A stretch of DNA of 64,000 nt, taken from positions 1-64,000 of the forward strand of contig JAFSJK010000010.1 of the NCBI GenBank assembly GCA_017439305.1. Reading direction: 5' to 3'. Under the pieces are notes generated by a model that was not told the origin of the DNA, did no database searches, and worked only from the letters and a program-made list of their open reading frames with translations. Shown here piece by piece: positions 1-64,000 of this stretch; position 1 is the stretch's first letter; every line of letters begins with the position of its first letter. Position numbers and translations under genes: made by a program. This DNA is from Bacteroidales bacterium. GTDB taxonomy: Bacteria > Bacteroidota > Bacteroidia > Bacteroidales > UBA932.

Positions 1-311
1 AGTTCCGGGGAGAACTTCTCCACGACCATCTCCACGATCTGCACGATGGCGGCGATGACTGCGATGAAGACGATGAAGCTGAGGAAGCTGAGGTCCACGC
101 CTTCGATGAGGGCGTCGGGCGCCAGCACGTACGTGTTCAGCAGGTAGTTGATCGGAAGCGTGATCAGGAGCACGGCGATGACCGCGACGCCCAGACCCGC
201 AGCCGTCTTGACATTCTTCGATACCGCCAGGTATGAGCACATACCCAGGAAGTACGCGAAGATCATATTGTCCACGAAGATGGACTTGACGAATAAGCTG
301 AGATATTCCAT
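1..311 (-). CDS. nqrE: Na+-translocating NADH:quinone reductase subunit E (partial, 3' end outside window)
   Basis: The minus strand from the ATG at 311 reads [20 protein letters not shown]..., the typical N-terminus of NqrE, an integral membrane subunit of the sodium-pumping NADH dehydrogenase. The reading frame stays open to base 1, so about 103 residues are present and the C-terminal half lies outside. Hydrophobic segments cover roughly residues 1-30, 38-58 and 75-95; the [14 protein letters not shown] stretch contains the conserved Cys region that NqrD/E pairs use for an intramembrane iron site in known structures. It follows nqrD by 12 bases in the same operon. nqrF would be expected just beyond the edge. 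Confidence 0.95.
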
Positions 312-323
312 AAGGCGTCGGTG

Positions 324-938
324 TTATTTTTCCTGAAGGTCTTTCTGGATGCTCCGCTGGACCCACACGATGCATCCCAGGAGGATGAGGGCGAACGGAG
401 GCAGGATCACGAGGTTGTTCGGTACATAGCCGAAACGGTTGAGGATGTCGATCCCGAACAGGGTGCCGCTTCCGAGGAGTTCGCGGAAGAAGGCGACGAT
501 GAGGAGGATCAGGCCGTAGCCCGCACCGTTGGCCACGCCGTCGAGGAAGCTCGGCCAAGGCTTGTTGCCGAGGGCGAACGCCTCGATGCGGCCCATCACG
601 ATACAGTTCGTGATGATGAGGCCGATGTACACGGACAGCTGCTTGTCAATGGCGTAGGTGGCTTCGAAGCTCTTGAGGATCTGGTCCACCAGGATCACCA
701 TCATGGCCACCACGACGAGCTGGACGATGATGCGCACGCGGCCCGGGATGGTATTCCGCAGCAGGGAGAGGATGAGGCTGGAAATGCCGCAGACGACGAT
801 CACGGAGAGCGCCATGACGAGCGCACCCTTCAGCGTGACCGTAACCGCCAGGGACGAGCAGATGCCCAGCACCAGGACGGTGATCGGGTTCCCCTTGAAG
901 ATGGGGTTGAGGATGGTTTCTTTCAGTTTCGCATTCAT
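324..938 (-). CDS. nqrD: Na+-translocating NADH:quinone reductase subunit D
   Basis: The 204-residue membrane protein matches the usual NqrD length. It has about six hydrophobic segments and the family stretches NPITVLVLGICSSLAV (residues 15-30) and YIGLIITNCIVMGRIEAFA (about 104-122); each carries a conserved Cys, the mirror-symmetric pair expected for the NqrD/E iron centre. NqrD forms part of the membrane core that couples electron transfer from NADH to ubiquinone or menaquinone with Na+ export. It lies between nqrC and nqrE with gaps of 3 and 12 bases, so it is surely co-transcribed with them. Confidence 0.96.
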   Translation of the reverse strand: MNAKLKETILNPIFKGNPITVLVLGICSSLAVTVTLKGALVMALSVIVVCGISSLILSLLRNTIPGRVRIIVQLVVVAMMVILVDQILKSFEATYAIDKQLSVYIGLIITNCIVMGRIEAFALGNKPWPSFLDGVANGAGYGLILLIVAFFRELLGSGTLFGIDILNRFGYVPNNLVILPPFALILLGCIVWVQRSIQKDLQEK

Positions 939-941
939 GGC

Positions 942-1757
942 TTACTCCTCCGTTTCTTCGTGTTTTTCACAATTCTCGTGGTCGCCTTCGCAACCTTCCC
1001 CGCCGCAGCAATCCTGCTTGGGGGCGTTGTTCAGGAAGAACTTCGCGTAGGCGGCGAACCAGGTGTTGATGGCGGCGTCGAGGCCCTGGGAGGTCATTGT
1101 CGCACCGGTGATGGCGTCGATCTGGTTGTCGGCAAGTCCGCCCTCGGCACCCTTCACGATCTGGAAGACCGGCGTCTTGTCGAAAGCGGCCTGCTTGCCG
1201 GTGAATGAAGCTTGGAAGTCAGGATCGTCCTTGATCTTGGCACCGAGGCCGGCGGTTTCGGACTCGTGGTCGAAGTAGGCGCCCTTGATGGTGGAGCTGC
1301 CTTTCTCGAAGGCGACATAGCCCCAGACCGGACCCCAGAGGCCGGCGCCGTAGATGGGAACCACGGTGGTGCCGTCCTTGAAGACGAACACGGGAATCTC
1401 GGGCTCGCCGGTGGCGTTGGCGCCGCCCTTGATGTTGTAGTTCTGCCGCTTGAGCAGCTTCGGGCTGAACACTTCGCCCTGCGGGAGGTCGGCGACCTTC
1501 TCGCCCGCGAGGTTCACGGTATAGGCTTCGGCGATTTCGTCGGCATATTTCTGGAGGACCGCGGCGTTGCCTATCTTCTGGAACTCAGCCTTGCTGCCAA
1601 ACTGGGCGGCGGTGAGCATCTGGGAGATGGTTTCCGCCTTCTCATTGGCGTCCTGGCGTCCCTTGAGGGACTGGGAGACGAAGGCGAGGAGCGCGGCTAC
1701 GACGACCACGATGAGGGCCGTGTAGAGAACGGTATATACGTTATTGTTAGTATTCAT
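942..1757 (-). CDS. nqrC: Na+-translocating NADH:quinone reductase subunit C with a Cys/His/Glu-rich C-terminal tail
   Basis: The 271-residue protein has one N-terminal membrane helix (residues about 8-28) and a periplasmic FMN-binding domain. The flavinylation motif TGATMTSQG, in which FMN is attached through a phosphoester to Thr, lies near residue 222, so an ApbE-type flavin transferase is needed; none is in the window. After the usual family end (TWFAAYAKFFLNN) there is an extra tail of about 25 residues with four Cys, two His and many acidic residues, including QDCCGGEGCEG and HENCEKHEE. It looks metal-binding and I do not know it as part of NqrC. The gene sits 12 bases after nqrB and 3 before nqrD. 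Confidence 0.95.
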   Translation of the reverse strand: MNTNNNVYTVLYTALIVVVVAALLAFVSQSLKGRQDANEKAETISQMLTAAQFGSKAEFQKIGNAAVLQKYADEIAEAYTVNLAGEKVADLPQGEVFSPKLLKRQNYNIKGGANATGEPEIPVFVFKDGTTVVPIYGAGLWGPVWGYVAFEKGSSTIKGAYFDHESETAGLGAKIKDDPDFQASFTGKQAAFDKTPVFQIVKGAEGGLADNQIDAITGATMTSQGLDAAINTWFAAYAKFFLNNAPKQDCCGGEGCEGDHENCEKHEETEE

Positions 1758-1769
1758 AGCGCGTGTCCT

Positions 1770-2915
1770 TTAGGCGGTTTTCACTTTTTTCGCCCGACGG
1801 TTGATATGGGTCGTGACGACGCAGTGGTCGATGAGCGGGGCCATCGTGTTCATGAACAGGATGGCGAGCATCATGCCTTCCATATAGCCCGGGTTCCACA
1901 GGCGCACCACGACGGCGAGGGCGCCGACGAGGAAGCCGTAGATCCACTTGCCGGTCTCGGTCTGGGCCGCGGTCACCGGGTCGGTGGCCATGAAGACGGA
2001 ACCGAACAGGAAGCCGCCCATCACGAGCTGGTAGTAGCAAGGCAGGTCGGTGGCGCCGCCCAGCTGGCCGAGCCAGCCGACGAGGAGGCCGCCGGCGATG
2101 CTGGAAACCATGATCTTCCAGGAAGCGACACCCGTCCAGACGAGGAGGATGGCGCCGAGGAGGATGGCGATCACGCTGGTCTCACCGGTGGAGCCGGGAA
2201 TGAAGCCGTAGACCATGTCCAGGAAGGAATACTGGGAACTGAGGGCCGCAGCGCCGCCGTCGTGAGCGATGGCGAGCGGGGTGGCCGCGGAGACCGCATC
2301 CACGTCCTTGAGGGCGGAGACCCAGGTCTTGGACACCCAGACGGAAGATCCTGACATCGAGGACGGGTAGGAGAAGAACAGGAAGGCACGGGCCACCAGG
2401 GCCGGGTTCCAGATATTCATGCCGGTGCCGCCGAACACTTCCTTGACGAAGATCACGGAGAAGGCCACGGCGAGCGCGAGCATCCACAGGGGAACGTCCA
2501 CCGGGACGATGAGCGGGATGAGGAAGCCGGTGACGAGGTAACCCTCGTTCACTTCCTCGCCGCGGATCTGGGAGGAACCGAACTCGATGGCAAGGCCGAC
2601 GAGATAGGATACGACGAACAGCGGAAGCATCCGGAGCAGTCCATACCAGAACATGTGCCAGAAATTCCAGTCGAGTCCGTAGGTGAGGGAGGTCTGGAGA
2701 CCCACGTTGTACATGCCGAACAGGGCGGCGGGGACGAGGGCGATGACGACCATGATCATCACGCGCTTGAGGTCGATGCCGTCACGGACATGGGCGCCTT
2801 TCGCGGTCACGGTACCCGGGACGCGCAGGAAGGTGTCGAATGCATCGATGGTAGAGTGAAGCCAGTACAGCTTGCCGCCTTTTTCGAAGAGGCCGGGTTT
2901 CTTTTCGTCTGCCAT
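1770..2915 (-). CDS. nqrB: Na+-translocating NADH:quinone reductase subunit B
   Basis: The 381-residue polytopic protein is the major membrane subunit of Na+-NQR. About ten hydrophobic segments are visible. The covalent FMN motif reads DAVSAATPLAIA (about residues 204-215), a variant of the usual SGAT with Ala for Gly before the flavinylated Thr. The N-terminus MADEKKPGLFEKGGKLYWLH is soluble, as in known NqrB proteins. The start at 2915 lies 3 bases after the nqrA stop, and the order A-B-C-D-E is canonical. The product moves electrons between the two covalent FMNs and riboflavin during Na+ translocation. Confidence 0.96.
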   Translation of the reverse strand: MADEKKPGLFEKGGKLYWLHSTIDAFDTFLRVPGTVTAKGAHVRDGIDLKRVMIMVVIALVPAALFGMYNVGLQTSLTYGLDWNFWHMFWYGLLRMLPLFVVSYLVGLAIEFGSSQIRGEEVNEGYLVTGFLIPLIVPVDVPLWMLALAVAFSVIFVKEVFGGTGMNIWNPALVARAFLFFSYPSSMSGSSVWVSKTWVSALKDVDAVSAATPLAIAHDGGAAALSSQYSFLDMVYGFIPGSTGETSVIAILLGAILLVWTGVASWKIMVSSIAGGLLVGWLGQLGGATDLPCYYQLVMGGFLFGSVFMATDPVTAAQTETGKWIYGFLVGALAVVVRLWNPGYMEGMMLAILFMNTMAPLIDHCVVTTHINRRAKKVKTA

Positions 2916-2918
2916 AAC

Positions 2919-4259
2919 TTATGCCATTTCTTTAATCATCAGGTCGATACCCTGCTGGATGATGGCCTGGATGTCGTTCTTGGAAGGGTCCACGTAGTCG
3001 CACAGGGCGAGGTCTTCCGGCAGGACCTCGTAGATGCCGAACTTCTCCATCTTCTCGATGTCGCCCGCGAGGCAGGCCTTGATGAGGTAGATGGGGAAGA
3101 TGTCCATCGGGGTCACGTCCTCGAAGCACTTCGTCTCGACGAAGGCGCGGGGACCGCCGTGAAGATTGGTGTCCATGTCGTACTTCTTTCCCGGGGTGAG
3201 CCAGGAGAAGTAGCACCAGGAAGAGCTGTGAACCTTCGGGCGGAAAGGTTTCGCCCAGCCGAACCACTCGCGCTCCGTGCCTTCGTGCAGGAGGGTGAGC
3301 TGGTCCTGGAAGTAGCCGAGGTAACCGTCGGTGCCGAGGGTTTCGCCGGAGAGGACGTCACCGCCGATGACACGGGCGTCTGCGGGAACATCGGCAAGTT
3401 CCTTGACAGGCGTGCCCGGGAGGGCGACAACATAGGCGGGATCCGCGACGACGGGGCCGGTGACCGCCACCTTGCGGGTGAGGTCCAGCTTGCCGGTGTT
3501 GATGACGTGGCCGAGGGCGGCGACGAGCGTCACGGGCATCGTCCATACGGTTTCGCCTTTGAGGATCGGAGAAATGTGGCTGATCTGGACACCCACATTG
3601 CCGGCGGGATGCTTCCCACCGACGGAGTGGACGATTGCATTTTCCACCTTGTGGAAAGGACTGCTGCTCCAGACGGCCTTGTTCACGGTGACATGGACGC
3701 CTCCGTCCGTGAGTTTGCCAAGGGCGTTCACGCCGGCCTGGAAGTCGGCGAAGCGGTCGCCGAGGGTGAACTCGGTGTCGGCGGCGAGCGGAGCGGTGCT
3801 GAAGGTGGAGACGAAGATGGCCTTCGGCTTCAGTTCGGGATCGGCCTGGATGCCGTAGGGGCGCTGGATGACGGCGTTCCAGAGACCGGTCGTGAGGAGA
3901 AGCTCCTTCACCTGGTCCGCGTCGGCGGGGACTTTCGTCCCGAAATCGACGTACTCCTGGGTGGCGTCGGCCTCCACGAGGACGGCAAGCAGCTTCCGCT
4001 TGTCACCCCGGACGATGCTCTTCACCGTGCCGCTGACGGGCGAAGTGACGAGGATCCGGGGCTTCTGCTTGTCGGCCAGGACGGGGGAACCGGCGAGGAC
4101 GCGGTCGCCTTCCTTCACGAGAAGTCTCGGAAGAAAGCCCTTGAAATCAGTGGGTTTGACGGCGACGACGCCCGGTTTGACCGTCTTGGCGACTTTCTGG
4201 GCGGCGGCTCCCTTCACGGGGATGTCGAGGCCCTTTTTCAAATCGAGCTGGTTAGACAT
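2919..4259 (-). CDS. nqrA: Na+-translocating NADH:quinone reductase subunit A
   Basis: The 446-residue soluble subunit is the first gene of the nqr operon. The N-terminal region (KKGLDIPVKGAAAQKVAK) and the biotin-carrier-like stretch around GDRVLAGSPVLADKQKPRILVTSPVSGTV (residues about 52-80) are typical of NqrA, which associates on the cytoplasmic side of NqrB near the quinone site. The C-terminal ENFIK/MDIFPIYLIKACLAGDIEKMEKFGIYEV-type segment is also conserved. It begins at the ATG at 4259 and is divergent from uvrD, with 86 bases between the starts. No perfect TAnnTTTG element is visible upstream on the minus strand; CAAATTTG near 4269-4276 is the closest. Confidence 0.96.
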   Translation of the reverse strand: MSNQLDLKKGLDIPVKGAAAQKVAKTVKPGVVAVKPTDFKGFLPRLLVKEGDRVLAGSPVLADKQKPRILVTSPVSGTVKSIVRGDKRKLLAVLVEADATQEYVDFGTKVPADADQVKELLLTTGLWNAVIQRPYGIQADPELKPKAIFVSTFSTAPLAADTEFTLGDRFADFQAGVNALGKLTDGGVHVTVNKAVWSSSPFHKVENAIVHSVGGKHPAGNVGVQISHISPILKGETVWTMPVTLVAALGHVINTGKLDLTRKVAVTGPVVADPAYVVALPGTPVKELADVPADARVIGGDVLSGETLGTDGYLGYFQDQLTLLHEGTEREWFGWAKPFRPKVHSSSWCYFSWLTPGKKYDMDTNLHGGPRAFVETKCFEDVTPMDIFPIYLIKACLAGDIEKMEKFGIYEVLPEDLALCDYVDPSKNDIQAIIQQGIDLMIKEMA

Positions 4260-4318
4260 TATTGAAACAAATTTGAGTTTCGGTTATAAATAATGTGCGA
4301 ATTTACACATTTTTTCGC

Positions 4319-4326
4319 TAATTTCG
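4319..4326 (+). promoter_or_regulatory. possible -7 element upstream of uvrD/pcrA
   Basis: TAATTTCG differs by one base from the Bacteroidota -7 consensus TAnnTTTG and lies 20 bases before the helicase ATG. The 86-base divergent nqrA/uvrD intergene is AT-rich and must carry promoters for both genes. Confidence 0.35.
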
Positions 4327-4345
4327 TGAAAAAGTAACGGAAGAT

Positions 4346-6760
4346 ATGAGTACGATACTCGAGGATTTGAACAAGGAGCAGAGGCAGGCGGTTGAATGTG
4401 TGGAAGGACCGGTGCTGATCGTGGCGGGGGCAGGCTCCGGGAAGACCCGCGTACTGACTTCCAGGATAGCCTACATGATCGAGCGGGGGACGGATCCGTC
4501 GCGGATCCTGGCCCTCACTTTCACCAAGAAGGCGGCCGGCGAGATGAAGGAGCGCATCGCGCAGATGGTCGGGGAACGGAAAGCCCGCCGTATCTGGATG
4601 GGTACCTTCCATTCCGTTTTCATCCGGTTCCTGCGCGAGTTCGCCGACGCCATCCAGTTCCCGCCGGCTTTCACCATCTACGATACCGGCGATTCCGTCA
4701 GCGCGGTCAAGGCCTGCATCAAGCAGCTGGGCCTGGACGACAAGGTCTACAAGCCCAAGGAAGTCCTCAGCCGCATTTCCAAGGCCAAGAACGACCTGGT
4801 CACCCCTACGCCCTATGCCAACGGTGCAGGTGGGTACCGCGACGAGGACCGGAAGCACAAAAAGCCGGACATCTACCGGATCTACCAGGCTTATTGCCAG
4901 GCCTGCCGGCAGTCGGGGGTGATGGATTTCGATGACATCCTCCTGTATATGAACATCCTGCTGCGCGGGAATCCGGACGCCCTCGTTGCCATCGCCGGCC
5001 GTTTCGACGCCATCATGGTGGACGAGTACCAGGATACCAACATGGCCCAGTACCTGATCCTCAAGAAACTGGCCGCCGTCCACCGGAACCTCTGCGTGGT
5101 GGGAGACGATTCCCAGTCCATCTATGCCTTCCGCGGGGCGAAGATTGAGAACATCCTGAACTTCCGCAAGGATTTCCCGGAGGCGAAGACCTTCCGCCTG
5201 GAGTGCAATTACCGGAGTACCCGGAACATCGTGAATGCCGCCAACTCGGTCATCGCCAAGAATGAAGGCCGCATTCCGAAGCAGTGCGTGTCGATGGGGG
5301 AGGAGGGGGAGAAGATCCGCCTCGTCCGCGCCTATACCGAGCAGGAGGAGGCCGCCCTCATTGCCTCTTCCATCCTGCAGCGGATGCACGAAGAACATGC
5401 TGAATATGAGGATTTTGCTATCTTGTACAGGACCAATGCCCAGTCCCGCGCGCTGGAGGAGCAGCTCCGGAAGCGGAATATTCCCTATGTGATCTATTCG
5501 GGCAACTCCTTCTTCGAACGGGCGGAGGTCAAGGATATGATGGCTTATTTCAAGCTGGCCGCGAATCTCAATGACGACGAGTCCTTCAAAAGGGCGGTCA
5601 ACAAGCCGGCCCGCGGGATTGGAGACACCTCCCTGAACGCCTTGGCCACTGCTGCCCAGTCTCTGGGAACTTCCCTGTTCAAGGCGGCTTGGGCGGAAAA
5701 CCTCGAATCTTTCGGCCTGAAAGGGGCCGCGATTGCGAAGATCCGTGCATTCTGTACGATGGTGGAGAAGGTCGCTGTCACCCTGGACCGTACCGACGCT
5801 TACGAGGCGGCGAAAGTCCTTGCTTCGGATTCCGGACTGTTCCTGTTCTACAAGTCCGACAATTCCATCGAAGGGCAGGCCCGTGCAGCCAACATCCAGG
5901 AACTCCTGGACAGCGTCGCCGGCTATGTGGAGGAAGTGCAGGGGGATTTCCGGAACGGAATGGTGGAGGAAGGGCGGTATGTGGATGCCACCGAAGTCCC
6001 GGATTCCGAACTCCCCGTAGTCACGCTTCCCGCGTTCCTGGAGAACATTTCGCTTCTGTCCAACGTGGACGTGGCCGAAGACGAAACCTCCAACAAGGTG
6101 TCCCTGATGACGGCCCATTCCGCCAAGGGCCTGGAATTCCCATATGTGTTCGTCTCCGGCATGGAGGAGAATCTTTTTCCTTCCGGCGGATGGGCGCTTA
6201 CGGAACCGGAGCTGGAAGAGGAGCGCCGGCTCTTCTATGTGGCCATCACCCGCGCGAAGAAAGCCGTGAACCTGACCTTTGCACAGACGCGGATGCGCAA
6301 TGGCAAGCATGAATCCAATTCTCCCAGCCGTTTCCTGCGTGAAATCGCCCCCCAGTATCTGCAGAATCCCCTTCGGAAGGAGGACATGACCGTGGAACGG
6401 GATGCGGACGACTCGCCGGGTTTCCGGTTCGGGAGATTCGGCTCTTCCGTCCCTTCTTCCTCTTCGAACGTCAGTCGAAGGCCGGAGTCGAAAAATCCCA
6501 TTGGGACAGGTCGTCCGACCTCCCTGGAGGCCGTCCGGAACCGTCCTCTCCCGCCGAAGGTCCCGGATGCCGATTTCGTCCCCGACCCGATGTCCAGCTT
6601 CCGGGTGGGAGACCGCATAGAGCACAATCGCTTTGGGGTTGGAAAAGTCCTAGAAATATCTGGTCAAGTGCCCGAAATAAAGGCAAAAGTCGCTTTCGAA
6701 AGATTTGGTGAAAAAATTTTATTGCTGAAATATGCTAAAATTCGCCACTATTCCTTGTAG
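4346..6760 (+). CDS. pcrA: UvrD/PcrA-type superfamily 1 DNA helicase
   Basis: An 804-residue 3'-5' DNA helicase of the UvrD/Rep/PcrA family used in nucleotide excision repair, mismatch repair and clearing of blocked forks. Visible motifs are the Q motif LNKEQRQAV (8-16), Walker A GAGSGKT (28-34), motif Ia TFTKKAAGEMKER, DEYQDTN (motif II, about 226-232), GDDSQSIYAFRGA (III), the NYRST stretch, LMTAHSAKGLEFPYVF (V) and VAITRAKK (VI). The C-terminal 60 residues (VGDRIEHNRFGVGKVLEI) form the small Tudor-like domain typical of PcrA/UvrD. The start ATG gives the usual length. It is transcribed alone and away from nqr. Confidence 0.95.
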   Translation: MSTILEDLNKEQRQAVECVEGPVLIVAGAGSGKTRVLTSRIAYMIERGTDPSRILALTFTKKAAGEMKERIAQMVGERKARRIWMGTFHSVFIRFLREFADAIQFPPAFTIYDTGDSVSAVKACIKQLGLDDKVYKPKEVLSRISKAKNDLVTPTPYANGAGGYRDEDRKHKKPDIYRIYQAYCQACRQSGVMDFDDILLYMNILLRGNPDALVAIAGRFDAIMVDEYQDTNMAQYLILKKLAAVHRNLCVVGDDSQSIYAFRGAKIENILNFRKDFPEAKTFRLECNYRSTRNIVNAANSVIAKNEGRIPKQCVSMGEEGEKIRLVRAYTEQEEAALIASSILQRMHEEHAEYEDFAILYRTNAQSRALEEQLRKRNIPYVIYSGNSFFERAEVKDMMAYFKLAANLNDDESFKRAVNKPARGIGDTSLNALATAAQSLGTSLFKAAWAENLESFGLKGAAIAKIRAFCTMVEKVAVTLDRTDAYEAAKVLASDSGLFLFYKSDNSIEGQARAANIQELLDSVAGYVEEVQGDFRNGMVEEGRYVDATEVPDSELPVVTLPAFLENISLLSNVDVAEDETSNKVSLMTAHSAKGLEFPYVFVSGMEENLFPSGGWALTEPELEEERRLFYVAITRAKKAVNLTFAQTRMRNGKHESNSPSRFLREIAPQYLQNPLRKEDMTVERDADDSPGFRFGRFGSSVPSSSSNVSRRPESKNPIGTGRPTSLEAVRNRPLPPKVPDADFVPDPMSSFRVGDRIEHNRFGVGKVLEISGQVPEIKAKVAFERFGEKILLLKYAKIRHYSL

Positions 6761-6776
6761 GATAAAAAATCTTTCG

Positions 6777-6784
6777 TATCTTTG
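6777..6784 (+). promoter_or_regulatory. perfect -7 element in the uvrD-glnA intergene, no gene after it
   Basis: TATCTTTG matches the Bacteroidota -7 consensus but is followed only by 70 bases ending in a strong hairpin, not by a reading frame on the plus strand. It could drive a small RNA; see the findings. Confidence 0.4.
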
Positions 6785-6822
6785 CCCTGAAGTTTTTCAT
6801 AGTTTAAGTTTAGGTTAAGTAG

Positions 6823-6852
6823 CGGGTCTGTCGCAGGGATGCGACGGGCCCG
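6823..6852 (+). terminator. stem-loop downstream of uvrD/pcrA
   Basis: A 12-bp stem with two G-U pairs (6823-6834 with 6841-6852) and a 6-base loop, followed by TGAAATTTT. It is 62 bases after the helicase stop and could end that transcript or a short RNA started at the TATCTTTG element at 6777. The T-tract is weak. Confidence 0.5.
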
Positions 6853-6876
6853 TGAAATTTTAGGAAAGCAGATACG

Positions 6877-6902
6877 AAAAATCCGGCCCTGGAGGGGGCC
6901 GG
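6877..6902 (-). terminator. Rho-independent terminator of glnA
   Basis: On the minus strand a 7-bp GC stem (CCGGCCC with GGGCCGG, plus-strand 6883-6889 and 6896-6902) is followed by five T residues. It lies about 28 bases after the glnA stop. Confidence 0.75.
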
Positions 6903-6929
6903 AACTGCGTTTCCATAGTTTAAGTCCTG

Positions 6930-8444
6930 TTATCCGCAGTAGAAATACTGGTCTACGAGTTTCCGCATCAGGGCCGGATCCTTCTTGGCGTCGGCATGGA
7001 GATGCTTGTCGTGATGGGCCTTCAGGGAGGAGATGATTCCGTCGATCATCCTCGGTTTGAACACGTCCCCGGCCTCATATACTTCCCGGACGGCCTCCAG
7101 GCAGGCGGCGGATTCGGCGCAGCAGGTGGGCAGGGAATCCAGGGTGGACAGGCGTGCGGCGTTCTCGCTCTTGTGGATGTCCATGTCGACATATTTGTCG
7201 GCCGCGATCTTCAGGGCTTCCTCCACGGGCATTTCCAATCCCTTCCGGGCGGCGACGCACAGGCCGGCCATCAGCTGGTAGATGTCGGCGGAGCAGTCCG
7301 GAGAACGCATTTCGAAGGTCTGCTTGTCCGTCGTGTCCACGTCGACCGGCTTTTCGTGCGGGTTGGCACGGGTGCACATGTCCACGCCCGAGGACCAGCC
7401 CAGCGGGACACGGACGAGGGCGGAGCGGTTGCAGTCACCCCAGCACACATTGGTCGGTGCTTCCTGGTTGGGGACCAGGCGGAAATAGGAAGTGGGATTC
7501 TTGTTGCCGAACGCGGTGATGGACGGGGCCATCATCATCAGGCCGGCGATGGCGCGGCGGGCGGCCTCGGACAGTTTTCCGTCCGGACCCAGGGTGGCAT
7601 TCCTGCCGTCCTTCATCAGGCGCATATGGATGTGCATGCCGGATCCGGCCTTGCCGGTCGTGATCTTCGGGGCGAAGGAGACGTCGAGTCCCCATTGGTA
7701 AGCGAGGTTCCGGATGACCCATTTCGCCAGCAGGAGCTGGTCGGCAGCCGTTGCCACCGGATTGGGGAGGAATTCGATCTCGTTCTGCTCGTAGATCTTC
7801 CCGTTCAGGGTGAAGTTGCCCACTTCGCTGTGACCGTATTTGATCTGGCCGCCGGTCTGGGCGACGCGGACCATGCAGGCGCGGCGGAAATCGTTCAGCT
7901 TGGCGAAAGGTTCGGATTCGTGGTAACCCTTCTGGTCGGTGGCGGGGAACAGGGGGTCGGCGTCGGTGATGACGTAATACTCCAGTTCGCCCATTGCCTC
8001 GAACGTCATTCCGGTGGACTGGTAGAAAGCGTCCTCGGCCCGCATCAGGGTCTGGTAGGGGGCGCAGTCGAAAGGTTCTCCGTTCTTGTCGAAGAAACTG
8101 CACAGGAAGCAGAGGGTGGGAATTTCGTTGAAGGGGTCCACGGAGGCGGTCCGGTACCGCGGAAGGACGTACAGGTCACTGTTGCCAGCCTCGATGAAGG
8201 ACGGGAAGAGGCTGGAACCGTCCACGCGTTCGCCCTCCGTCAGGATGGTTTCGGCATAGGCGAGATTGTTGACGGTGAAATTCAGCGTCTTGACACGGCC
8301 GTCTTCGGCGGGATACATGAAATCGATCATCCGGATCCCTTTCTCCCGGATGAAAGTGAGCATATCGGCGCGGGTGAATTCTCCGGGGAGCTTGCCCAGG
8401 AAAGCGACTACCTCGTTGGGATTGAGTTCAATACGGTTATCCAT
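6930..8444 (-). CDS. glnA: glutamine synthetase, type I
   Basis: Glutamine synthetase condenses glutamate and ammonia using ATP. The 504 residues match GSI length, much shorter than the ~720-residue GSIII that is also common in this phylum. The N-terminal beta-grasp domain (about residues 20-110) is followed by the catalytic domain with MGELEYYV (metal-binding Glu), GSGMHIHMRL, the substrate loop ITAFGNKNPTSYFRLVPNQEAPTN and NRSALVRVP. I chose the ATG at 8444 (MDNRIELNP). An upstream in-frame start at 8486 is unlikely because the promoter element at 8470-8477 lies inside that extension. The gene is monocistronic and convergent with uvrD. Confidence 0.93.
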   Translation of the reverse strand: MDNRIELNPNEVVAFLGKLPGEFTRADMLTFIREKGIRMIDFMYPAEDGRVKTLNFTVNNLAYAETILTEGERVDGSSLFPSFIEAGNSDLYVLPRYRTASVDPFNEIPTLCFLCSFFDKNGEPFDCAPYQTLMRAEDAFYQSTGMTFEAMGELEYYVITDADPLFPATDQKGYHESEPFAKLNDFRRACMVRVAQTGGQIKYGHSEVGNFTLNGKIYEQNEIEFLPNPVATAADQLLLAKWVIRNLAYQWGLDVSFAPKITTGKAGSGMHIHMRLMKDGRNATLGPDGKLSEAARRAIAGLMMMAPSITAFGNKNPTSYFRLVPNQEAPTNVCWGDCNRSALVRVPLGWSSGVDMCTRANPHEKPVDVDTTDKQTFEMRSPDCSADIYQLMAGLCVAARKGLEMPVEEALKIAADKYVDMDIHKSENAARLSTLDSLPTCCAESAACLEAVREVYEAGDVFKPRMIDGIISSLKAHHDKHLHADAKKDPALMRKLVDQYFYCG

Positions 8445-8469
8445 TATCAATAATGTGGTTTTCGTTTCA

Positions 8470-8477
8470 CAAAGATA
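8470..8477 (-). promoter_or_regulatory. -7 promoter element of glnA
   Basis: The minus strand reads TATCTTTG (plus CAAAGATA), a perfect TAnnTTTG element 25 bases before the glnA ATG. It fixes the start at 8444. Confidence 0.75.
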
Positions 8478-8560
8478 ATAAATCAAAACGAGATGTCAAG
8501 CATCCGCTTTCAGTTATTAACAATTCCTCGCCGGGTCTTGGATTTTCCGGAAACTCTCCC

Positions 8561-8568
8561 TATCTTTG
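8561..8568 (+). promoter_or_regulatory. -7 promoter element of tRNA-Gly
   Basis: TATCTTTG lies 9 bases before the mature tRNA 5' end, with a TTG at 8538-8540 (20 bases upstream) as a candidate -33 element. Confidence 0.75.
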
Positions 8569-8577
8569 TCATCCCAT

Positions 8578-8653
8578 GCGGAATTAGCTCAGTTGGTAGA
8601 GCGTTGGCTTCCCAAGCCGAAGGTCGCGAGTTCGAACCTCGTATTCCGCTCCA
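8578..8653 (+). tRNA. tRNA-Gly (anticodon CCC)
   Basis: A 76-base cloverleaf including an encoded CCA end (8651-8653). The acceptor stem GCGGAAT pairs with ATTCCGC, the D arm contains GCTCAGTTGGTAGAGC, and the anticodon stem TTGGC/GCCGA closes the loop TTCCCAA, giving CCC (reads GGG). The T arm is GCGAG-TTCGAAC-CTCGT. It is transcribed alone from the promoter at 8561. Confidence 0.95.
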
Positions 8654-8658
8654 GGAAA

Positions 8659-8685
8659 AAGGCCGGAACGAATCCGGCCTTTTTT
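8659..8685. terminator. bidirectional terminator between tRNA-Gly and the lipoprotein gene
   Basis: GGCCGGA (8661-8667) pairs with TCCGGCC (8673-8679). Six T residues follow on the plus strand and five on the minus strand, so the hairpin can end both the tRNA and the converging lipoprotein transcript, whose stop codon overlaps its edge. Confidence 0.8.
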
Positions 8686-9794
8686 CATTTCAGCACGTAA
8701 TCGGAAACCCCTTTCAGGCCGGTCGTCCCGAAATAGGAGGCGACGATGTTTCCCTGCAGATAGATGCGGGAGCCGATCAGGTCGGGATGGTCCACCAGGT
8801 TGAGGGCGTCCCGGATGGCCCCCTTGGGCAGTTCCACCGAAACACAGGACGACTTGGACGTCACCGAGGACCGTGCCGCAATGGCCAGATGGGTGTTCTT
8901 GGTAATCTTGGAAGTCTTGACGGTCAGGCCGGCCGTGGACAGGTCCCCGCCGACGATGTATCCATAGACCCATACATCGTTCTCTCCGATGTGGGAGGAT
9001 GCCTGTGAAACGGTATAGGCATTCTCGGTTTCTGCGCCTTTCCCGTCGTCATCCTGGTTCCCGGAGTTGCCACTTGAGGTGCCGCCTCCGCTCCCGCCGA
9101 TCGTATAGGACTCCTGATTCCATACCTTGGTAGTATCCACCGCGACGGTGATGGTACTGGAGGACGCCGTTCCGCCGGCGGGGGCCGAAAGGTTCAAAGT
9201 CAGGATCGTCCGCGCATCCAGGGTGCGGGAGAGCAGGGTCTCGTCCTTTCCCTCGTTGTTAAGCAGGAGCGAAACCGGTCCCGGCTTGAAATAGGCGATC
9301 CGTTTTTCGGCATACGCGTACATCAGCTTGGTATCTCCGGCCTTGAGATAGAGGACTCCGTCCGGGAAGGAGGTCAGGAAATCCGGGGCGATCCTGAGCT
9401 GGATCCCGGCATTCTGCAGGACGCAGTTGAGGCGGACCGTCACGCTGGCCCCGGCCTTGACGACCACGACCTGTTCGTCCCCGTACAGCGGCCGGGAAAA
9501 ACCGGGCGTCGTGAATTCGATGGACTGGATGGCCACCGTGTAGCTGCCGGCATCCACCAGCAGGGATTCCGGAGAGTCTCCGTAGGATCCTTCATACAGG
9601 ACTTTCCCGTCGGCATTGCTTACCTTGAGGATGAAATCGTTGGTGTCCGGGATCTCAGCCGGAGATCGGGTCTTCAGCACCTCGCCTTCGATGATCCACT
9701 TGAGTTCTCCCTGACCGGCCTTGACGCCGAAGTCGTCACACGCACCCAGTACCGCCACCAGCGGCAGGAGTGCCCAAAATCTTTTGATTCGCAT
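8685..9794 (-). CDS. surface lipoprotein, DUF4493-like with a C-terminal OB-like (DUF6359-like) domain
   Basis: The 369-residue protein starts with a lipoprotein signal ending in LGAC (Cys near residue 19) and is probably exported to the outer membrane. The first ~215 residues follow the pattern of Bacteroides DUF4493 lipoproteins: short beta strands, VDAGSYTVAIQS, YGDEQVVVVKAGASVTV and VLQNAGIQLRI. A Gly/Ser/Asn linker (about 232-248) joins a C-terminal domain with AYTVSQASSHIGENDVWVYGYIVGG and VELPKGAIRDALNLVDHPDLIGSRIYLQGNI, resembling the DUF6359 pattern. Family assignments are from memory of these patterns. Its function is unknown; adhesion or surface display are possibilities. It appears monocistronic. 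Confidence 0.8.
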   Translation of the reverse strand: MRIKRFWALLPLVAVLGACDDFGVKAGQGELKWIIEGEVLKTRSPAEIPDTNDFILKVSNADGKVLYEGSYGDSPESLLVDAGSYTVAIQSIEFTTPGFSRPLYGDEQVVVVKAGASVTVRLNCVLQNAGIQLRIAPDFLTSFPDGVLYLKAGDTKLMYAYAEKRIAYFKPGPVSLLLNNEGKDETLLSRTLDARTILTLNLSAPAGGTASSSTITVAVDTTKVWNQESYTIGGSGGGTSSGNSGNQDDDGKGAETENAYTVSQASSHIGENDVWVYGYIVGGDLSTAGLTVKTSKITKNTHLAIAARSSVTSKSSCVSVELPKGAIRDALNLVDHPDLIGSRIYLQGNIVASYFGTTGLKGVSDYVLK

Positions 9795-9888
9795 AGGTTT
9801 GATCCTTTAGACGGCCGCGCACCGTGCCCGGCCGCAGCTGAAGGTAGCCCGCTTTTCTCCGGCTCCGGGCAAGAATCGTTAAAATGTG

Positions 9889-9921
9889 GCGAAATGTTTC
9901 GCGTTGTTTCATGGAAACATT
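9889..9921. repeat. clustered inverted repeats in the lipoprotein/pgi intergene
   Basis: Within 33 bases lie the perfect palindrome-like GCGAAA-TG-TTTCGC (9889-9902), TGTTTC-ATG-GAAACA (9905-9919) and a nested AATGTTTC...GAAACATT pair (9893-9900 with 9914-9921). They sit about 100 bases upstream of the divergent lipoprotein gene and 85 before pgi, a plausible operator position. No regulator is recognised. Confidence 0.5.
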
Positions 9922-9974
9922 AATCTTGTTGTCGAAATCCTTTTTCCGTGGTTGTTTTAACCCGCACGAATGCT

Positions 9975-9982
9975 TATATTTG
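9975..9982 (+). promoter_or_regulatory. -7 promoter element of pgi
   Basis: TATATTTG, perfect TAnnTTTG, 22 bases before the pgi ATG. Confidence 0.75.
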
Positions 9983-10004
9983 TAAAATTTAAAGAAACAA
10001 AGAA

Positions 10005-11342
10005 ATGGTCAAAGTAGATGTGAAAGGTTGCTGCGGCTTCGTGGACGAGGCCAAGTACAACGCGTATGTGGGCAAGGCCCTCGATGCTTTCGATGTCCTC
10101 GTCGCCGGAAACGGCGCCGGCAATGATTTCCTGGGGTGGAAGCACCTGCCTTCCGAGACGCCGGAAAGCCTGATCGTGGATTGCGAGACGATCCGCGACG
10201 ACTGGAAAGCCAAGGGGGTGGACCTGGTGATCGCCATCGGCATCGGCGGTTCCTACCTCGGCGCCAAGTGCGCCATCGAAGCGCTGAGCCACAATTTCGC
10301 GAAGCAACTCGCCAGGAAGGACGCCGCCGAAGTCGTCTTTGCGGGAAATAACCTTTCCGAGGAATACCTGGCCGAACTGATGGACCTGGCCGCCGAGCGC
10401 AATGTCGCCTGCATCGTCATCTCCAAGTCCGGTACCACCACCGAACCTGCCGTGGCCTTCCGCATCGTGAAGCAGTATCTGGAGGACACGTACGGCAAGA
10501 AGGAAGCCGCCGAGCGCATTGTCGCCATTACCGATGCGAAGAAGGGCGCCCTCAAGACCCTTTCCACCCAGGAAGGCTATAAGACCTTCGTCGTCCCGGA
10601 CAACGTGGGCGGCCGTTTCTCCGTCCTTACCCCGGTGGGCATCCTTCCCATCGTCGTGGCAGGCTTTGACATCCGCGCCATCCTCGCCGGTGCCCTGGAG
10701 GCCGAGAAGGCCCTCGCGGTGAAGTCCGAAGGAAATCCCGCCATCGTCTACGCTGCGATGCGCAACCTCCTTTATACGGAATATGGCAAGAAGGTCGAGA
10801 TCATGGTCAATTACAATCCCAAGTTCACCTACCTGGCCGAGTGGTGGAAGCAGCTCTACGGCGAGTCCGAGGGCAAGGACGGCGTGGGCATCTTCCCCGC
10901 CTCCGTTAACAACACCGCCGACCTTCATTCCATGGGTCAGTTCATCCAGGAGGGTGACCGCGTGATGTTCGAGACCGTCGTCCATGTGGAGAAGTCCACC
11001 CGGAGCGTCGTCATCGGTTCCGATCCCCAGAACCTGGACCAGCTCAACTTCCTCGCCGGCAAGCATGTCGAGCACTGCAACCATATGGCCGAGCTCGGCA
11101 CCGTCATCGCCCACCAGGACGGCGGCGTTCCCCAGCTGCAGGTTTCCGTGGAGAAAGTCGATGCCTTCAACCTGGGTTCCCTGTTCTATTTCTTTGAGTT
11201 CGCGTGCGGCGTGAGCGCCTATACCCTGGGCGTGAATCCGTTCAACCAGCCCGGTGTGGAGGCCTACAAGAAGAACATGTTCGCCCTCCTCGAAAAGCCC
11301 GGCTACGAGGAAGCCACGAAGGCCATCAAGGCCCGCCTGTAG
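10005..11342 (+). CDS. pgi: glucose-6-phosphate isomerase
   Basis: A 445-residue phosphoglucose isomerase interconverting glucose-6-phosphate and fructose-6-phosphate in the cytoplasm. SIS-fold signatures are seen: AIGIGGSYLGAKCAIEAL (about residues 76-93), VISKSGTTTEPAVAFR (about 140-155), VGGRFSVLTPVGILP (about 198-212), and the C-terminal NPFNQPGVEAYKKNMFALL with the conserved Gln and Lys near the active site. The length fits the short bacterial form of about 445 residues. It is a single-gene unit preceded by a clear promoter. Confidence 0.96.
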   Translation: MVKVDVKGCCGFVDEAKYNAYVGKALDAFDVLVAGNGAGNDFLGWKHLPSETPESLIVDCETIRDDWKAKGVDLVIAIGIGGSYLGAKCAIEALSHNFAKQLARKDAAEVVFAGNNLSEEYLAELMDLAAERNVACIVISKSGTTTEPAVAFRIVKQYLEDTYGKKEAAERIVAITDAKKGALKTLSTQEGYKTFVVPDNVGGRFSVLTPVGILPIVVAGFDIRAILAGALEAEKALAVKSEGNPAIVYAAMRNLLYTEYGKKVEIMVNYNPKFTYLAEWWKQLYGESEGKDGVGIFPASVNNTADLHSMGQFIQEGDRVMFETVVHVEKSTRSVVIGSDPQNLDQLNFLAGKHVEHCNHMAELGTVIAHQDGGVPQLQVSVEKVDAFNLGSLFYFFEFACGVSAYTLGVNPFNQPGVEAYKKNMFALLEKPGYEEATKAIKARL

Positions 11343-11404
11343 GCATTCGTCGAAGAATACGGGCGTTTCGTCTAAAACCGGCACCGCCCCCTTGCATATT
11401 GCGG

Positions 11405-11412
11405 TACTTTTG
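11405..11412 (+). promoter_or_regulatory. -7 promoter element of the outer-membrane barrel gene
   Basis: TACTTTTG matches TAnnTTTG and lies 35 bases before the ATG at 11448. Confidence 0.65.
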
Positions 11413-11447
11413 CACTCGGAAACGAAAACAAAAGTATCGCAATAATC

Positions 11448-13913
11448 ATGAGAAAGACCATCATTGTCCTCACCGTCCTTTTCGCGGGCCTTGCCGCTTC
11501 CGCGCAGCCGCGGACCGTCAAAGGTGTCATCCTGGATTCCCTGACCCGTCAGGGGGAGCCTGCCGCCATCCTGCAGTTTTTCAAGGCCGATGACGATTCC
11601 AAGGCTGTCGCCTTCACTACAACGGATACGGAAGGCCGGTTTTCCCATACATTTACGGTGAAAGGAGACTATTATCTGCTGTTTGACAACATGGGCCGGA
11701 AGGTGGTCCGCCGCGCGTTCAGGATCAACGGGGAGGAGGTCGTTGACCTCGGGGAAATCCTCATCGAGGACGCGGCCGAGGTCCTCAAGGCCGGTACGGT
11801 CACTGCCATGCGCCCGCTCGTGAAGATGGAGGTGGACAAGATGACCTACAATGTGGAGGATGACGTGGATTCCAAGACCTCCACCGTGCTGGACATGCTT
11901 CGCAAGGTGCCGATGGTCTCCGTGGACGGACAGGACAATATCTCCGTCAACGGATCCTCCTCCTTTGTGGTCTATGTCGACGGGAAACCCAACCAGATGA
12001 TGTCCCAGAACGCCTCCCAGATTTTCAAGATGATGCCTGCGAGTTCCGTCAAGAACATCGAGGTGGTCACCAATCCGGGCGTCCGCTATGACGCCGAGGG
12101 CGTGGGCGGCGTGCTGAACATCACGACGAACAAGGCCGTTACCGGCGGCGCCAGCGCTGCCGACGGCATGTACGGCACCGTGCGGGCGATGGCTTCCACC
12201 CGGGGGTACGGCGGCGGCCTGTTCGGCAGCATGCAGAAGGGTAAGTTCGCCCTGAGTGCGAACCTCAATGCGATGCAGCAGGGGAGCAAGGGTACCGTGA
12301 TGGACATGACCCGTACCCAGGATACCGGCTTCTCCACCACCACCCATACGACCTCCGACATGTCGATGCCGATGGTGATGGGCAACCTCAGCGCTTCCTA
12401 TGAGATCGACGACCTGAACCTGGTCTCCGCGACCGTAGGACTGATGCACTTCGGTACGAACAATACCAGCGGAATGACGAACACGATGCTTTTCGCCCCC
12501 GGTACCGAGGCTTTCACCTATACCGGTACGACCGAATCCCTGATGACCCGTAACAGCATCTCCGCCAGCGCTGATTACCAGCACACCTGGGCCGATGTCC
12601 CCGGCCGGACCTTCACCCTGTCCTACCAGTTCAACGGTGCTCCGTCCGTGAACAATACCCTGAACACCTTCGAAGCGGCGGGCATCCCCGGTTTCGACCT
12701 CACGGACCGCAAGACGGACGGGCGGACCGGATCCACCGACCATACGGTCCAGGCCGATTTCACCACCCCGCTGGGTGAACTGCACAGCCTCTCCACCGGA
12801 GCGAAATACATCGACCGTCACAATTCCTCCAACCAGGTGAATTACCTTTGGAACGGCACCTCCTTCGTGGAGAACGCCGCCGGCAGCCTGGATTACAACT
12901 TCTACAACCGCATCGGTGCGGCCTACACCGAACTCACCGGCACCTATGGCGCCTTCGGCGTGAAGGCCGGCGTCCGCTACGAGCACACCTGGCAGTCCTA
13001 CGATTCTTCCGCCCAGCAGACTCCTTTTTCCACGAACTACGGCAGCCTGGTCCCGACCGCCAGCTTCCAGTGGAGCCCGACGATGACGCAGAACATCGGC
13101 ATCAGCTACAACATGCGCATTTCCCGTCCGGGCATCTCCTACCTGAATCCGTACGTGGACACGTCCGATCCGACCGCCCTCACCTACGGCAACACCGATC
13201 TCGAAACCGAGCGCGGCCACAACATCTCCCTGGTGTACAACGTCTATACGCCGAAGGTCATGGTCAATGCCACCCTTCGCCACAGCTTCACCGGAAACGG
13301 CATCTCCCAGTACAGTTTCTATGACGGAAACAACCTCCTGAATACGACTTACGGCAACATTGTCCGGAGCCAGTCCACGGGCCTGAACGCCTTCCTGATG
13401 CTGAACCCGACCAACAAGACCCGCATCATGGTGAACGGCGGCCTGACCTACAGCGACCTCCGCAGCGAAACGCTGGGCCAGCGGAATGCGGGGTGGGCCT
13501 ACAACCTGATGCTGGGCGGCCAGCAGACGCTTCCCTGGGACCTCCGCCTGAGCCTGAATGCGATCATGATGGGCAGCCAGGTCACCCTCCAGGGACGTAC
13601 CACCGGTCTTTCGATGGCTATCGCCGGCCTCACCAAAACCTTCCTGGACGACCGTCTGAGCCTTTCCATCAACGGAATGCTTCCGCTGGCCAAGGGATTC
13701 GAGATGACGATGAGTTCCCATACCGTAGGAAACGGGTTCGTCTCCGACATGTCGACGGTCATCCCGATGCGCCAGATCGCCTTCCAGGTCAGCTGGTCCT
13801 TCGGCAAGCAGGGCAACTATTCCGCCAAGAAGGCCCGCCATTCCATCGAGAACGAGGACCAGTTGAACAGTACTACCACCGCCGAGAGCATGGGGTCGAT
13901 CATGATGCAATAA
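11448..13913 (+). CDS. TonB-dependent-receptor-like outer-membrane beta-barrel protein (OMP_b-brl_3 type)
   Basis: The 821-residue protein has a Sec signal (MRKTIIVLTVLFAGLAASAQ), a carboxypeptidase-regulatory-like beta-sandwich (about 22-110), a plug-like region (about 125-215, with NISVNGSSSFVVYVDGKPNQ and PASSVKNIEVVTNPGVRYDAEGVGGVLNI) and a long strand-rich barrel. The set matches the outer-membrane family often found beside LytS/LytTR two-component genes rather than SusC; no SusD follows. Many barrel strands are short and rich in Thr, Ser and Met. The kinase gene follows after 16 bases, so it may be a sensor-linked receptor. The substrate is unknown. Confidence 0.88.
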   Translation: MRKTIIVLTVLFAGLAASAQPRTVKGVILDSLTRQGEPAAILQFFKADDDSKAVAFTTTDTEGRFSHTFTVKGDYYLLFDNMGRKVVRRAFRINGEEVVDLGEILIEDAAEVLKAGTVTAMRPLVKMEVDKMTYNVEDDVDSKTSTVLDMLRKVPMVSVDGQDNISVNGSSSFVVYVDGKPNQMMSQNASQIFKMMPASSVKNIEVVTNPGVRYDAEGVGGVLNITTNKAVTGGASAADGMYGTVRAMASTRGYGGGLFGSMQKGKFALSANLNAMQQGSKGTVMDMTRTQDTGFSTTTHTTSDMSMPMVMGNLSASYEIDDLNLVSATVGLMHFGTNNTSGMTNTMLFAPGTEAFTYTGTTESLMTRNSISASADYQHTWADVPGRTFTLSYQFNGAPSVNNTLNTFEAAGIPGFDLTDRKTDGRTGSTDHTVQADFTTPLGELHSLSTGAKYIDRHNSSNQVNYLWNGTSFVENAAGSLDYNFYNRIGAAYTELTGTYGAFGVKAGVRYEHTWQSYDSSAQQTPFSTNYGSLVPTASFQWSPTMTQNIGISYNMRISRPGISYLNPYVDTSDPTALTYGNTDLETERGHNISLVYNVYTPKVMVNATLRHSFTGNGISQYSFYDGNNLLNTTYGNIVRSQSTGLNAFLMLNPTNKTRIMVNGGLTYSDLRSETLGQRNAGWAYNLMLGGQQTLPWDLRLSLNAIMMGSQVTLQGRTTGLSMAIAGLTKTFLDDRLSLSINGMLPLAKGFEMTMSSHTVGNGFVSDMSTVIPMRQIAFQVSWSFGKQGNYSAKKARHSIENEDQLNSTTTAESMGSIMMQ

Positions 13914-13918
13914 TTTAT

Positions 13919-13936
13919 TATATTTGCATATGCAAA
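13919..13936 (+). promoter_or_regulatory. -7 element overlapping a perfect palindrome at the kinase start codon
   Basis: TATATTTG (13919-13926) is a consensus -7 element. It overlaps the perfect 14-bp palindrome TTTGCATATGCAAA (13923-13936), which also contains the kinase ATG at 13930. A protein bound here would block both transcription and translation starts. An RNA started here would have almost no leader. Confidence 0.5.
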
Positions 13937-14991
13937 ACCTCAAGCGAAGGAATCTGATCCTGAACACCACCCAGATCGTCGTCTGGGCTGGTGTTTTTCT
14001 GGTTCCCGCCCTCGTTACCTGGACGACGACCGGACATATGGCACAGGCATGGGGGGTATTCGGCCACACGGCCAAGATGGTGCTCCCGCTGTTCGTCCTG
14101 TATGGCTTGAACTACTATTTCCTCGTTCCTCGTTTCCTCTATGGGGGAAAAGGGAAGGCCAAGTGGTTCTATATCTGCAATGTCATCCTGGTTTTGGGCT
14201 GGGCGCTGTTCCGGTATTTCCCGAGGGGGCCGGTCGAGTTCCCGGAGGAGGTGGTCGAGCAATTCGGAAAACAGAACATGTGGGCCTTCCTGGTTGGGGG
14301 AATCATCGCAAGCTTCTTCATCCAGGTGCTGATGATCCTGATGGCCGTGGGCATCCGCCATATCATGCGGGCGAATGAGACGCAGATGCAGCTGGAGGAG
14401 GAACGCCGCAAGACCGCCGAGGCCGAACTGACCTGGCTCAAGCATCAGCTCAATCCGCATTTCCTGTTCAACACCCTGAACAACATCTCCTCCCTGACGC
14501 AGATCGATCCCGACAAGGCGCAGGAAAGCATCGGTCAGCTGAGTGACCTGCTCCGGTATGCGCTGTATGACAGCGAGGCGGAAAAGGTCCAGCTGGCTTC
14601 GGAGATCGAGTTCATGGACAATTATATCGACCTGATGGCCCTCCGCTGCAACGAGCAGACCACGGTCGTGAAGGACCTGCAGGTCCCGTCCCGGCCGGTG
14701 GAGGTGGCCCCGCTTCTGTTCATCTCCCTGGTGGAGAATGCCTTCAAGCACGGCGTCAATGCCCGCTATCCTTCCTTTGTGAAGGTATCGATGCAGATGG
14801 AAGGAGATGACCTGGTGTTCGTGTGTGACAATTCCCTGTTCGGGAAACAGGGAACCGACCGGATCGGTTCCGGCATCGGCCTGGAGAACATGGAACGGCG
14901 CCTGGAGCTCCTGTATCCGGGAAGGTACACCTATGAGCATTCGGCCGAAGGGGACACCTATCATGTGAAAGTAACCTTGAAAACCGCATGA
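13930..14991 (+). CDS. LytS/YehU-family sensor histidine kinase
   Basis: The 353-residue membrane kinase has four predicted membrane helices (about 12-31, 46-66, 77-95, 117-140), a short coiled coil (about 150-165) and a His_kinase domain (PF06580 type). The phospho-acceptor is His in LKHQLNPHFLFN, near residue 172. The N box is LVENAFKHGV and the G box GSGIGLENMERRL, so the ATP-binding domain is complete. No periplasmic sensor domain is visible, so it may sense the membrane or a partner. I used the ATG at 13930; a TTG at 13924 is possible. Its stop overlaps the response-regulator start (ATGA). Confidence 0.93.
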   Translation: MQNLKRRNLILNTTQIVVWAGVFLVPALVTWTTTGHMAQAWGVFGHTAKMVLPLFVLYGLNYYFLVPRFLYGGKGKAKWFYICNVILVLGWALFRYFPRGPVEFPEEVVEQFGKQNMWAFLVGGIIASFFIQVLMILMAVGIRHIMRANETQMQLEEERRKTAEAELTWLKHQLNPHFLFNTLNNISSLTQIDPDKAQESIGQLSDLLRYALYDSEAEKVQLASEIEFMDNYIDLMALRCNEQTTVVKDLQVPSRPVEVAPLLFISLVENAFKHGVNARYPSFVKVSMQMEGDDLVFVCDNSLFGKQGTDRIGSGIGLENMERRLELLYPGRYTYEHSAEGDTYHVKVTLKTA

Positions 14992-15725
14992 GGACATTAC
15001 GCTGCTTTGTCGTGGATGACGAACCGCTCGCGGTGCGGATGCTGGAGAACTTCATCGAGCGGACTCCCTTCCTGGAGCTTGCCGCTTCGTATACGGATCC
15101 CGTGCGCGCCTTGACCGACATCCGCACGGCCATCCCGGACCTGGTGTTCCTGGACATCCAGATGCCGGACCTGAGCGGGATGGAACTGTCCCGGATGGTC
15201 CCCGCCGGTACCCGCATCATCTTTACGACGGCCTTCAAGCAGTACGCGTTCGAAAGTTACGAGGTATCCGCCCTGGATTTCCTGCTCAAGCCCATCCGTT
15301 ATCAGAAATTCCTGGAAGCGGCGGAGAAGGCGCGGGAGTGGTTCTCGATGAAGGAAGCGGCGGAAAGCGCGGCTGCCCCGACTCCGGAAGGGATGACTTC
15401 CACTTTCTTCAAAGTGGACGGCGACCTTCGGAAAGTGGAGTTTGCCGACATCCTGTATGTCGAAGGGATGAAGGATTATGTGATGGTCTGCCTGGCCTCG
15501 CAGAAGCAGCCGCTGGTCACGCATATGACGATGAAGGGGATGGAGGAGATGCTGCCGGCCGCTCGGTTCATGCGGATCCACCGGTCTTTCATCGTCGCCC
15601 TGGACAAAGTGTCCTCCGTGAGCCCTGCCGGCGATGTCAAGGTCGGCGACCGTCTCCTGCATGTTTCCGACGCCTACCGGGAAGCGTTCGACCAGTATCT
15701 CCGGGACCATTCCATTGCACGTTAA
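14988..15725 (+). CDS. LytTR-family response regulator
   Basis: The 245-residue protein has a receiver domain (residues 4-120) with acidic pair DDE, phospho-acceptor Asp near 55 in FLDIQMPDLSG, conserved Thr in FTTAFK and Lys in LLKPI, followed by a LytTR DNA-binding domain (about 145-240; FFKVDGDLRKVEFADILYVEGMKDYV and RIHRSFIVALDKV). It shares an ATGA overlap with the kinase and should be its partner. LytTR proteins bind short direct repeats near promoters; I did not find a convincing pair in this operon. Confidence 0.94.
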   Translation: MRTLRCFVVDDEPLAVRMLENFIERTPFLELAASYTDPVRALTDIRTAIPDLVFLDIQMPDLSGMELSRMVPAGTRIIFTTAFKQYAFESYEVSALDFLLKPIRYQKFLEAAEKAREWFSMKEAAESAAAPTPEGMTSTFFKVDGDLRKVEFADILYVEGMKDYVMVCLASQKQPLVTHMTMKGMEEMLPAARFMRIHRSFIVALDKVSSVSPAGDVKVGDRLLHVSDAYREAFDQYLRDHSIAR

Positions 15726-15735
15726 CTAACTCTAT

Positions 15736-17778
15736 ATGAAACCGTTTCATGTTTTGACGGCCATGTGCCTGGCGCTCGTTTCCTGCGGACGCACCCTCCC
15801 TGAAACCACCGATTTCATCGGCAACCCTTACCTCCCGCTCTGGGAACACATGCCCGACGGGGAACCGCGCGTGTTCGAGGATCCGGATAATCCCGGGAAG
15901 TTCCGTATCTACGTGACCGGTTCGCACGACACCCGGTTTGATAGCTATTGCGGCCAGGATGACCGGCAGTGGTCCGCTCCGGTGGAGGACCTGACCGCGT
16001 GGCGGGATGAGGGCCCGGTGTTCACCTATAGCGAAAACGGGAATTGGAGCACGATGTACGCTCCGGACCTCGTGGAGGTGGAGAACTATAACGAGGGGAC
16101 ACGGAAGTATTATCTCTATCCGCATGCCCTGATGCATACCCCGATGGTATGCGTCGGCGACCGTCCCGACGGTCCATTCACGGTCCTGAACGTGAAGGAC
16201 GGACAATTGGCTCCCGGCAGCATCATGGGGTTTGACCCGGGCGTCCTGATCGAACCGGTGGACGACCCTTCCGATCCGGACTATATCATCGGTTACCGGG
16301 CCTACGGTGCCTGGGGTATCGTCAAGTCGTCAGCTACGGAACTGGATCCTGCCACGATGTATTCTCCGCGCCACGGAACGCCGGACTGGCCGTTCCTGGC
16401 ACCTTCCCAGACATTGCTGGACATCCAGTCTGCGAAGGACCTGACGGAGGACCAGCAGCAGTTCCGCGCCTGGGCCGGCGTCCAGGATGGGGAAAGCATT
16501 TCCTTCCCGGCCATCGCCGAAGGGGAGACCCTGGAAGACTTCAGTTTCTTCGAGGCTTCCTCCTTCCGCAAGATCGGGAGCAAGTACGTCTATATCTACA
16601 GCGGCCATTCCGGTCCGGACTACGGCCTTCCGGTGTCCAATGCGACCCTCCGGTATGCCTATGCCGATTCCCCGCGGGGACCCTGGAAGAGCGGAGGTAT
16701 CCTGGTTGACGCCCGTGGGCCCGTCCTGTCCCGCGACGGCTCCCATATGGAAACCAGTTTCGGCGCCAACAACACCCATGGATCGCTGGCGGAAATCAAT
16801 GGACAGTGGTATGTCTTCTATCACCGCGCCCCGCGCGGCTTCGGTTTCGCCCGCCAGGCGATGGTCGCCCCGGTGTCCGTCGCTGTCGATGCGGCGCCCG
16901 TGTCCGAAGGCGGTACCGTGACGATTACGGGCTATGACCCGTACAAGGGTGCCGTGAAAGTGAGGGCTGGCGACAGAAGCGTCTACCGCGGCGCCGAGGT
17001 CACTTCTGAAGGTTTCTATATCTACGGTCTTCCGCCTTATCGCTACTATTCAGCCGGTTACGCCTGCTACCTTTCCCGGCCGGAGTCCATGCAGGACAAT
17101 TGGGATGTCTGGGACAACCGGATGGACGTCACCGGTGTGCAGGACGGGGACATCCTGGGCTTCAAGTATTTCGGCTTCGGAGGCCTGGCTGAAAGCAAGG
17201 CCGGACTGCCCGCTTTCGAGGGCGTAAAGAAAGGGAATCGTACGACTTTCAACCTGTTCCTCGCAGCCCGGACCGACAAGGCTTTCAAGGTGGCTGTCTG
17301 GATTGACAGCCCTTGGGAAGACGGTGCCGTGAAGGGTACCCGGGTTGCCGAGGTGGAGATTCCGGCCGGTGCTTCTGCCGACGTTACCCGCTACAAGGTT
17401 TCGCTGGGCGATGCGGTGGACGGCTTGACCGGCAAGCATGCCCTGTACCTCGTGGCAGAGGGCCCTTCCGGGGCGCCTCTCTGCGACATCATGGGCCTGG
17501 GCTTCACCAAGAAGGGGCAGTCGATGAAATTCCCCGTTCCGCCGGCCGTGACCATCTCCGTCGGAGGAAAAACGTTGGAGATGCCTGCCCATCCTGTCTG
17601 GGCAACCGAACAGAATGGACTGATGGACTGCACGACGTATGACGTGGCAGTGCCGGAAGGCGTTTCCGGTGCGATTTCCGTCAAGGCCCCGAAATCCGTA
17701 GCGGTGGAAATCGACCAGGATGCCCGTATCGTGCGTTGCACTTACCGCGGCAAGACGAAAACATTTAACGTGAAATAG
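15736..17778 (+). CDS. secreted GH43-like glycoside hydrolase lipoprotein
   Basis: The 680-residue protein begins with a lipoprotein signal (lipobox LVSC, Cys about 18). The first ~380 residues resemble the GH43 five-bladed propeller: NPYLPLWEHMPDGEPRVFEDPD near the start, MYAPDLVEV, and NNTHGSLAEINGQWYVFYHR near 355. The C-terminal ~250 residues (about 430-560) resemble a CBM6-like beta-sandwich (GFKYFGFGG, FNLFLAARTDKAFKVAVWID) with a further beta region. Known GH43 activities include arabinanase, xylosidase and galactosidase, and I cannot choose between them. It follows the response regulator by 10 bases and precedes a GH30 by 2, suggesting co-expression with the two-component system. Confidence 0.8.
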   Translation: MKPFHVLTAMCLALVSCGRTLPETTDFIGNPYLPLWEHMPDGEPRVFEDPDNPGKFRIYVTGSHDTRFDSYCGQDDRQWSAPVEDLTAWRDEGPVFTYSENGNWSTMYAPDLVEVENYNEGTRKYYLYPHALMHTPMVCVGDRPDGPFTVLNVKDGQLAPGSIMGFDPGVLIEPVDDPSDPDYIIGYRAYGAWGIVKSSATELDPATMYSPRHGTPDWPFLAPSQTLLDIQSAKDLTEDQQQFRAWAGVQDGESISFPAIAEGETLEDFSFFEASSFRKIGSKYVYIYSGHSGPDYGLPVSNATLRYAYADSPRGPWKSGGILVDARGPVLSRDGSHMETSFGANNTHGSLAEINGQWYVFYHRAPRGFGFARQAMVAPVSVAVDAAPVSEGGTVTITGYDPYKGAVKVRAGDRSVYRGAEVTSEGFYIYGLPPYRYYSAGYACYLSRPESMQDNWDVWDNRMDVTGVQDGDILGFKYFGFGGLAESKAGLPAFEGVKKGNRTTFNLFLAARTDKAFKVAVWIDSPWEDGAVKGTRVAEVEIPAGASADVTRYKVSLGDAVDGLTGKHALYLVAEGPSGAPLCDIMGLGFTKKGQSMKFPVPPAVTISVGGKTLEMPAHPVWATEQNGLMDCTTYDVAVPEGVSGAISVKAPKSVAVEIDQDARIVRCTYRGKTKTFNVK

Positions 17779-17780
17779 AT

Positions 17781-19214
17781 ATGAGAGCCCGTTTTTTCTG
17801 GATGGCGCTGCTTGCGGTGGCCTCTTGTCAGCGTGCTGCCAAGGTTGAATGGGTTTCAACGACCTTCGAGAACCCCTGGCAGGTGATGGAAGCGTCCGGG
17901 TCGGACACGCTGGCCGAAGCTTCCGTCGTCGTCGACCTTTCAGCCGTGAAGCAGACGGTCGAGGGGTTCGGTTCTTGTTTCAACGAACTGGGATGGACCT
18001 CGCTTCAGGAACTCTCCGAGGCGGACCGCGCCGCTATCTTCCAGGAGTTGTACACTCCCGCGGGCGCAAACTTCACGATGGCCCGCATGCCGCTGGGTTC
18101 CAATGACTTCAGCATCGACTATTATTCCTATGACGATGTGGACGGAGACCTGGCACTGGCGCATTTCTCCATCGATCATGACCAGGCCACGCTGATTCCC
18201 TTCATCCGGGCGGCGAAGGCCGTGAATCCGTCGCTCCGGATCTGGGCCTCGCCCTGGTGCCCGCCGGCGTGGATGAAGGTGAACAAGCATTATGCGAATA
18301 CCTCGGCCAGTGTTATCTTCCGCAGCTGGGCCGGCATGCAGGACCGGATGGAGGACAACCGCCTCCCGGAGGACAAGCAGATCCCGGAGGGCGTGGACGC
18401 TTTCAACCAGGATCCCGCCTACTTGGAGGCGTACGCCCGGTATTTCGGAAAGTTCATCGATGCGTATAAGGCCGAAGGGATCGATGTTTTCATGGTGATG
18501 CCGCAGAATGAACCGAACTCGGCACAATGGTATCCCGCCTGCACATGGACCCCGGAAGGGCTCGCTGCTTTCGTGAAATACCTCGGTCCCGAGATGGCTT
18601 CCCGCGGTGTCGATGTGTACCTGGGTACCATGGAACGGGCGGATCCGGACCTGTGGGATCGTATCCTCACCGATCCGGAAGCAGGTCCTTGCATCCAGGG
18701 CATGGGCTTCCAGTGGGCGGGAAAAGACGCGCTTCCGGAGCTGCACCGCCGCCATCCGGAGTTGCCATGCTACCAGACGGAGCAGGAGTGCGGCGACGGC
18801 CGCAACGACTGGGCCGGCGCCATGCACAGCTGGGACCTGATGAAGCATTACATCGGGAACGGCGTACAGGCGTATTTCTATTGGAATACCTCTCTGCTGG
18901 AAGGTGGCGTCAGCACTTGGGGCTGGACCCAGAACTCGCTGGTCGTCGTGGACAAGGAGAACAAGTCTTTCCGCTATTCGCCTGAGTATTACGTCTTCAA
19001 GCACGTCAGCCACTATGTCCGACCGGGCGCCAAGGTCCTTTCCTTGAGCGGCACCTACCCGGATGCCCTGGGCTTCCAGAACCCCGACGGCCGCACCGTC
19101 CTCGTCCTGGCCAATCAGGCCGACGCCCCGAAGACCCTCTCCCTCGAAGGCCTCCCCGGTCACGCGCGCACCATCACCCTGCCTGCCGGATCGATCAATA
19201 CGCTGGTGTTTTAA
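17781..19214 (+). CDS. secreted GH30 glycoside hydrolase lipoprotein
   Basis: The 477-residue protein has a lipobox VASC near residue 16. The GH30 clan-A barrel signatures are clear: VEGFGSCFNELGW (about 54-66), SPWCPPAWMK, acid/base Glu in MPQNEPN (about 244) and nucleophile Glu in CYQTEQECG (about 334), then the C-terminal beta-sandwich with VLVLANQADAPKTLSLEG. GH30 members cleave beta-1,6-glucan, beta-glucosylceramide, xylan or beta-1,6-galactan. It is the last gene of the barrel-kinase-regulator-GH43-GH30 run and is followed by a strong hairpin with T-rich sequence. Confidence 0.9.
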   Translation: MRARFFWMALLAVASCQRAAKVEWVSTTFENPWQVMEASGSDTLAEASVVVDLSAVKQTVEGFGSCFNELGWTSLQELSEADRAAIFQELYTPAGANFTMARMPLGSNDFSIDYYSYDDVDGDLALAHFSIDHDQATLIPFIRAAKAVNPSLRIWASPWCPPAWMKVNKHYANTSASVIFRSWAGMQDRMEDNRLPEDKQIPEGVDAFNQDPAYLEAYARYFGKFIDAYKAEGIDVFMVMPQNEPNSAQWYPACTWTPEGLAAFVKYLGPEMASRGVDVYLGTMERADPDLWDRILTDPEAGPCIQGMGFQWAGKDALPELHRRHPELPCYQTEQECGDGRNDWAGAMHSWDLMKHYIGNGVQAYFYWNTSLLEGGVSTWGWTQNSLVVVDKENKSFRYSPEYYVFKHVSHYVRPGAKVLSLSGTYPDALGFQNPDGRTVLVLANQADAPKTLSLEGLPGHARTITLPAGSINTLVF

Positions 19215-19250
19215 TTTCGCTGGCCTCCCGGCCTTTCCGAAGCCGTTCAA

Positions 19251-19287
19251 TGCTCGTACCGGTCCATCTCCTGGACCGGTACGAGCA
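19251..19287. repeat. REP-like hairpin 1 (16-bp perfect inverted repeat)
   Basis: TGCTCGTACCGGTCCA (19251-19266) pairs perfectly with 19272-19287 across a 5-base loop and is followed by CTTTTGCCCTTTTTTG. It lies 37 bases after the GH30 stop, so it can end that operon. Its apex GGTCCA-N5-TGGACC is shared with the next hairpin. Confidence 0.8.
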
Positions 19288-19303
19288 CTTTTGCCCTTTT
19301 TTG

Positions 19304-19336
19304 CTTGTATGGGTCCAACGAATGGACCCATACAGG
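19304..19336. repeat. REP-like hairpin 2 (12-14-bp inverted repeat)
   Basis: TGTATGGGTCCA (19306-19317) pairs with 19323-19334 around the loop ACGAA, extended by a G-U and a C-G pair. It has the same apex GGTCCA-N5-TGGACC as hairpin 1 but different lower arms. It is upstream of the RAYT gene, as REP elements are in known RAYT loci. Confidence 0.75.
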
Positions 19337-19405
19337 CACGCTGGGAGTTTTTGAACTTTTCGATCATTCTTTGGGAAAGGGATTGTGGGAATTCGGGCAA
19401 TTCCG

Positions 19406-19413
19406 TATTTTTG
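19406..19413 (+). promoter_or_regulatory. -7 promoter element of the RAYT gene
   Basis: TATTTTTG matches TAnnTTTG, 22 bases before the ATG at 19435. Confidence 0.65.
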
Positions 19414-19434
19414 CGAAGATAGATTTTGAGGCGT

Positions 19435-20304
19435 ATGAGAAAGTATTATCTGGTCACGACGGAACATCTGAAAGCGGGGCTTTGGTTTCGGGACGAGAAC
19501 GATTTCCGGGCCGGGATGAATTTCGTAGCTATCCAGGCGTATGAATCCAAGGTAACAGTTCTGGCATTTATTCTGATGTCCAATCATCTTCATTTTGTCG
19601 TCGAAGGGAGATGGGAGGATGTCAAGTCTTTCATTGACGGCATCAAAAGCCGTTATTCCAAGTATTTGAATCATAAATACGGTACTTGTGAATTCCTCCG
19701 GCGCAATCAGGTGAGAATCGAAGAAGTGTCTTCGCTGGACGAAGGTTTGGAAAAGGCAATTGCCTACACCCAGATGAACTGCGTTGCGGCGAACGTCTGT
19801 TCCCATCCTTCACAGTATCCGTGGGGAACGGGCCCCGTGTTTTTCAGTACTTCCAAACGCCCCGGAAAGCGCATGGAATCCCTGTCAAAACGGGCTCGCA
19901 TCAGGCTTTTCCACTGTTGTAAAGTGGACTTGCCTCCCTGTTGGCTTGTTTCCGACGAAGGATATATCCTTCCAGAGTCTTACATCGATGTGGCTTTCGT
20001 GGAGAGACTCTATCGTACACCGAACCGGATGAACTATTTCCTGGTGAACTCCTCCAAGGCCAAGCGGAAAATCGAAAATGCCGATGACCACCATCCTGCT
20101 TTCAGGGACCAGGTCATCCTGGCGGCCTTGCCGGACCTCTACCGGAGCCTGTTCGGAAAGCAACGTTTTGAGGAACTGACCCCTGCGGAGCAGATAGAGT
20201 CACTCCGGCAAATCCAAAGGCGTTTCTGCTCCAATATCCATCAAATCGCCCGGGTGACCGGTCTCACTTATGAAGACGCCGCCCGGATGATGGACAGCGT
20301 TTGA
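19435..20304 (+). CDS. REP-associated tyrosine transposase (RAYT, Y1/IS200-like)
   Basis: The 289-residue protein belongs to the single-strand Y1 HUH transposase family. The metal-binding motif is MSNHLHFVV (about 40-48), and the catalytic Tyr is probably in KAIAYTQMNCVAANV (about 110-124), followed by the family SQYPWGT. The last ~150 residues form a basic C-terminal extension with LTPAEQIESLRQIQRRF and IARVTGLTYEDAARMM, resembling a helix-turn-helix. RAYTs are usually single-copy, not flanked by their own ends, and act on REP hairpins; two hairpins lie just upstream. I used the ATG at 19435; a TTG nine bases upstream is possible. Confidence 0.88.
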   Translation: MRKYYLVTTEHLKAGLWFRDENDFRAGMNFVAIQAYESKVTVLAFILMSNHLHFVVEGRWEDVKSFIDGIKSRYSKYLNHKYGTCEFLRRNQVRIEEVSSLDEGLEKAIAYTQMNCVAANVCSHPSQYPWGTGPVFFSTSKRPGKRMESLSKRARIRLFHCCKVDLPPCWLVSDEGYILPESYIDVAFVERLYRTPNRMNYFLVNSSKAKRKIENADDHHPAFRDQVILAALPDLYRSLFGKQRFEELTPAEQIESLRQIQRRFCSNIHQIARVTGLTYEDAARMMDSV

Positions 20305-20331
20305 TCACGGGGAAGAGAATACGATGATCCG

Positions 20332-20438
20332 CTACTTGAGCGCTGTCAGCCACTGCACAATGATTTCCAGCACTTCGCCCTATACATCCAGTTTCCCGGA
20401 CCAGGTGCCTGTTTGGGCATAGGAATAAACTGCATTGA
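20332..20438 (-). pseudogene. probable stump of a secreted alpha/beta-hydrolase gene
   Basis: Directly after the hutI stop, the same minus-strand frame reads YSYAQTGTWSGKLDV, a stop, then GEVLEIIVQWLTALK and a second stop. AQ(x)GTWSGKLDV followed by a hydrophobic strand is the pattern just after the signal peptide in many Bacteroidota alpha/beta hydrolases. No start, signal peptide or catalytic part is left. The RAYT stop is 28 bases away, so the gene may have been broken when that element arrived. Recognition is by pattern only, and about 30 codons is a short match. Confidence 0.4.
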
Positions 20439-20439
20439 G

Positions 20440-21657
20440 CTATCCCAGCGCCCGGCCTCCCAGGAAAACCTTCCGGAGGAAGGGGGTCTGGTAGAGGTAG
20501 GGGAGCTTGGTGAGGGTCCAGCCGGGATGGGTAAGGAGGAGGTCGGCGCGTTTGCCGGGAGTGATAGAGCCGGTGATGTCGCTGAGGCCCATCGCATAGG
20601 CGCTGTTCAAGGTGACGGCATTCAGGGCCTGCACCGGAGTGAGCCGCATGCGGATGCAACCGAGGGCCATCACGAAGCGCATGTCGCCGGAAGGAGAGGA
20701 ACCGGGATTATAGTCCGATGCCAGTGCAATCCCGAGGCCGGCACGGATGAACTCTTTCGCGCGGCCGAAGGGAATGCCCAGGAAGAAGGACGATCCAGGT
20801 AGCATCGTCGGCATGGTCGAGGACCCCCGCAATGCTTCGATTTCCACATCCGTTGTCCTTTCCAGATGGTCGACGGACAGGGCGCCGTGCTTCACGCCCA
20901 CCTGCACACCACCGCTCACCGCCAATTCGTTGGCGTGGATCTTCGGCTTCAGCCCGCAGGCAGCCCCGGCGGTCAGGATCCGGTCGGTATCCTCCACGGT
21001 GAAGAATCCTTCATCACAGAAAACATCCACGAAATCAGCCAGTTCCGCAGCTTGTGGCATCATGTCGACCACCGTCTGCACGTAAGCTTCGTGCGTATAG
21101 CCCCGGCCGATGGCATGGGCCCCGAGGAAGGTGACTTTGACCACTGCCGGGACGGACTCCTTGATGCGCCGGATAACCCGCAACATCTTGAGTTCGTCCG
21201 CCGGGTTGAGTCCGTAGCCGCTCTTGATTTCGAGGGCACCGGTACCTTTGTCCATCATCTCCCGCACCCGTTCCATGGACTGGAGGTACAGTTCGTCTTC
21301 GGACGTCTCGTGCAGCAGGTCCGATGAATTGAGGATTCCACCACCCCGGGCGGCGATTTCCTCGTAACTGAGTCCGTTGATCTTGTCCAGGAACTCTCCG
21401 TCCCGGCTGCCCGCATACACGATATGCGTGTGGCTGTCGCAGAAGGCCGGCATGACCATGCCGCCCTGGGCATCAATCACTTCCGTTGCATCCACAGGCT
21501 CCGTTCCCATCACTCCGAACCCGTTGATCAGGCCGTCCTCGATGGCCAGCCAGGCATCCTTCAACACGCCCGTTTCCGCCATCTCGGTGCCCTGCTTCCG
21601 CAGCACGCCCTCCGGCACGATTCCGACGATTTCGCCGATGTTCTTGATAAGAATCAT
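20440..21657 (-). CDS. hutI: imidazolonepropionase
   Basis: The 405-residue amidohydrolase opens imidazolonepropionate to N-formimidoyl-glutamate, step 3 of histidine breakdown. The metal-binding CDSHTHIVYAG motif is at about residues 73-83; FLGAHAIGRGY and the later HANELAVSGG and SDYNPGSSP motifs supply further ligands and substrate contacts. The C-terminal ALNAVTLNSAYAMGL and GKRADLLL are usual for the family. It begins 1 base after the hutH stop and is the last gene of the hut operon. Confidence 0.95.
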   Translation of the reverse strand: MILIKNIGEIVGIVPEGVLRKQGTEMAETGVLKDAWLAIEDGLINGFGVMGTEPVDATEVIDAQGGMVMPAFCDSHTHIVYAGSRDGEFLDKINGLSYEEIAARGGGILNSSDLLHETSEDELYLQSMERVREMMDKGTGALEIKSGYGLNPADELKMLRVIRRIKESVPAVVKVTFLGAHAIGRGYTHEAYVQTVVDMMPQAAELADFVDVFCDEGFFTVEDTDRILTAGAACGLKPKIHANELAVSGGVQVGVKHGALSVDHLERTTDVEIEALRGSSTMPTMLPGSSFFLGIPFGRAKEFIRAGLGIALASDYNPGSSPSGDMRFVMALGCIRMRLTPVQALNAVTLNSAYAMGLSDITGSITPGKRADLLLTHPGWTLTKLPYLYQTPFLRKVFLGGRALG

Positions 21658-21658
21658 T

Positions 21659-23146
21659 TTACAGATACTGCTCCTGACGGATGAACTGGATGGACTTCTC
21701 GATCAGAGGATGCATGTAGGTGTCATTGTCGATGAAGGGGACGACCTTGCGGTAGTCCTCGAAGATGCGCTCCAGAATGGGGGAGGATTTGGCCGGGCGG
21801 CGGAACTCGAGGGCCTGGGCGGCGTTGAAGAGTTCGATGGCGAGGACCGTTTCCACGTTGTCGACGACACGGACCAGCTTGGTGGCCGAGTTGGAACCCA
21901 TGCTCACATGGTCTTCCTGCCCCTGGGAGGAAGGGATGGAGTCGCAGGAGGCGGGCCAGCAGAGCCCCTTGTTCTGGCTCACGATGTTCGCGGCCGTGTA
22001 CTGCGGAATCATGAAGCCACTGTTCAGGCCGGGATTGGCCACCAGGTACTTCGGCAGGCCGCGGAGACCGTGGATAAGCTGGTAAGTACGTCTTTCAGAA
22101 ATACTTGCGAGTTCGGACATTGCGATGGCGAGGGCGTCCATCGGAATGGCGATGGGCTCGCCGTGGAAGTTGCCCGCCGAGATGACCATGTCCTCGTCCG
22201 GGAAGATGTTCGGATTGTCCGTCGCGGAGTTGATCTCGTTCTCGATTACCGACTGCACGTAGGTGATGTTGTCCTTCACAGCCCCATGGACCTGCGGGAT
22301 GCAGCGGAAGCTGTACGGGTCCTGGACATGCTCCTTGGGCCGGCGGATCAGTTCGCTGCCTTCGAGGGTGGACATGAACCGCTTGCCGGTTTCGATCTGA
22401 CCCGTGTGGGGACGGATGAGATGCGTGAGCGGAAGGAACGGTTCGATACGTCCGTCATAGGCGTCCAGGGACATCGCCGCGATGCGGTCTGCCCACTTGG
22501 AAAGGCGCATGCTCTTGAGGAGGGACCAGACGGCATGTGCGCTCATGAACTGCGTTCCGTTCAGGAGGGCGAGGCCTTCCTTGGACTGGAGCCGGATGGG
22601 TTCCCAGCCTTTTTCGGCCCAGACTTCGGCCGAAGGACGTACGCGTCCCTTGTACAGGACTTCTCCCATGCCGATGAGCGGAAGGCTCAGGTGGGCGAGG
22701 GGAGCGAGGTCGCCGGAAGCGCCGAGGGAACCTTGCTGATAAACGACCGGAAGGATATCTTCATTGAACATGTCGATCAGTCGCTGTACCGTGATCAGCT
22801 GCGCGCCGGAATGGCCGTAGGACAGGCTCTGCGCCTTGAGGAAGAGCATCAGCTTGACGATCTGCGGCCGGACGGTCTCGCCGGCACCGCAGGCGTGCGA
22901 CATCACCAGGTTGTGCTGGAGCTGCGAGAGGTCTTCCGTCGGGATGGTGACATTGTACAGCGACCCGAATCCGGTCGTTACGCCATACACCGGACGGCCG
23001 ATGTCTTCCATCTTGCTGTCCAGGTATTTACGGCATTTAAGTATGGCCTGCTGGGCTTCGTCGGAAAGGACGAGGGTCGCGTGGTTGTCGATGATTTCTT
23101 TGAGGCGTTCAAGGGTGATGCGCCCGGTGGATATTTCGTGGATCAT
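21659..23146 (-). CDS. hutH: histidine ammonia-lyase
   Basis: The 495-residue enzyme deaminates histidine to urocanate. The self-forming MIO cofactor comes from Ala143-Ser144-Gly145 in GSLGASGDLAPLAH. The YGVTTGFGSL substrate loop (about 54-63) and QNKGLCWPASCDSIPSSQGQEDHVSMG are also present. The position inside a full hut operon and the His-type loops argue for histidine rather than tyrosine as substrate. Its start overlaps the hutU stop by four bases (ATGA). Confidence 0.95.
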   Translation of the reverse strand: MIHEISTGRITLERLKEIIDNHATLVLSDEAQQAILKCRKYLDSKMEDIGRPVYGVTTGFGSLYNVTIPTEDLSQLQHNLVMSHACGAGETVRPQIVKLMLFLKAQSLSYGHSGAQLITVQRLIDMFNEDILPVVYQQGSLGASGDLAPLAHLSLPLIGMGEVLYKGRVRPSAEVWAEKGWEPIRLQSKEGLALLNGTQFMSAHAVWSLLKSMRLSKWADRIAAMSLDAYDGRIEPFLPLTHLIRPHTGQIETGKRFMSTLEGSELIRRPKEHVQDPYSFRCIPQVHGAVKDNITYVQSVIENEINSATDNPNIFPDEDMVISAGNFHGEPIAIPMDALAIAMSELASISERRTYQLIHGLRGLPKYLVANPGLNSGFMIPQYTAANIVSQNKGLCWPASCDSIPSSQGQEDHVSMGSNSATKLVRVVDNVETVLAIELFNAAQALEFRRPAKSSPILERIFEDYRKVVPFIDNDTYMHPLIEKSIQFIRQEQYL

Positions 23147-25164
23147 AGTTCGTTCAAGGTTTTGCGGATAAGGGTTTCGTCGGCGAAGTTCGGGAGGGTG
23201 ACCTTCAGTTCGGGGGTGCGGGCCATTTCGCGCTCAATGGCGAAGCGGGCGCCGTCGTTCCGGGCCCAGCTGCGGCGGGCGATGCCGTTGTTCACGTCCC
23301 AGAACAGCATTTCGCGGATGTGGCGGGCGCTGTCTTCGGAACCGTCGATGACCATGCCGAAGCCGCCGTTGATGACTTCGCCCCAGCCGACACCGCCTCC
23401 GTTGTGGATGGATACCCACGTGGCGCCGCGGAATCCGTCGCCGATGACGTTCTGGACGGCCATGTCAGCGGTGAACTGGGATCCGTCGTAGATGTTGGAA
23501 GTCTCCCGGAACGGGGAATCCGTGCCGGATACGTCGTGGTGGTCGCGTCCCAGCACGATGGGCGCCGTGATTTCGCCTTTCCGGATGGCTTCGTTGAAGG
23601 CGAGGGCGATCTTGGTGCGGCCTTCGCAGTCGGCATAGAGGATGCGGGCCTGGGAACCCACCACCAGGTGGTTGCGGCCGGCTTCCTCGATCCAGTGGAT
23701 GTTGTCACGCATCTGGCCGGCAATCTCTTCGGGGGCGGTGGCGGCGATTTCGCCGAGGACTTTCACCGCGAGGGCGTCGGACTTGGCGAGGTCTTCCGGT
23801 TTCTCGCTCATGCACACCCAGCGGAACGGACCGAAGCCGTAGTCGAAATAGAGCGGGCCCATGATGTCCTGCACATAGGACGGATACCGGAATGAACCGT
23901 CGGCCTTGAGGACGTCGGCTCCGGCGCGGGAACTTTCCAGCAGGAATGCATTTCCATAGTCGAAAAAGTACATCCCCTTGTCAGCGAGGCGGTTGACGGC
24001 AGCGACGTGGCGGCGGAGCGAGGCTTTCACGGCCTCCTTGAAACGCTCCGGTTCCTCGGCCATCATCTTTTTCGATTCCTCGAGGCTGTAGCCGGCCGGG
24101 TAGTAGCCGCCCGCCCAGGGATTGTGGAGGGAAGTCTGGTCGGAGCCGAGGTCCACGTGGACATCCTCGTCCGCGAGACGCTCCCACAGGTCCACGATAT
24201 TGCCTACGTAAGCGAGCGATACGACCTCCTTCGCAGCGACGGCCTTGCGGATGCGCGGGATGAGCTCGTCGAGGTCCGTGTGGAGTTCGTCGACCCAGCC
24301 TTGCACGTAACGCTTTTCCGCGGCCTTCGGGTTGATTTCGGCGGTGACACTGACGACACCGGCGATGTTGCCCGCCTTCGGCTGGGCGCCGGACATGCCG
24401 CCGAGGCCGGCGGTCACGAAGAGCAGACCGCCGCGGTCGTCGCCATTCAAGCCCTTGGCCTTCAGTTGCTTCCGGGCGGCGTTCATCACCGTGATGGTGG
24501 TGCCGTGGACGATGCCCTGCGGACCGATATACATATAGGATCCGGCCGTCATCTGGCCGTACTGGCTTACACCCAAGGCGTTGAACTTCTCCCAATGGTC
24601 CGGCTTCGAGTAGTTCGGGATGACCATGCCGTTGGTGACGATCACGCGCGGAGCATCCTTATGGCTCGGGAACAGTCCCAGCGGATGGCCGGAGTACATC
24701 ACGAGCGTCTGTTCATCCGTCATCGTGGCGAGGTACTGCATCACCAGGCGGTACTGGGCCCAGTTCTGGAAGATGGCGCCATTGCCGCCGTAAATGATCA
24801 GTTCGTGCGGATGCTGGGCCACGCGGGGGTCCAGGTTGTTCTGGATCATGGCCATGATGGCCGCCGCCTGCCGGGATTTCGCCGGATATTCGTCGATGGG
24901 CCGGGCATACATCTCGTACGACGGGCGGAAGCGGTACATATAGATGCGTCCGTATCTGTGGAGTTCCTCGGCGAACTCTTTCGCCAGCACTTCATGATGC
25001 TTCGCCGGGAAATAGCGCAGCGCATTCTTCAGTGCCAGCACCTTCTCTTCCGGGGAGAGGATATCCTTCCGTTTGGGAGCGTGGTTGATCTCCGGGTCAT
25101 AGGCTTTCACCTCCGGCAATGCTGCCGGAATCCCCGCGAGAATCTCTTCTTGGAATCTGTTCAT
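23143..25164 (-). CDS. hutU: urocanate hydratase
   Basis: The 673-residue NAD+-dependent enzyme converts urocanate to imidazolonepropionate. The family stretches YGGNGAIFQNWAQY, GLGGMSGAQPKAGNIAG (NAD-binding region) and WVSIHNGGGVGWGEVINGGFGMVIDG are present. At over 670 residues it is of the longer type found in Bacteroidota rather than the ~555-residue proteobacterial form. I chose the ATG at 25164, four bases after the ftcD stop; a TTG at 25179 would overlap ftcD. Confidence 0.94.
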   Translation of the reverse strand: MNRFQEEILAGIPAALPEVKAYDPEINHAPKRKDILSPEEKVLALKNALRYFPAKHHEVLAKEFAEELHRYGRIYMYRFRPSYEMYARPIDEYPAKSRQAAAIMAMIQNNLDPRVAQHPHELIIYGGNGAIFQNWAQYRLVMQYLATMTDEQTLVMYSGHPLGLFPSHKDAPRVIVTNGMVIPNYSKPDHWEKFNALGVSQYGQMTAGSYMYIGPQGIVHGTTITVMNAARKQLKAKGLNGDDRGGLLFVTAGLGGMSGAQPKAGNIAGVVSVTAEINPKAAEKRYVQGWVDELHTDLDELIPRIRKAVAAKEVVSLAYVGNIVDLWERLADEDVHVDLGSDQTSLHNPWAGGYYPAGYSLEESKKMMAEEPERFKEAVKASLRRHVAAVNRLADKGMYFFDYGNAFLLESSRAGADVLKADGSFRYPSYVQDIMGPLYFDYGFGPFRWVCMSEKPEDLAKSDALAVKVLGEIAATAPEEIAGQMRDNIHWIEEAGRNHLVVGSQARILYADCEGRTKIALAFNEAIRKGEITAPIVLGRDHHDVSGTDSPFRETSNIYDGSQFTADMAVQNVIGDGFRGATWVSIHNGGGVGWGEVINGGFGMVIDGSEDSARHIREMLFWDVNNGIARRSWARNDGARFAIEREMARTPELKVTLPNFADETLIRKTLNEL

Positions 25165-25168
25165 AGTT

Positions 25169-26875
25169 CTAGTTGTCAATGTGGTCGTTCACGGCTTTCA
25201 GCACCTGGTCCTGCAGGGCAAGGGCTTCGGAGATGATGGCGTCGGCGCGTTTGAGGAGCGGCTCGGCGGGGGCCTTGTCGGTGAGGCCGGCGGCGTTGAT
25301 GCGGACGTTGAGGGCGGCGCCGCGGATGCCGGCGACGGCTGCGAGGGCGGCGACACCGGCGTCGGAGGCCGATGCCGGGTTGCCTTTCTGCGCCATCTCC
25401 AGCGCCAGCGGGAGAGCCTTCAGGGAAGCTTCCATCGTGCGGAGCGGGACAGAGGCGGCGTAAAGGGTTGCCTCTTCCAGCGCAGCGGCCCGGGCGGCCT
25501 TCTCTTCGGCCGTACCCTTTGGCATCGAAAATACGTCCATGATGCGGTTGAAAGCGGCCGTGTCTTCATCGACCAGGGCGAGGAGTTCCGCCATCAGGGC
25601 CTGGCCCTTTTCGGCGACGTCGGAGAACTCTTTCCAGCGGTCGTCCCAACCGCGCTTGTGGGCGGAAAGGTTCGCGACCATCGTGGCGAGAGCGGCTCCG
25701 AGGGCGCCCATGTAGGCGGAGATGGAACCGCCTCCCGGGGCGGCGGATTCGGAAGCGGTCTCGGCCGCAAAGCCCTTGACGGACATTCTTATAAGGCGCT
25801 CTTTGACAGCCAGTTCCGCCTCATCCTCCATCAGGTATTCAATGACTTTCTCCTTCGGGTTGAAGGGCTTGAGGTCGTCCAGTGACATGGACTTGACGGC
25901 GATCTTGATGATTTCCTCCTCGGAAATGCCCATGGACCGCTGCTGCTTTTCCAGATAGAACTTGCCCGCGTCGATGAGCACCCGCTTCGGGACGAGACCT
26001 ACGATTTCCACGCCCGTGACCTTGAGTCCGCGGGCGGCCGCGGCGCGGCACACTTCCTCGTAGGCGACGTGGAGCGGAACCGCGTCGATGTCGGTGATGT
26101 TCATGGATACCTGGGCGATGCCGTATTCATCGATGTACCAGCCGATGGCCTTGCAGCCTTTCAGGGTACCGGGAATCCAGAGCTGGTTGCCATTCTCGTC
26201 CTTCAGGAGCTTGCCGGTAAGGGAACCTCCCTCGCGGGCCTTGCGGCCTTTCTCGCGCACGTCGAAGGCGACGGCCATCGCCCGGCGGGTGGAAGTGGTG
26301 TTCAGGTTATAGTTGACAGCGATCAGGAAGTTCCGGGCGCCCACGTTCGTGGCGCCGGCCTTTGCAGCGACGTCGTCGTATTCTCCGCCGAAATCGGGCT
26401 TCCGGGCGGGATCGGCCATTTTTTCGGGCAGGGCTTCGTATTCTCCGGCCCGGCACACGGCCAGGTTCCGCCGTTCCGGCGTGAAGGCGGCCGCTTCGTA
26501 GCAGTAGCAGGGGATGCCGAGTTCCTTATAGAGACGCTCCGCCAGCCCGCGGGCCAGCGTGGCGCATTCTTCCAGCGTAATTCCGGAGACCGGAATGAGC
26601 GGGAGCACGTCGGTGGCACCGCTGCGCGGATGGGCGCCGTGATGCTGGCGCATGTCAATCAGTTCCTGCGCCTTGGCGGCTCCTTGGAAAGCGGCCTCCA
26701 GCACCGGCTCCGGTTCGCCCACGAAAGTTACTACCGTCCGGTTTGTCGCCTCGCCGGGATCGACGTCCAGTACTTTGACGCCCTCGACGGAAGAGATGGC
26801 CGCTACGATCTGGTCGATGACCGCACGGTCGCGTCCTTCGCTGTAGTTGGGGACGCATTCGATGATTCTTTTCAT
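25169..26875 (-). CDS. ftcD: bifunctional glutamate formimidoyltransferase / formimidoyltetrahydrofolate cyclodeaminase
   Basis: The 568-residue fusion finishes histidine breakdown. Residues 1 to ~330 are the formimidoyltransferase (MKRIIECVPNYSEGRD, HHGAHPRSGATDVLPLIP), moving the formimidoyl group of N-formimidoyl-glutamate to tetrahydrofolate and releasing glutamate. Residues ~360-568 are the cyclodeaminase (APGGGSISAYMGALGAALATMVA), making methenyl-tetrahydrofolate and ammonia. The same fusion occurs in animals and Bacteroidota. As the first gene of the operon it follows a clear promoter at 26901. Confidence 0.95.
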   Translation of the reverse strand: MKRIIECVPNYSEGRDRAVIDQIVAAISSVEGVKVLDVDPGEATNRTVVTFVGEPEPVLEAAFQGAAKAQELIDMRQHHGAHPRSGATDVLPLIPVSGITLEECATLARGLAERLYKELGIPCYCYEAAAFTPERRNLAVCRAGEYEALPEKMADPARKPDFGGEYDDVAAKAGATNVGARNFLIAVNYNLNTTSTRRAMAVAFDVREKGRKAREGGSLTGKLLKDENGNQLWIPGTLKGCKAIGWYIDEYGIAQVSMNITDIDAVPLHVAYEEVCRAAAARGLKVTGVEIVGLVPKRVLIDAGKFYLEKQQRSMGISEEEIIKIAVKSMSLDDLKPFNPKEKVIEYLMEDEAELAVKERLIRMSVKGFAAETASESAAPGGGSISAYMGALGAALATMVANLSAHKRGWDDRWKEFSDVAEKGQALMAELLALVDEDTAAFNRIMDVFSMPKGTAEEKAARAAALEEATLYAASVPLRTMEASLKALPLALEMAQKGNPASASDAGVAALAAVAGIRGAALNVRINAAGLTDKAPAEPLLKRADAIISEALALQDQVLKAVNDHIDN

Positions 26876-26900
26876 AGAAAAAGGTTATCAGTTTTATCTT

Positions 26901-26908
26901 CAAAGATA
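26901..26908 (-). promoter_or_regulatory. -7 promoter element of the hut operon
   Basis: The minus strand reads TATCTTTG, 25 bases before the ftcD ATG. No HutC-like operator or known regulator gene is visible nearby. Confidence 0.75.
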
Positions 26909-26940
26909 GCGAATAGTTTTCAATTTGGAAGTAAATCGGT

Positions 26941-28437
26941 CTATTTCCGTTTGAAATATTTACCGATGACCGGAATTTCGGCCAAAGGCAGGTCCTTCTT
27001 TACGATGTAGGCGACGAAGAGGCCGATCAGGATGGTGTTCACAAGGATGGACAGCCAGATACTGAGGTGGTTGTTGGACCACCAGATGCCGGCGAACAAG
27101 ACTGCACAGATCAGCGTATACAGCCCCATTTCCTTCATGGGATAGTCGATGGGGTAAAACTTCTGGCCCAGAAAATAGGAGAGGACCATCGTGGTGCCAT
27201 AACCCACGAAACCGCCCCAGGCGCACGCCATGTAACCGTATTTCGGTACATACACGAAGTTGATGGCCAGCAGGACCGCGCAGCCGATGCCGGAAACGAC
27301 CGCTCCCCAGATGGTCTTGTCGGATAGCTTGTACCAGAAAGAAAGGTTGAAGGAAACGCCCATCATGATTTCGGCGGCCATCACGATGGGGACCACTTTC
27401 AGGCCCTCCCAATAACCGCGGTGGATGAGGTAGCGCAGCACGTTGATGTACCCCATTACGCAAAGGAATGCGAGCAGCGTGAAAATGAGGAAGTATTTCA
27501 TGCCCTTCGCATAGGTCTCCTTGCTGTCTTTCTCGCGGGAACTGCCGAATACGAATGGCTCATAGGCATATCGGAACGCCTGGGTGATCAAGGCCATGAT
27601 CATGGCGATTTTCACGGCGGCCCCGTAAATGCCAAGTTGGACGGTGGCCTCTGCCCCGGGATAGATTCTCGGGAAGAGAATCTTGTCGGCCGACTGGTTC
27701 AGGTTGCCGGCGATACCCAGCACCAGGATGGGCCAGCTGTAGGAGAGCATCTGCTTGCAGAGACCCTTGTCGAAGCCATAACCGATGCCTTTGATCTCCT
27801 TGATGAAGAAGAAAGTGACGATGGATGTGCAGAACAGATTGATATAGAACACATAACCGACGCCGATTTCAGGATTGTAGATATTTCCGACCACATCGGG
27901 ATGACCCTTGTACAGCTCAGGCAGCAGGACGAAGAAGACCAGGTTGAGCGCGATGCTCGTGAAGATGAACAGGAGTTTCAGCGCCGCGAATTTGATGGGG
28001 CGTTTCTGGAACCGGAGGTAGGCAAACAGGATGGCCTGGAACGCGTCCAGGGCCACAGTAACGGCCATCACCCAGATATAGGAGGGGTGGTCCGCATATC
28101 CCAGTCCCGTTGAAATCGGCCCGAGGAAAGCGAAGACTCCGGCGATGAAGAGCAGGGAGGTGGTCGTGACCATCCGGAGTACGGTCGAAAAGACTAATTT
28201 CGGATCTTCACCCTCCTTGTTCGCATACCGGAAAAAGGTCGTCTCCATCCCGTAGGTCAGAATGACGAGTATGAAACCGGTCAGGGCATAGATATTGGTG
28301 TTGACTCCCATCGCCCCGCTGGAAGCGGGGAAGATATAGGTATAAGCTACGCCCAGCAGGTAATTGAGGAACCGCCCGATGATGCTGCTGAGTCCGTAGA
28401 TGGCCGTATCCTTGGCCAGGGTTTTCATGTCTGCCAT
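26941..28437 (-). CDS. polysaccharide flippase (Wzx/MurJ/MATE-like)
   Basis: The 498-residue polytopic protein has about 14 hydrophobic segments. The N-terminus KTLAKDTAIYGLSSIIGRFLNYLLG is typical of the Bacteroidota oligosaccharide flippases that move undecaprenyl-linked glycans across the inner membrane. A longer in-frame version begins at 28683, but that part is hydrophilic, lacks conservation and overlaps mtgA. I chose the ATG at 28437 (MADMKTL), just after the promoter element; 28428 is an alternative. The gene is alone, with no other polysaccharide genes on its strand. Confidence 0.88.
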   Translation of the reverse strand: MADMKTLAKDTAIYGLSSIIGRFLNYLLGVAYTYIFPASSGAMGVNTNIYALTGFILVILTYGMETTFFRYANKEGEDPKLVFSTVLRMVTTTSLLFIAGVFAFLGPISTGLGYADHPSYIWVMAVTVALDAFQAILFAYLRFQKRPIKFAALKLLFIFTSIALNLVFFVLLPELYKGHPDVVGNIYNPEIGVGYVFYINLFCTSIVTFFFIKEIKGIGYGFDKGLCKQMLSYSWPILVLGIAGNLNQSADKILFPRIYPGAEATVQLGIYGAAVKIAMIMALITQAFRYAYEPFVFGSSREKDSKETYAKGMKYFLIFTLLAFLCVMGYINVLRYLIHRGYWEGLKVVPIVMAAEIMMGVSFNLSFWYKLSDKTIWGAVVSGIGCAVLLAINFVYVPKYGYMACAWGGFVGYGTTMVLSYFLGQKFYPIDYPMKEMGLYTLICAVLFAGIWWSNNHLSIWLSILVNTILIGLFVAYIVKKDLPLAEIPVIGKYFKRK

Positions 28438-28445
28438 ATATCCAA

Positions 28446-28453
28446 CAAAATTA
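28446..28453 (-). promoter_or_regulatory. -7 promoter element of the flippase gene
   Basis: The minus strand reads TAATTTTG, 8 bases before the chosen ATG, which supports this start and a very short leader. Confidence 0.55.
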
Positions 28454-28512
28454 CGGATTATTCCTGCAATTAGCAAGCCGGGGGCACGGGATTTGTGGCA
28501 AAACCGGCCCGT

Positions 28513-29223
28513 ATGCGAAGAATGAGGAAAAGGGGTTTCTGGTACTGGGTCCTGGTCCGGATCCCGTTCTGGTTCGTCGTGGCCAGTCTCGTCTGGGTGA
28601 CCCTCCTCAAGTGGGTCCCCGTCCGGGTTACGCCCCTGATGGTCCGGCGGTCTGTCCAGTTCGCCCGGGAAGAAGGGTTCCATACCCGGCAGCGCTGGAA
28701 ACCGCTGGAAGAGATTTCACCGGAAATGGTCAAGGCGGTCATTACCTGTGAGGACAACAAGTTCGCCTCCCACCACGGTTTCGATTGGGGGGAGATCCAT
28801 GCGATGTGGAAAGAGCACACTGAAAAAGGCAAGAGAATCCGCGGATGCAGCACCATATCCCAGCAGACGGCGAAGAATGTCTTTACCTGGGGGACTCAGA
28901 CGTGGGTCCGAAAGGGATTCGAATGGTATTGGACTTTCCTCATCGAGATGATCTGGGGAAAGGAGCGGATCATGGAAGTCTACCTGAACGTTGTCGAGAT
29001 GGGGAAGGGGATTTATGGGACAGAGGCTGCCGCCCGGAAATATTACGGGATTCCCGCCGCTTCGTTGAACCGGAACCAGGCCGTCGCCATCGCCGTCTGC
29101 CTGCCCAGTCCGCTGAAATACAACCCGACGGCCCCGACTTCCTATCTTCTCAAGCGGCAGCGCCTGATCCGCGCACGGATCCCGAAGGTCTCGATGCCGG
29201 AATGGGTCGGCCAGGGAAAATGA
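28513..29223 (+). CDS. mtgA: monofunctional biosynthetic peptidoglycan transglycosylase
   Basis: The 236-residue GT51 enzyme has one N-terminal membrane anchor (about 10-32) and a transglycosylase domain outside the membrane. Motifs are VKAVITCEDNKFASHHGFDW (catalytic Glu in EDNKF, about residue 78), RGCSTISQQTAKNVF, KERIMEVYLNVVEMGKGIYG and AVAIAVCLPSP. It polymerises lipid II into glycan strands without a transpeptidase domain. I chose the ATG at 28513; a GTG at 28495 would add six residues. It is divergent from the flippase. Confidence 0.93.
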   Translation: MRRMRKRGFWYWVLVRIPFWFVVASLVWVTLLKWVPVRVTPLMVRRSVQFAREEGFHTRQRWKPLEEISPEMVKAVITCEDNKFASHHGFDWGEIHAMWKEHTEKGKRIRGCSTISQQTAKNVFTWGTQTWVRKGFEWYWTFLIEMIWGKERIMEVYLNVVEMGKGIYGTEAAARKYYGIPAASLNRNQAVAIAVCLPSPLKYNPTAPTSYLLKRQRLIRARIPKVSMPEWVGQGK

Positions 29224-29265
29224 CAGGATTTGGACGGAATGCTTCGGTTTTTCCGCCCATTTTCC

Positions 29266-29273
29266 TATATTTG
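29266..29273 (+). promoter_or_regulatory. -7 promoter element of the first GH3 gene
   Basis: TATATTTG, 20 bases before the ATG at 29293. Confidence 0.75.
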
Positions 29274-29292
29274 TACAAATTACCATATCAGC

Positions 29293-31566
29293 ATGAAGCG
29301 ACTGACCACCCTGCTGGCGCTTGGCGCCCTGGCCGCGACCCTGTCGGCCCAACCGTACAAAGACCGGAGTCTTTCCCCTGAAGAACGGGCGGCGGACCTG
29401 GTTTCCCGTCTGACCCTGGAGGAGAAAGCGTCTTTGTCGATGCACACTTCCGCGCCGGTGCCCGCCCTGGGCGTCCGGGCTTACAACTGGTGGAGCGAGG
29501 CGCTGCACGGCGTGGCCCGCAACGGGTCTGCCACTGTCTTCCCGCAGCCTATCGGCATGGCGGCTTCCTTTGACGAACCGCTTCTGTACGAAGTATTTAC
29601 AGCTGTCAGTGACGAAGCGCGCGTGAAGAACCGCCAGGCTCGTGAGGCGGGGCACGTGAAGCAGTACCAGGGTGTTACTTTCTGGACTCCGAACATCAAT
29701 ATCTTCCGCGATCCCCGCTGGGGACGCGGGATGGAAACCTACGGCGAGGACCCGTATCTGACGGGACAGCTGGGAATGGCCGTGGTCCGGGGCCTGCAGG
29801 GCCCGTCGGATTCCCCGGTCCTGAAAACCCACGCCTGCGCGAAGCACTACGCCGTCCATTCGGGACCGGAGTGGAACCGTCACAGCTATGATGCCAACGT
29901 GTCGGAGCGGGACCTTCGCGAGACTTATCTGCCAGCCTTCAAGGACCTGGTGACCAAGGCTGACGTCCAGGAAGTGATGACCGCTTACAACCGGTTCCGC
30001 GGCGAGCCCTGCGGAGCCAGCAGCTACCTGATTGACACGATCCTGCGTGGAGAATGGGGCTACAAGGGTCTCATTACGTCCGATTGCTGGGCCGTGGAGG
30101 ACTTCTACGTCGACGGCCGCCACGGCTACTCTCCGGACGTGGCTTCCGCTGCGGCTGCCGCCGTCCACGCCGGTGTGGATACGGAATGCGGACAGGCCTA
30201 CCGCCATATCCCTGAAGCCGTGGAACGCGGCCTGCTGGACGAGAAAGACCTGGATCGCAACCTTATCCGCCTGTTTGCGGCCCGGTTCCGTCTGGGCGAG
30301 ATGGACGACATCTCCCTCTGGGACGACCTGCCGGAATCCATCGTGGAAGGTCCTGAACATCTGGCCCTTTCCCGCAAGATGGCGCAGGAGACGATGGTCC
30401 TGCTGCAGAACAAGGGAAATATCCTCCCGCTGAAGCCCGGCACCCGCATCGCCCTGGTGGGCCCGAACGGGGATGATGCCGAGATGCAGTGGGGCAACTA
30501 CAACCCCATCCCCAAGAATACGGTCACCCTGCTGGGCGCCCTGAAGGAGAGGATTCCCGACATCACCTATGTCCGCGGCTGCGGTATCCTGGGGGCCGAG
30601 TTCGCCCCCAAGCCCGATCCGAACAACCCCCTGTCCCGTACCATCGGCATGAGCGACGAGGAACTGCAGGCCATCGCGCAGCAGTATGCCATCGGTGTCC
30701 AGGACATCCGGAATTATGTCCGCCGCCAGGAACGGATGCAGGCGGGTTTCCTTCCCGAATTGGATGTGGATGCCGTCCTGAAAGAATTGGAAGGCATTGA
30801 GGTCGTGGTGTTTGCAGGTGGTATCTCGCCCCGCCTCGAGGGAGAGGAGATGCCGGTGGACCTGCCCGGTTTCAAGGGTGGTGACCGTACCGACATCCAG
30901 CTTCCCCAGGTGCAGCGGGACCTGTTGAAAGCCCTGCACGATGCCGGAAAGAAAGTGATCCTCGTGAACTTCTCCGGCTGCGCCATCGGCCTTGAGCCGG
31001 AGACGCAGTCCTGCGACGCCATCCTCCAGGCCTGGTATCCGGGCCAGGAAGGTGGCCATGCCATCGCCGATGTCCTCTTCGGCGACGTCGTTCCCTCCGG
31101 CAAACTGCCCGTCACCTTCTACCGGAATGTGGAGCAACTTCCCGATTTCGAGAATTACGACATGAAGGGCCACACCTATCGCTTCTTCGAGGGCAATCCC
31201 CTTTATCCGTTCGGTTATGGCCTTTCTTATACGCAGTTCCGCTACAAGCGGGCGAAAGTGAGGAACAACACGCTGATCATCCCGGTCAAGAACACCGGCA
31301 AGCGGGAAGCTGCCGAGGTGGTGCAGGTCTATGTCCGCCGCAAGGACGATCCGGCCGGTCCTTCCAAGACGCTCCGCGCATTCCGCCGCGTGACCATCCC
31401 TGCCGGCAAGACCGTCAAAGTGACCATCCCGCTGGAGGACGAGACCTTCCTCTGGTGGTCGGAAGAGGCGCAGGACATGGTTCCGCTTCCGGGAAAGTAT
31501 GAACTGCTCTATGGTGGCAGTTCCGATGCCGTGAAGAAAGTCCGCTACAAGTTTACGAACAAGTAA
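29293..31566 (+). CDS. secreted GH3 glycosidase, beta-xylosidase-like
   Basis: The 757-residue exo-glycosidase has a Sec signal (MKRLTTLLALGALAATLSAQ). NWWSEALHGVARNG (about 64-77) and the long GH3 N-domain with nucleophile Asp in ITSDCWAVEDF (about 263) are typical of the beta-xylosidase / arabinofuranosidase branch. The C-domain (VALVGPNGDDAEMQWGNYNP; VVFAGGISPRLEGEEMPVDLPGFKGGDRTD) and the terminal Fn3-like domain (NPLYPFGYGLSYTQF onwards) are complete. The start after the promoter at 29266 removes an upstream in-frame extension. An SDR gene follows after 11 bases. Confidence 0.92.
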   Translation: MKRLTTLLALGALAATLSAQPYKDRSLSPEERAADLVSRLTLEEKASLSMHTSAPVPALGVRAYNWWSEALHGVARNGSATVFPQPIGMAASFDEPLLYEVFTAVSDEARVKNRQAREAGHVKQYQGVTFWTPNINIFRDPRWGRGMETYGEDPYLTGQLGMAVVRGLQGPSDSPVLKTHACAKHYAVHSGPEWNRHSYDANVSERDLRETYLPAFKDLVTKADVQEVMTAYNRFRGEPCGASSYLIDTILRGEWGYKGLITSDCWAVEDFYVDGRHGYSPDVASAAAAAVHAGVDTECGQAYRHIPEAVERGLLDEKDLDRNLIRLFAARFRLGEMDDISLWDDLPESIVEGPEHLALSRKMAQETMVLLQNKGNILPLKPGTRIALVGPNGDDAEMQWGNYNPIPKNTVTLLGALKERIPDITYVRGCGILGAEFAPKPDPNNPLSRTIGMSDEELQAIAQQYAIGVQDIRNYVRRQERMQAGFLPELDVDAVLKELEGIEVVVFAGGISPRLEGEEMPVDLPGFKGGDRTDIQLPQVQRDLLKALHDAGKKVILVNFSGCAIGLEPETQSCDAILQAWYPGQEGGHAIADVLFGDVVPSGKLPVTFYRNVEQLPDFENYDMKGHTYRFFEGNPLYPFGYGLSYTQFRYKRAKVRNNTLIIPVKNTGKREAAEVVQVYVRRKDDPAGPSKTLRAFRRVTIPAGKTVKVTIPLEDETFLWWSEEAQDMVPLPGKYELLYGGSSDAVKKVRYKFTNK

Positions 31567-31577
31567 TCATCCAGACT

Positions 31578-32414
31578 TTGCCGTTCCAACCTAAAACCAT
31601 CCTCATCACGGGCGCCAGCAGCGGCATCGGTTTCGATGCGGCCCGGACGCTGGCCCGCCAGGGACACCGCGTATATGCGGCGGCCCGGCGGGTGGACCGG
31701 ATGGAGCCTCTGAAGGAGGATGGTGTCATCCCTATACGGATGGACGTGACGGACGAACCGTCCCTGCAGGACGGTGTCCGGACCGTCCTGCAGGCCGAAG
31801 GCCGGATCGACGTCCTGGTGAACAATGCCGGCTACGGCTATTTCGGCGCCATTGAGAACGTTCCCTTGGATGAGGCCCGGAGACAGTTGGAAGTCAATGT
31901 TTTCGGCCTTGCCCGCCTGTGCCAGCTGGTGCTTCCCGCCATGCGGAAGCAGGGGAGCGGCCGCATCGTCAACATCTCTTCCGTCGCCGGCAAATCCGTC
32001 CTGCTTTTCGGAGGCTGGTACCACGTGTCCAAGTATTCCGTGGAAGCCCTGAGCGATGCGCTCCGGATGGAGGTGAAACCATTCGGCATCGATGTCTCGC
32101 TCATCGAACCGGGCGGTATCAAGACCGACTGGGGAATCATCGCGGCCGACCATCTTGCGGAATCGTCGAAAGGAACTCCCTATGAGAAAGAAGGGCTGCA
32201 GGAGTCGAAGACCATGCGCAAGGCCTATTCCATCCGCCTGCTCTCCAAGCCTTCCGTCGTGACACGTGCCATTTCGAGGGCGGTGAACAGCCGGCGTCCG
32301 CGTACCCGCTATCGCATCGGTTTCGGAGCAGGTACACTGGTCTTTTTCCACAGTCTCCTTCCGGACCGCTGGTGGGATGCCCTGATGCGGCAGGGCGGCA
32401 AAATCAGATTTTAA
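31578..32414 (+). CDS. short-chain dehydrogenase/reductase
   Basis: The 278-residue classical SDR has the Rossmann motif TGASSGIG (about 11-18), NNAGYG, catalytic Ser in NISSVAG and YHVSK (Tyr and Lys, about 152-156). The proline-glycine turn EPGGIKTDW follows. Its substrate is unknown; the longer C-terminus (KPSVVTRAISRAVNSRRPRTRYRIGFGA) is usual in SDRs annotated as oxidoreductases acting on lipids or sterols. The only plausible start is TTG at 31578, 11 bases after the GH3 stop; no ATG is near. It is probably read with the GH3 before and the GH31 after. Confidence 0.88.
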   Translation: MPFQPKTILITGASSGIGFDAARTLARQGHRVYAAARRVDRMEPLKEDGVIPIRMDVTDEPSLQDGVRTVLQAEGRIDVLVNNAGYGYFGAIENVPLDEARRQLEVNVFGLARLCQLVLPAMRKQGSGRIVNISSVAGKSVLLFGGWYHVSKYSVEALSDALRMEVKPFGIDVSLIEPGGIKTDWGIIAADHLAESSKGTPYEKEGLQESKTMRKAYSIRLLSKPSVVTRAISRAVNSRRPRTRYRIGFGAGTLVFFHSLLPDRWWDALMRQGGKIRF

Positions 32415-32427
32415 CACATTGACAGCT

Positions 32428-35235
32428 ATGAAAAGAACGTTGCTCCTGGGACTTGCCGTCCTGATGATGCTCCAGGGATGCCAGTCCGGTTATTCGGTGA
32501 AAGGGAACCAGGTGGTGATCCCGGTGGAGGGTGATGCCGCACAGGTGCGCCTGCAGGTCCTCGGTGAGAAGATCATCCGGGTGAGCGCCACCCCGGACCG
32601 GAAATTTCATGACCGGAAGAGCCTGGTCGTGCTTCCCGTGAAGGAAAAGACGCCTTTCCAGGTAACCAGCGAGGCCGGGCAAGTGAAAGTGTCTACCTCG
32701 GCCTTGACGGCCATCGTGGACCAGGCCACCGGCATGTTGTCTTTCCTGGACGCTGACGGCAAGGAACTCCTGAGTTCCGTCAAGGGAGGAAAGATGTCTT
32801 TCACGCCCATCGAGGTGGAAGGAAAGAAGGCGTATTCCACCCGGGTGGTGTTTGATTCGCCGGCCGATGAGGCCTTCTACGGCCTGGGCCAGCAGCAGAC
32901 TGGCGAGTTCGACCACAAGGGACTTAACGAGGAACTGTATCAGTACAATACGAAGATCAGCATTCCGTTCGTCGTGTCGTCCAAAGGGTACGGGCTCTTG
33001 TTCGATGCCTACTCCCTGAGCCGTTGGGGCAATCCCAATCCTTACCAACATCTCGGAGACGTGTTCAGGATCTATGACAAGGACGGGAAGGAAGGTGCCC
33101 TCACGGGAACCTACCGGACCGCTGACGGAAATACGCTGGTCCAGCGCGAGGATTCCCTCGTCTATGACAATGAACGGCTGATTGCCAACCTTCCCAAGCT
33201 GCCCCTGTCCGGTGCGACTGTGACCTATGAGGGCGAAATCGAAGCCCTTGCGGAAGGGGATTACTACTTCACCCAGTATTATGCCGGTTTCCAGCGGACG
33301 GAAATCGGCGGGGAGGAAGTGATGTCCCGCCGGTGGCGTCCGGCCTGGAACCCCAACAGTTTCCGCTACAAGGTCCATTTCGCGTCCGGCGAACGGAAGC
33401 CTGTCAAGGTGGTCTGGGAGCCGGATGGCGGTGTCTCCTACATCAGCCTGAAGGTCGCCGTACCCCAGAGCGTGGAGGATCAGTCCCGCCTGAGTTTCTG
33501 GTCCGAATTCGAACCCCAGCTGGACTTCTATTTCATGGCAGGCGACGATTATGACGAAGTCATCGGCGGCTACCGCACCCTGACTGGAAAAGCCTCCCTG
33601 TACCCGAAGTGGTCCTTTGGCTTCTGGCAGAGCCGGGAGCGGTATTCCACCCAGGACGAACTGGTGGGCACGCTCGCGGAAATGCGCCGGCGGGGGATCC
33701 CGGTGGACAACATCGTCCAGGACTGGCACTATTGGAAGGAGGACCAGTGGGGAAGCCATGAGTTCGAGGCCTCCCGCTATCCCGACCCGGAAAAGATGCT
33801 GGACGACGTCCACGCGATGCACGGCCGCTTCATGATCAGCGTCTGGCCCAAGTTCTACACGAACACGGACCACTACAAGGAGCTCAAGGAAGCGGGCTAC
33901 GCCTATACGCATGCCGAGGATACAGGCCTCGTGGACTGGCTGAACCATCCCCAGTCCTTCTATGACGCGTATGCCGAAGGCGGCCGCAAGATGTTCTGGC
34001 GCCAGATGGATGAATCCCTGTACAGCCGCTATGGCAGGAAGATCGATGCCTGGTGGATGGACGCGAGCGAGCCGAACCTCCGCGACTGCCTCCCTTGGGA
34101 CTATTTCAAGTGGCTTCTTACTCCGACGGCCCTGGGCCCGTCCACGGAGTATTTCACCGCCTATTCCCTCGTGAACGCCGACGCCATTTACAAAGGCCAG
34201 CGCGAGGTCAATCCCGACACCCGTGTCTTCCTCCTCACGCGCAATGGTTTCGCCGGTCTCCAGCGCTATTCCACGGCCTCCTGGAGCGGTGACATCGGCA
34301 CGTCCTGGGAGGATATGCGCATGCAGATGGCCGCGGGTCTCGGCTACTCGATGGCCGGCCTTCCGATGTGGGGCATGGACATCGGCGGCTTCTCGGTGAT
34401 GGGCAAGTTCAACGATCCGGCGAACCGGCCGGAGTGGCAGGAACTCCAGACCCGCTGGCACCAGTTCGGCACTTTCGTGCCGCTGTTCCGTACCCATGGC
34501 CAGTGGCCGCAGCGTGAACTCTGGAACATTGCCGACGAAGGCTCGGAGACTTATGAGTCCATCCTCTGGTACATGCGCCTGCGCTACCGTCTGATGCCTT
34601 ACATCTATTCACTGGCGGGCGCCGTCCATTTCGACGACTACACGATCATGCGCGGCCTGCCGATGGACTTCCCGGGCGATCCCGAGGTCCGCGACCTGTC
34701 CGACCAGTGGCTCTTCGGCCCGGCCCTGATGCCTTGCCCCGTGTATGAATACAAGGCCCGCAGCCGCAGCGTCTATTTCCCGAAGGGCGGCTGGTATGAC
34801 TTCTATACGGGATCATATATAGCTGGTGGCGAGCGACTTACGGTCGAAGCTCCCTATTCCCGCATGCCGCTCTACGTACGCGCCGGCTCCATCGTCCCGT
34901 TCGGTCCCGACATGCAGTGGTCCGACGAGAAACCCGCCGACAACATCCGGCTTTATGTCTACGCCGGCCACGACGCCGACTTCACCCTCTACGAGGATGA
35001 CGGTGTCTCCTATGGCTATGAGAAGGGATTCTACGCGACGATTCCGATGCATTGGGATGACGCTTCCCGCACCCTGACCCTTGGCACCCGCGAAGGCTCC
35101 TTCCCGGGTATGCTCCAAGAGCGAACCTTCACCCTCGTTATCATCAACCCTTCCCATCCCCACGCCTACGACCCGGACGCCGAAGGCATCGAAGTCCTAT
35201 ACTCCGGGAAAACGGTAGCGGTCCGGGAGAATTGA
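32428..35235 (+). CDS. GH31 alpha-xylosidase-like lipoprotein with inserted PA14-like domain
   Basis: The 935-residue lipoprotein (lipobox LQGC) has an N-terminal GH31 beta-sandwich with EAFYGLGQQQTGEFDHKG, an inserted PA14-like domain (about 265-350; YEGEIEALAEGDYYFTQYYAGF), the catalytic barrel with nucleophile Asp in WWMDASEPNL (about 545) and acid/base Asp in SGDIGTSWEDM, and C-terminal sandwiches. A PA14 insertion and the WMDASEP motif occur in Bacteroides alpha-xylosidases that remove xylose from xyloglucan oligosaccharides. It lies 13 bases after the SDR. The TGA stop is inside the left arm of the inverted-repeat element that follows. Confidence 0.9.
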   Translation: MKRTLLLGLAVLMMLQGCQSGYSVKGNQVVIPVEGDAAQVRLQVLGEKIIRVSATPDRKFHDRKSLVVLPVKEKTPFQVTSEAGQVKVSTSALTAIVDQATGMLSFLDADGKELLSSVKGGKMSFTPIEVEGKKAYSTRVVFDSPADEAFYGLGQQQTGEFDHKGLNEELYQYNTKISIPFVVSSKGYGLLFDAYSLSRWGNPNPYQHLGDVFRIYDKDGKEGALTGTYRTADGNTLVQREDSLVYDNERLIANLPKLPLSGATVTYEGEIEALAEGDYYFTQYYAGFQRTEIGGEEVMSRRWRPAWNPNSFRYKVHFASGERKPVKVVWEPDGGVSYISLKVAVPQSVEDQSRLSFWSEFEPQLDFYFMAGDDYDEVIGGYRTLTGKASLYPKWSFGFWQSRERYSTQDELVGTLAEMRRRGIPVDNIVQDWHYWKEDQWGSHEFEASRYPDPEKMLDDVHAMHGRFMISVWPKFYTNTDHYKELKEAGYAYTHAEDTGLVDWLNHPQSFYDAYAEGGRKMFWRQMDESLYSRYGRKIDAWWMDASEPNLRDCLPWDYFKWLLTPTALGPSTEYFTAYSLVNADAIYKGQREVNPDTRVFLLTRNGFAGLQRYSTASWSGDIGTSWEDMRMQMAAGLGYSMAGLPMWGMDIGGFSVMGKFNDPANRPEWQELQTRWHQFGTFVPLFRTHGQWPQRELWNIADEGSETYESILWYMRLRYRLMPYIYSLAGAVHFDDYTIMRGLPMDFPGDPEVRDLSDQWLFGPALMPCPVYEYKARSRSVYFPKGGWYDFYTGSYIAGGERLTVEAPYSRMPLYVRAGSIVPFGPDMQWSDEKPADNIRLYVYAGHDADFTLYEDDGVSYGYEKGFYATIPMHWDDASRTLTLGTREGSFPGMLQERTFTLVIINPSHPHAYDPDAEGIEVLYSGKTVAVREN

Positions 35236-35343
35236 CCCCTCCAGGACTGTGGCCACCCTCGGCCGCATAAGAGGGAGGGGCCCGAAGACGGCGGATGCCG
35301 GCTTTGGGAGGGGTCGCATAGCGACGTCCTGGAGGGGGCAATT
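35230..35343. mobile_element. MITE-like or REP-like inverted-repeat element
   Basis: A 114-base element is bounded by 18-base inverted repeats with one mismatch (35230-35247 and 35326-35343; AATTGACCCCTCCAGGAC at the left). Inside are CCCTC-N10-GAGGG (35256-35275) and GTCGC-ATA-GCGAC (35313-35325) stems and two GGGAGGGG boxes. It fills the gap between the convergent GH31 and cysteine desulfidase genes, has no coding frame, and its left arm carries the GH31 stop codon. It could be a non-autonomous mobile element that now serves as a two-way terminator. Confidence 0.55.
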
Positions 35344-35362
35344 CCCCTGGACCGGGATGTCC

Positions 35363-36706
35363 CTACTTGCAGAGCATGATGTCCAGGATCATGCGGTCGG
35401 TGGCCTGCATGCCGACGGAACCGATGGATCCCAGATTGCGGATGGTCTTTTCGATATCGTCCTCGATGATGCCGTCGGTGGAGGGGATGCAGGTACCCCG
35501 TAGGGCGAGGACGGCAGACTGGATGGCGCTGGAGACACCGGACGCGACCTTCATCGCGCAGCCGACCTTGGCGCCGTCGCACACCATGCCGGTGATGTTG
35601 CCGACCATGTTCTTGATGGCGGCGCACACCTGTTCATAGGTGCCACCTTGGAGGTAGACGATGCCGCAGGCGGAGCCGGTGGAGGCGACCACGCAGCCGC
35701 AGAGGGCCGACAGCTTGCCCAGGTATCCCTTGATGTGGATGGCCACGAGATTGCTCAGGATCAGGGCTCTGGCCAGTTTTTCGTCCGCAACGCCGTACTT
35801 GAGCGCATAAGCGATGATGGGCATCGACACTGTGATTCCCTGGTTGCCGCTGCCACTGTTGGACATCGCGGGAAGGGTGCAACCGGCCATGCGGGCGTCG
35901 GATGCCGCGGCCGTCATGCCCATGGCAAAACTCATGAGGTCATCGCCGAACACTTCCAGCTGGTTCTCCCGGATGGCCTTGCCTACGCGGAGGCCATAAT
36001 CTCCGTCCAACCCTTCCCTGGCCAGGGCGAGGTTCAGGGTGCGGTCTTCCAGAATGAACGCAATGTCTTCATACTCAGCCGTACAGGCGAAGTCATAGAT
36101 TTCCCGGACGGTGAGATGATAGTCCAGGGTGGTGCGGTCCTTCACGGCGGCACCGGATTCGGAAGACATCAGGATCCGGTCGGCGAAACTGGTTTCCACG
36201 ATCTTGTCGTGGTCGTCCTCGATGACGGCATAGGCGTGCGGGTGGACTTCGGCCGAGGCCCGGAGCCCTTCTCCGAGGGCGACGGTGGCTTTCACATACA
36301 GGAGATGGTCCGTATCGGCGACGGAAATCTTAACTCTCCTGGATGTGACGAGTTCTTTCGCCCGGGCGACGGCGCTTTCCGACACCCCGTGCAGGACTTC
36401 CAGGCCAAGGGCGGGGTTGCCGCATACGGCCCCGAGGGCAGCCGCGATGGGAAGTCCGACCATGCCGGTACCGGGGATGCCGACTCCCATCCCGTTCTTG
36501 AGGATGTTGCCGCTGACGGACACGGAAATGTTGAAATCGGCCGTCTGCCGCCAGAGGAGGCAGTCGCCGCAGCGGGTGCAGTTCTCCGAGATGATGTCCA
36601 CGGCCTTGGCGACGGCCAGGGCGACGGCGATGGGTTCGGTACAACCCAGCGCGGGTTTCACTTCCTTGTGGATGAGGCCGATGAGTTCGGCTTGGCGGTC
36701 GGTCAT
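35363..36706 (-). CDS. L-cysteine desulfidase-like protein (CyuA / UPF0597 family)
   Basis: The 447-residue protein has the family signature EVKPALGCTEPIAVALAVA (about 13-31), GNILKNGMGVGIPGTGMVGLPIAAALG, MSNSGSGNQGI and the C-terminal CGCVVASTGSACGI. Relatives break cysteine to pyruvate, sulfide and ammonia with a [4Fe-4S] cluster held by Cys residues of these motifs; the fold is shared with iron-sulfur serine dehydratases, so a serine-type activity is the alternative. I chose the ATG at 36706 (MTDRQAEL), which lies downstream of a promoter element; a start at 36760 would place the promoter inside the gene. Confidence 0.88.
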   Translation of the reverse strand: MTDRQAELIGLIHKEVKPALGCTEPIAVALAVAKAVDIISENCTRCGDCLLWRQTADFNISVSVSGNILKNGMGVGIPGTGMVGLPIAAALGAVCGNPALGLEVLHGVSESAVARAKELVTSRRVKISVADTDHLLYVKATVALGEGLRASAEVHPHAYAVIEDDHDKIVETSFADRILMSSESGAAVKDRTTLDYHLTVREIYDFACTAEYEDIAFILEDRTLNLALAREGLDGDYGLRVGKAIRENQLEVFGDDLMSFAMGMTAAASDARMAGCTLPAMSNSGSGNQGITVSMPIIAYALKYGVADEKLARALILSNLVAIHIKGYLGKLSALCGCVVASTGSACGIVYLQGGTYEQVCAAIKNMVGNITGMVCDGAKVGCAMKVASGVSSAIQSAVLALRGTCIPSTDGIIEDDIEKTIRNLGSIGSVGMQATDRMILDIMLCK

Positions 36707-36729
36707 TGCATTCAAATTGGGGAGTCTTA

Positions 36730-36737
36730 CAAATGTA
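36730..36737 (-). promoter_or_regulatory. -7 promoter element of the cysteine desulfidase gene
   Basis: The minus strand reads TACATTTG, 23 bases before the ATG at 36706. Confidence 0.6.
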
Positions 36738-36768
36738 ACCTCTTTTTGCACGAAAAGCAAATAATCAT

Positions 36769-36776
36769 TATCTTTG
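36769..36776 (+). promoter_or_regulatory. -7 promoter element of the second GH3 gene
   Basis: TATCTTTG, 31 bases before the ATG at 36808. The divergent -7 elements at 36730 and 36769 face opposite ways within 47 bases. Confidence 0.7.
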
Positions 36777-36807
36777 AAAATTGGATAAAACTGACAACCT
36801 ATTTACG

Positions 36808-39138
36808 ATGACTCCGATCAAATCTCTCCTGAAGGCCCTGGCCTTCACCCTCGTCACCGCGGCCGCCGTCGCCTGCGGCGGCAAAGCCCCCGCCGTCAAA
36901 CCCGCCATCGCCCCCGACAAGGATGTCGAAGCGAAGGTGGAGAAAGTCCTCAAGGGAATGACCCTGGAGGAGAAGGCCGGACAGATGGTCCAGATCTCCA
37001 TCATGGCCATTGAGAACAGCACGCGGGACGACGTGGACCCGGCGAAGATGGATGTCATTTTCGGAAAGTACAAGGTGGGCTCCATCCTGAACGTGATGCA
37101 GGACCGCGCCTTCCCGCGCGAGAAGACGGCGGACTACCTGACCAAGATCCAGGAGAGTTCGATGAAGAATATCGGCATTCCCTGCATCTACGGCCTGGAC
37201 ATGATCCATGGTGCCAGCTATCTGACCGACGGAACGCTGTTCCCGCAGGAAATCAACCTGGCCGCCACGTTCAACCGCGAGTATGCGAAGGCGATGGGCG
37301 AGGCGATGGCTTACGAGACTCGCGCCGCCCAGTGCCCGTGGGTATTTTCCCCGGTGATGGACCTTGGACGTGACGCCCGCTGGCCGCGTCTTTGGGAGAG
37401 CTTCGGCGAGGATCCGTACCTGCAGGCCGAAATGGCCCGCACCGAGACCGTGGCCATCCAGGGCGAGGATCCCAACCACATCGACCTGGAACACGCGGCC
37501 GTGAGCATCAAGCATTTCATGGGCTACGGCGTTCCGCACACCGGCAAGGACCGTACACCGGCCTATATCGCCGAGAACGACCTCCGCGAAAAGTTCTTCC
37601 GCCCGTTCAAGGAGTGCTTCCAGGCCGGCGCCCTCACGGCGATGGTCAATTCCGCCTCGATCAACGGCGTCCCCACCCATGCCAATGCGGTCCTTCTGAC
37701 CGGATGGGTGAAGGAGCAGCTGGGCTGGGACGGCATGTTCGTGACCGACTGGGCCGACATCGACAACCTCTTTACCCGTGACCATGTGGCCGCCGACAAG
37801 CGGGAGGCCGTGAAAATGGGTGTCAACGCCGGCATCGACATGATCATGGATCCGTACGATCCCGAGTGCTGCAACGTCATCGTTGACCTGGTGAAGGCCG
37901 GCGACATCCCGATGGCCCGCATCGACGATGCCGTGCGCCGCATCCTGCGCCTGAAGGTCCGTCTGGGCCTGTTTGACAACCCGACCTGGAGCCGCGAGTA
38001 TCCCGATTTCGCATCGGAAAAGTTCACGAAGGCTTCCTATGCCGCCGCCGTGGAGTCGGAGGTTCTCCTCAAGAATGAAGGCATCCTTCCGCTCAAGGGT
38101 ACCGAACGCATCCTCGTCACCGGTCCCAACGCCAACAGCCTCCGTACCCTGAACGGTGGCTGGTCCTATACCTGGCAGGGAGAGGGGGATGCTTTTGTCC
38201 CGCAGTACAATACCATTCTGGAGGCCCTGCAGGCCCGTTTCCCGAAGGTGACCTACCAGCCGGGCGTCCAGTATGACAGCGCCGGGATGAACTGGCAGTC
38301 GGAGAATGCTTCCGGAATTGCCGCGGCCGTCTCCGCCGCCCGCGGTGCCGATGTCATCATCGCCTGCGTGGGAGAGAACAGCTACTGCGAAACCCCCGGC
38401 AACATGGACGACCTGAACCTCTCCGAGAACCAGAAGAACCTCGTCCGCGCCCTGGCCGCTACCGGGAAACCGGTCATCCTCGTGCTGAACGAGGGCCGTC
38501 CCCGCATCATCGGTGACATCGAGCCGCTGGCGAAGGCCGTCGTGGACGTGATGCTCCCTTCCAACTACGGAGGAGATGCCCTGGCCGCCCTCCTTGCCGG
38601 CGACGAGAACTTCTCCGGCAAGCTTCCGTTCACCTATTCCAAGCGTATCAACGCTCTCCATACCTATGATTACAAGGTCTCCGAGCACCGCGAGGTGATG
38701 GACGGATCCTACAACTACGACGCCATCATGGACGTGCAGTGGCCCTTCGGTTTCGGCCTCAGCTACACGACCTTCGCTTACAGCGACTTCAAGCTGGAGA
38801 GCCCGGCCGGTTTCAAGGCCGGCGATGTCCTGAAGGTCTCCGTCAAGGTAACTAACACCGGCGACCGCGCTGGCAAGGAAGCCGTCCTTGTGTACAGTTC
38901 CGACCTCGTCGCCTCCCTCATCCCGGACGTTAAGCGTCTCCGCGGCTTCGAGAAGGTCGCCCTGGAACCGGGGGAGAGCAAGACGGTCACCTTCGAAATC
39001 CCCGCCCACGAACTTGCCTTCGTCGGTGCCGACAACAAGTGGCGCCTGGAGGAAGGGGATTTCCGCCTGAGCTGCGGCGGCCTGGGTGCCATGGTCCGCT
39101 GCACCGAAACCAAAGTTTGGGAAACGCCTAATATCTAA
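36808..39138 (+). CDS. GH3 beta-glucosidase lipoprotein
   Basis: The 776-residue lipoprotein (lipobox AVAC) has a GH3 N-domain beginning MTLEEKAGQMVQISI, YGLDMIHGASYL and VSIKHFMGYGVPHTGKDRTPAYI, with nucleophile Asp in FVTDWADIDN (about 314), a C-domain with CVGENSYCETPGNMDDLNL (acid/base region) and a terminal Fn3-like domain. The pattern is that of the exo-beta-glucosidases found beside xyloglucan and beta-glucan loci in Bacteroides. I used ATG 36808 instead of a TTG at 36781 because the promoter lies directly upstream. A sugar kinase follows after 6 bases. Confidence 0.92.
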   Translation: MTPIKSLLKALAFTLVTAAAVACGGKAPAVKPAIAPDKDVEAKVEKVLKGMTLEEKAGQMVQISIMAIENSTRDDVDPAKMDVIFGKYKVGSILNVMQDRAFPREKTADYLTKIQESSMKNIGIPCIYGLDMIHGASYLTDGTLFPQEINLAATFNREYAKAMGEAMAYETRAAQCPWVFSPVMDLGRDARWPRLWESFGEDPYLQAEMARTETVAIQGEDPNHIDLEHAAVSIKHFMGYGVPHTGKDRTPAYIAENDLREKFFRPFKECFQAGALTAMVNSASINGVPTHANAVLLTGWVKEQLGWDGMFVTDWADIDNLFTRDHVAADKREAVKMGVNAGIDMIMDPYDPECCNVIVDLVKAGDIPMARIDDAVRRILRLKVRLGLFDNPTWSREYPDFASEKFTKASYAAAVESEVLLKNEGILPLKGTERILVTGPNANSLRTLNGGWSYTWQGEGDAFVPQYNTILEALQARFPKVTYQPGVQYDSAGMNWQSENASGIAAAVSAARGADVIIACVGENSYCETPGNMDDLNLSENQKNLVRALAATGKPVILVLNEGRPRIIGDIEPLAKAVVDVMLPSNYGGDALAALLAGDENFSGKLPFTYSKRINALHTYDYKVSEHREVMDGSYNYDAIMDVQWPFGFGLSYTTFAYSDFKLESPAGFKAGDVLKVSVKVTNTGDRAGKEAVLVYSSDLVASLIPDVKRLRGFEKVALEPGESKTVTFEIPAHELAFVGADNKWRLEEGDFRLSCGGLGAMVRCTETKVWETPNI

Positions 39139-39144
39139 TGCTAT

Positions 39145-40230
39145 ATGAAAACTCTGGAAGAACTCAAATCCATTGTTGCTCAGTTCGCCATCCAGGGACA
39201 GGTCCTGGAAATCAAGCCGCTTGGCAACGGCCTCATCAACGACACCCTGCTCGTCAAGACCGACGGGCCTGACAACTATGTCCTCCAGCGCGTGAACAAT
39301 GCGATCTTCAAGGATGTGGAACTGCTCCAGCACAACATCGACTGTGCGACGGCCCATATCCGGCGGAAACTTGCCGGCGATCCCGACATCGACCGGAAAG
39401 TGTTGACCTTCATCCCCTGCAAGGCTACCGGAAAGACCTACTGGACCGACGGGGAGACATTCTGGCGCATCTCTGTCTTCATCAAGGACGCCTACACTTA
39501 CGAGACGGTGAATCCGGAGTATTCCTATTACGCCGGCAAGGCGTTCGGCCAGTTCGAGGCCATGCTTTCCGACATTCCGGACACCCTGGGCGAGACCATT
39601 CCGGATTTCCACAACATGGAACTCCGCGCCCGGCAGCTTGCCGAGGCCGTGGCGGCTGATCCGGTGGGCCGGATGGCGGAACCCGAGGTACAGGCCATCC
39701 TGGCCGACCTCAAGCCTTTTGAGGAGGAAATGTGCAAGGCGGAACGCATGTACCGCGAAGGCGTGCTCCCGAAGCGCATCTGCCACTGCGATACCAAGGT
39801 GAACAACATGATGTTCGACAAGGATGGCAACATCCTCTGCGTCATCGACCTGGATACCCTGATGCCTTCCTTCGTCTTCTCCGATTTCGGCGATTTCCTC
39901 CGGACGGCCGCCAACACCGTCGCCGAGGACGATCCCGCCGTGGAGAAGGTCGATTTCAGGATGGACATCTTCGAAGCCTTCGCGAAGGGCTATGTGGAGT
40001 CCGCCAAGGTGTTCCTGACACCGGTCGAGAAGGAGAACCTTCCGTACGCTGCCTGCCTCTTCCCGTACATGCAGGCCGTCCGTTTCTTCGCCGACTACAT
40101 CAACGGCGACACCTACTACAAGATCAAGTATCCCGAGCATAATCTGGTGCGTACCCGCAACCAGGTCGCCCTCTTCCATGCGGCCTACGCGAAGGTCCCG
40201 CAGATGAAGGCGTTCATCGAAAGCCTGTAA
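39145..40230 (+). CDS. APH-family phosphotransferase, probably a sugar 1-kinase (NahK-like)
   Basis: The 361-residue cytoplasmic kinase has an aminoglycoside/choline-kinase fold: NGLINDTLLVKTDGPDNYVLQRVN near the start (ATP loop), the catalytic HCDTKVNNMMF (about 212-222) and the metal motif VIDLDTLMPSFVFSDFGDFLR. Relatives in Bacteroidota and bifidobacteria phosphorylate N-acetylhexosamines or other sugars at C1. A nucleotidyltransferase follows after 6 bases and a secreted GH3 precedes, which suggests a salvage step: liberated sugar to sugar-1-phosphate to GDP-sugar. The substrate is not determined by sequence alone. Confidence 0.85.
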   Translation: MKTLEELKSIVAQFAIQGQVLEIKPLGNGLINDTLLVKTDGPDNYVLQRVNNAIFKDVELLQHNIDCATAHIRRKLAGDPDIDRKVLTFIPCKATGKTYWTDGETFWRISVFIKDAYTYETVNPEYSYYAGKAFGQFEAMLSDIPDTLGETIPDFHNMELRARQLAEAVAADPVGRMAEPEVQAILADLKPFEEEMCKAERMYREGVLPKRICHCDTKVNNMMFDKDGNILCVIDLDTLMPSFVFSDFGDFLRTAANTVAEDDPAVEKVDFRMDIFEAFAKGYVESAKVFLTPVEKENLPYAACLFPYMQAVRFFADYINGDTYYKIKYPEHNLVRTRNQVALFHAAYAKVPQMKAFIESL

Positions 40231-40236
40231 TCTGTC

Positions 40237-41286
40237 ATGGACACGCATGTCGTGATTATGGCCGGAGGCATCGGCAGCCGCCTCTGGCCGCTGTCCACGC
40301 CGGAATGCCCGAAGCAGTTCATCGATGTGCTGGGTGTGGGGAAAACCCTCATCCAGCTCACGGTGGAACGCTTCCTGCCCGTTTGCGCCCCCGACCATTT
40401 CTGGGTGGTTACGTCGGAACGGTATGTGGACATGGTCCGGGAGCAGCTTCCCGGGATTCCTGCGGAGCAGATCCTCGCCGAACCGGAGCCGCGCAATACG
40501 GCACCCTGCATCGCCTACGCCTGCTGGAAGATTTCCGAACGTTATCCGAATGCCAACATTGTCGTTACCCCTGCCGACGCGCTGGTGCTGAAGACGGCGG
40601 AGTTCGCCGAGGTGATCCGGAAGGCGCTGGCCGTAACGGATGGAACCGATGCCATCGTCACCGTGGGAATCGCCCCCACGCGCCCCGAGACCGGTTACGG
40701 TTATATCTTCGCCTCGGAAGCCGTGAAGGGAGAGGTGGTCAAGGTTTCCGCTTTCAAGGAGAAACCTGACCTGGCCACGGCGGAAGCCTACCTCGCGGAC
40801 GGCCATTATTTCTGGAATGCCGGCATCTTTGTCTGGAATGCGAGGACCATCACCGGTCAGCTCCGGGCCTACGCTCCGCAGATTGCGGGGGTAATGGACA
40901 CGATCGCTCCCGCCCTGTTCACCGATGCCGAAGCCTCCGTGGTCCGGAAGCTTTTCCCGACCTGCGACAAGATATCCATCGACTATGCGGTCATGGAAAA
41001 ATCCCGGAATATCCACGTGATCGCCGAAGACCTGGGCTGGAGCGATCTCGGAAGCTGGGGCTCCATCCAGACGCACATCGTTCCGGATGGGGACGGGAAT
41101 GCTGTCATCGGCGGAGATGTCCGCCTCTTCGGCTGCAAGGATTGTTTCGTCCATACCGCCGGAGAGAAGACCGTGGTCGTGGAAGGGCTTGAGGGTTACA
41201 TCGTTGCAGAATCCGCAGACCGTCTGCTGGTCTGCCGACTCTCCGAGGAACAGCGGATTAAGGAATATTCTTCCGAAAAAAATTGA
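40237..41286 (+). CDS. manC: mannose-1-phosphate guanylyltransferase (GDP-mannose pyrophosphorylase)
   Basis: The 349-residue nucleotidyltransferase has the signature MAGGIGSRLWPLSTPECPKQF (about 8-28), EPEPRNTAPCIAYA, ETGYGYIF, FKEKPDLATAEAYL and YFWNAGIFVWNA. It joins GTP and mannose-1-phosphate to give GDP-mannose. It is the short single-domain form without the phosphomannose isomerase half. Pairing with a sugar 1-kinase leaves open that the true sugar is not mannose. The start is 6 bases after the kinase stop. Confidence 0.9.
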   Translation: MDTHVVIMAGGIGSRLWPLSTPECPKQFIDVLGVGKTLIQLTVERFLPVCAPDHFWVVTSERYVDMVREQLPGIPAEQILAEPEPRNTAPCIAYACWKISERYPNANIVVTPADALVLKTAEFAEVIRKALAVTDGTDAIVTVGIAPTRPETGYGYIFASEAVKGEVVKVSAFKEKPDLATAEAYLADGHYFWNAGIFVWNARTITGQLRAYAPQIAGVMDTIAPALFTDAEASVVRKLFPTCDKISIDYAVMEKSRNIHVIAEDLGWSDLGSWGSIQTHIVPDGDGNAVIGGDVRLFGCKDCFVHTAGEKTVVVEGLEGYIVAESADRLLVCRLSEEQRIKEYSSEKN

Positions 41287-41316
41287 AAAAACGCTTGCGG
41301 AATCAAAAAAAGTGAC

Positions 41317-41324
41317 TACCTTTG
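41317..41324 (+). promoter_or_regulatory. -7 promoter element of the tRNA-Lys pair
   Basis: TACCTTTG, 25 bases before the first tRNA, with a TTG at 41295-41297 as candidate -33 element (19-base spacing). Confidence 0.7.
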
Positions 41325-41349
41325 CAATCCCGTTTGGGAAAACACGGAG

Positions 41350-41422
41350 GACTCGTTAGCTCAGTTGGTAGAGCACAACACTTTTAATGTTGGGGTCTCG
41401 GGTTCGAGCCCCGAACGGGTCA
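41350..41422 (+). tRNA. tRNA-Lys (anticodon UUU)
   Basis: The acceptor stem GACTCGT pairs with ACGGGTC (one G-U pair), the D arm is GCTCAGTTGGTAGAGC, and the anticodon stem CAACA/TGTTG closes the loop CTTTTAA, giving TTT. The T arm is TCGGG-TTCGAGC-CCCGA. CCA is not encoded after the discriminator base. Confidence 0.95.
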
Positions 41423-41453
41423 CAAAGGAAGCGGGTCTTCCAGAGCATTACCA

Positions 41454-41526
<73 letters not shown>

Positions 41527-41530
41527 CTTG

Positions 41531-41568
41531 AAAAAAGATCGGAGAAATCCGGTCTTTTTTCTTTTTTA
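41531..41568 (+). terminator. terminator of the tRNA-Lys unit
   Basis: GATCGGA pairs with TCCGGTC (41537-41553), flanked by AAAAAA and followed by TTTTTTCTTTTTT. Confidence 0.85.
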
Positions 41569-41572
41569 TCAT

Positions 41573-41580
41573 TATATTTG
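41573..41580 (+). promoter_or_regulatory. -7 promoter element of the EF-hand-like protein gene
   Basis: TATATTTG, 36 bases before the ATG at 41617. Confidence 0.7.
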
Positions 41581-41616
41581 TCCCTGCTGAACACAACACT
41601 AAACACTTTTATACAA

Positions 41617-42150
41617 ATGAATCTCAGTGACATCCTCCTGCAGCAGGTGACCAAGAGCGTTGCCGGCAGCAACATCCAGATCCCCCAGAACCTCCAGCAG
41701 CAGGTCCTCGGCGGACTGTCCGATTCCATCCTTGGCAGCCTCGCCAAGACGGCGACCGCCCCGGGCGGCCTCGACCAGATCAAGGGTCTCCTCACCGGCC
41801 AGGCCGATGCGGCCAAGAGCCCGATTACGGCCCTCGCTGGCAATATCTTCAACTCTAACGTCCTTTCCAAGCTCAAGCTCGGCGCTGCCGGCGCTGCGCT
41901 CCTCGCTTTCATCCCCAAGATCATGGGCGGGCTCAAGGGCATCATCAAGGACCAGGACGGTGACGGCGACGTGGACCTGAACGACGTCCTCATCACCCTC
42001 AAGGGCGGCAGTGGCAACATCCTCGGTTCCATCCTGGGCGGTGCACTCGCAGGAGGAGCCAGCGCCCAGCCCAAGGCCAGTACCGGTGGCAGCGTGCTCG
42101 GCAGCATTGCCGGCAGCGTGCTTGGCGGCATCTTCGGCAAGAAGAAATAA
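41617..42150 (+). CDS. small Gly/Ala-rich protein with an EF-hand/dockerin-like calcium loop
   Basis: The 177-residue protein starts MNLSDILLQQVTKSVAGSN. No signal peptide is visible. The middle has a hydrophobic helix (LGAAGAALLAFIPKIMGGLK, about 88-107), then KDQDGDGDVDLNDVLITLK (about 111-129), which matches the calcium loop of EF-hands and dockerins (acidic residues at loop positions 1, 3, 5, 9 and 12). The C-terminus repeats GSILGGALAGGA and GSVLGSIAGSVLGGIFGKKK, glycine-zipper-like. The N-terminal third recalls DUF937-type proteins. I do not recognise a function. Own promoter and own terminator. Confidence 0.8.
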   Translation: MNLSDILLQQVTKSVAGSNIQIPQNLQQQVLGGLSDSILGSLAKTATAPGGLDQIKGLLTGQADAAKSPITALAGNIFNSNVLSKLKLGAAGAALLAFIPKIMGGLKGIIKDQDGDGDVDLNDVLITLKGGSGNILGSILGGALAGGASAQPKASTGGSVLGSIAGSVLGGIFGKKK

Positions 42151-42169
42151 TCCGGTCCTGCATTTTCGT

Positions 42170-42200
42170 ACGGGCGACCCTGCAAGGGCCGCCCGTTTTC
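42170..42200 (+). terminator. terminator after the EF-hand-like gene
   Basis: ACGGGCG (42170-42176) pairs with CGCCCGT, with an inner CCCT/AGGG pair, followed by TTTTC. Confidence 0.75.
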
Positions 42201-42243
42201 GTCTCCGGACTCCCTGAGGATTGCAAATGTGGCGGGGATTCCG

Positions 42244-42251
42244 TATTTTTG
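42244..42251 (+). promoter_or_regulatory. -7 promoter element of the glycolipid-like operon
   Basis: TATTTTTG lies immediately before the first ATGs (42253 and 42259) of the transporter gene. It would give an mRNA with almost no leader. No other promoter is obvious until 51888, so all nine genes to 51883 could be one transcript. Confidence 0.6.
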
Positions 42252-42252
42252 T

Positions 42253-42612
42253 ATGATTATGTGGAAACTTGTCATCCTTGCCGTCACCCAAAGCGCTTTC
42301 CTCTGCGGAGGACAGGTGCTGCTGAAACTGGGGCTTGCCGCCTCAGGGCCGTTCAGTTGGTCCTGGGCTTTTTTCAGGAGCCAGCTCACGAACTGGTGGT
42401 TCCTCTTCTGCGGCCTCTCTTTCGGGGTTGCGACGGTTCTTTGGCTGTATATCCTGAAGCATTTTCCCTTCAGCATCGCCTATCCGCTTTCCTGCCTGAG
42501 CTATGCGTTCGGGATGGTGGCTGCCATCCTCGTGTTCCATGAGCAGGTGAACTGGGTCCAGTGGCTTGGCGTGTTTCTTGTCATGACAGGTTGTGTTTTG
42601 ATTGCGAGATGA
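42253..42612 (+). CDS. small four-helix EamA/SMR-like membrane protein
   Basis: A 119-residue protein (ATG 42253; 42259 is possible) with four predicted helices: about 4-24, 44-62, 68-90 and 98-118. GGQVLLKLGL near the start and YPLSCLSYAFGMVAAILVFHEQVNWVQWLGVFLVMTGCVLI at the end are like small multidrug-resistance and ArnE-type lipid-sugar flippase subunits. Members work as dimers. As the first gene of the cluster, it may flip a lipid-linked sugar across the inner membrane. Its stop overlaps the LolA-like start. Confidence 0.8.
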   Translation: MIMWKLVILAVTQSAFLCGGQVLLKLGLAASGPFSWSWAFFRSQLTNWWFLFCGLSFGVATVLWLYILKHFPFSIAYPLSCLSYAFGMVAAILVFHEQVNWVQWLGVFLVMTGCVLIAR

Positions 42613-43130
42613 GAAGACTGATCCTATTCATAGCCGCCATGGTGTTGTCCCTGTCCGCATCGGCCCAGCCGGAAATCCTGGACCGGTTGAAGGAGGCCAA
42701 TGCCTATGAGACCCTGCAGCTCTCCTTCGTCCAGACCCGGCACAGCGCGATGCTTGCGGACAATCTGGTGAGTGAAGGCCGGTTGTATCTGGCCTCGCCG
42801 GACCGCGTGCGCTGGGAGGTGATGAAACCATTCCACAGCGTGTTCGTATCGCAGGGGGAGCTGGCTATCCGCGGCCGCCGCTTCCGGATGCCCTCGGAGA
42901 AGGATTTTTCCGCCACGGTGTTGGAAGGGGAGGACTATTCCATCAAACTGATTCCCCTTCGCAGGGACCTTAAATCGCTTTTCCGGGAAATCGTTATCCA
43001 CGCAGACAAGCGCTCGTTGCAGATTCGTTCCGCCGTGCTTGTCAATCCGGACGGCGACTGGACCCTGCTGGAATTCAAGGATATCCTGACGGACCGGCCG
43101 GTGGATCCCAAACTCTTTGAAGAAGAATAA
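42609..43130 (+). CDS. LolA-like periplasmic lipid/lipoprotein carrier
   Basis: The 173-residue secreted protein has a Sec signal (MRRLILFIAAMVLSLSASAQ). The rest has the LolA pattern: ANAYETLQLSFVQTRHSAML, GRLYLASPDRVRWEVMKPFHSVFV and a half-barrel of strands. Besides lipoproteins, LolA relatives in aryl-polyene and flexirubin clusters are thought to carry the lipid product to the outer membrane. The ATG overlaps the previous stop (ATGA). Confidence 0.86.
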   Translation: MRRLILFIAAMVLSLSASAQPEILDRLKEANAYETLQLSFVQTRHSAMLADNLVSEGRLYLASPDRVRWEVMKPFHSVFVSQGELAIRGRRFRMPSEKDFSATVLEGEDYSIKLIPLRRDLKSLFREIVIHADKRSLQIRSAVLVNPDGDWTLLEFKDILTDRPVDPKLFEEE

Positions 43131-43131
43131 G

Positions 43132-43467
43132 ATGCTGCAGGGGATCCTCTATGAAACCATATCTTCCGATGCGGCTGGCGCCACGGTCCGCCTGCTGCCG
43201 GACAGTCCTGTGTACCAAGGGCATTTCCCGGGGTATCCCATCACGCCGGGCGTTTGCCTGGTGGATATCGCCCTGGAACTGATTTCCGAAAGAGCGGGCC
43301 GTCCCGTCCGCCTGGCCGCTGCGAAGAATATCAAGTTCACGAGTCCGGTCATTCCGTCCGGGGAGACGCAGCTCCGCTTCAATCTCTCCGGAGAAGGAAC
43401 CGTCCGGACCGTCGAAGTCCTGTCCGGAGAGACCCTCTGTGCCAAGATGACCCTGACCGTGGAATGA
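43132..43467 (+). CDS. hotdog-fold 3-hydroxyacyl dehydratase-like protein (FabZ/ApeI type)
   Basis: The 111-residue hotdog protein has the active-site stretch YQGHFPGYPITPGVCLVDIALELI (about 25-48): the His of HFPGYP is present and the second acidic residue is an Asp in LVDIA where FabZ has Glu. KNIKFTSPVIPSGETQLRF follows. FabA/FabZ-type enzymes dehydrate 3-hydroxyacyl-ACP, but similar small proteins in aryl-polyene clusters act as dehydratases or thioesterases. No ACP gene is near. The ATG is one base after the LolA stop; a TTG at 43117 is less likely. Confidence 0.83.
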   Translation: MLQGILYETISSDAAGATVRLLPDSPVYQGHFPGYPITPGVCLVDIALELISERAGRPVRLAAAKNIKFTSPVIPSGETQLRFNLSGEGTVRTVEVLSGETLCAKMTLTVE

Positions 43468-44174
43468 CGGATCCCCGTCATATCTGCGCCGTGATTCCGA
43501 CGTTCAACAACGGCGGAACGGTGGCGGGTGTCGTGAGGGGTGTCCTTCACCAGGGGATCCCGGTCATTGTCGTGGACGACGGCAGTACGGACTGTACTGC
43601 GGATGCTTTGAAAGAACTGGATATCAAGGTGATAACGCATCCTGGAAACCGGGGAAAGGGACGTGCGCTCAAAACGGGACTGGAGGAAGCCAGACGCCAG
43701 GGATACCGATTCGCCCTGACCCTCGATGCGGACGGCCAGCACGATCCCGTCGATATTCCTGCCCTGGTGGCCGCCGCCGGGGAAAGGACCCTGGTCGTCG
43801 GCAGCCGCAACCTGACGGCCGACGGGATGCCTTCCGGCAACACCTTCGCCAACCGTTTCTCGAACTTCTGGTTTACGGTCCAGACGGGCCGGAAACTGCC
43901 GGATACGCAGACGGGTTTCCGGATCTATCCCCTGGACGATATCCCGTCCCTGAAACTCCTGACGGCCCGCTATGAGGCCGAACTGACCCTGCTGGTCTTC
44001 TCCGCCTGGAAGAATCTCCGGATCGTCCCCGTTCCGGTCCGGGTGTACTATCCCGAAGACCGGGTCTCCCATTTCCGGCCCTTTGCCGATTTCTTCCGGA
44101 TCAGCGTGCTGAACACCGTCCTTTGCGTCCTTGCCCTGGTCTATGGCTATCCCCGTATGCTCCTGGGCCGATGA
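43464..44174 (+). CDS. GT2-family glycosyltransferase
   Basis: The 236-residue cytoplasmic enzyme has the GT-A fold with AVIPTFNNGGTVAGVV (about 8-23), VVDDGSTD, NRGKGRALKTGL and the metal-binding DADGQHDP (about 91-98), then TGFRIYPL and YEAELTLL. It resembles dolichyl-phosphate or DPM1-like transferases that act on lipid acceptors. It shares an ATGA overlap with the hotdog gene and with the exporter gene that follows. The longer frame opening at 43254 lies inside the hotdog gene and is not coding. Confidence 0.9.
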   Translation: MTDPRHICAVIPTFNNGGTVAGVVRGVLHQGIPVIVVDDGSTDCTADALKELDIKVITHPGNRGKGRALKTGLEEARRQGYRFALTLDADGQHDPVDIPALVAAAGERTLVVGSRNLTADGMPSGNTFANRFSNFWFTVQTGRKLPDTQTGFRIYPLDDIPSLKLLTARYEAELTLLVFSAWKNLRIVPVPVRVYYPEDRVSHFRPFADFFRISVLNTVLCVLALVYGYPRMLLGR

Positions 44175-47100
44175 AGCGTCTTGTCCTTCATATCTACGAC
44201 TGGCTGTCGGCGCACAAAGGGCTGGCCGTCTTCATCATGGCCGTTCTCCTGGGACTCTGCGCCCTGTCCGCCTTGCGGATGGACTATGAGGAGGACATCA
44301 CGGCATTCCTCCCGCAGAGCGGGGAGAGCCGGCGCTATTCCGACGTCTATAACCGGCTCGGCCAGGACCGGATGGCCGTTTTCTTCGAAATGGAAGAAGC
44401 GGATCCGGACCGGATGATGGAGGCGATGACCGCTTTCGGGAATCATTGGGCGGAGGCCGATACGGCTTCGCTGGTCCCGGACCTCGAAGTGTCGGCCAGT
44501 GCGGGCGCTGTCCAGGAGGTGTTCGGTTTCATCCGCTCCAACTGGCCCTATTTCCTGACGGAGGCCGATTATGTCCGGATGGATTCCCTGCTGGCCGTGC
44601 CCGGATTCCTGGAAGGGAAGATGGAGGAGAACCGGCGCAGTTTCTATTCCATGGCGTCGGGCTTTACCTCCCAGTATATGCGCAGCGATCCGCTTGGCCT
44701 GTTTTCTCCGGTCCTGCAACGCCTGGAGGCACTGAACCCCGCCACGCGCAGCCGGGTGGAGGACGGTTTCCTGTTCACGAGTGACGGACGTACCGGAGTG
44801 GTCCTGTTCAATTCTCCTTTCGGCGGCAGTGAGTCAGGACGGAATGCCAAACTGGTAGCCTTGACGGACACGGTCAAGGCGCGGACGGCTGCGGAGTTTC
44901 CGGAAATCCATCTTTACTCGACGGGCGGTCCGGAAGTGGCTGTGGAGAATGCCGCCCGCATCAAGAAGGACTCCTTCCTGGCCCTTGCCCTGGCGGCCAT
45001 TCTGATCTGTATCGTCCTCTGGCTGAGCTATAAACGCTTTGCCGACGTGTTCTGGATCCTGGTGTCCATCCTCTCCGGTGCCTTGTTTGCGCTGGGAATC
45101 ATCGCCCTGTTCAAGAGTTCCGTCTCCCTGATCGTCCTGGGGATCGGTTCCATGATCATCGGCATCGCCGTGAACTATCCGCTCCATTATGTGGATCATC
45201 TCAAGTATCAGCCGGACAAGCGCAAGGCCCTTGCTGACCAGGTGAATCCGCTCCTGGTGGGCAACATCACCACGGTCGGTGCCTTCCTGTCGCTGCTCCT
45301 GCTGAAGGCCGATGCCCTGCACGATTTCGGATTCATCGGTGCGATGATGCTGGTAGGAACGATCTTGTTCGTCCTGGTGTTCCTACCTGTCTTCGTGCCG
45401 GCGGCCACCCGGCCCCGGAATACGGTCAAGCTGGACTTCGACCGCCATTTTCACCTGTCCCCGAAGGCCCGCAAATGGGTTTTCATCGGATTCCTCCTCC
45501 TGACGGCCGTCCTGGGCTGGCTCAGCCGGGACATCGCTTTCGATGCCGACATGCATCACATCAATTACATGACGGAGGAACAGTCGAAGGGCTTTTCCGT
45601 CCTGGAGGAGATGGGGGCATCCGCAGACGGGAAGTCTACGGTGTACGCGGTCGCTTCCGGTGCTACGGCGGAAGAAGCGCTGCAGCGCAATGAGGCGCTG
45701 GTTCCTCTGCTTGGAAAAGAATGCTCCGGGCTGGGTACCTTCCTTCCTTCCAAGAAGGAGCAGGCGGTGCGGATTGCCCGTTGGAACGCCTTCCTGGAGG
45801 CCCACCCCGACCTGTCCGACGGCCTGATCGATGCGGGTTTGAAGTCGGGTTTCACAGCCCATGCTTTCCAGCCGTTCTTCGATCTGACGGATACGGAATG
45901 GGCGGTGCAGGAGGTGGATTATTTCGCTCCGTTGACGGAGACGCTGGGTGCGGCGATGTATCTCCCGGGAGAGGATGACGTACAGTTGGTCAATTATTTG
46001 AAAACGGAAGACCTGGAAGGGACGAAAGCCGCCCTGCGGACGGTGCTTCCGGACGGAACTTTCTGCTTCTCGACAGACGACGTGTCCGGAACGCTGGTCC
46101 GGCTGCTGTCGGAGGATTTCGACCGGATCGGCCTGCTGTGCAGCCTCATCGTCTTTTTCTTCCTGTGGCTCTCTTTCGGCCGCATCGAACTGAGCCTCGC
46201 GTCTTTCCTCCCCCTGGCCGTGGGCTGGGTCTGGATCCTCGGGACCATGCGCCTTTTCGGCCTGCAGTTCAACATTGTCAATATTATCCTGGCAACCTTC
46301 ATCTTCGGCCAGGGTGACGACTATACCATTTTCATCACGGAGGGTCTGATGTACGAATATGCCACGGGCAGGAAGATCCTGCGTTCGTTCAAGAATGCGG
46401 TGGTCCTGTCTGCCCTCATCATGTTCATCGGCATCGGCGCGCTCATCGTCGCGAAACACCCGGCCCTGCGGTCGCTGGCCGCCGTTACCGTCGTGGGCAT
46501 GTTCACCGTGGTCGTGATGGCCTATTACCTTCCGCCGCTGGTATTCCGTTTCCTCACGCGGAAGAAGGGGCAACCCCGGAAGGTCGCCTGGACGCTGGGC
46601 CGCTCCCTCCGGACAGGTTATATCTTCCTCGTTTTCCTGCTGGCCATGCTGGGACTGACTGTCTGGACCTTCTTCCTGTTCCTGGGCGGCCCGGCTCCCC
46701 GCAAGCGCGAACGCTATCGGAATGCCCTGATGAAGACGGCGAGGCTGGCCTTGAAGGCCATTCCGGGCTGCCCGTATACCTTGTCGAACCCGCATGGGGA
46801 AGATTTCTCGAAACCGGCGGTGTATATCTGCAACCATCAGTCCCATTTCGATGTCCTGCCCATCCTGGCCCTCCATCCCAAGGTAATCCTCCTCACGAAC
46901 GAATGGGTCTGGAACAGCCCGTTCTACGGCTATCTGATCCGGAAAGCGGAGTTCTACCCGGTGATGGAGGGACTGGAGAAGAACCTCGCCCATATGAAGG
47001 ACCTCGTGGCGCGGGGCTATTCCATCGTCATTTTCCCGGAGGGAACACGCAGCCAGGACTGCCGGATCCAACGTTTCCACCGAGGCGCTTTCGTCTCCGC

Positions 47101-47611
47101 CCGGGAACTGGGATTGCCCGTTCTGCCGCTCTATATCCACGGTTTCGGCTACGCCCTGCCGAAGCATGACTTTCTTCTGCGGAAGGCCGGGCTGTACATG
47201 GAAGTGGGCGAGCGGTTCGAGGTCCCGGAAGGCGACATCGCCGCGTTCACGCGGAAGGTCCGCCACGACTATGAGAGGGTGTACGCGCGCATCCGCCGAG
47301 AACGCGAAACGGCGGCGTACAACGCCACTTATGTCCGCTACCAGTACCTGTACAAAGGGCATGATGCCGATGCGGAATGCCGTCGGGTCCTGACCCCGGA
47401 AACCCTCGCCCGGGTCGATGCCCTGACTGGTGATTCGCTCGTCATTAGGGAATCCGGCTGCGGAGTATATGCCCTCCTGGTGGCTTTGACGCACCCCGAG
47501 ATGCACGTGACGGCCTATGAGGAAGACGAAGAAAAGTATCTGACGGCCGTCCGCTGTGCGGGCGTTCCGGAGAATTTGACGTATATTTGCGGGAGATGCG
47601 AAGAAGCCTGA
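44171..47611 (+). CDS. MMPL/RND-type exporter fused to a PlsC acyltransferase and a degenerate methyltransferase-like tail
   Basis: A 1146-residue fusion. Residues 1-820 form an MMPL exporter: a first helix (15-35), a large periplasmic loop, five helices (about 275-415), a second loop and another helix bundle (about 655-790) with GQGDDYTIFI, the acidic proton-relay region. Residues about 860-1050 are a PlsC acyltransferase with NHQSHFDVLP (H-X4-D, about 886) and FPEGTRS. The last ~80 residues (GDSLVIRESGCGVYALLVALTHPEMHV) resemble the first Rossmann unit of a methyltransferase without a GxGxG loop. It would acylate a lipid and export it, between a GT2 and an esterase. Confidence 0.9.
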   Translation: MKRLVLHIYDWLSAHKGLAVFIMAVLLGLCALSALRMDYEEDITAFLPQSGESRRYSDVYNRLGQDRMAVFFEMEEADPDRMMEAMTAFGNHWAEADTASLVPDLEVSASAGAVQEVFGFIRSNWPYFLTEADYVRMDSLLAVPGFLEGKMEENRRSFYSMASGFTSQYMRSDPLGLFSPVLQRLEALNPATRSRVEDGFLFTSDGRTGVVLFNSPFGGSESGRNAKLVALTDTVKARTAAEFPEIHLYSTGGPEVAVENAARIKKDSFLALALAAILICIVLWLSYKRFADVFWILVSILSGALFALGIIALFKSSVSLIVLGIGSMIIGIAVNYPLHYVDHLKYQPDKRKALADQVNPLLVGNITTVGAFLSLLLLKADALHDFGFIGAMMLVGTILFVLVFLPVFVPAATRPRNTVKLDFDRHFHLSPKARKWVFIGFLLLTAVLGWLSRDIAFDADMHHINYMTEEQSKGFSVLEEMGASADGKSTVYAVASGATAEEALQRNEALVPLLGKECSGLGTFLPSKKEQAVRIARWNAFLEAHPDLSDGLIDAGLKSGFTAHAFQPFFDLTDTEWAVQEVDYFAPLTETLGAAMYLPGEDDVQLVNYLKTEDLEGTKAALRTVLPDGTFCFSTDDVSGTLVRLLSEDFDRIGLLCSLIVFFFLWLSFGRIELSLASFLPLAVGWVWILGTMRLFGLQFNIVNIILATFIFGQGDDYTIFITEGLMYEYATGRKILRSFKNAVVLSALIMFIGIGALIVAKHPALRSLAAVTVVGMFTVVVMAYYLPPLVFRFLTRKKGQPRKVAWTLGRSLRTGYIFLVFLLAMLGLTVWTFFLFLGGPAPRKRERYRNALMKTARLALKAIPGCPYTLSNPHGEDFSKPAVYICNHQSHFDVLPILALHPKVILLTNEWVWNSPFYGYLIRKAEFYPVMEGLEKNLAHMKDLVARGYSIVIFPEGTRSQDCRIQRFHRGAFVSARELGLPVLPLYIHGFGYALPKHDFLLRKAGLYMEVGERFEVPEGDIAAFTRKVRHDYERVYARIRRERETAAYNATYVRYQYLYKGHDADAECRRVLTPETLARVDALTGDSLVIRESGCGVYALLVALTHPEMHVTAYEEDEEKYLTAVRCAGVPENLTYICGRCEEA

Positions 47612-48456
47612 TTCTTTTTTTTCTCGTGCTTTGCACAGCCCTGCAGGCCCAGACCGTGAGGCTCTGGGAGGGTACGCCCGTGCATGCCGGGTCCACCTTG
47701 ACCGCCTACCTGCCGCAAGGAGAGCCGAAAGCCGCCGTGGTCGTATGCCCCGGTGGCAGCTATTTCTGGCTGGACAAGGAAGGAGAAGGCGAACGGGTGG
47801 GCGAGTGGCTCGCCTCCGAGGGCTTTGCCGCCTATGTGCTCCTGTACCGCACGGGAGGCTGGTTCAACTTCACGTTCCACACCCGGGCCGTGTTCGGCGG
47901 GAACCGCCATCCGGCCATGATCGAGGACCTGCAGCGGGCCATTTTCCTGGTCCGGCAGCAGTTCGACGGTCCCGTGGGCGCAATGGGCTTCTCCGCGGGC
48001 GGACATCTGGTGATGTCGGCGGCGGAGTTTTTCGGGACGGATTTCACGGGCCAGGCAGCGGAAACGTCCCTGCGTCCGGATTTCGTGGCGCCCATCTATC
48101 CGGTCGTGTCCATGCGCGATGCCTGCACCCATGCCCGTTCCCGGCGAGGTTTGCTGGGGGATGGCAGGACAGGGAACCAAGTACTGCGGGATTCCCTCTC
48201 GCTGGAGTGCCACGTGCGGACCGATACGCCGCCCGTGTTTCTGCTTCGCTGCGATGACGATCCGGTAGTGGATCCGCAGAATGCGGACCTGCTGGACGCG
48301 GCATTGACGGAAAAAGGCGTACCGCACCGCACAATCCGCTACCACGTCGGAGGACACGGATTCGGTGCTGATAAAGAGAAGTTTACGGAGGAAACGGCCC
48401 GTTGGCAGGCCGAGTTCCTCGATTGGATAGAAGAGATTGACTATGGCAGACATTGA
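47596..48456 (+). CDS. secreted alpha/beta hydrolase (acetyl-esterase-like)
   Basis: The 286-residue protein has a Sec signal (MRRSLILFFLVLCTALQAQ). VVVCPGGSYFWL forms the oxyanion-hole region, GFSAGGH (about 138-144) is the nucleophile elbow, and the Asp/His pair is probably in RCDDDPVVD and VGGHGFG. It resembles BD-FAE/acetyl-xylan-esterase-like enzymes. It overlaps the 3' end of the exporter gene by 16 bases and the ligase start by 14, so it belongs to the same operon and may trim acyl groups from the exported product. Confidence 0.87.
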   Translation: MRRSLILFFLVLCTALQAQTVRLWEGTPVHAGSTLTAYLPQGEPKAAVVVCPGGSYFWLDKEGEGERVGEWLASEGFAAYVLLYRTGGWFNFTFHTRAVFGGNRHPAMIEDLQRAIFLVRQQFDGPVGAMGFSAGGHLVMSAAEFFGTDFTGQAAETSLRPDFVAPIYPVVSMRDACTHARSRRGLLGDGRTGNQVLRDSLSLECHVRTDTPPVFLLRCDDDPVVDPQNADLLDAALTEKGVPHRTIRYHVGGHGFGADKEKFTEETARWQAEFLDWIEEIDYGRH

Positions 48457-49741
48457 ATTTGAAAGGCCCGAAGTCATCAAGGCCTATCAGGAAGGACGCC
48501 TTGCGGAGGCCCTGCAATACCTGGCGGAGCATTCGAAGTATTATCAGCGGATGTTCGCCAGTTATCACATCGACCTGTCGAAGATCAGGACCCTGGAGGA
48601 TCTCGTGAAGATTCCTTTCACGGAGAAGAAGGATCTCCAGTTGTTCAACGATGAGTTCCTCTGCTGCCCGAGGGAGAGGATCGTGGATTACGTGACCACC
48701 TCCGGCACCTTGGGGGAGCCGGTTACTTTCGGATGTACCGACAAGGACCTGGACCGGCTGGCTTTCAACGAGAAGAAGTCCTTCGCCTGTGCCGGCGTGA
48801 AGCCGGGCGACATCGTCCAGCTGATGACCACCATCGACAAACGCTTCATGGCGGGATTGGCCTATTTCCTGGGAATCAGGTCGTTAGGTGCCAGTATCAT
48901 CCGCGTGGGCAACGGTATTCCGGAACTTCAGTGGGATACCATCCAGCGCCTGAAACCGGATACCATCATGTGCGTCCCGTCCTTCATCCTGCGCCTCATC
49001 CAGTATGCGGAGGAGCATGGCATCGACTACAGGAACTCCTCGGTGCGGCGGATCATCGGCATCGGGGAAGGACTCCGTGACCAGCATTTTGACCTGAACC
49101 TCCTGGGCCGCCGGATCAAGGAGAAATGGGACGTGGAGCTGTTCGCGACCTATTCATCCACCGAGATGGGCGCAACCTTCTCCGAATGCCCTTACGGCTG
49201 CGGCGGACACGTCCATCCGGAGCTGATTATCGTGGAGATCATCGGTGAGGATGACTTGCCGGTAGCCGATGGGGAAGTGGGGGAGATCGTGGTTACGACC
49301 CTGGGCGTGGAAGGCATGCCGCTCCTGCGCTTCCGGACAGGCGACATGGCGGCCAAGGTGACGGAGCAGTGCAAGTGCGGCCGCTGGTCGTACCGCCTGA
49401 CTCCGCTCGTCGGACGCAAGAACAACATGATCAAGCTCAAGGGGACGACCCTGTACCCGCCGGCCATCAACGATGTGCTGGACAATACCGACTATGTGGA
49501 GAATTACGTAGTCGTCGTGGACGAAAGCGATGCCGGGACCGACGATGTCCTGGTGAAGCTGGGACTCAAGTACCAGCCTGATTTCGACCCGGTGAAGGAT
49601 CTGAAGGACCGTTTCCGTTCCCGGATCCGCGTGGCCCCGCGCGTGGAGATCCTGCCCGTCCCGGAGGTTGCTGCGGTCAATTATCCCGCGAAGTCCCGCA
49701 AGCCCGTGAAATTCATCGACAACCGTCCCAAGCATGTTTGA
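48443..49741 (+). CDS. adenylate-forming ligase of the phenylacetate-CoA ligase (PaaK) family
   Basis: The 432-residue enzyme has the PaaK pattern: LAEHSKYYQRMFASYHIDLSKI, the P-loop-like TTSGTLGEPV (about 86-95), YSSTEMG (about 234-240), FRTGDMAAK (Asp of the A8 region) and GRKNNMIKLKGTTLYP. Cys residues in CPYGCGGH and CKCG may bind a metal, as in relatives. It activates a carboxylic acid with ATP, probably to a CoA or ACP thioester. Overlaps on both sides tie it to the cluster. Confidence 0.88.
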   Translation: MADIEFERPEVIKAYQEGRLAEALQYLAEHSKYYQRMFASYHIDLSKIRTLEDLVKIPFTEKKDLQLFNDEFLCCPRERIVDYVTTSGTLGEPVTFGCTDKDLDRLAFNEKKSFACAGVKPGDIVQLMTTIDKRFMAGLAYFLGIRSLGASIIRVGNGIPELQWDTIQRLKPDTIMCVPSFILRLIQYAEEHGIDYRNSSVRRIIGIGEGLRDQHFDLNLLGRRIKEKWDVELFATYSSTEMGATFSECPYGCGGHVHPELIIVEIIGEDDLPVADGEVGEIVVTTLGVEGMPLLRFRTGDMAAKVTEQCKCGRWSYRLTPLVGRKNNMIKLKGTTLYPPAINDVLDNTDYVENYVVVVDESDAGTDDVLVKLGLKYQPDFDPVKDLKDRFRSRIRVAPRVEILPVPEVAAVNYPAKSRKPVKFIDNRPKHV

Positions 49742-50804
49742 CGATATCCGTCCCTATACAGACGCGGAGATTCCGGCCGCGATGCAGCGTATCGTCACCT
49801 ATCCCGAATTCCGGGCGGTGAGCGGTTATCTTTTCCCGGAAAAGCCTTTTGAGCGGGTTGCGGAGACGGTGGTTTCCTGCCGGACCATCGACGAATTCCA
49901 GGACCGGTTCATGGTACCCGTGGTGGAATCCATCATGGCGCTGTCCACGGACGGCGTGACGGTGGAGGGAATGGAGAAGCTGGACCCGGACCGGCGGTAC
50001 CTGTTTGTCGCCAACCACCGGGACATCACCCTGGATGCCACGTTCTTCCAGGTCCTGCTGCGCCGGGCCGGTCTTCGTACGACGGAGATCACCTTCGGCG
50101 CCAACCTGATGCAGGGTGGATTGGTCGTGGATTTCGGCAAGTCCAACAAGATGTTCCGGGTGGAACGGCCCACGACGGTGTCTTCACCCCGGGCCTTCCT
50201 GACGAGTTCCGTCCGTCTGTCGGAGTACATTCGGTGGACCATCCTGGAGAAACGGGAATCTGTTTGGATTGCCCAGCGCAATGGACGGACGAAGGACGGG
50301 GTGGACGCTACGGACCAGGGCATTATCAAGATGTTCTCGCTGGCCGGAGACATCCTGGACCTTTCTATCGTCCCGCTGGCCGTTTCCTATGAATGGGAAC
50401 CCTGCGATGTGCTCAAGGCCGCTGAACTTACGGCCCTGGAGCGCGACAGGTATTATGAAAAGAAGCCCGGAGAGGACTTGAAGAGCATCCTCACCGGCAT
50501 CACCCAGCCCAAAGGACGGGTCCATTACACGGTTTGCGATCCCGTCACCGCGAAGGACCTCGCACCCTGGCAGGACCTTCCCGTCAATACGTTCTGCCGC
50601 GAAACGGCCGCCCTCATTGACCGGCGCATCCGGGCAGGGTACCGGATCTGGCCGAACAACCGCATCGCCGCGGACTACATGGAAGGCACTTCGTCCGGCG
50701 GTTATACGCCGCGGGAGAAGGCTGCCTTCGAAGCCCACCTTTCCTCCATTCCGGAGGAACTCCGCCCTGTTGTCCGGAAGATTTATGCTGGCCCCCTGTT
50801 ATGA
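49734..50804 (+). CDS. acyltransferase of the PlsC/LPLAT type
   Basis: The 356-residue protein lacks a signal peptide. VANHRDITLDATFF (about 95-108) is the acyltransferase active-site block; the His and the second Asp are separated by five residues, unlike the usual H-X4-D, so either the nearer Asp acts or the spacing is a family variant. WIAQRNGRTKDGVDATDQG supplies the second block (normally FPEGTR). It overlaps the ligase by 8 bases and the SGNH gene by 4. It would place an acyl chain on a glycerol, amino acid or sugar head group. Confidence 0.84.
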   Translation: MFDDIRPYTDAEIPAAMQRIVTYPEFRAVSGYLFPEKPFERVAETVVSCRTIDEFQDRFMVPVVESIMALSTDGVTVEGMEKLDPDRRYLFVANHRDITLDATFFQVLLRRAGLRTTEITFGANLMQGGLVVDFGKSNKMFRVERPTTVSSPRAFLTSSVRLSEYIRWTILEKRESVWIAQRNGRTKDGVDATDQGIIKMFSLAGDILDLSIVPLAVSYEWEPCDVLKAAELTALERDRYYEKKPGEDLKSILTGITQPKGRVHYTVCDPVTAKDLAPWQDLPVNTFCRETAALIDRRIRAGYRIWPNNRIAADYMEGTSSGGYTPREKAAFEAHLSSIPEELRPVVRKIYAGPLL

Positions 50805-51883
50805 GAAAGACATTGACACTCCTTCTCCTGGCCTTCCTGAGCCAGGCCCTGTCCGCCCAAGTGTTCACGGACGCGTCTGTTTTTCCAGTATACGGAAAGG
50901 CTTCCGATGCTACGAAAACCCCTTATCAGCGGCTGCCGGCCGACCTTGAGGGGGTATCGCGTGGTGCCGTCTGGTATCTCGGCACCCAGAGCGCCGGCCT
51001 GTATATCCGTTTCCGGTCCAATTCCACGGCCATACACGCCCGTTGGACTTCGAGCTACGGCAGCTGGCTTTCCAATATGAACCCGACCGGTGTCCGCGGG
51101 CTGGACCTTTATGTCCTTGTGGACGGCCAGTGGAGACATGCGGGTGTGGGCTTGCCTTCACAAGAGAAGACAACCACCCATTGCCTGGTCAGGAACATGA
51201 CGCCGGAGGAGCGGGAATATATGCTGTATCTGTCTCTGTATGACGGGATCGATCAGTTGGAAATCGGAGTGGACGAAGGCGCTTCCCTGGCTCCGTCACA
51301 GGTTGATTCGCCCCGTCGCGGCCGTCCGGTGGTGATGTACGGTACCAGTATCCTGCAGGGATGCAGCGCGAGCCGTCCCGGGATGGCCCATACGAACATC
51401 ATTTCCCGCGCCCTGGACCGCGAAGTCATCAACCTGGGCTTCAGCGGAAATGCCCTGCTGGACCTGGAAATCGCCCGTCTGATGGCCTCCGTGCCCGATC
51501 CGGCGGTGTATGTGCTGGATTATGCACCCAACGCCTATGCCCCGATGATCAAGGAGCATGGCGAGGAGTTTTTCCGGATCCTTCGCGATGCGCATCCGGA
51601 TGTCCCGGTCATTTTCATCGAAGACGTGATCTTTCCGCATACGCACTTTGACAGTGCCATCCGGAAGGAAGTGGAGGAAAAGAATTTCGAGCAGAAAGCC
51701 CTCTTCGGGCGGTTGAAGAAACAAGGTGAGAAAGGGATTTACTACATCCCTGCCGCCTCCATGACCGAACCCGACGGGGAAACTACGGCCGATACCATCC
51801 ATCTGACGGACCTCGGCATGCAGCGCTATGTGGACCTCGTCCTCCCGGTCATCCGGAAAGCCTTGCGCAAAGCGCACAAATAA
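50801..51883 (+). CDS. secreted SGNH/GDSL-type hydrolase
   Basis: The 360-residue protein has a Sec signal (MRKTLTLLLLAFLSQALSAQ), an N-terminal jelly-roll of ~150 residues (LYIRFRSNSTAIHARWTSSYGSW; GVRGLDLYVLVDG) and an SGNH domain with nucleophile Ser in YGTSILQGCSASR, Asn in GFSGNALLD and DTIHLTDLGMQR at the end (Asp and His). Such two-domain esterases remove acyl groups from glycans. It shares an ATGA overlap with the acyltransferase and ends the nine-gene run. Confidence 0.88.
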   Translation: MRKTLTLLLLAFLSQALSAQVFTDASVFPVYGKASDATKTPYQRLPADLEGVSRGAVWYLGTQSAGLYIRFRSNSTAIHARWTSSYGSWLSNMNPTGVRGLDLYVLVDGQWRHAGVGLPSQEKTTTHCLVRNMTPEEREYMLYLSLYDGIDQLEIGVDEGASLAPSQVDSPRRGRPVVMYGTSILQGCSASRPGMAHTNIISRALDREVINLGFSGNALLDLEIARLMASVPDPAVYVLDYAPNAYAPMIKEHGEEFFRILRDAHPDVPVIFIEDVIFPHTHFDSAIRKEVEEKNFEQKALFGRLKKQGEKGIYYIPAASMTEPDGETTADTIHLTDLGMQRYVDLVLPVIRKALRKAHK

Positions 51884-51887
51884 TTGT

Positions 51888-51895
51888 TATCTTTG
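51888..51895 (+). promoter_or_regulatory. -7 promoter element of the HsdR-N-like gene
   Basis: TATCTTTG, 6 bases before the ATG at 51902, implying a nearly leaderless message. Confidence 0.7.
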
Positions 51896-51901
51896 CAATC
51901 G

Positions 51902-52315
51902 ATGCCGATTCACAGCGACATGGTTTGGGACCCGCTCCGTCGCAAGAGCGTCCGGCTGACCCCCGAGGAGGAGGTCAGGCAGTGGTTCATTTCCGTTCTG
52001 GGAACGGGGATGAAGGTGCCCGAGCATATGATGATGAGTGAGGTGGCATTGAAGTGGAACGGCCTGGATTACCGGGCCGACATCCTGGTCTATGACCGCA
52101 GCGCACATCCGCTCCTGGTGGTCGAATGCAAACGGCCGGAGGTGGAGCTGACGCAGGAAGTGGTGGACCAGGCACTTCGTTACAACAACGCGCTGGATGT
52201 GCGTTATATTGTGATTACCAACGGATTGAAAACCTTCATGTTCGAACGCGGGCAGGATGGTTTCGCCTTCGTGGAAAAAGCACCGCTATGGGAGGAGATG
52301 CTATGTCGACGATAA
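51902..52315 (+). CDS. orphan HsdR N-terminal-like (PD-(D/E)XK) protein
   Basis: The 137-residue protein matches the type I restriction enzyme R N-terminal domain (HSDR_N_2 pattern). The nuclease core is YRADILVYDRSAHPLLVVECKRPEV (about 59-83), with Asp and E-C-K in the right order, and QALRYNNALDVRYIVITNGLKTFMF follows. No motor domain, HsdM or HsdS is near. Single-domain forms are common in Bacteroidota near housekeeping genes and may be a DNA repair or processing nuclease, but no role is shown. It overlaps the cca gene. Confidence 0.85.
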   Translation: MPIHSDMVWDPLRRKSVRLTPEEEVRQWFISVLGTGMKVPEHMMMSEVALKWNGLDYRADILVYDRSAHPLLVVECKRPEVELTQEVVDQALRYNNALDVRYIVITNGLKTFMFERGQDGFAFVEKAPLWEEMLCRR

Positions 52316-53742
52316 CGAGCGGCTATCTGGACGCCCCGGTGTTCAAGCTGGTGTCGGACGTGGCGGCGGATCTCGGGATGCGCGCCTTTGTCATCGGCGG
52401 TTATGTCCGGGACTGCTTCCTGGGACGGCCGAATACCGACATCGACATCGTGGTGGAAGGAAGCGGTATCGCCCTGGCGGAAGCCGTGGCGGCCAGGGTC
52501 CATACGAATGTCAGCGTCTTCCGGAATTTCGGAACGGCGATGCTGCATTACAAGGGCATCGAGGTGGAGTTCGTAGGCGCGCGGAAGGAGTCCTACAACC
52601 GCGATTCCCGGAAACCGATCGTCGAGGACGGCACCTTGGAAGAAGACCAGCTCCGCCGGGATTTCACCATCAATGCAATGGCCTTCAGCCTGTGCAGGGA
52701 GGATTTCGGCGCCTTGGTGGATCCCTTCGGCGGTATCCGCGACCTCGCGGCCGGCATCATCCGTACTCCGCTCCAACCCGAACAAACCTACAGCGACGAT
52801 CCTCTGCGCATGCTCCGCGCCATCCGTTTTGCCGCACAGCTTTCCACTCCGGAGCATCCTTTCACCATCGTCCCTGAATCGCTGGCTGCGATGAAGGCGA
52901 TGGCATCCCGGATGAAGATCCTGTCCTCCGAACGCATCGTGGAAGAAGTGAACAAGATGCTCCTCACCCGGAAGCCGTCCATGGCCTTCCGCCTGATGGA
53001 CGACACCGGCCTGTTGGAACAGTTCCTTCCCCAGCTGGTGCAGCTCAAGGGCGTGGAAACGGTGGAAGGAAAGGGACATAAGGAGAACTTTTCCCATACT
53101 TTGCAAGTGCTTGACAATGTGGCGGAAAGCGAGGAAGGGGAGCCCAATCTCTGGCTCCGCTGGGCCGCGCTCCTGCACGACATCGGCAAGCCGGCCTCCA
53201 AGCGTTATGCGCCCGGCCAGGGCTGGACTTTCCATGGGCACGAAGTCATCGGCGCCCGGATGGTCCCGAAGATCTTCCAGGGGCTGAAGATGCCCTTGAA
53301 CGAGAAGATGAAGTACGTGCAGAAACTGGTCGGCCTGCACCTGCGCCCCATTGCCCTCGTGGATGAGGAGGTGACCGATTCCGCCGTCCGCCGGCTCCTG
53401 TTCGATGCCGGTGACGACATCGACGACCTCATGCTCCTGTGCCATGCCGACATCACGTCCAAGAACCCTGCAAAAGTGGCCCGCCTGCACCGGAACTTCG
53501 AACTGGTGAAGGAAAAGCTGGTGGAAGTGGAGGAGAAGGACAAGATCCGCAACTGGAAGAACCCCATCACCGGCGACTACGTGATGGAAGTTTTCGGCAT
53601 CGAGCCTTGCAACCTCATCGGCCAGATCAAGGAAGCGGTGAAGAACGCCATCCTGGACGGACTGATTCCCAACGACTTCGAGTCGGCGGACCGCCTGATG
53701 CGCGAAAAGGCCGCGGAACTGGGACTCACGCCCGTAAAATGA
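52303..53742 (+). CDS. cca: CCA tRNA nucleotidyltransferase with HD domain
   Basis: The 479-residue enzyme adds or repairs the 3' CCA of tRNAs. The pol-beta-like head has FVIGGYVRDCFLGRPNTDIDIVV (about 26-48), RRDFTINAMAF and DDPLRMLRAIRFA; the C-terminal half has an HD domain with LLHDIGKPASKR. Two tRNA-Lys genes in this window lack an encoded CCA and would depend on it. I chose the ATG at 52303 (MSTITSGYL); 52288 is another in-frame start. It overlaps the nuclease-like gene by 13 bases and xerC by 4. Confidence 0.94.
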   Translation: MSTITSGYLDAPVFKLVSDVAADLGMRAFVIGGYVRDCFLGRPNTDIDIVVEGSGIALAEAVAARVHTNVSVFRNFGTAMLHYKGIEVEFVGARKESYNRDSRKPIVEDGTLEEDQLRRDFTINAMAFSLCREDFGALVDPFGGIRDLAAGIIRTPLQPEQTYSDDPLRMLRAIRFAAQLSTPEHPFTIVPESLAAMKAMASRMKILSSERIVEEVNKMLLTRKPSMAFRLMDDTGLLEQFLPQLVQLKGVETVEGKGHKENFSHTLQVLDNVAESEEGEPNLWLRWAALLHDIGKPASKRYAPGQGWTFHGHEVIGARMVPKIFQGLKMPLNEKMKYVQKLVGLHLRPIALVDEEVTDSAVRRLLFDAGDDIDDLMLLCHADITSKNPAKVARLHRNFELVKEKLVEVEEKDKIRNWKNPITGDYVMEVFGIEPCNLIGQIKEAVKNAILDGLIPNDFESADRLMREKAAELGLTPVK

Positions 53743-54701
53743 TCGACGCCTATATCACATACATCCGGGACATCCGGCGGTATTCGCCGCGGACACAGGA
53801 CATCTACCGGGATGTGCTGGATGATTTTGCGCGGTTCTGTGACGGGGAAGTGACGGCGTCGCTCACGCCGTCGATGCTGCGGCGGTATGAGGCGGACCTG
53901 ATGAACCGCGGGATGAAACCCCGTACCGTGCACCAGCACATGTCCGTGCTGAGCGGTTTCTGCCGGTTCCTGATGCAGAAGGGAGTGCTGAAATCCAATC
54001 CTGCCCGGAACGTCAAGCGGCCCAAGATGGAGAAAAGGCTGCCGGAATACTATCAGGAACGGTCGATGGACGAGTACTTTGCGGATACGGATCATTGGGC
54101 GGGGGAGGATGAACTCGAAATCCTCCGGAGCTATGGACCGGTGCCCCGGGACAAGGCGGCCGTGGAAATCTACCGGCACCGGCTTCGCCGGCTCATGATC
54201 AGCCTCTTGTACGGGACCGGCATCCGACGGGCCGAACTCATCGGCCTGAAGGCGGGCTCGTTCGACCCGTCCAGGCAGGTCCTGCGGGTGCACGGGAAAG
54301 GAGACAAAATGCGGGAAATTCCGGTCATCCCTTCACTTTGTCACGAAATTTGCTTATATTTACAAGCAGTTGAGTCGATGAGAGGGGGCGCAAGCCCTGC
54401 GGACGGACCGCTCCTCGTGACGGAAAAGGGCCGTGCCCTGTATCCGGAATATGTGGACCGGGCCGTGAAGACGGAACTCGACGGGTACGGCATCACCGGG
54501 AGGAAATCCCCCCATGTGCTCAGGCATTCGGTCGCCACGGCCCTCCTGGACGACGGCGCCGACCTGAACTCCATCAAGGAGATGCTCGGACACGCGTCCC
54601 TCGCCGCCACGCAGGTGTACACGCACAACTCCGTCGACCGGCTGAAAAAAGTGTATAACAACGCCCATCCCAGGGCAAAAAACGGAGGCTCAAATGATTA
54701 A
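53739..54701 (+). CDS. xerC: tyrosine recombinase, XerC-like
   Basis: The 320-residue recombinase has an N-terminal SAM-like core-binding domain (about 1-90; YIRDIRRYSPRTQDIYRDVLDDF) and a catalytic domain with Arg in YGTGIRRAELIGL, the HVLRHSVATALLDDG box (His, Arg), GHASLAATQVYTH (His and nucleophile Tyr). XerC/D pairs resolve chromosome dimers at dif. Lying between cca and hpf, it is a housekeeping recombinase rather than a phage integrase. It starts with an ATGA overlap. Confidence 0.92.
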   Translation: MIDAYITYIRDIRRYSPRTQDIYRDVLDDFARFCDGEVTASLTPSMLRRYEADLMNRGMKPRTVHQHMSVLSGFCRFLMQKGVLKSNPARNVKRPKMEKRLPEYYQERSMDEYFADTDHWAGEDELEILRSYGPVPRDKAAVEIYRHRLRRLMISLLYGTGIRRAELIGLKAGSFDPSRQVLRVHGKGDKMREIPVIPSLCHEICLYLQAVESMRGGASPADGPLLVTEKGRALYPEYVDRAVKTELDGYGITGRKSPHVLRHSVATALLDDGADLNSIKEMLGHASLAATQVYTHNSVDRLKKVYNNAHPRAKNGGSND

Positions 54702-54984
54702 TGTGAAGTCCCTGAAGTTCGACGCAGACCAGAAACTGCTCGACTATGTGGAGAAGAAAGTCGGAAAGATCGAGAAGTTCTTCGACAACCTCGGCGACAT
54801 CGATGTCACCCTTTCCCTCTCTCCGGAACCCGACAACAAGAACGTCCGGCTCCAGACCCGTTTCCCCGGTGAAGACCTCGTGATCGAGCGTAACGCCAAG
54901 ACCTTCGAAGAAGCCGTTACCGAGGCGGTTGACGCGATGAAGGAAAAAATCGTTCGCGCCAAGGAGAGGAGATTCGACAAATAA
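54694..54984 (+). CDS. hpf: ribosome hibernation promoting factor (short HPF/RaiA family)
   Basis: The 96-residue protein matches the short HPF form: INVKSLKFDADQKLLDYVEKKVGKIEKFF, then IDVTLSLSPEPDNKNVRLQTRFPGEDLVIERNAKTFEEAVTEAVDAMKEKI. It binds the decoding site of idle ribosomes. It overlaps the xerC end by 8 bases, an arrangement seen in many Bacteroidota, and a terminator follows. Confidence 0.93.
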   Translation: MINVKSLKFDADQKLLDYVEKKVGKIEKFFDNLGDIDVTLSLSPEPDNKNVRLQTRFPGEDLVIERNAKTFEEAVTEAVDAMKEKIVRAKERRFDK

Positions 54985-55002
54985 TCCTTTGAAATCCAAG
55001 CT

Positions 55003-55026
55003 GGCGGCCTCCCGGCCGCCTTTTTT
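55003..55026 (+). terminator. terminator after hpf
   Basis: GGCGGCC (55003-55009) pairs with GGCCGCC (55014-55020), followed by six T residues. Confidence 0.88.
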
Positions 55027-55038
55027 CGTGGAATGACT

Positions 55039-56694
55039 ATGAAAAGATCATGCGCCTGCCTCCTGCTTGCCCTGATGCTTTGCACGCAGTTGGGGGCCCA
55101 GGGTTTCCTGAAGGGGAAAATCCTTTATTTCGATGCCGGGGAGAATATGAGCGAACGGAGTGGCAGCAGTTTCCAGTTCTCCCTTCTCGGCGGCCTGTCG
55201 GTGAGTTCTTCCTTATCCATCCTCTCCGTGGAGCGCGCCCTGGAGAAGGCGGCGGAAGACGATGACATCGCGATGGTTTTCTTCCGGCCCGATATGATTT
55301 CGGCGGGAATGGCCGCGCGGGAGGAACTGCGGCAGAGCCTGGCGCGTTTCGCCGCAAAGGGGAAGCCTGTCGTCTGTTACGGCATTTCGTTCAGCACGGC
55401 TTCCTATTACCTGGGATCCGTGGGTGACCGCGTCTTCATGCATCCCGGATCCAGCGGGACCTTGAATGGACCGGCATCTACCCAGCTGTATTACAAGGAC
55501 TTGCTGGATTCCCTGGGCGTCAGGATCCAGCTGATCCGGCACGGAAGCTACAAGTCGGCCGGAGAGCCCTATGTCCGCAGCGAGATGAGCGAGGAGAACC
55601 GGCAGCAGTATCAGGTCCTTCTCGGGTCCATCTGGGAGCCGATGGTGGAGGAGATGGCCGCCTCCCGCGGAATCGCCGCCGATTCGCTCCGCGCCTGGGT
55701 TTCTACCCTCCAGCTTTCGACTTCCCGTGACTGGCTGGAAAAGGGACTGGTGGACGGCCTGAAATACCGGGATGAGATGGAGGAATACCTGTGCCATCTC
55801 TTCGGCAAGGCCGATCCGGACGACCTGAAGAAAGTCTCCATGTCCGAGTATGTCGGGTCTTTGAAGCAGAACGGTTCCAAGAAGGTCGCCGTCCTGTATG
55901 CCGAAGGGGAGATCGTCCGTTCCGGCAGCGGGATCGCCGGAGAAAAGTTCGCCCGGGAAATTGCGAAAGTCCGGGCCGATTCCTCCATCAAAGCGGTGGT
56001 CTTCCGGGTCAATTCCCCCGGCGGGGAAGTCGTGGCCGCCGATATGATCCGACGCGAGATCGAAGCGCTCCGGAAGGACAAGCCCGTTATCGCAAGCTAT
56101 GGGGAATATGCCGCCTCGGGCGGATACTTGATCTCCGCGGGAACGGACCGGATCTTCGTGGACAATTCCACCTTGACCGGGTCTATCGGCGTGTTCGGAC
56201 AGGTCGTCTCGTATGGGGAGGCGCTGAGCAGGAAACTGCACATCCATCCCTATACCGTCGGGACGCACGAACATAGCGACATGGGCTCCGGCATGCGTCC
56301 GCTGGACGAAAAGGAACTGGCTCGTTATCAGCAGGATATAGATGGAATCTACGATGATTTTGTCCGGGTGGTGTCCGACGGCCGCGGCATGGACCGCGAC
56401 GCCGTCGATGCCATCGCGCAGGGACGCGTCTGGTCCGGTGGGGATGCCCTGAAAATCGGTCTCGCCGATGAGAAAGGCATCCTGCTGGATGCCGTCAAGT
56501 ATGCGGCCAGGCAGGCCGGTCTGGAAAAGTACGGCATCGTGGCCTATCCCGAAAGGAATGACCTGCTGGGAGAGATCCTGTCCTTGGCCAAGGAAGGGGA
56601 CAAGCCGCTCATCCGCCTTCGGGAGATCCTTCCTGCCGGCTTCTCCACCATCGCCCGCATGCCTTATGTCGAATTTGACCAGAATGGAAGATGA
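55039..56694 (+). CDS. sppA: signal peptide peptidase SppA, 67-kDa type
   Basis: The 551-residue membrane-associated serine protease breaks down cleaved signal peptides. It is the double-domain form: catalytic Lys in RHGSYKSAGEPYVRSEM (about 170) in the N-half and catalytic Ser in YGEYAASGGYLISAG (about 357) in the C-half, followed by STLTGSIGVFG. The N-terminus (MKRSCACLLLALMLCTQLGAQ) is either a signal peptide or an anchor. I used the ATG at 55039; 55033 is two codons upstream. Confidence 0.9.
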   Translation: MKRSCACLLLALMLCTQLGAQGFLKGKILYFDAGENMSERSGSSFQFSLLGGLSVSSSLSILSVERALEKAAEDDDIAMVFFRPDMISAGMAAREELRQSLARFAAKGKPVVCYGISFSTASYYLGSVGDRVFMHPGSSGTLNGPASTQLYYKDLLDSLGVRIQLIRHGSYKSAGEPYVRSEMSEENRQQYQVLLGSIWEPMVEEMAASRGIAADSLRAWVSTLQLSTSRDWLEKGLVDGLKYRDEMEEYLCHLFGKADPDDLKKVSMSEYVGSLKQNGSKKVAVLYAEGEIVRSGSGIAGEKFAREIAKVRADSSIKAVVFRVNSPGGEVVAADMIRREIEALRKDKPVIASYGEYAASGGYLISAGTDRIFVDNSTLTGSIGVFGQVVSYGEALSRKLHIHPYTVGTHEHSDMGSGMRPLDEKELARYQQDIDGIYDDFVRVVSDGRGMDRDAVDAIAQGRVWSGGDALKIGLADEKGILLDAVKYAARQAGLEKYGIVAYPERNDLLGEILSLAKEGDKPLIRLREILPAGFSTIARMPYVEFDQNGR

Positions 56695-57431
56695 AATACT
56701 TGAGAATCATCCTTTGGGCAGCCTTGACGCTGGTGGCGTCCGCGGCCTTCGCCCAGACTGAGGCCAACCGGAACCGGTTGTCCGAGATCGAGAAAATGGA
56801 AGTCAAGGCCAGGAAGGGCGGTCCGAAATTCGACCGGTTCGGAATCCGGCTGCTGCCGGAAATCGGTTATGGGGCCCATCTGGTCCGGTCGGAAGACTTC
56901 CGTTCCCAGGGACTGGACTCCGGTCAGGCCTACTTGCAGGCCCTGGACGTGTTTTACCGGCCGTTCGCGTGGGGAAGCGTGCACATAGGAGCGGCAGCCG
57001 GCCTGGACTGGTTCAAGACCCGGGATCTTCTCTTTGTCCAGGATGATAACTATAACATCGTGGTCACACCGTTTCCGGAAGATTTTAAGGAGAAGAATTC
57101 GAAATCCCGTTCGTCCGTTACGGAATGGACGGTAATGGTGCCCGCCACCCTGCAGTTCCATTTCGGGAAAGCCACCGTCCGGCTGGGTGCTGAGGCGCTG
57201 TATTCTTTCTCGCCCCGGGTCCGGCTGGACATCTCGAAGAAGGATTTCCGGGAATTCACGGAGAGCAAAGGAGGCCGGATCCAGCCTTTCAGCTACGATT
57301 TCCTGGCTGCATTCTCTTTCGGGCACTTCGGGGTCTTCGGCAAGTTCCAGCCCGCCTCCGCCCGTCGTTTCCCCGAACCGGGTCCCACTTTTTCCACCTG
57401 GACGGTAGGGCTTTGCCTGACAACTTTTTGA
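56691..57431 (+). CDS. small outer-membrane beta-barrel protein, uncharacterised
   Basis: The 246-residue secreted protein has a Sec signal (MKYLRIILWAALTLVASAAFAQ), then alternating strands such as FGIRLLPEIGYGAHLV, GSVHIGAAAGLDWF, VPATLQFHFGKATVRLGAEALY and FAAFSFGHFGVFGKFQ, and it ends in an aromatic residue (LTTF), as outer-membrane barrels do. I do not recognise the family. Its start overlaps the sppA stop (ATGA), so it is co-expressed with that protease. Confidence 0.78.
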   Translation: MKYLRIILWAALTLVASAAFAQTEANRNRLSEIEKMEVKARKGGPKFDRFGIRLLPEIGYGAHLVRSEDFRSQGLDSGQAYLQALDVFYRPFAWGSVHIGAAAGLDWFKTRDLLFVQDDNYNIVVTPFPEDFKEKNSKSRSSVTEWTVMVPATLQFHFGKATVRLGAEALYSFSPRVRLDISKKDFREFTESKGGRIQPFSYDFLAAFSFGHFGVFGKFQPASARRFPEPGPTFSTWTVGLCLTTF

Positions 57432-57472
57432 GTTGACCCTCTGGCAGAAGACTGCATTAAGAGTATAAGTGA

Positions 57473-57530
57473 GAGAAAGGGACAGGGTCCGGGCTCCGAA
57501 AAAAAGTCGCCCGGACCCTGTCCCTTTCTC
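57473..57530. repeat. 22-bp perfect inverted repeat (long hairpin)
   Basis: Bases 57473-57494 pair perfectly with 57509-57530 around a 14-base A-rich loop. The arm contains GGGACAGGGTCC. It lies 42 bases after the barrel gene stop. The T-tract is poor, so termination may not be its only role. Confidence 0.85.
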
Positions 57531-57549
57531 TTTCAGCTTCTCTTTCAGC
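57526..57549 (+). repeat. tandem repeat, two copies of a 12-base unit
   Basis: TTCTCTTTCAGC occurs twice in direct contact (57526-57537 and 57538-57549), the first copy overlapping the right arm of the long hairpin. Confidence 0.75.
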
Positions 57550-57559
57550 GGATTTTAAC

Positions 57560-57567
57560 TATATTTG
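57560..57567 (+). promoter_or_regulatory. -7 promoter element of the third GH3 gene
   Basis: TATATTTG, 38 bases before the ATG at 57605. Confidence 0.7.
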
Positions 57568-57604
57568 TAAGATTGATAATATGAATGATTGAAACGTCAG
57601 CCTG

Positions 57605-59851
57605 ATGAACAGTAAATCTCTCCTCCTTGGGCTCGCCCTTATTGCCGTTGCGTGCGGGCAGGCTCCTGAAAAGACCTCGGACCTTCCCGTCTATCTGGAT
57701 GATGCCCAGCCGCTGGAAGCGCGGGTGGAAGACGCTTTTTCCCGGATGACCCTCGACGAAAAGATCGCGATGGTCCACGCCCAGTCCAAATTCAGTTCTC
57801 CCGGCGTTCCGCGCCTGGGTATCCCCGAGGTCTGGTGCACCGACGGGCCACACGGCATCCGGGCGGAAGTCCTGTGGGACGAATGGGACCAGGCCGGATG
57901 GACCAACGATTCCATCACGGCGTTCCCGGCCCTGAGCGGCCTTGCAGCGACCTGGGACCGCGAGCTCTCCCGGCTCTATGGCAAGAGCATTGGCGAGGAG
58001 GCGCGTTACCGGAACAAAACTGTCCTGCTGGGTCCTGGCGTGAATATCTACCGTTTTCCGCTGAACGGCCGCAATTTTGAATATATGGGCGAGGATCCTT
58101 ACCTCGCCGGCGAGATGGTCGTCCCCTATGTGGAAGGCGTACAGTCCAACGGTGTTGCCGTGTGCGTGAAGCATTATGCGCTGAACAACAGCGAGGTGAA
58201 CCGACACGTTGCGAACACCATCGTGGACGACCGGACGCTCTATGAGATTTATCTCCCGGCTTTCAAGGCGGCCGTGCAGAAGGGCCACGCCTGGTCCATC
58301 ATGGCGGCTTACAATCTGTATAACAACGAGCATCTGTGCTCCAACGAGGTCCTCCTGGACAAGATCCTCCGCGGGGAGTGGGTCTTCGACGGGGTTGTCA
58401 TCAGCGACTGGGGCGGCGTGCATAACACCCTCCAGACCGCAAAGCACGGTGTGGACCTGGAGTACGGTTCCTGGACCGACGGTCTCACCATGGGCAAGAC
58501 CAATGCCTATGACAGTTACTTCCTGGCGAACCCCTATAAGGAGGCCATCCAGAAGGGCGAGATTGGCACAGAGGAACTGGACGCCCGTGTGAAGCGCATC
58601 CTGCGCCTCATTTTCCGCACCTCCATGGACCGCAACCGTCCTTTCGGCAGCCAGACCTCGCCGGAACACTATGCCGCGGCGCGCAAGATTGGCGCTGAAT
58701 CCATCGTCCTTCTCAAGAATGACAGCGGTATCCTGCCGATGGTGGCCGATCCGAAGAAGATCGTCGTGGTGGGCGAGAACGCCGTGAAGATGATGACGGT
58801 GGGCGGCGGCTCCTCCTCTCTCAAAGCGAAATTGGAGGTCTCTCCGCTGGACGGCATCAAGGCCCGCTGGCCCGATGCCGAAGTCATCTGGGAGCGCGGC
58901 TACGTGGGAGACATCGGAACGGATTACAACGGTGTTTCCACGGGTCAGGATCTCCGGGAAGGCCGCAGTGCCGCTACGCTCATCGCCGACGCGGTGAAAG
59001 CGGTGGAAGGGGCTGATTATGTGATCTTTATCGGCGGACTGAACAAGGCCGACAACCAGGATGCCGAGGGCCTGGACCGCCTCCAGTACGGTCTTCCGTA
59101 CAACCAGGATGCCGTGATCGAGGCGCTTGCCGCCGCCACGGACAAGCTCGTCGTCGTCAACATTTCCGGCAACGCCGTGGCGATGCCGTGGGTGGAGAAG
59201 GTGCCCGCCATCGTCCAGGACTGGTACCTGGGCACACAGGCCGGCCATTCCCTGGCCGATGTGCTTTCCGGCGATGTGAACCCCTCCGGGCATCTTCCTT
59301 TCACCATCCCGGTCTCTTATGCCGACAATCCGGTCCAGACCGAGGCGCAGTATCCCGGTATCCTTCGTGATACGATGCTTGACGGAATGCCGGTACTGGA
59401 TATGGAGTATACCGAGGGTATCTATGTGGGATACCGTTGGTACGACCTGCACGGCGGCGTCCTCTTCCCGTTCGGACACGGCCTGAGCTATACGACCTTC
59501 GAGTTCGGCGAACCGACCCTGAGCAAGAAGTCGATGAAGGAAGATGGAACCGTGACGGTGACCGTTCCCGTGAAGAACACGGGCTCCGTGGCGGGTTCTG
59601 AGGTGGTCCAGCTGTACATCGCGGACGTGGAGGCCTCGGTTGGCCGTCCCGCCAAGGAACTCAAGGGATTCGCCAAAGTCGCACTCGAACCCGGCCAGAA
59701 GGCCGACGTGCAGTTTACCATCGACAAGGACGCCCTCTGCTTCTTCGATGCCGAAAAACATGCCTGGGTGGCAGAGAAGGGCCTCTTCCGGGCGCTTGTC
59801 GCCGCCTCGGCGCAGGATGTCCGTGGAACCGTGGAATTTGAATTGAAATAG
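57605..59851 (+). CDS. GH3 beta-glucosidase-like lipoprotein
   Basis: The 748-residue lipoprotein (lipobox AVAC near residue 17) has the GH3 N-domain with RMTLDEKIAMVHAQSKFSSPGVPRLGIPEVWCTDGPHGIR, CVKHYALNN, nucleophile Asp in VVISDWGGVHNT (about 268), a C-domain (VVVGENAVKMMTVGGGSSSLKA; VIFIGGLNKADNQDAEGLDR) and a terminal Fn3-like domain. The DGPHGIR and SDWGGVH motifs place it in a branch different from the two other GH3 genes of the window. It overlaps holA by one base, so the two are read together. Confidence 0.91.
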   Translation: MNSKSLLLGLALIAVACGQAPEKTSDLPVYLDDAQPLEARVEDAFSRMTLDEKIAMVHAQSKFSSPGVPRLGIPEVWCTDGPHGIRAEVLWDEWDQAGWTNDSITAFPALSGLAATWDRELSRLYGKSIGEEARYRNKTVLLGPGVNIYRFPLNGRNFEYMGEDPYLAGEMVVPYVEGVQSNGVAVCVKHYALNNSEVNRHVANTIVDDRTLYEIYLPAFKAAVQKGHAWSIMAAYNLYNNEHLCSNEVLLDKILRGEWVFDGVVISDWGGVHNTLQTAKHGVDLEYGSWTDGLTMGKTNAYDSYFLANPYKEAIQKGEIGTEELDARVKRILRLIFRTSMDRNRPFGSQTSPEHYAAARKIGAESIVLLKNDSGILPMVADPKKIVVVGENAVKMMTVGGGSSSLKAKLEVSPLDGIKARWPDAEVIWERGYVGDIGTDYNGVSTGQDLREGRSAATLIADAVKAVEGADYVIFIGGLNKADNQDAEGLDRLQYGLPYNQDAVIEALAAATDKLVVVNISGNAVAMPWVEKVPAIVQDWYLGTQAGHSLADVLSGDVNPSGHLPFTIPVSYADNPVQTEAQYPGILRDTMLDGMPVLDMEYTEGIYVGYRWYDLHGGVLFPFGHGLSYTTFEFGEPTLSKKSMKEDGTVTVTVPVKNTGSVAGSEVVQLYIADVEASVGRPAKELKGFAKVALEPGQKADVQFTIDKDALCFFDAEKHAWVAEKGLFRALVAASAQDVRGTVEFELK

Positions 59852-60897
59852 TGGCTGAAAAAAAGTCATACGTGGAGACGGACCGGCAGGTCCGCAATCT
59901 CATCGAGGACATCAGGTCGGGTGTCTTCAAGCCGGTGTATCTTCTGATGGGGGAGGAGCCGTACTACCCGGAACTGGTGTGCCAGGCCATCATCGACAAT
60001 TGCCTGCAGGACTGGGAGAAGGACTTCAATGAAACCATCTGTTACGGGGCCGATGTGGATGCCGACACCGTGATTACGGCTGCCCGCCGCTTCCCGATGA
60101 TGGCGGACCGGCAGCTGGTCGTCGTAAAGGAAGCCCAGGCGATGAAGACGCTGGAGGACCTGGCCCTCTATTGCCAGAAGCCCCTGGATTCCACCGTCCT
60201 TGTCCTCCTGATGCACGGCGCGCGGGCGGACAAGCGCAAGGCCCTCTACAAGGAGGTTCTGAAGCAGGGGGTGGTCGTGGATTCCCTCCCGCTCAAGGAT
60301 TATGAGGCGGAGCGCTGGGTATCCTCCTATTATGGCGACCGTGGCCTTAACATCGATCCGGAAGCCGTGCGGCTGCTGGTGGAGGCAGCCGGTACCGACC
60401 TGGGCAAGATAGCCGTAGAGACGGAAAAGATGCTCAAGAACCTGCCGGAGGGGGTCCGGGACATCACGCCGGAGGACATCGAGAAGAATGTGGGCATCAG
60501 CCGGCAGTTCAGCGTGTTTGAATTGACCAAGGCCCTTTCCTACAAGGATGCGCCCCGAGCCGCGAAGGTCGCCCGCTATCTGGGTGAGGCCCCCAAGTTC
60601 TTCCTGCCGATGACCGTCAGTGCCCTTTTCCTGCACTTCCAGCGGATTCTGAAGTACAACGCCCTCGTCCAGGCCGGCCAGGGCGGGGACAGCGCTATGA
60701 AGGCCAAGGTCCTGGGCGTGAATCCCTACTTTTACAAGGAATACGACGCTGCCGTCCGCAATTATCCGCTTCAGAAAGCCATGCGGGTAATTTCGCTTCT
60801 GAACGAGTATGATTTCAAGGGCAAGGGCGGCGAGGCCGGTGAGGCCGACCCGGGGGAGCTTTTGGTGGAGCTGACGACAAAAATCTTGAATATTTGA
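59851..60897 (+). CDS. holA: DNA polymerase III subunit delta
   Basis: The 348-residue clamp-loader subunit has the N-terminal PVYLLMGEEPYYPELVCQAI (degenerate P-loop region), ARRFPMMADRQLVVVKEAQ, an AAA-like lid with FELTKALSYKD and the C-terminal collar with KYNALVQAG and AVRNYPLQKAMRVISLLNEYDFKGKG. The start is GTG at 59851, whose G is the last base of the GH3 stop codon (TAG). Confidence 0.92.
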   Translation: MAEKKSYVETDRQVRNLIEDIRSGVFKPVYLLMGEEPYYPELVCQAIIDNCLQDWEKDFNETICYGADVDADTVITAARRFPMMADRQLVVVKEAQAMKTLEDLALYCQKPLDSTVLVLLMHGARADKRKALYKEVLKQGVVVDSLPLKDYEAERWVSSYYGDRGLNIDPEAVRLLVEAAGTDLGKIAVETEKMLKNLPEGVRDITPEDIEKNVGISRQFSVFELTKALSYKDAPRAAKVARYLGEAPKFFLPMTVSALFLHFQRILKYNALVQAGQGGDSAMKAKVLGVNPYFYKEYDAAVRNYPLQKAMRVISLLNEYDFKGKGGEAGEADPGELLVELTTKILNI

Positions 60898-60929
60898 TAA
60901 ATTATTATTGTAAATCAATAAATTCTTTC

Positions 60930-60937
60930 TATATTTG
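60930..60937 (+). promoter_or_regulatory. -7 promoter element of the ABC exporter operon
   Basis: TATATTTG, 18 bases before the ATG at 60955. Confidence 0.72.
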
Positions 60938-60954
60938 CTGAAAACTTAGCAACG

Positions 60955-61812
60955 ATGTCCATCATTGAAGTCAAACAAGTGAGCAAACACTTCGGGGAAA
61001 AGGTCGCCTTGGACAAGGTGACGCTTTCCATCCCCGAGGGGAAAATCTTCGGCCTGCTGGGGCCGAACGGGGCGGGAAAGTCCACCCTGATCCGCATCAT
61101 CAACCGTATCACCCTCGCTACGGAAGGGGAGGTCCTGTTCCAGGGACATCCCATTACGGCCGAGGATGTCGCCCATATCGGCTACCTGCCGGAAGAACGG
61201 GGCCTGTACCGCAAGATGAAGGTCGGCGACCAGGCAATGTACCTCGCCCAGCTGCGGGGGATGTCTTCCCGCGAAGCCGCCTACGAACTGAAGCAGTGGT
61301 TCGTCCGCTTTGGCATCCAGGATTGGTGGAACAAGAAGGTGGAGGAACTCTCCAAGGGCATGGCCCAGAAGGTCCAGTTCATCACCACCGTGGTGCACAA
61401 GCCGTCCCTGATGATCCTGGACGAGCCTTTCTCCGGCTTCGATCCGGTCAATGCGGACCTGATCCGGAAGGAGATCCTCCGGCTGAAGGACGAGGGCGCG
61501 ACTATCATCCTCTCCACCCACAACATGGAATCCGTGGAGGAGCTCTGTGACGAGATCGCCTTGCTGAACAAGGCCAAACTTGTGATCACCGGCGGCACGG
61601 ACGACATCCGTCACCGTTTCGGCGAGGACAATGTGGAGATCGAGTACACCGAGGACTACGTCCGCAAGACGGAGGTCGTTTCCCGCGAGAAGGCATCCGC
61701 CCGTCTGACGGAACTCATCGAAGGCGGTATCCGCATCAATGCGTACCGGGAACTCGTTCCGCGCATGAACGACATCTTTATCAAACTCGTAACGGAAGGG
61801 GAGGACCAGTAG
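60955..61812 (+). CDS. ABC transporter ATP-binding protein (NatA-like)
   Basis: The 285-residue ATPase has Walker A GPNGAGKST (36-44), the signature EELSKGMAQKVQF (variant of LSGGQ), Walker B LMILDEPFSGFDP and STHNMES (H loop). A C-terminal ~70-residue domain follows. It pairs with the permease one base downstream. The set is like NatAB, a Na+ or drug exporter, or CcmA-type lipid exporters; the substrate is not evident. Confidence 0.92.
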   Translation: MSIIEVKQVSKHFGEKVALDKVTLSIPEGKIFGLLGPNGAGKSTLIRIINRITLATEGEVLFQGHPITAEDVAHIGYLPEERGLYRKMKVGDQAMYLAQLRGMSSREAAYELKQWFVRFGIQDWWNKKVEELSKGMAQKVQFITTVVHKPSLMILDEPFSGFDPVNADLIRKEILRLKDEGATIILSTHNMESVEELCDEIALLNKAKLVITGGTDDIRHRFGEDNVEIEYTEDYVRKTEVVSREKASARLTELIEGGIRINAYRELVPRMNDIFIKLVTEGEDQ

Positions 61813-61813
61813 T

Positions 61814-63202
61814 ATGGATTTCAAGAAATTAGGCATCATCATCGAGCGGGAATACCTGAACAAGGTCAAGAAAAAGTCATTCCTCCTGACCACCTTCGGT
61901 GTCCCCATCTTGTTCGCCGCCATGTATGCGGTGATGATCTTCATCATGCTCCGGACCGAGGGCGATTCCAAGCGGATCGCGGTCATCGACAACTCCGGCA
62001 TCGTGATGGAGAAACTCGAGAACACCAAGCAGCTTACCTTCACGCAGCTCAGCGAGACGGATCCGGAAGCGGTGAAGAACAACCTGTCCGACATCGACGC
62101 GGACATCCTCCTGTACATCTCCCCGCTGGACAGCGCCACCAAGTCGGTGACGGCGACCACCTATGCCGACAAGCCGATGGGTATGGAGACGGCCGAGGTG
62201 ATTGAAAACCGCATCAACGACGCCGTGGAGGCCTACCGGATCGATTCCTACGGGATTGAGGGTCTGGACCAGATCCTGGCCGACGTGCATTCCAACATCC
62301 ATCTGACCTCTTATACGGTGGATGAGAAGGGCAAGGAGACCATCTCCCAGAGCGAGGTGTACATGATCATCTCGATGCTGCTCGCCATGGGCCTGTACAT
62401 GTTCATCGCCATCTTCAGCGGCATGGTGATGTCTTCCGTCATCGAGGAGAAGTCCTCCCGCGTGGTGGAAGTCCTCGTTTCTTCCGTCAAGTCCACGGAG
62501 CTGATGTTCGGAAAGATCATCGGCGTGGCCCTGGTGGCCCTGACCCAGTTCCTGCTCTGGATTGTCCTGACGGTCCTGATCATCGGCATCATCGGCGGCG
62601 TGGTCGGCATGGACAAGCTGACCGGCGGCATGGATTCATCCCAGATGGAGCAAATCCAGGAAATGTCCACGATGGGCACCGGTATGGGTAATACGCTTGA
62701 CTTGCAGGCGCTGACGGATACCGCCGCCGTGGCGGAAGGTCCGACCGGCATGCAGGCAATCCTGGGCACGCTGAGCTCCCTGAACTATACGCAGATCTTC
62801 GTGTCCTTCTTCCTGTTCTTCATCTTCGGCTACCTGCTGTACGCGTCGCTGTTCGCGGCCATCGGTTCTGCCGTGGAGAACGAGGCGGATACGCAGCAGC
62901 TGCAGATTCCGGTTACGATCCCGCTGCTCATCGGCTTCTTCGTGGCCTTCTATGCCTTCCGTTCGCCGGAGAGCTCGCTGGTATGGTGGTTCTCGATGAT
63001 CCCGTTCACCTCTCCGATCGTGATGCTTGCCCGCATTCCTTTCGGCGTGGCTACCTGGGAGCTCATCCTCTCCATCGGCCTGCTCATCCTCACCTTTGTC
63101 GCCTGCGCCTGGGTCTCCGCCAAGATTTACAAGGTGGGCATCCTGATGTACGGCAAGAAATCGACCTTCAAAGACCTCTGGAAATGGCTAAAAGAAAGTT
63201 AG
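61814..63202 (+). CDS. ABC-2 type permease (NatB-like)
   Basis: The 462-residue membrane protein has an N-terminal helix (about 21-45), an extracellular domain of ~140 residues, then five or six helices from about residue 190 (MYMFIAIFSGMVMSSVIEEKSSRVVEVLVSSVKSTELMFGKIIGVA is the conserved ABC-2 block in position and pattern). It is coupled to the ATPase before it, and its end overlaps the next gene by 19 bases. Confidence 0.9.
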   Translation: MDFKKLGIIIEREYLNKVKKKSFLLTTFGVPILFAAMYAVMIFIMLRTEGDSKRIAVIDNSGIVMEKLENTKQLTFTQLSETDPEAVKNNLSDIDADILLYISPLDSATKSVTATTYADKPMGMETAEVIENRINDAVEAYRIDSYGIEGLDQILADVHSNIHLTSYTVDEKGKETISQSEVYMIISMLLAMGLYMFIAIFSGMVMSSVIEEKSSRVVEVLVSSVKSTELMFGKIIGVALVALTQFLLWIVLTVLIIGIIGGVVGMDKLTGGMDSSQMEQIQEMSTMGTGMGNTLDLQALTDTAAVAEGPTGMQAILGTLSSLNYTQIFVSFFLFFIFGYLLYASLFAAIGSAVENEADTQQLQIPVTIPLLIGFFVAFYAFRSPESSLVWWFSMIPFTSPIVMLARIPFGVATWELILSIGLLILTFVACAWVSAKIYKVGILMYGKKSTFKDLWKWLKES

Positions 63203-64000
63203 TTGTCCTGCCTCTCCTGCTTCTGGTCTCCTGCGCGCAGCCGGGGCCGAGGATGGAGTGGAAGCGGGTGCCGATGGACGGGAGCCGGACCGGCGTCGTT
63301 CCGGTGAACGCCGAAAATATGGAAACGGCCCTGGGTACGTTCGAAGACGATTATGTCGCGCCGAACGGCAAGCATTTCACCGAGGGGGCAACTCCCGAAG
63401 TGGCGATGCTCCTGGCGGAAGCGCAGCCCAGGATGGCCCGTCTCAAGCAGGTGGTGGGACACAGCACCCATATGCTGCTGAACCTCCGGAACGAGCCCGA
63501 CCTGCCGCTTGCCAACATGGTGGCGGATGCCCTGCGGGCCAAGGGAAGCGACTATTTCGGCGTGCCGATGGATTTCGCCATCACGAACTACGGCGGTATC
63601 CGTGTGCCGATGCCCGAAGGGGCTGTCACCCTGGATGATATGGAGTCCATGTTCCCTTTCAAGAATTACATGTGCTATGCGAAGGTCCGTGGAAACAACC
63701 TGCAGCGCCTGCTGGAGCAACTGGCCAAGACACCGGCCTTCCAGGCGGTCAGCGGCTGCAAGGTGAAAGTCAAGGCCCACGAGCTCGTGGAAGCGGAAGT
63801 GGGCGGCCAGCCTATCGATCCCGACAAGCTGTACAACGTCACGACCATCGACTTCCTCCTGTCCGGCGGCGACCAGATCGCCATCGGCGCCCTGGCGGAG
63901 GATGTGGTCCTGACCCCTGTGCTCATCCGGGACGTGATGCTGGAATATGTTCAGAAAATGGAGGCGGAAGGAAAAGTGCTGGATGGACAGAAAGACGGAC
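63184..64000 (+). CDS. 5'-nucleotidase C-terminal-domain lipoprotein (partial at window end)
   Basis: From the ATG at 63184 the frame stays open to the window end (272 codons). A lipoprotein signal ends in LVSC (about 17). The rest matches the 5'-nucleotidase C-terminal (substrate-binding) domain: LANMVADALRAKGSDYFGVPMDFAITNYGGIRVPMPEGAVTLDDMESMFPF and the later LYNVTTIDFLLSGGDQ. No metallophosphatase half precedes it. In Bacteroidota the two halves are often separate neighbouring genes, so the catalytic half is expected just beyond the edge. Confidence 0.88.
   Translation, partial: MAKRKLVVLPLLLLVSCAQPGPRMEWKRVPMDGSRTGVVPVNAENMETALGTFEDDYVAPNGKHFTEGATPEVAMLLAEAQPRMARLKQVVGHSTHMLLNLRNEPDLPLANMVADALRAKGSDYFGVPMDFAITNYGGIRVPMPEGAVTLDDMESMFPFKNYMCYAKVRGNNLQRLLEQLAKTPAFQAVSGCKVKVKAHELVEAEVGGQPIDPDKLYNVTTIDFLLSGGDQIAIGALAEDVVLTPVLIRDVMLEYVQKMEAEGKVLDGQKDG

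What the first reader, a model, noticed from the sequence alone, without database searches (positions are those of the whole stretch)
42253..51883. Nine-gene overlapping cluster resembling the export and tailoring half of an aryl-polyene or flexirubin cluster, without ketosynthase or carrier protein
Seen: nine same-strand genes with overlaps or gaps of at most one base encode a small flippase-like protein, LolA-like carrier, hotdog dehydratase, GT2, MMPL exporter fused to PlsC, alpha/beta hydrolase, PaaK-like ligase, second acyltransferase and SGNH esterase. Known: LolA-like, hotdog, glycosyltransferase, acyltransferase and MMPL genes sit together in aryl-polyene (ape) clusters. Inference: the cluster builds an acylated, glycosylated lipid and delivers it to the outer membrane, taking its acyl chains from outside the locus. 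It may be a distinct glycolipid system.
Basis: partly seen in the sequence, partly recalled or inferred. Interest (0 to 1): 0.75.

Follow-up and report, generated by a model that had tools for sequence, protein, structure and literature searches.

The report
Export half of split pigment cluster
These genes are the export-and-attachment half of a known type of bacterial membrane pigment (aryl polyene) cluster whose pigment-building half sits elsewhere in the same genome, after a rearrangement cut one ancestral cluster in two in a small group of related, probably rumen, bacteria.

Summary
The nine same-strand genes are real. They are not a separate glycolipid system. The ligase is FlxY (686.6 bits, cut-off 520), the family that in Chitinophaga activates 4-coumarate for flexirubin. 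The same genome holds the missing half on another contig: four proteins with ketosynthase domains, two ACPs, dehydratase, reductase FlxB, methyltransferase FlxJ and an acyltransferase. In relatives the halves are joined at exactly the junction broken here (K1|W1): seen in 32 of 55 other FlxY-bearing genomes of the genus. E. coli ApeJ is one protein whose two domains match one gene in each half. The split is inherited: six genomes share it and form one FlxY clade (99/98). In four pairwise tests both halves are under purifying selection. All six carry a Bacteroidota-type promoter motif just upstream of the orphaned export operon. The ninth gene (SGNH esterase) is not core. The genome lacks a flexirubin-type tyrosine ammonia-lyase and DarB, so I file this as an aryl-polyene lipid pathway, not flexirubin; the starter acid's source is unknown. 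Unlinked polyene loci are already known in Azoarcus. New variant of a known kind, modest interest. Product untested.

The parts
42221..42251 (+). Bacteroidota-type promoter motif TTG-N20-TAnnTTTG, 7 bases upstream of the likely W1 start
   Evidence: 7 matches in the window, 0.09 expected; same motif 6-7 nt upstream of W1 in 6 of 6 split-clade genomes. That this is the Bacteroidota promoter consensus is recalled, not from a call
42259..42612 (+). W1, small EamA/ArnE-F-like membrane protein (possible lipid-linked sugar flippase)
   Evidence: EamA 39.1 bits, cut-off 28.2. ArnE 46.4 bits, below its cut-off of 92
42609..43130 (+). W2, LolA-like periplasmic carrier (ApeL counterpart)
   Evidence: LolA 48.3 bits over cut-off. 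LolA2_flexi 76 bits, below cut-off 125; family profile matches E. coli ApeL E=6e-19
43132..43467 (+). W3, hotdog dehydratase (ApeI counterpart)
   Evidence: FabA over cut-off, ApeI-like 26.1 vs 28.5 (below). ApeI 5e-8. ApeI 1e-14
43464..44174 (+). W4, GT2 glycosyltransferase (N-terminal half of ApeJ)
   Evidence: PF00535; matches ApeJ residues 6-233 of 558, E=8e-50
44171..47611 (+). W5, MMPL exporter fused to PlsC-type acyltransferase (ApeM + ApeD counterparts) plus a conserved C-terminal tail of about 100 aa without a Pfam match over cut-off
47596..48456 (+). W6, alpha/beta hydrolase (BD-FAE, AxeA1/PaeX-like)
   Evidence: PF20434 45.4 bits, cut-off 26.8. Present in many intact clusters
48443..49741 (+). 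W7, FlxY aryl-acid CoA ligase
   Evidence: NF053551 686.6 bits, cut-off 520
49734..50804 (+). W8, second PlsC-like acyltransferase
   Evidence: PF01553 31.7 bits, cut-off 23. Present in many intact clusters
50801..51883 (+). W9, GxDLY/GDSL esterase; overlaps W8 by 4 bases but is not a core member
   Evidence: PF14606, PF14607; next to W8 only in G000, G121, G180, G263; not there in G345, G331 or in the other clusters mapped
41350..41527 (+). tRNA-Lys(TTT) and tRNA-Lys(CTT), at the site where the export operon now sits
   Evidence: same pair beside the GMP gene in 4 of 7 genus members looked at that lack the operon there
41617..42150 (+). Small conserved protein (177 aa) between tRNA-Lys and W1, no Pfam match; not part of the cluster

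Best explanation
The locus is the export-and-attachment module of an aryl-polyene (APE) lipid pathway of the Bacteroidota FlxY type. The synthesis module lies on contig C88 of the same genome. An ancestral operon FlxJ-ACP-AT-DH-KS-..-ACP-KS-K1 | W1-...-W8 was cut between K1 and W1 in the ancestor of a six-genome clade. The export half landed beside a tRNA-Lys pair and has its own promoter motif; both halves have since been kept. Working model, in order. FlxY (W7) activates an aryl-acrylic acid. The C88 ketosynthases, reductase and dehydratase, with W3, extend it on the two ACPs to a polyene. FlxJ methylates the ring. The C88 acyltransferase with W4, W5-PlsC and W8 builds it onto a (possibly glycosylated) lipid. 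W1 may flip a lipid-linked sugar. The W5 MMPL domain and LolA-like W2 carry the product to the outer membrane. Shown here: gene content, homology, the split, its sharing by one clade, purifying selection. Inferred: every biochemical step in this organism, the promoter, and the product.
For: KS search of own genome: five matching places, four on C88 in one locus and one on C78. C88 gene set with FlxJ and FlxB over NCBIfam cut-offs. One continuous order through K1-W1 to W8 in G103, G113, G091; K1 within 3 kb of W1-W4 in 32 of 55 other FlxY-positive genus genomes; the other 23 are the 5 further split-clade genomes plus 18 in which the junction was not seen. In the family sample, of 47 FlxY genomes the K6 dehydratase lies 5.8-16.6 kb away on the same contig in 23, on one contig but far in 2, on another contig in 18, no hit in 4 (counted). 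Fusion link: W4 matches ApeJ 6-233 and K7 matches ApeJ 249-550. Same split in 6 of 6 closest genomes: KS side beside M16 and lysA/aspartokinase in 6 of 6; export side beside GMP in 5 of 6 because the G331 contig begins at W1. One clade 99/98. dN/dS 0.03-0.25 for every gene comparable between this genome and four of the others. Promoter motif in 6 of 6. FlxY activates 4-coumarate in vitro in C. pinensis (PMC3992019). In Azoarcus two unlinked polyene loci are both essential (PMC3949708).
Against: No chemistry. The FlxA tyrosine ammonia-lyase is missing (best match is HutH), so the starter source is unknown and the pathway could be altered. No LolB-like ApeN or thioesterase ApeK counterpart was matched among the mapped proteins. 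The two halves are on different contigs of a draft metagenome genome, so their true distance is unknown. In 18 of 55 other genomes the junction could not be judged or was absent from the stretch fetched. The rearrangement mechanism is inferred.
Confidence: 0.9

Rival explanations
1. A stand-alone glycolipid system that borrows acyl chains from primary metabolism.
For: No KS/ACP at the locus; own promoter motif; GT2, flippase-like protein and acyltransferases are present.
Against: The ligase is FlxY; the KS/ACP half is in the genome and joined to these genes in relatives; both halves kept in all six split genomes.
Confidence: 0.04
2. The split is an assembly or binning artefact.
For: Draft genome: 90 contigs, 92.6% complete, 3.2% contamination.
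Against: Five further genomes show the same split with the same neighbours (G331 only on the KS side and the HSDR side; in G345 HSDR/CCA are inverted), most of them well inside contigs; the halves have near-equal GC, 0.598 and 0.583.
Confidence: 0.02
3. A decaying, non-functional pathway left after loss of the ammonia-lyase.
For: FlxA absent in all six split genomes; loss of a starter enzyme could end synthesis.
Against: Stop-free aligned frames and dN/dS 0.03-0.25 for both halves at synonymous distances of 0.37-1.71. FlxA is also absent from 13 of 28 high-quality FlxY-positive genus genomes (counted), several with intact clusters.
Confidence: 0.06
4. The product is a true flexirubin (polyene esterified to a dialkylresorcinol).
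For: FlxY, FlxJ and FlxB are flexirubin-named families, all over cut-off.
Against: DarB model best 29.7 bits against a cut-off of 550; no FlxA. DarA was not searched.
Confidence: 0.03

Closest known systems
Flexirubin flx cluster of Chitinophaga pinensis / Flavobacterium johnsoniae (PMC3992019; parts 1-2 of 5 read)
   Same: FlxY ligase, FlxJ- and FlxB-family genes (by NCBIfam name), several KS, LolA, GT, exporter and acyltransferase genes; in C. pinensis the dar genes are in a separate cluster
   Different: No FlxA lyase and no DarB here; the polyene cluster itself is cut into synthesis and export halves
E. coli CFT073 aryl-polyene cluster apeA-R (PMC8253772; outline and sections 5-7 read; DNA)
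   Same: Counterparts of ApeB, C, D, E, F, I, J, L, M, O, P, Q, R found by profile
   Different: One 15.5 kb cluster in E. coli; ligase FlxY here, whose profile did not match ApeH; ApeJ is one protein there but two genes in two loci here; the ApeD counterpart is fused to the exporter here; W1 matched no Ape protein
Arcuflavin/xanthomonadin-like arc loci of Azoarcus sp. BH72 (PMC3949708; passages and section 18 read)
   Same: Polyene genes in two unlinked loci, both essential for the pigment
   Different: Different phylum; hydroxybenzoate-type starter proposed; genes sorted differently (GT with the KS genes, ligase with exporter and an ACP); DAR present

Membership tests
Aryl-polyene (APE) pathway | KS, KS partner/chain-length factor and a third KS | tested here: met
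   K2, K5, K11 match ApeO/ApeR; K1 matches ApeC E=2e-14; all on C88
Aryl-polyene (APE) pathway | Two dedicated ACPs | tested here: met
   K3~ApeE 7e-30, K8~ApeF 2e-24
Aryl-polyene (APE) pathway | Ring methyltransferase, ketoreductase, dehydratases | tested here: met
   K9~ApeB 4e-135, K13~ApeQ 6e-80, W3~ApeI 1e-14, K6~ApeP 9e-9
Aryl-polyene (APE) pathway | LolA, MMPL exporter, GT2 and acyltransferases | tested here: met
   W2~ApeL, W5~ApeM and ApeD, W4 and K7~two halves of ApeJ
Aryl-polyene (APE) pathway | LolB-like ApeN and thioesterase ApeK | tested here: inconclusive
   None of the 22 family profiles matched ApeN or ApeK at E<=1; the rest of the genome was not searched for them
Aryl-polyene (APE) pathway | Aryl-acid activating ligase | tested here: met
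   FlxY over cut-off; its profile did not match ApeH
Aryl-polyene (APE) pathway | Genes in one cluster | tested here: not met
   Split in this genome and five relatives; joined in other relatives. Not taken as essential: Azoarcus is split too
Aryl-polyene (APE) pathway | Aryl-polyene product in the outer membrane | not testable with these tools
   needs chemistry
Flexirubin | FlxY, FlxJ, FlxB | tested here: met
   686.6/520, 597.6/560, 387.5/340 bits
Flexirubin | FlxA tyrosine ammonia-lyase | tested here: not met
   Only aromatic lyase found in the genome is hutH in a hut operon; FlxA model 338 against cut-off 700
Flexirubin | DarB of dialkylresorcinol synthesis | tested here: not met
   DarB best 29.7 bits against 550
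Flexirubin | DarA of dialkylresorcinol synthesis | not tested
   no search made

The most novel reading that the evidence does not exclude
In species that have lost the ammonia-lyase (24 of 56 FlxY-positive genus genomes have no over-cut-off FlxA, one of these with a contig-end fragment), the pigment is built on an aromatic acid taken from outside, such as p-coumarate released from plant cell walls in the rumen. The envelope lipid would then depend on the host's feed, with synthesis and export switched by separate promoters. The cluster's own BD-FAE esterase (W6) could help free the acid, though W6 also occurs in clusters that have the lyase.
Probability: 0.2. Interest if true: 0.5.

Novelty: new variant of a known kind. 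Interest (0 to 1): 0.3.

Why it matters
Cluster finders that require a ketosynthase at the locus would miss or misname this half. It is a natural experiment in which a polyketide pathway was cut into synthesis and export modules and both were retained in one clade, and it flags gut Bacteroidales that keep a flexirubin-type ligase without the enzyme that makes its usual substrate.

Tried and rejected
Idea that the esterase W6 replaces the lyase: rejected as a simple swap because W6 and a lyase hit occur together in L085/G091, L095/G113 and L145/G134. It survives only as a weak part of the novel case.

Idea that the window aromatic lyase is the missing FlxA: rejected, it is hutH between hutI and hutU/ftcD.

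Idea of a second export or synthesis set in the genome: own-genome FlxY-like extras score 105-226 bits, below the cut-off, and KS hits are C88 plus one on C78.

Idea of DAR: DarB search negative.

Megablast of the locus in E. coli genomes: no match. Literature: searches listed no paper whose title or abstract start describes a synthesis/export split of a polyene cluster in Bacteroidales; I saw listings and abstract starts, in an open-licence library only. In PMC8241843 the find call returned 0 occurrences of 'aryl polyene' in the text although the search listing counted 3.

Structure prediction was not used.
Full report
Observation. Nine same-strand genes, each overlapping or one base from the next, are present. 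The main addition is that the PaaK-like ligase scores 686.6 bits against the FlxY model (cut-off 520), the flexirubin 4-coumarate ligase family. In Chitinophaga pinensis purified FlxY made 4-coumaroyl-CoA, with 121-fold higher catalytic activity on 4-coumarate than on cinnamate (PMC3992019, parts 1-2 of 5 read).

The missing half is in the genome. A ketosynthase search of the window's own assembly (2.99 Mb, 90 contigs) found five matching places: four on contig C88 at 130.8-141.0 kb and one on C78. The C88 locus (L006 10690-17677 minus, L007 1251-4283 plus) encodes: K1, a short KS-domain protein; K2, a KS; K3, an ACP; K4, 180 aa; K5, a KS; K6, a dehydratase; K7, an LpxL-type acyltransferase; K8, an ACP; K9, the methyltransferase FlxJ (597.6 bits, cut-off 560); K10, a hydrolase; and, divergent, K11, a KS; K12, a CrtD-like flavoprotein; K13, the reductase FlxB (387.5 bits, cut-off 340). 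K4 matched no Pfam or NCBIfam model.

The halves belong together. In three family members (G103, G113, G091) one continuous run goes through the KS/ACP genes to K1 and straight on into W1-W8, with K11-K13 at one end (for G091 the stretch shown begins at K5). In the genus, of 55 other genomes with FlxY, K1 lies within 3 kb of W1-W4 in 32. The other 23 are the 5 further split-clade genomes and 18 in which the junction was not seen, often because contigs or fetched stretches end. In eight intact clusters the tblastn matches of K1 and W1 abut, overlap or are 5-64 bases apart. In a wider family sample, FlxY is over cut-off in 47 of 119 genomes. In those 47 the K6 dehydratase lies on the same contig 5.8-16.6 kb away in 23, on the same contig but about 110 kb and 1.3 Mb away in 2, on another contig in 18 (mostly drafts of many contigs), and gave no hit in 4 (counted). 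FlxJ is over cut-off in 22 of 119 and at E<=0.001 in 36, fewer than FlxY, so the methyltransferase looks optional.

Link to a known pathway. Profiles built from the cluster families (3-81 sequences each, gathered by my script) were run against the 18 E. coli CFT073 Ape proteins (DNA). Matches: W2-ApeL, W3-ApeI, W4-ApeJ residues 6-233, K7-ApeJ residues 249-550, W5-ApeM and ApeD, K1-ApeC, K2/K5/K11-ApeO/ApeR, K3-ApeE, K8-ApeF, K9-ApeB (4e-135), K13-ApeQ, K6-ApeP. So a single E. coli protein, ApeJ, has its two domains divided between the two loci here. W1, W6, W7, W8, W9, K4, K10 and K12 matched no Ape protein; ApeA, G, H, K and N were matched by none.

The split is inherited and both parts are kept. 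The five genomes nearest in FlxY (93-94%: G345, G263, G180, G331, G121) all have the same division: the KS half beside an M16 peptidase gene, with aspartokinase-lysA between it and K11-K13; the export half between the GMP pyrophosphorylase gene and HSDR/CCA (for G331 the export contig starts at W1, so its GMP side is open, and in G345 HSDR/CCA are inverted). These six are one clade in a 60-row FlxY tree (99/98; bootstrap not fully settled). Pairwise dN/dS between this genome and four of them (G331 not included) is 0.03-0.25 for every gene that could be compared, without stops in the aligned parts (coverage 0.89-1.00). K10 was found only in this genome, G345 and G331 within the clade. W9 is beside W8 only in G000, G121, G180 and G263; its homologues are common in the genus (32 of 41) but not in the other clusters mapped, so it is secondary.

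The new junction. In all six genomes the motif TTG-N20-TAnnTTTG stands 6-7 bases before a W1 start codon. In the window it occurs 7 times against 0.09 expected. That this is the Bacteroidota promoter consensus is recalled. Upstream lie tRNA-Lys(TTT), tRNA-Lys(CTT) and a small conserved gene. Of seven genus members without the export operon at the GMP gene, four (G137, G155, G123, G156) have the tRNA-Lys pair there and the M16 peptidase gene within the same 20 kb stretch; three (G134, G144, G157) have neither. Since M16 adjoins K1 in the split clade, one rearrangement between the two sites would explain both new junctions. This is an inference; the M16 gene's other neighbours there (TonB receptor, adenylate kinase genes of C88) were not found beside it in those four.

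Splitting recurs. G196 and G230 carry K1-W4 and W5-W8 in separate places, each break at least 2.9 kb from a contig end. The lyase gene is on another contig from FlxY in, for example, G155, G316, G123, G236, G329, G196 and G311.

What it is not. The FlxA lyase model finds 32 of 250 genus genomes over cut-off (806-858 bits), all 32 among the 56 with FlxY; all other scores listed are at most 377. None of the six split genomes has it; the window's own lyase is hutH. 13 of 28 high-quality FlxY-positive genomes lack it. DarB is absent. So the pathway is filed as aryl-polyene of the FlxY type, not flexirubin. Starter source unknown.

Precedent and novelty. In Azoarcus two unlinked polyene loci are both essential for the pigment (PMC3949708, passages and section 18), so an unlinked pathway is known. 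What is added is a clean synthesis/export cut in a defined clade with intact outgroups. The closest named genome is a metagenome assembly (uncultured Bacteroidales RUG253, 94% FlxY); it is probably G263, since the contig lengths agree (103970). Many of the 80 record titles name rumen or other ruminant gut samples; cultured Segatella and Hoylesella are also listed. That the RUG series is from rumen is recalled. The genus name was not established.

Noticed in passing
L006 17707-19901 and L007 1-1174: An aspartokinase-lysA pair sits between the two arms of the KS half in all six split-clade genomes, so lysine synthesis genes are embedded in the pigment locus.
   Followed up: partly
L150/L151 (G196), L295/L254 (G230): Separate cut of the same cluster between W4 (GT2) and W5 (exporter).
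   Followed up: partly
window 47290-47611: C-terminal tail of the exporter-acyltransferase protein, conserved across relatives, no Pfam match over cut-off; by eye it resembles part of a SAM-binding fold.
   Followed up: partly
L006 12649-13191: K4, 180 aa, 38 sequences gathered from cluster loci, no Pfam or NCBIfam match; by eye it may be a short ketosynthase-like protein.
   Followed up: partly
L095, L085 (G113, G091, another genus): FlxY 85% identical to this genome's, close to the 87-89% of the nearest non-split genus members, while same-genus G041 and G058 are 56-57%: possible transfer of the cluster between genera.
   Followed up: no
genus genomes such as G214, G220, G304: K5-like ketosynthases with open frames near 600 aa in genomes without a FlxY hit: possibly another type II system.
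   Followed up: no
window 8538-42251 (7 places): TTG-N20-TAnnTTTG motif occurs 7 times against 0.09 expected.
   Followed up: no
window 20440-26875: A hut operon (hutI, hutH, hutU, ftcD/fchA).
   Followed up: yes
L249 (G203), L259 (G251): The HSDR/CCA/XerC neighbourhood lies within 20 kb of FlxY in two more distant genus members.
   Followed up: no
L104 (G041 C49) and L077/L130 (G041 C33): Same-genus G041 has K1 well inside one contig and W3-W7 on another, 2.1 kb from its end: possibly another split, not settled.
   Followed up: no
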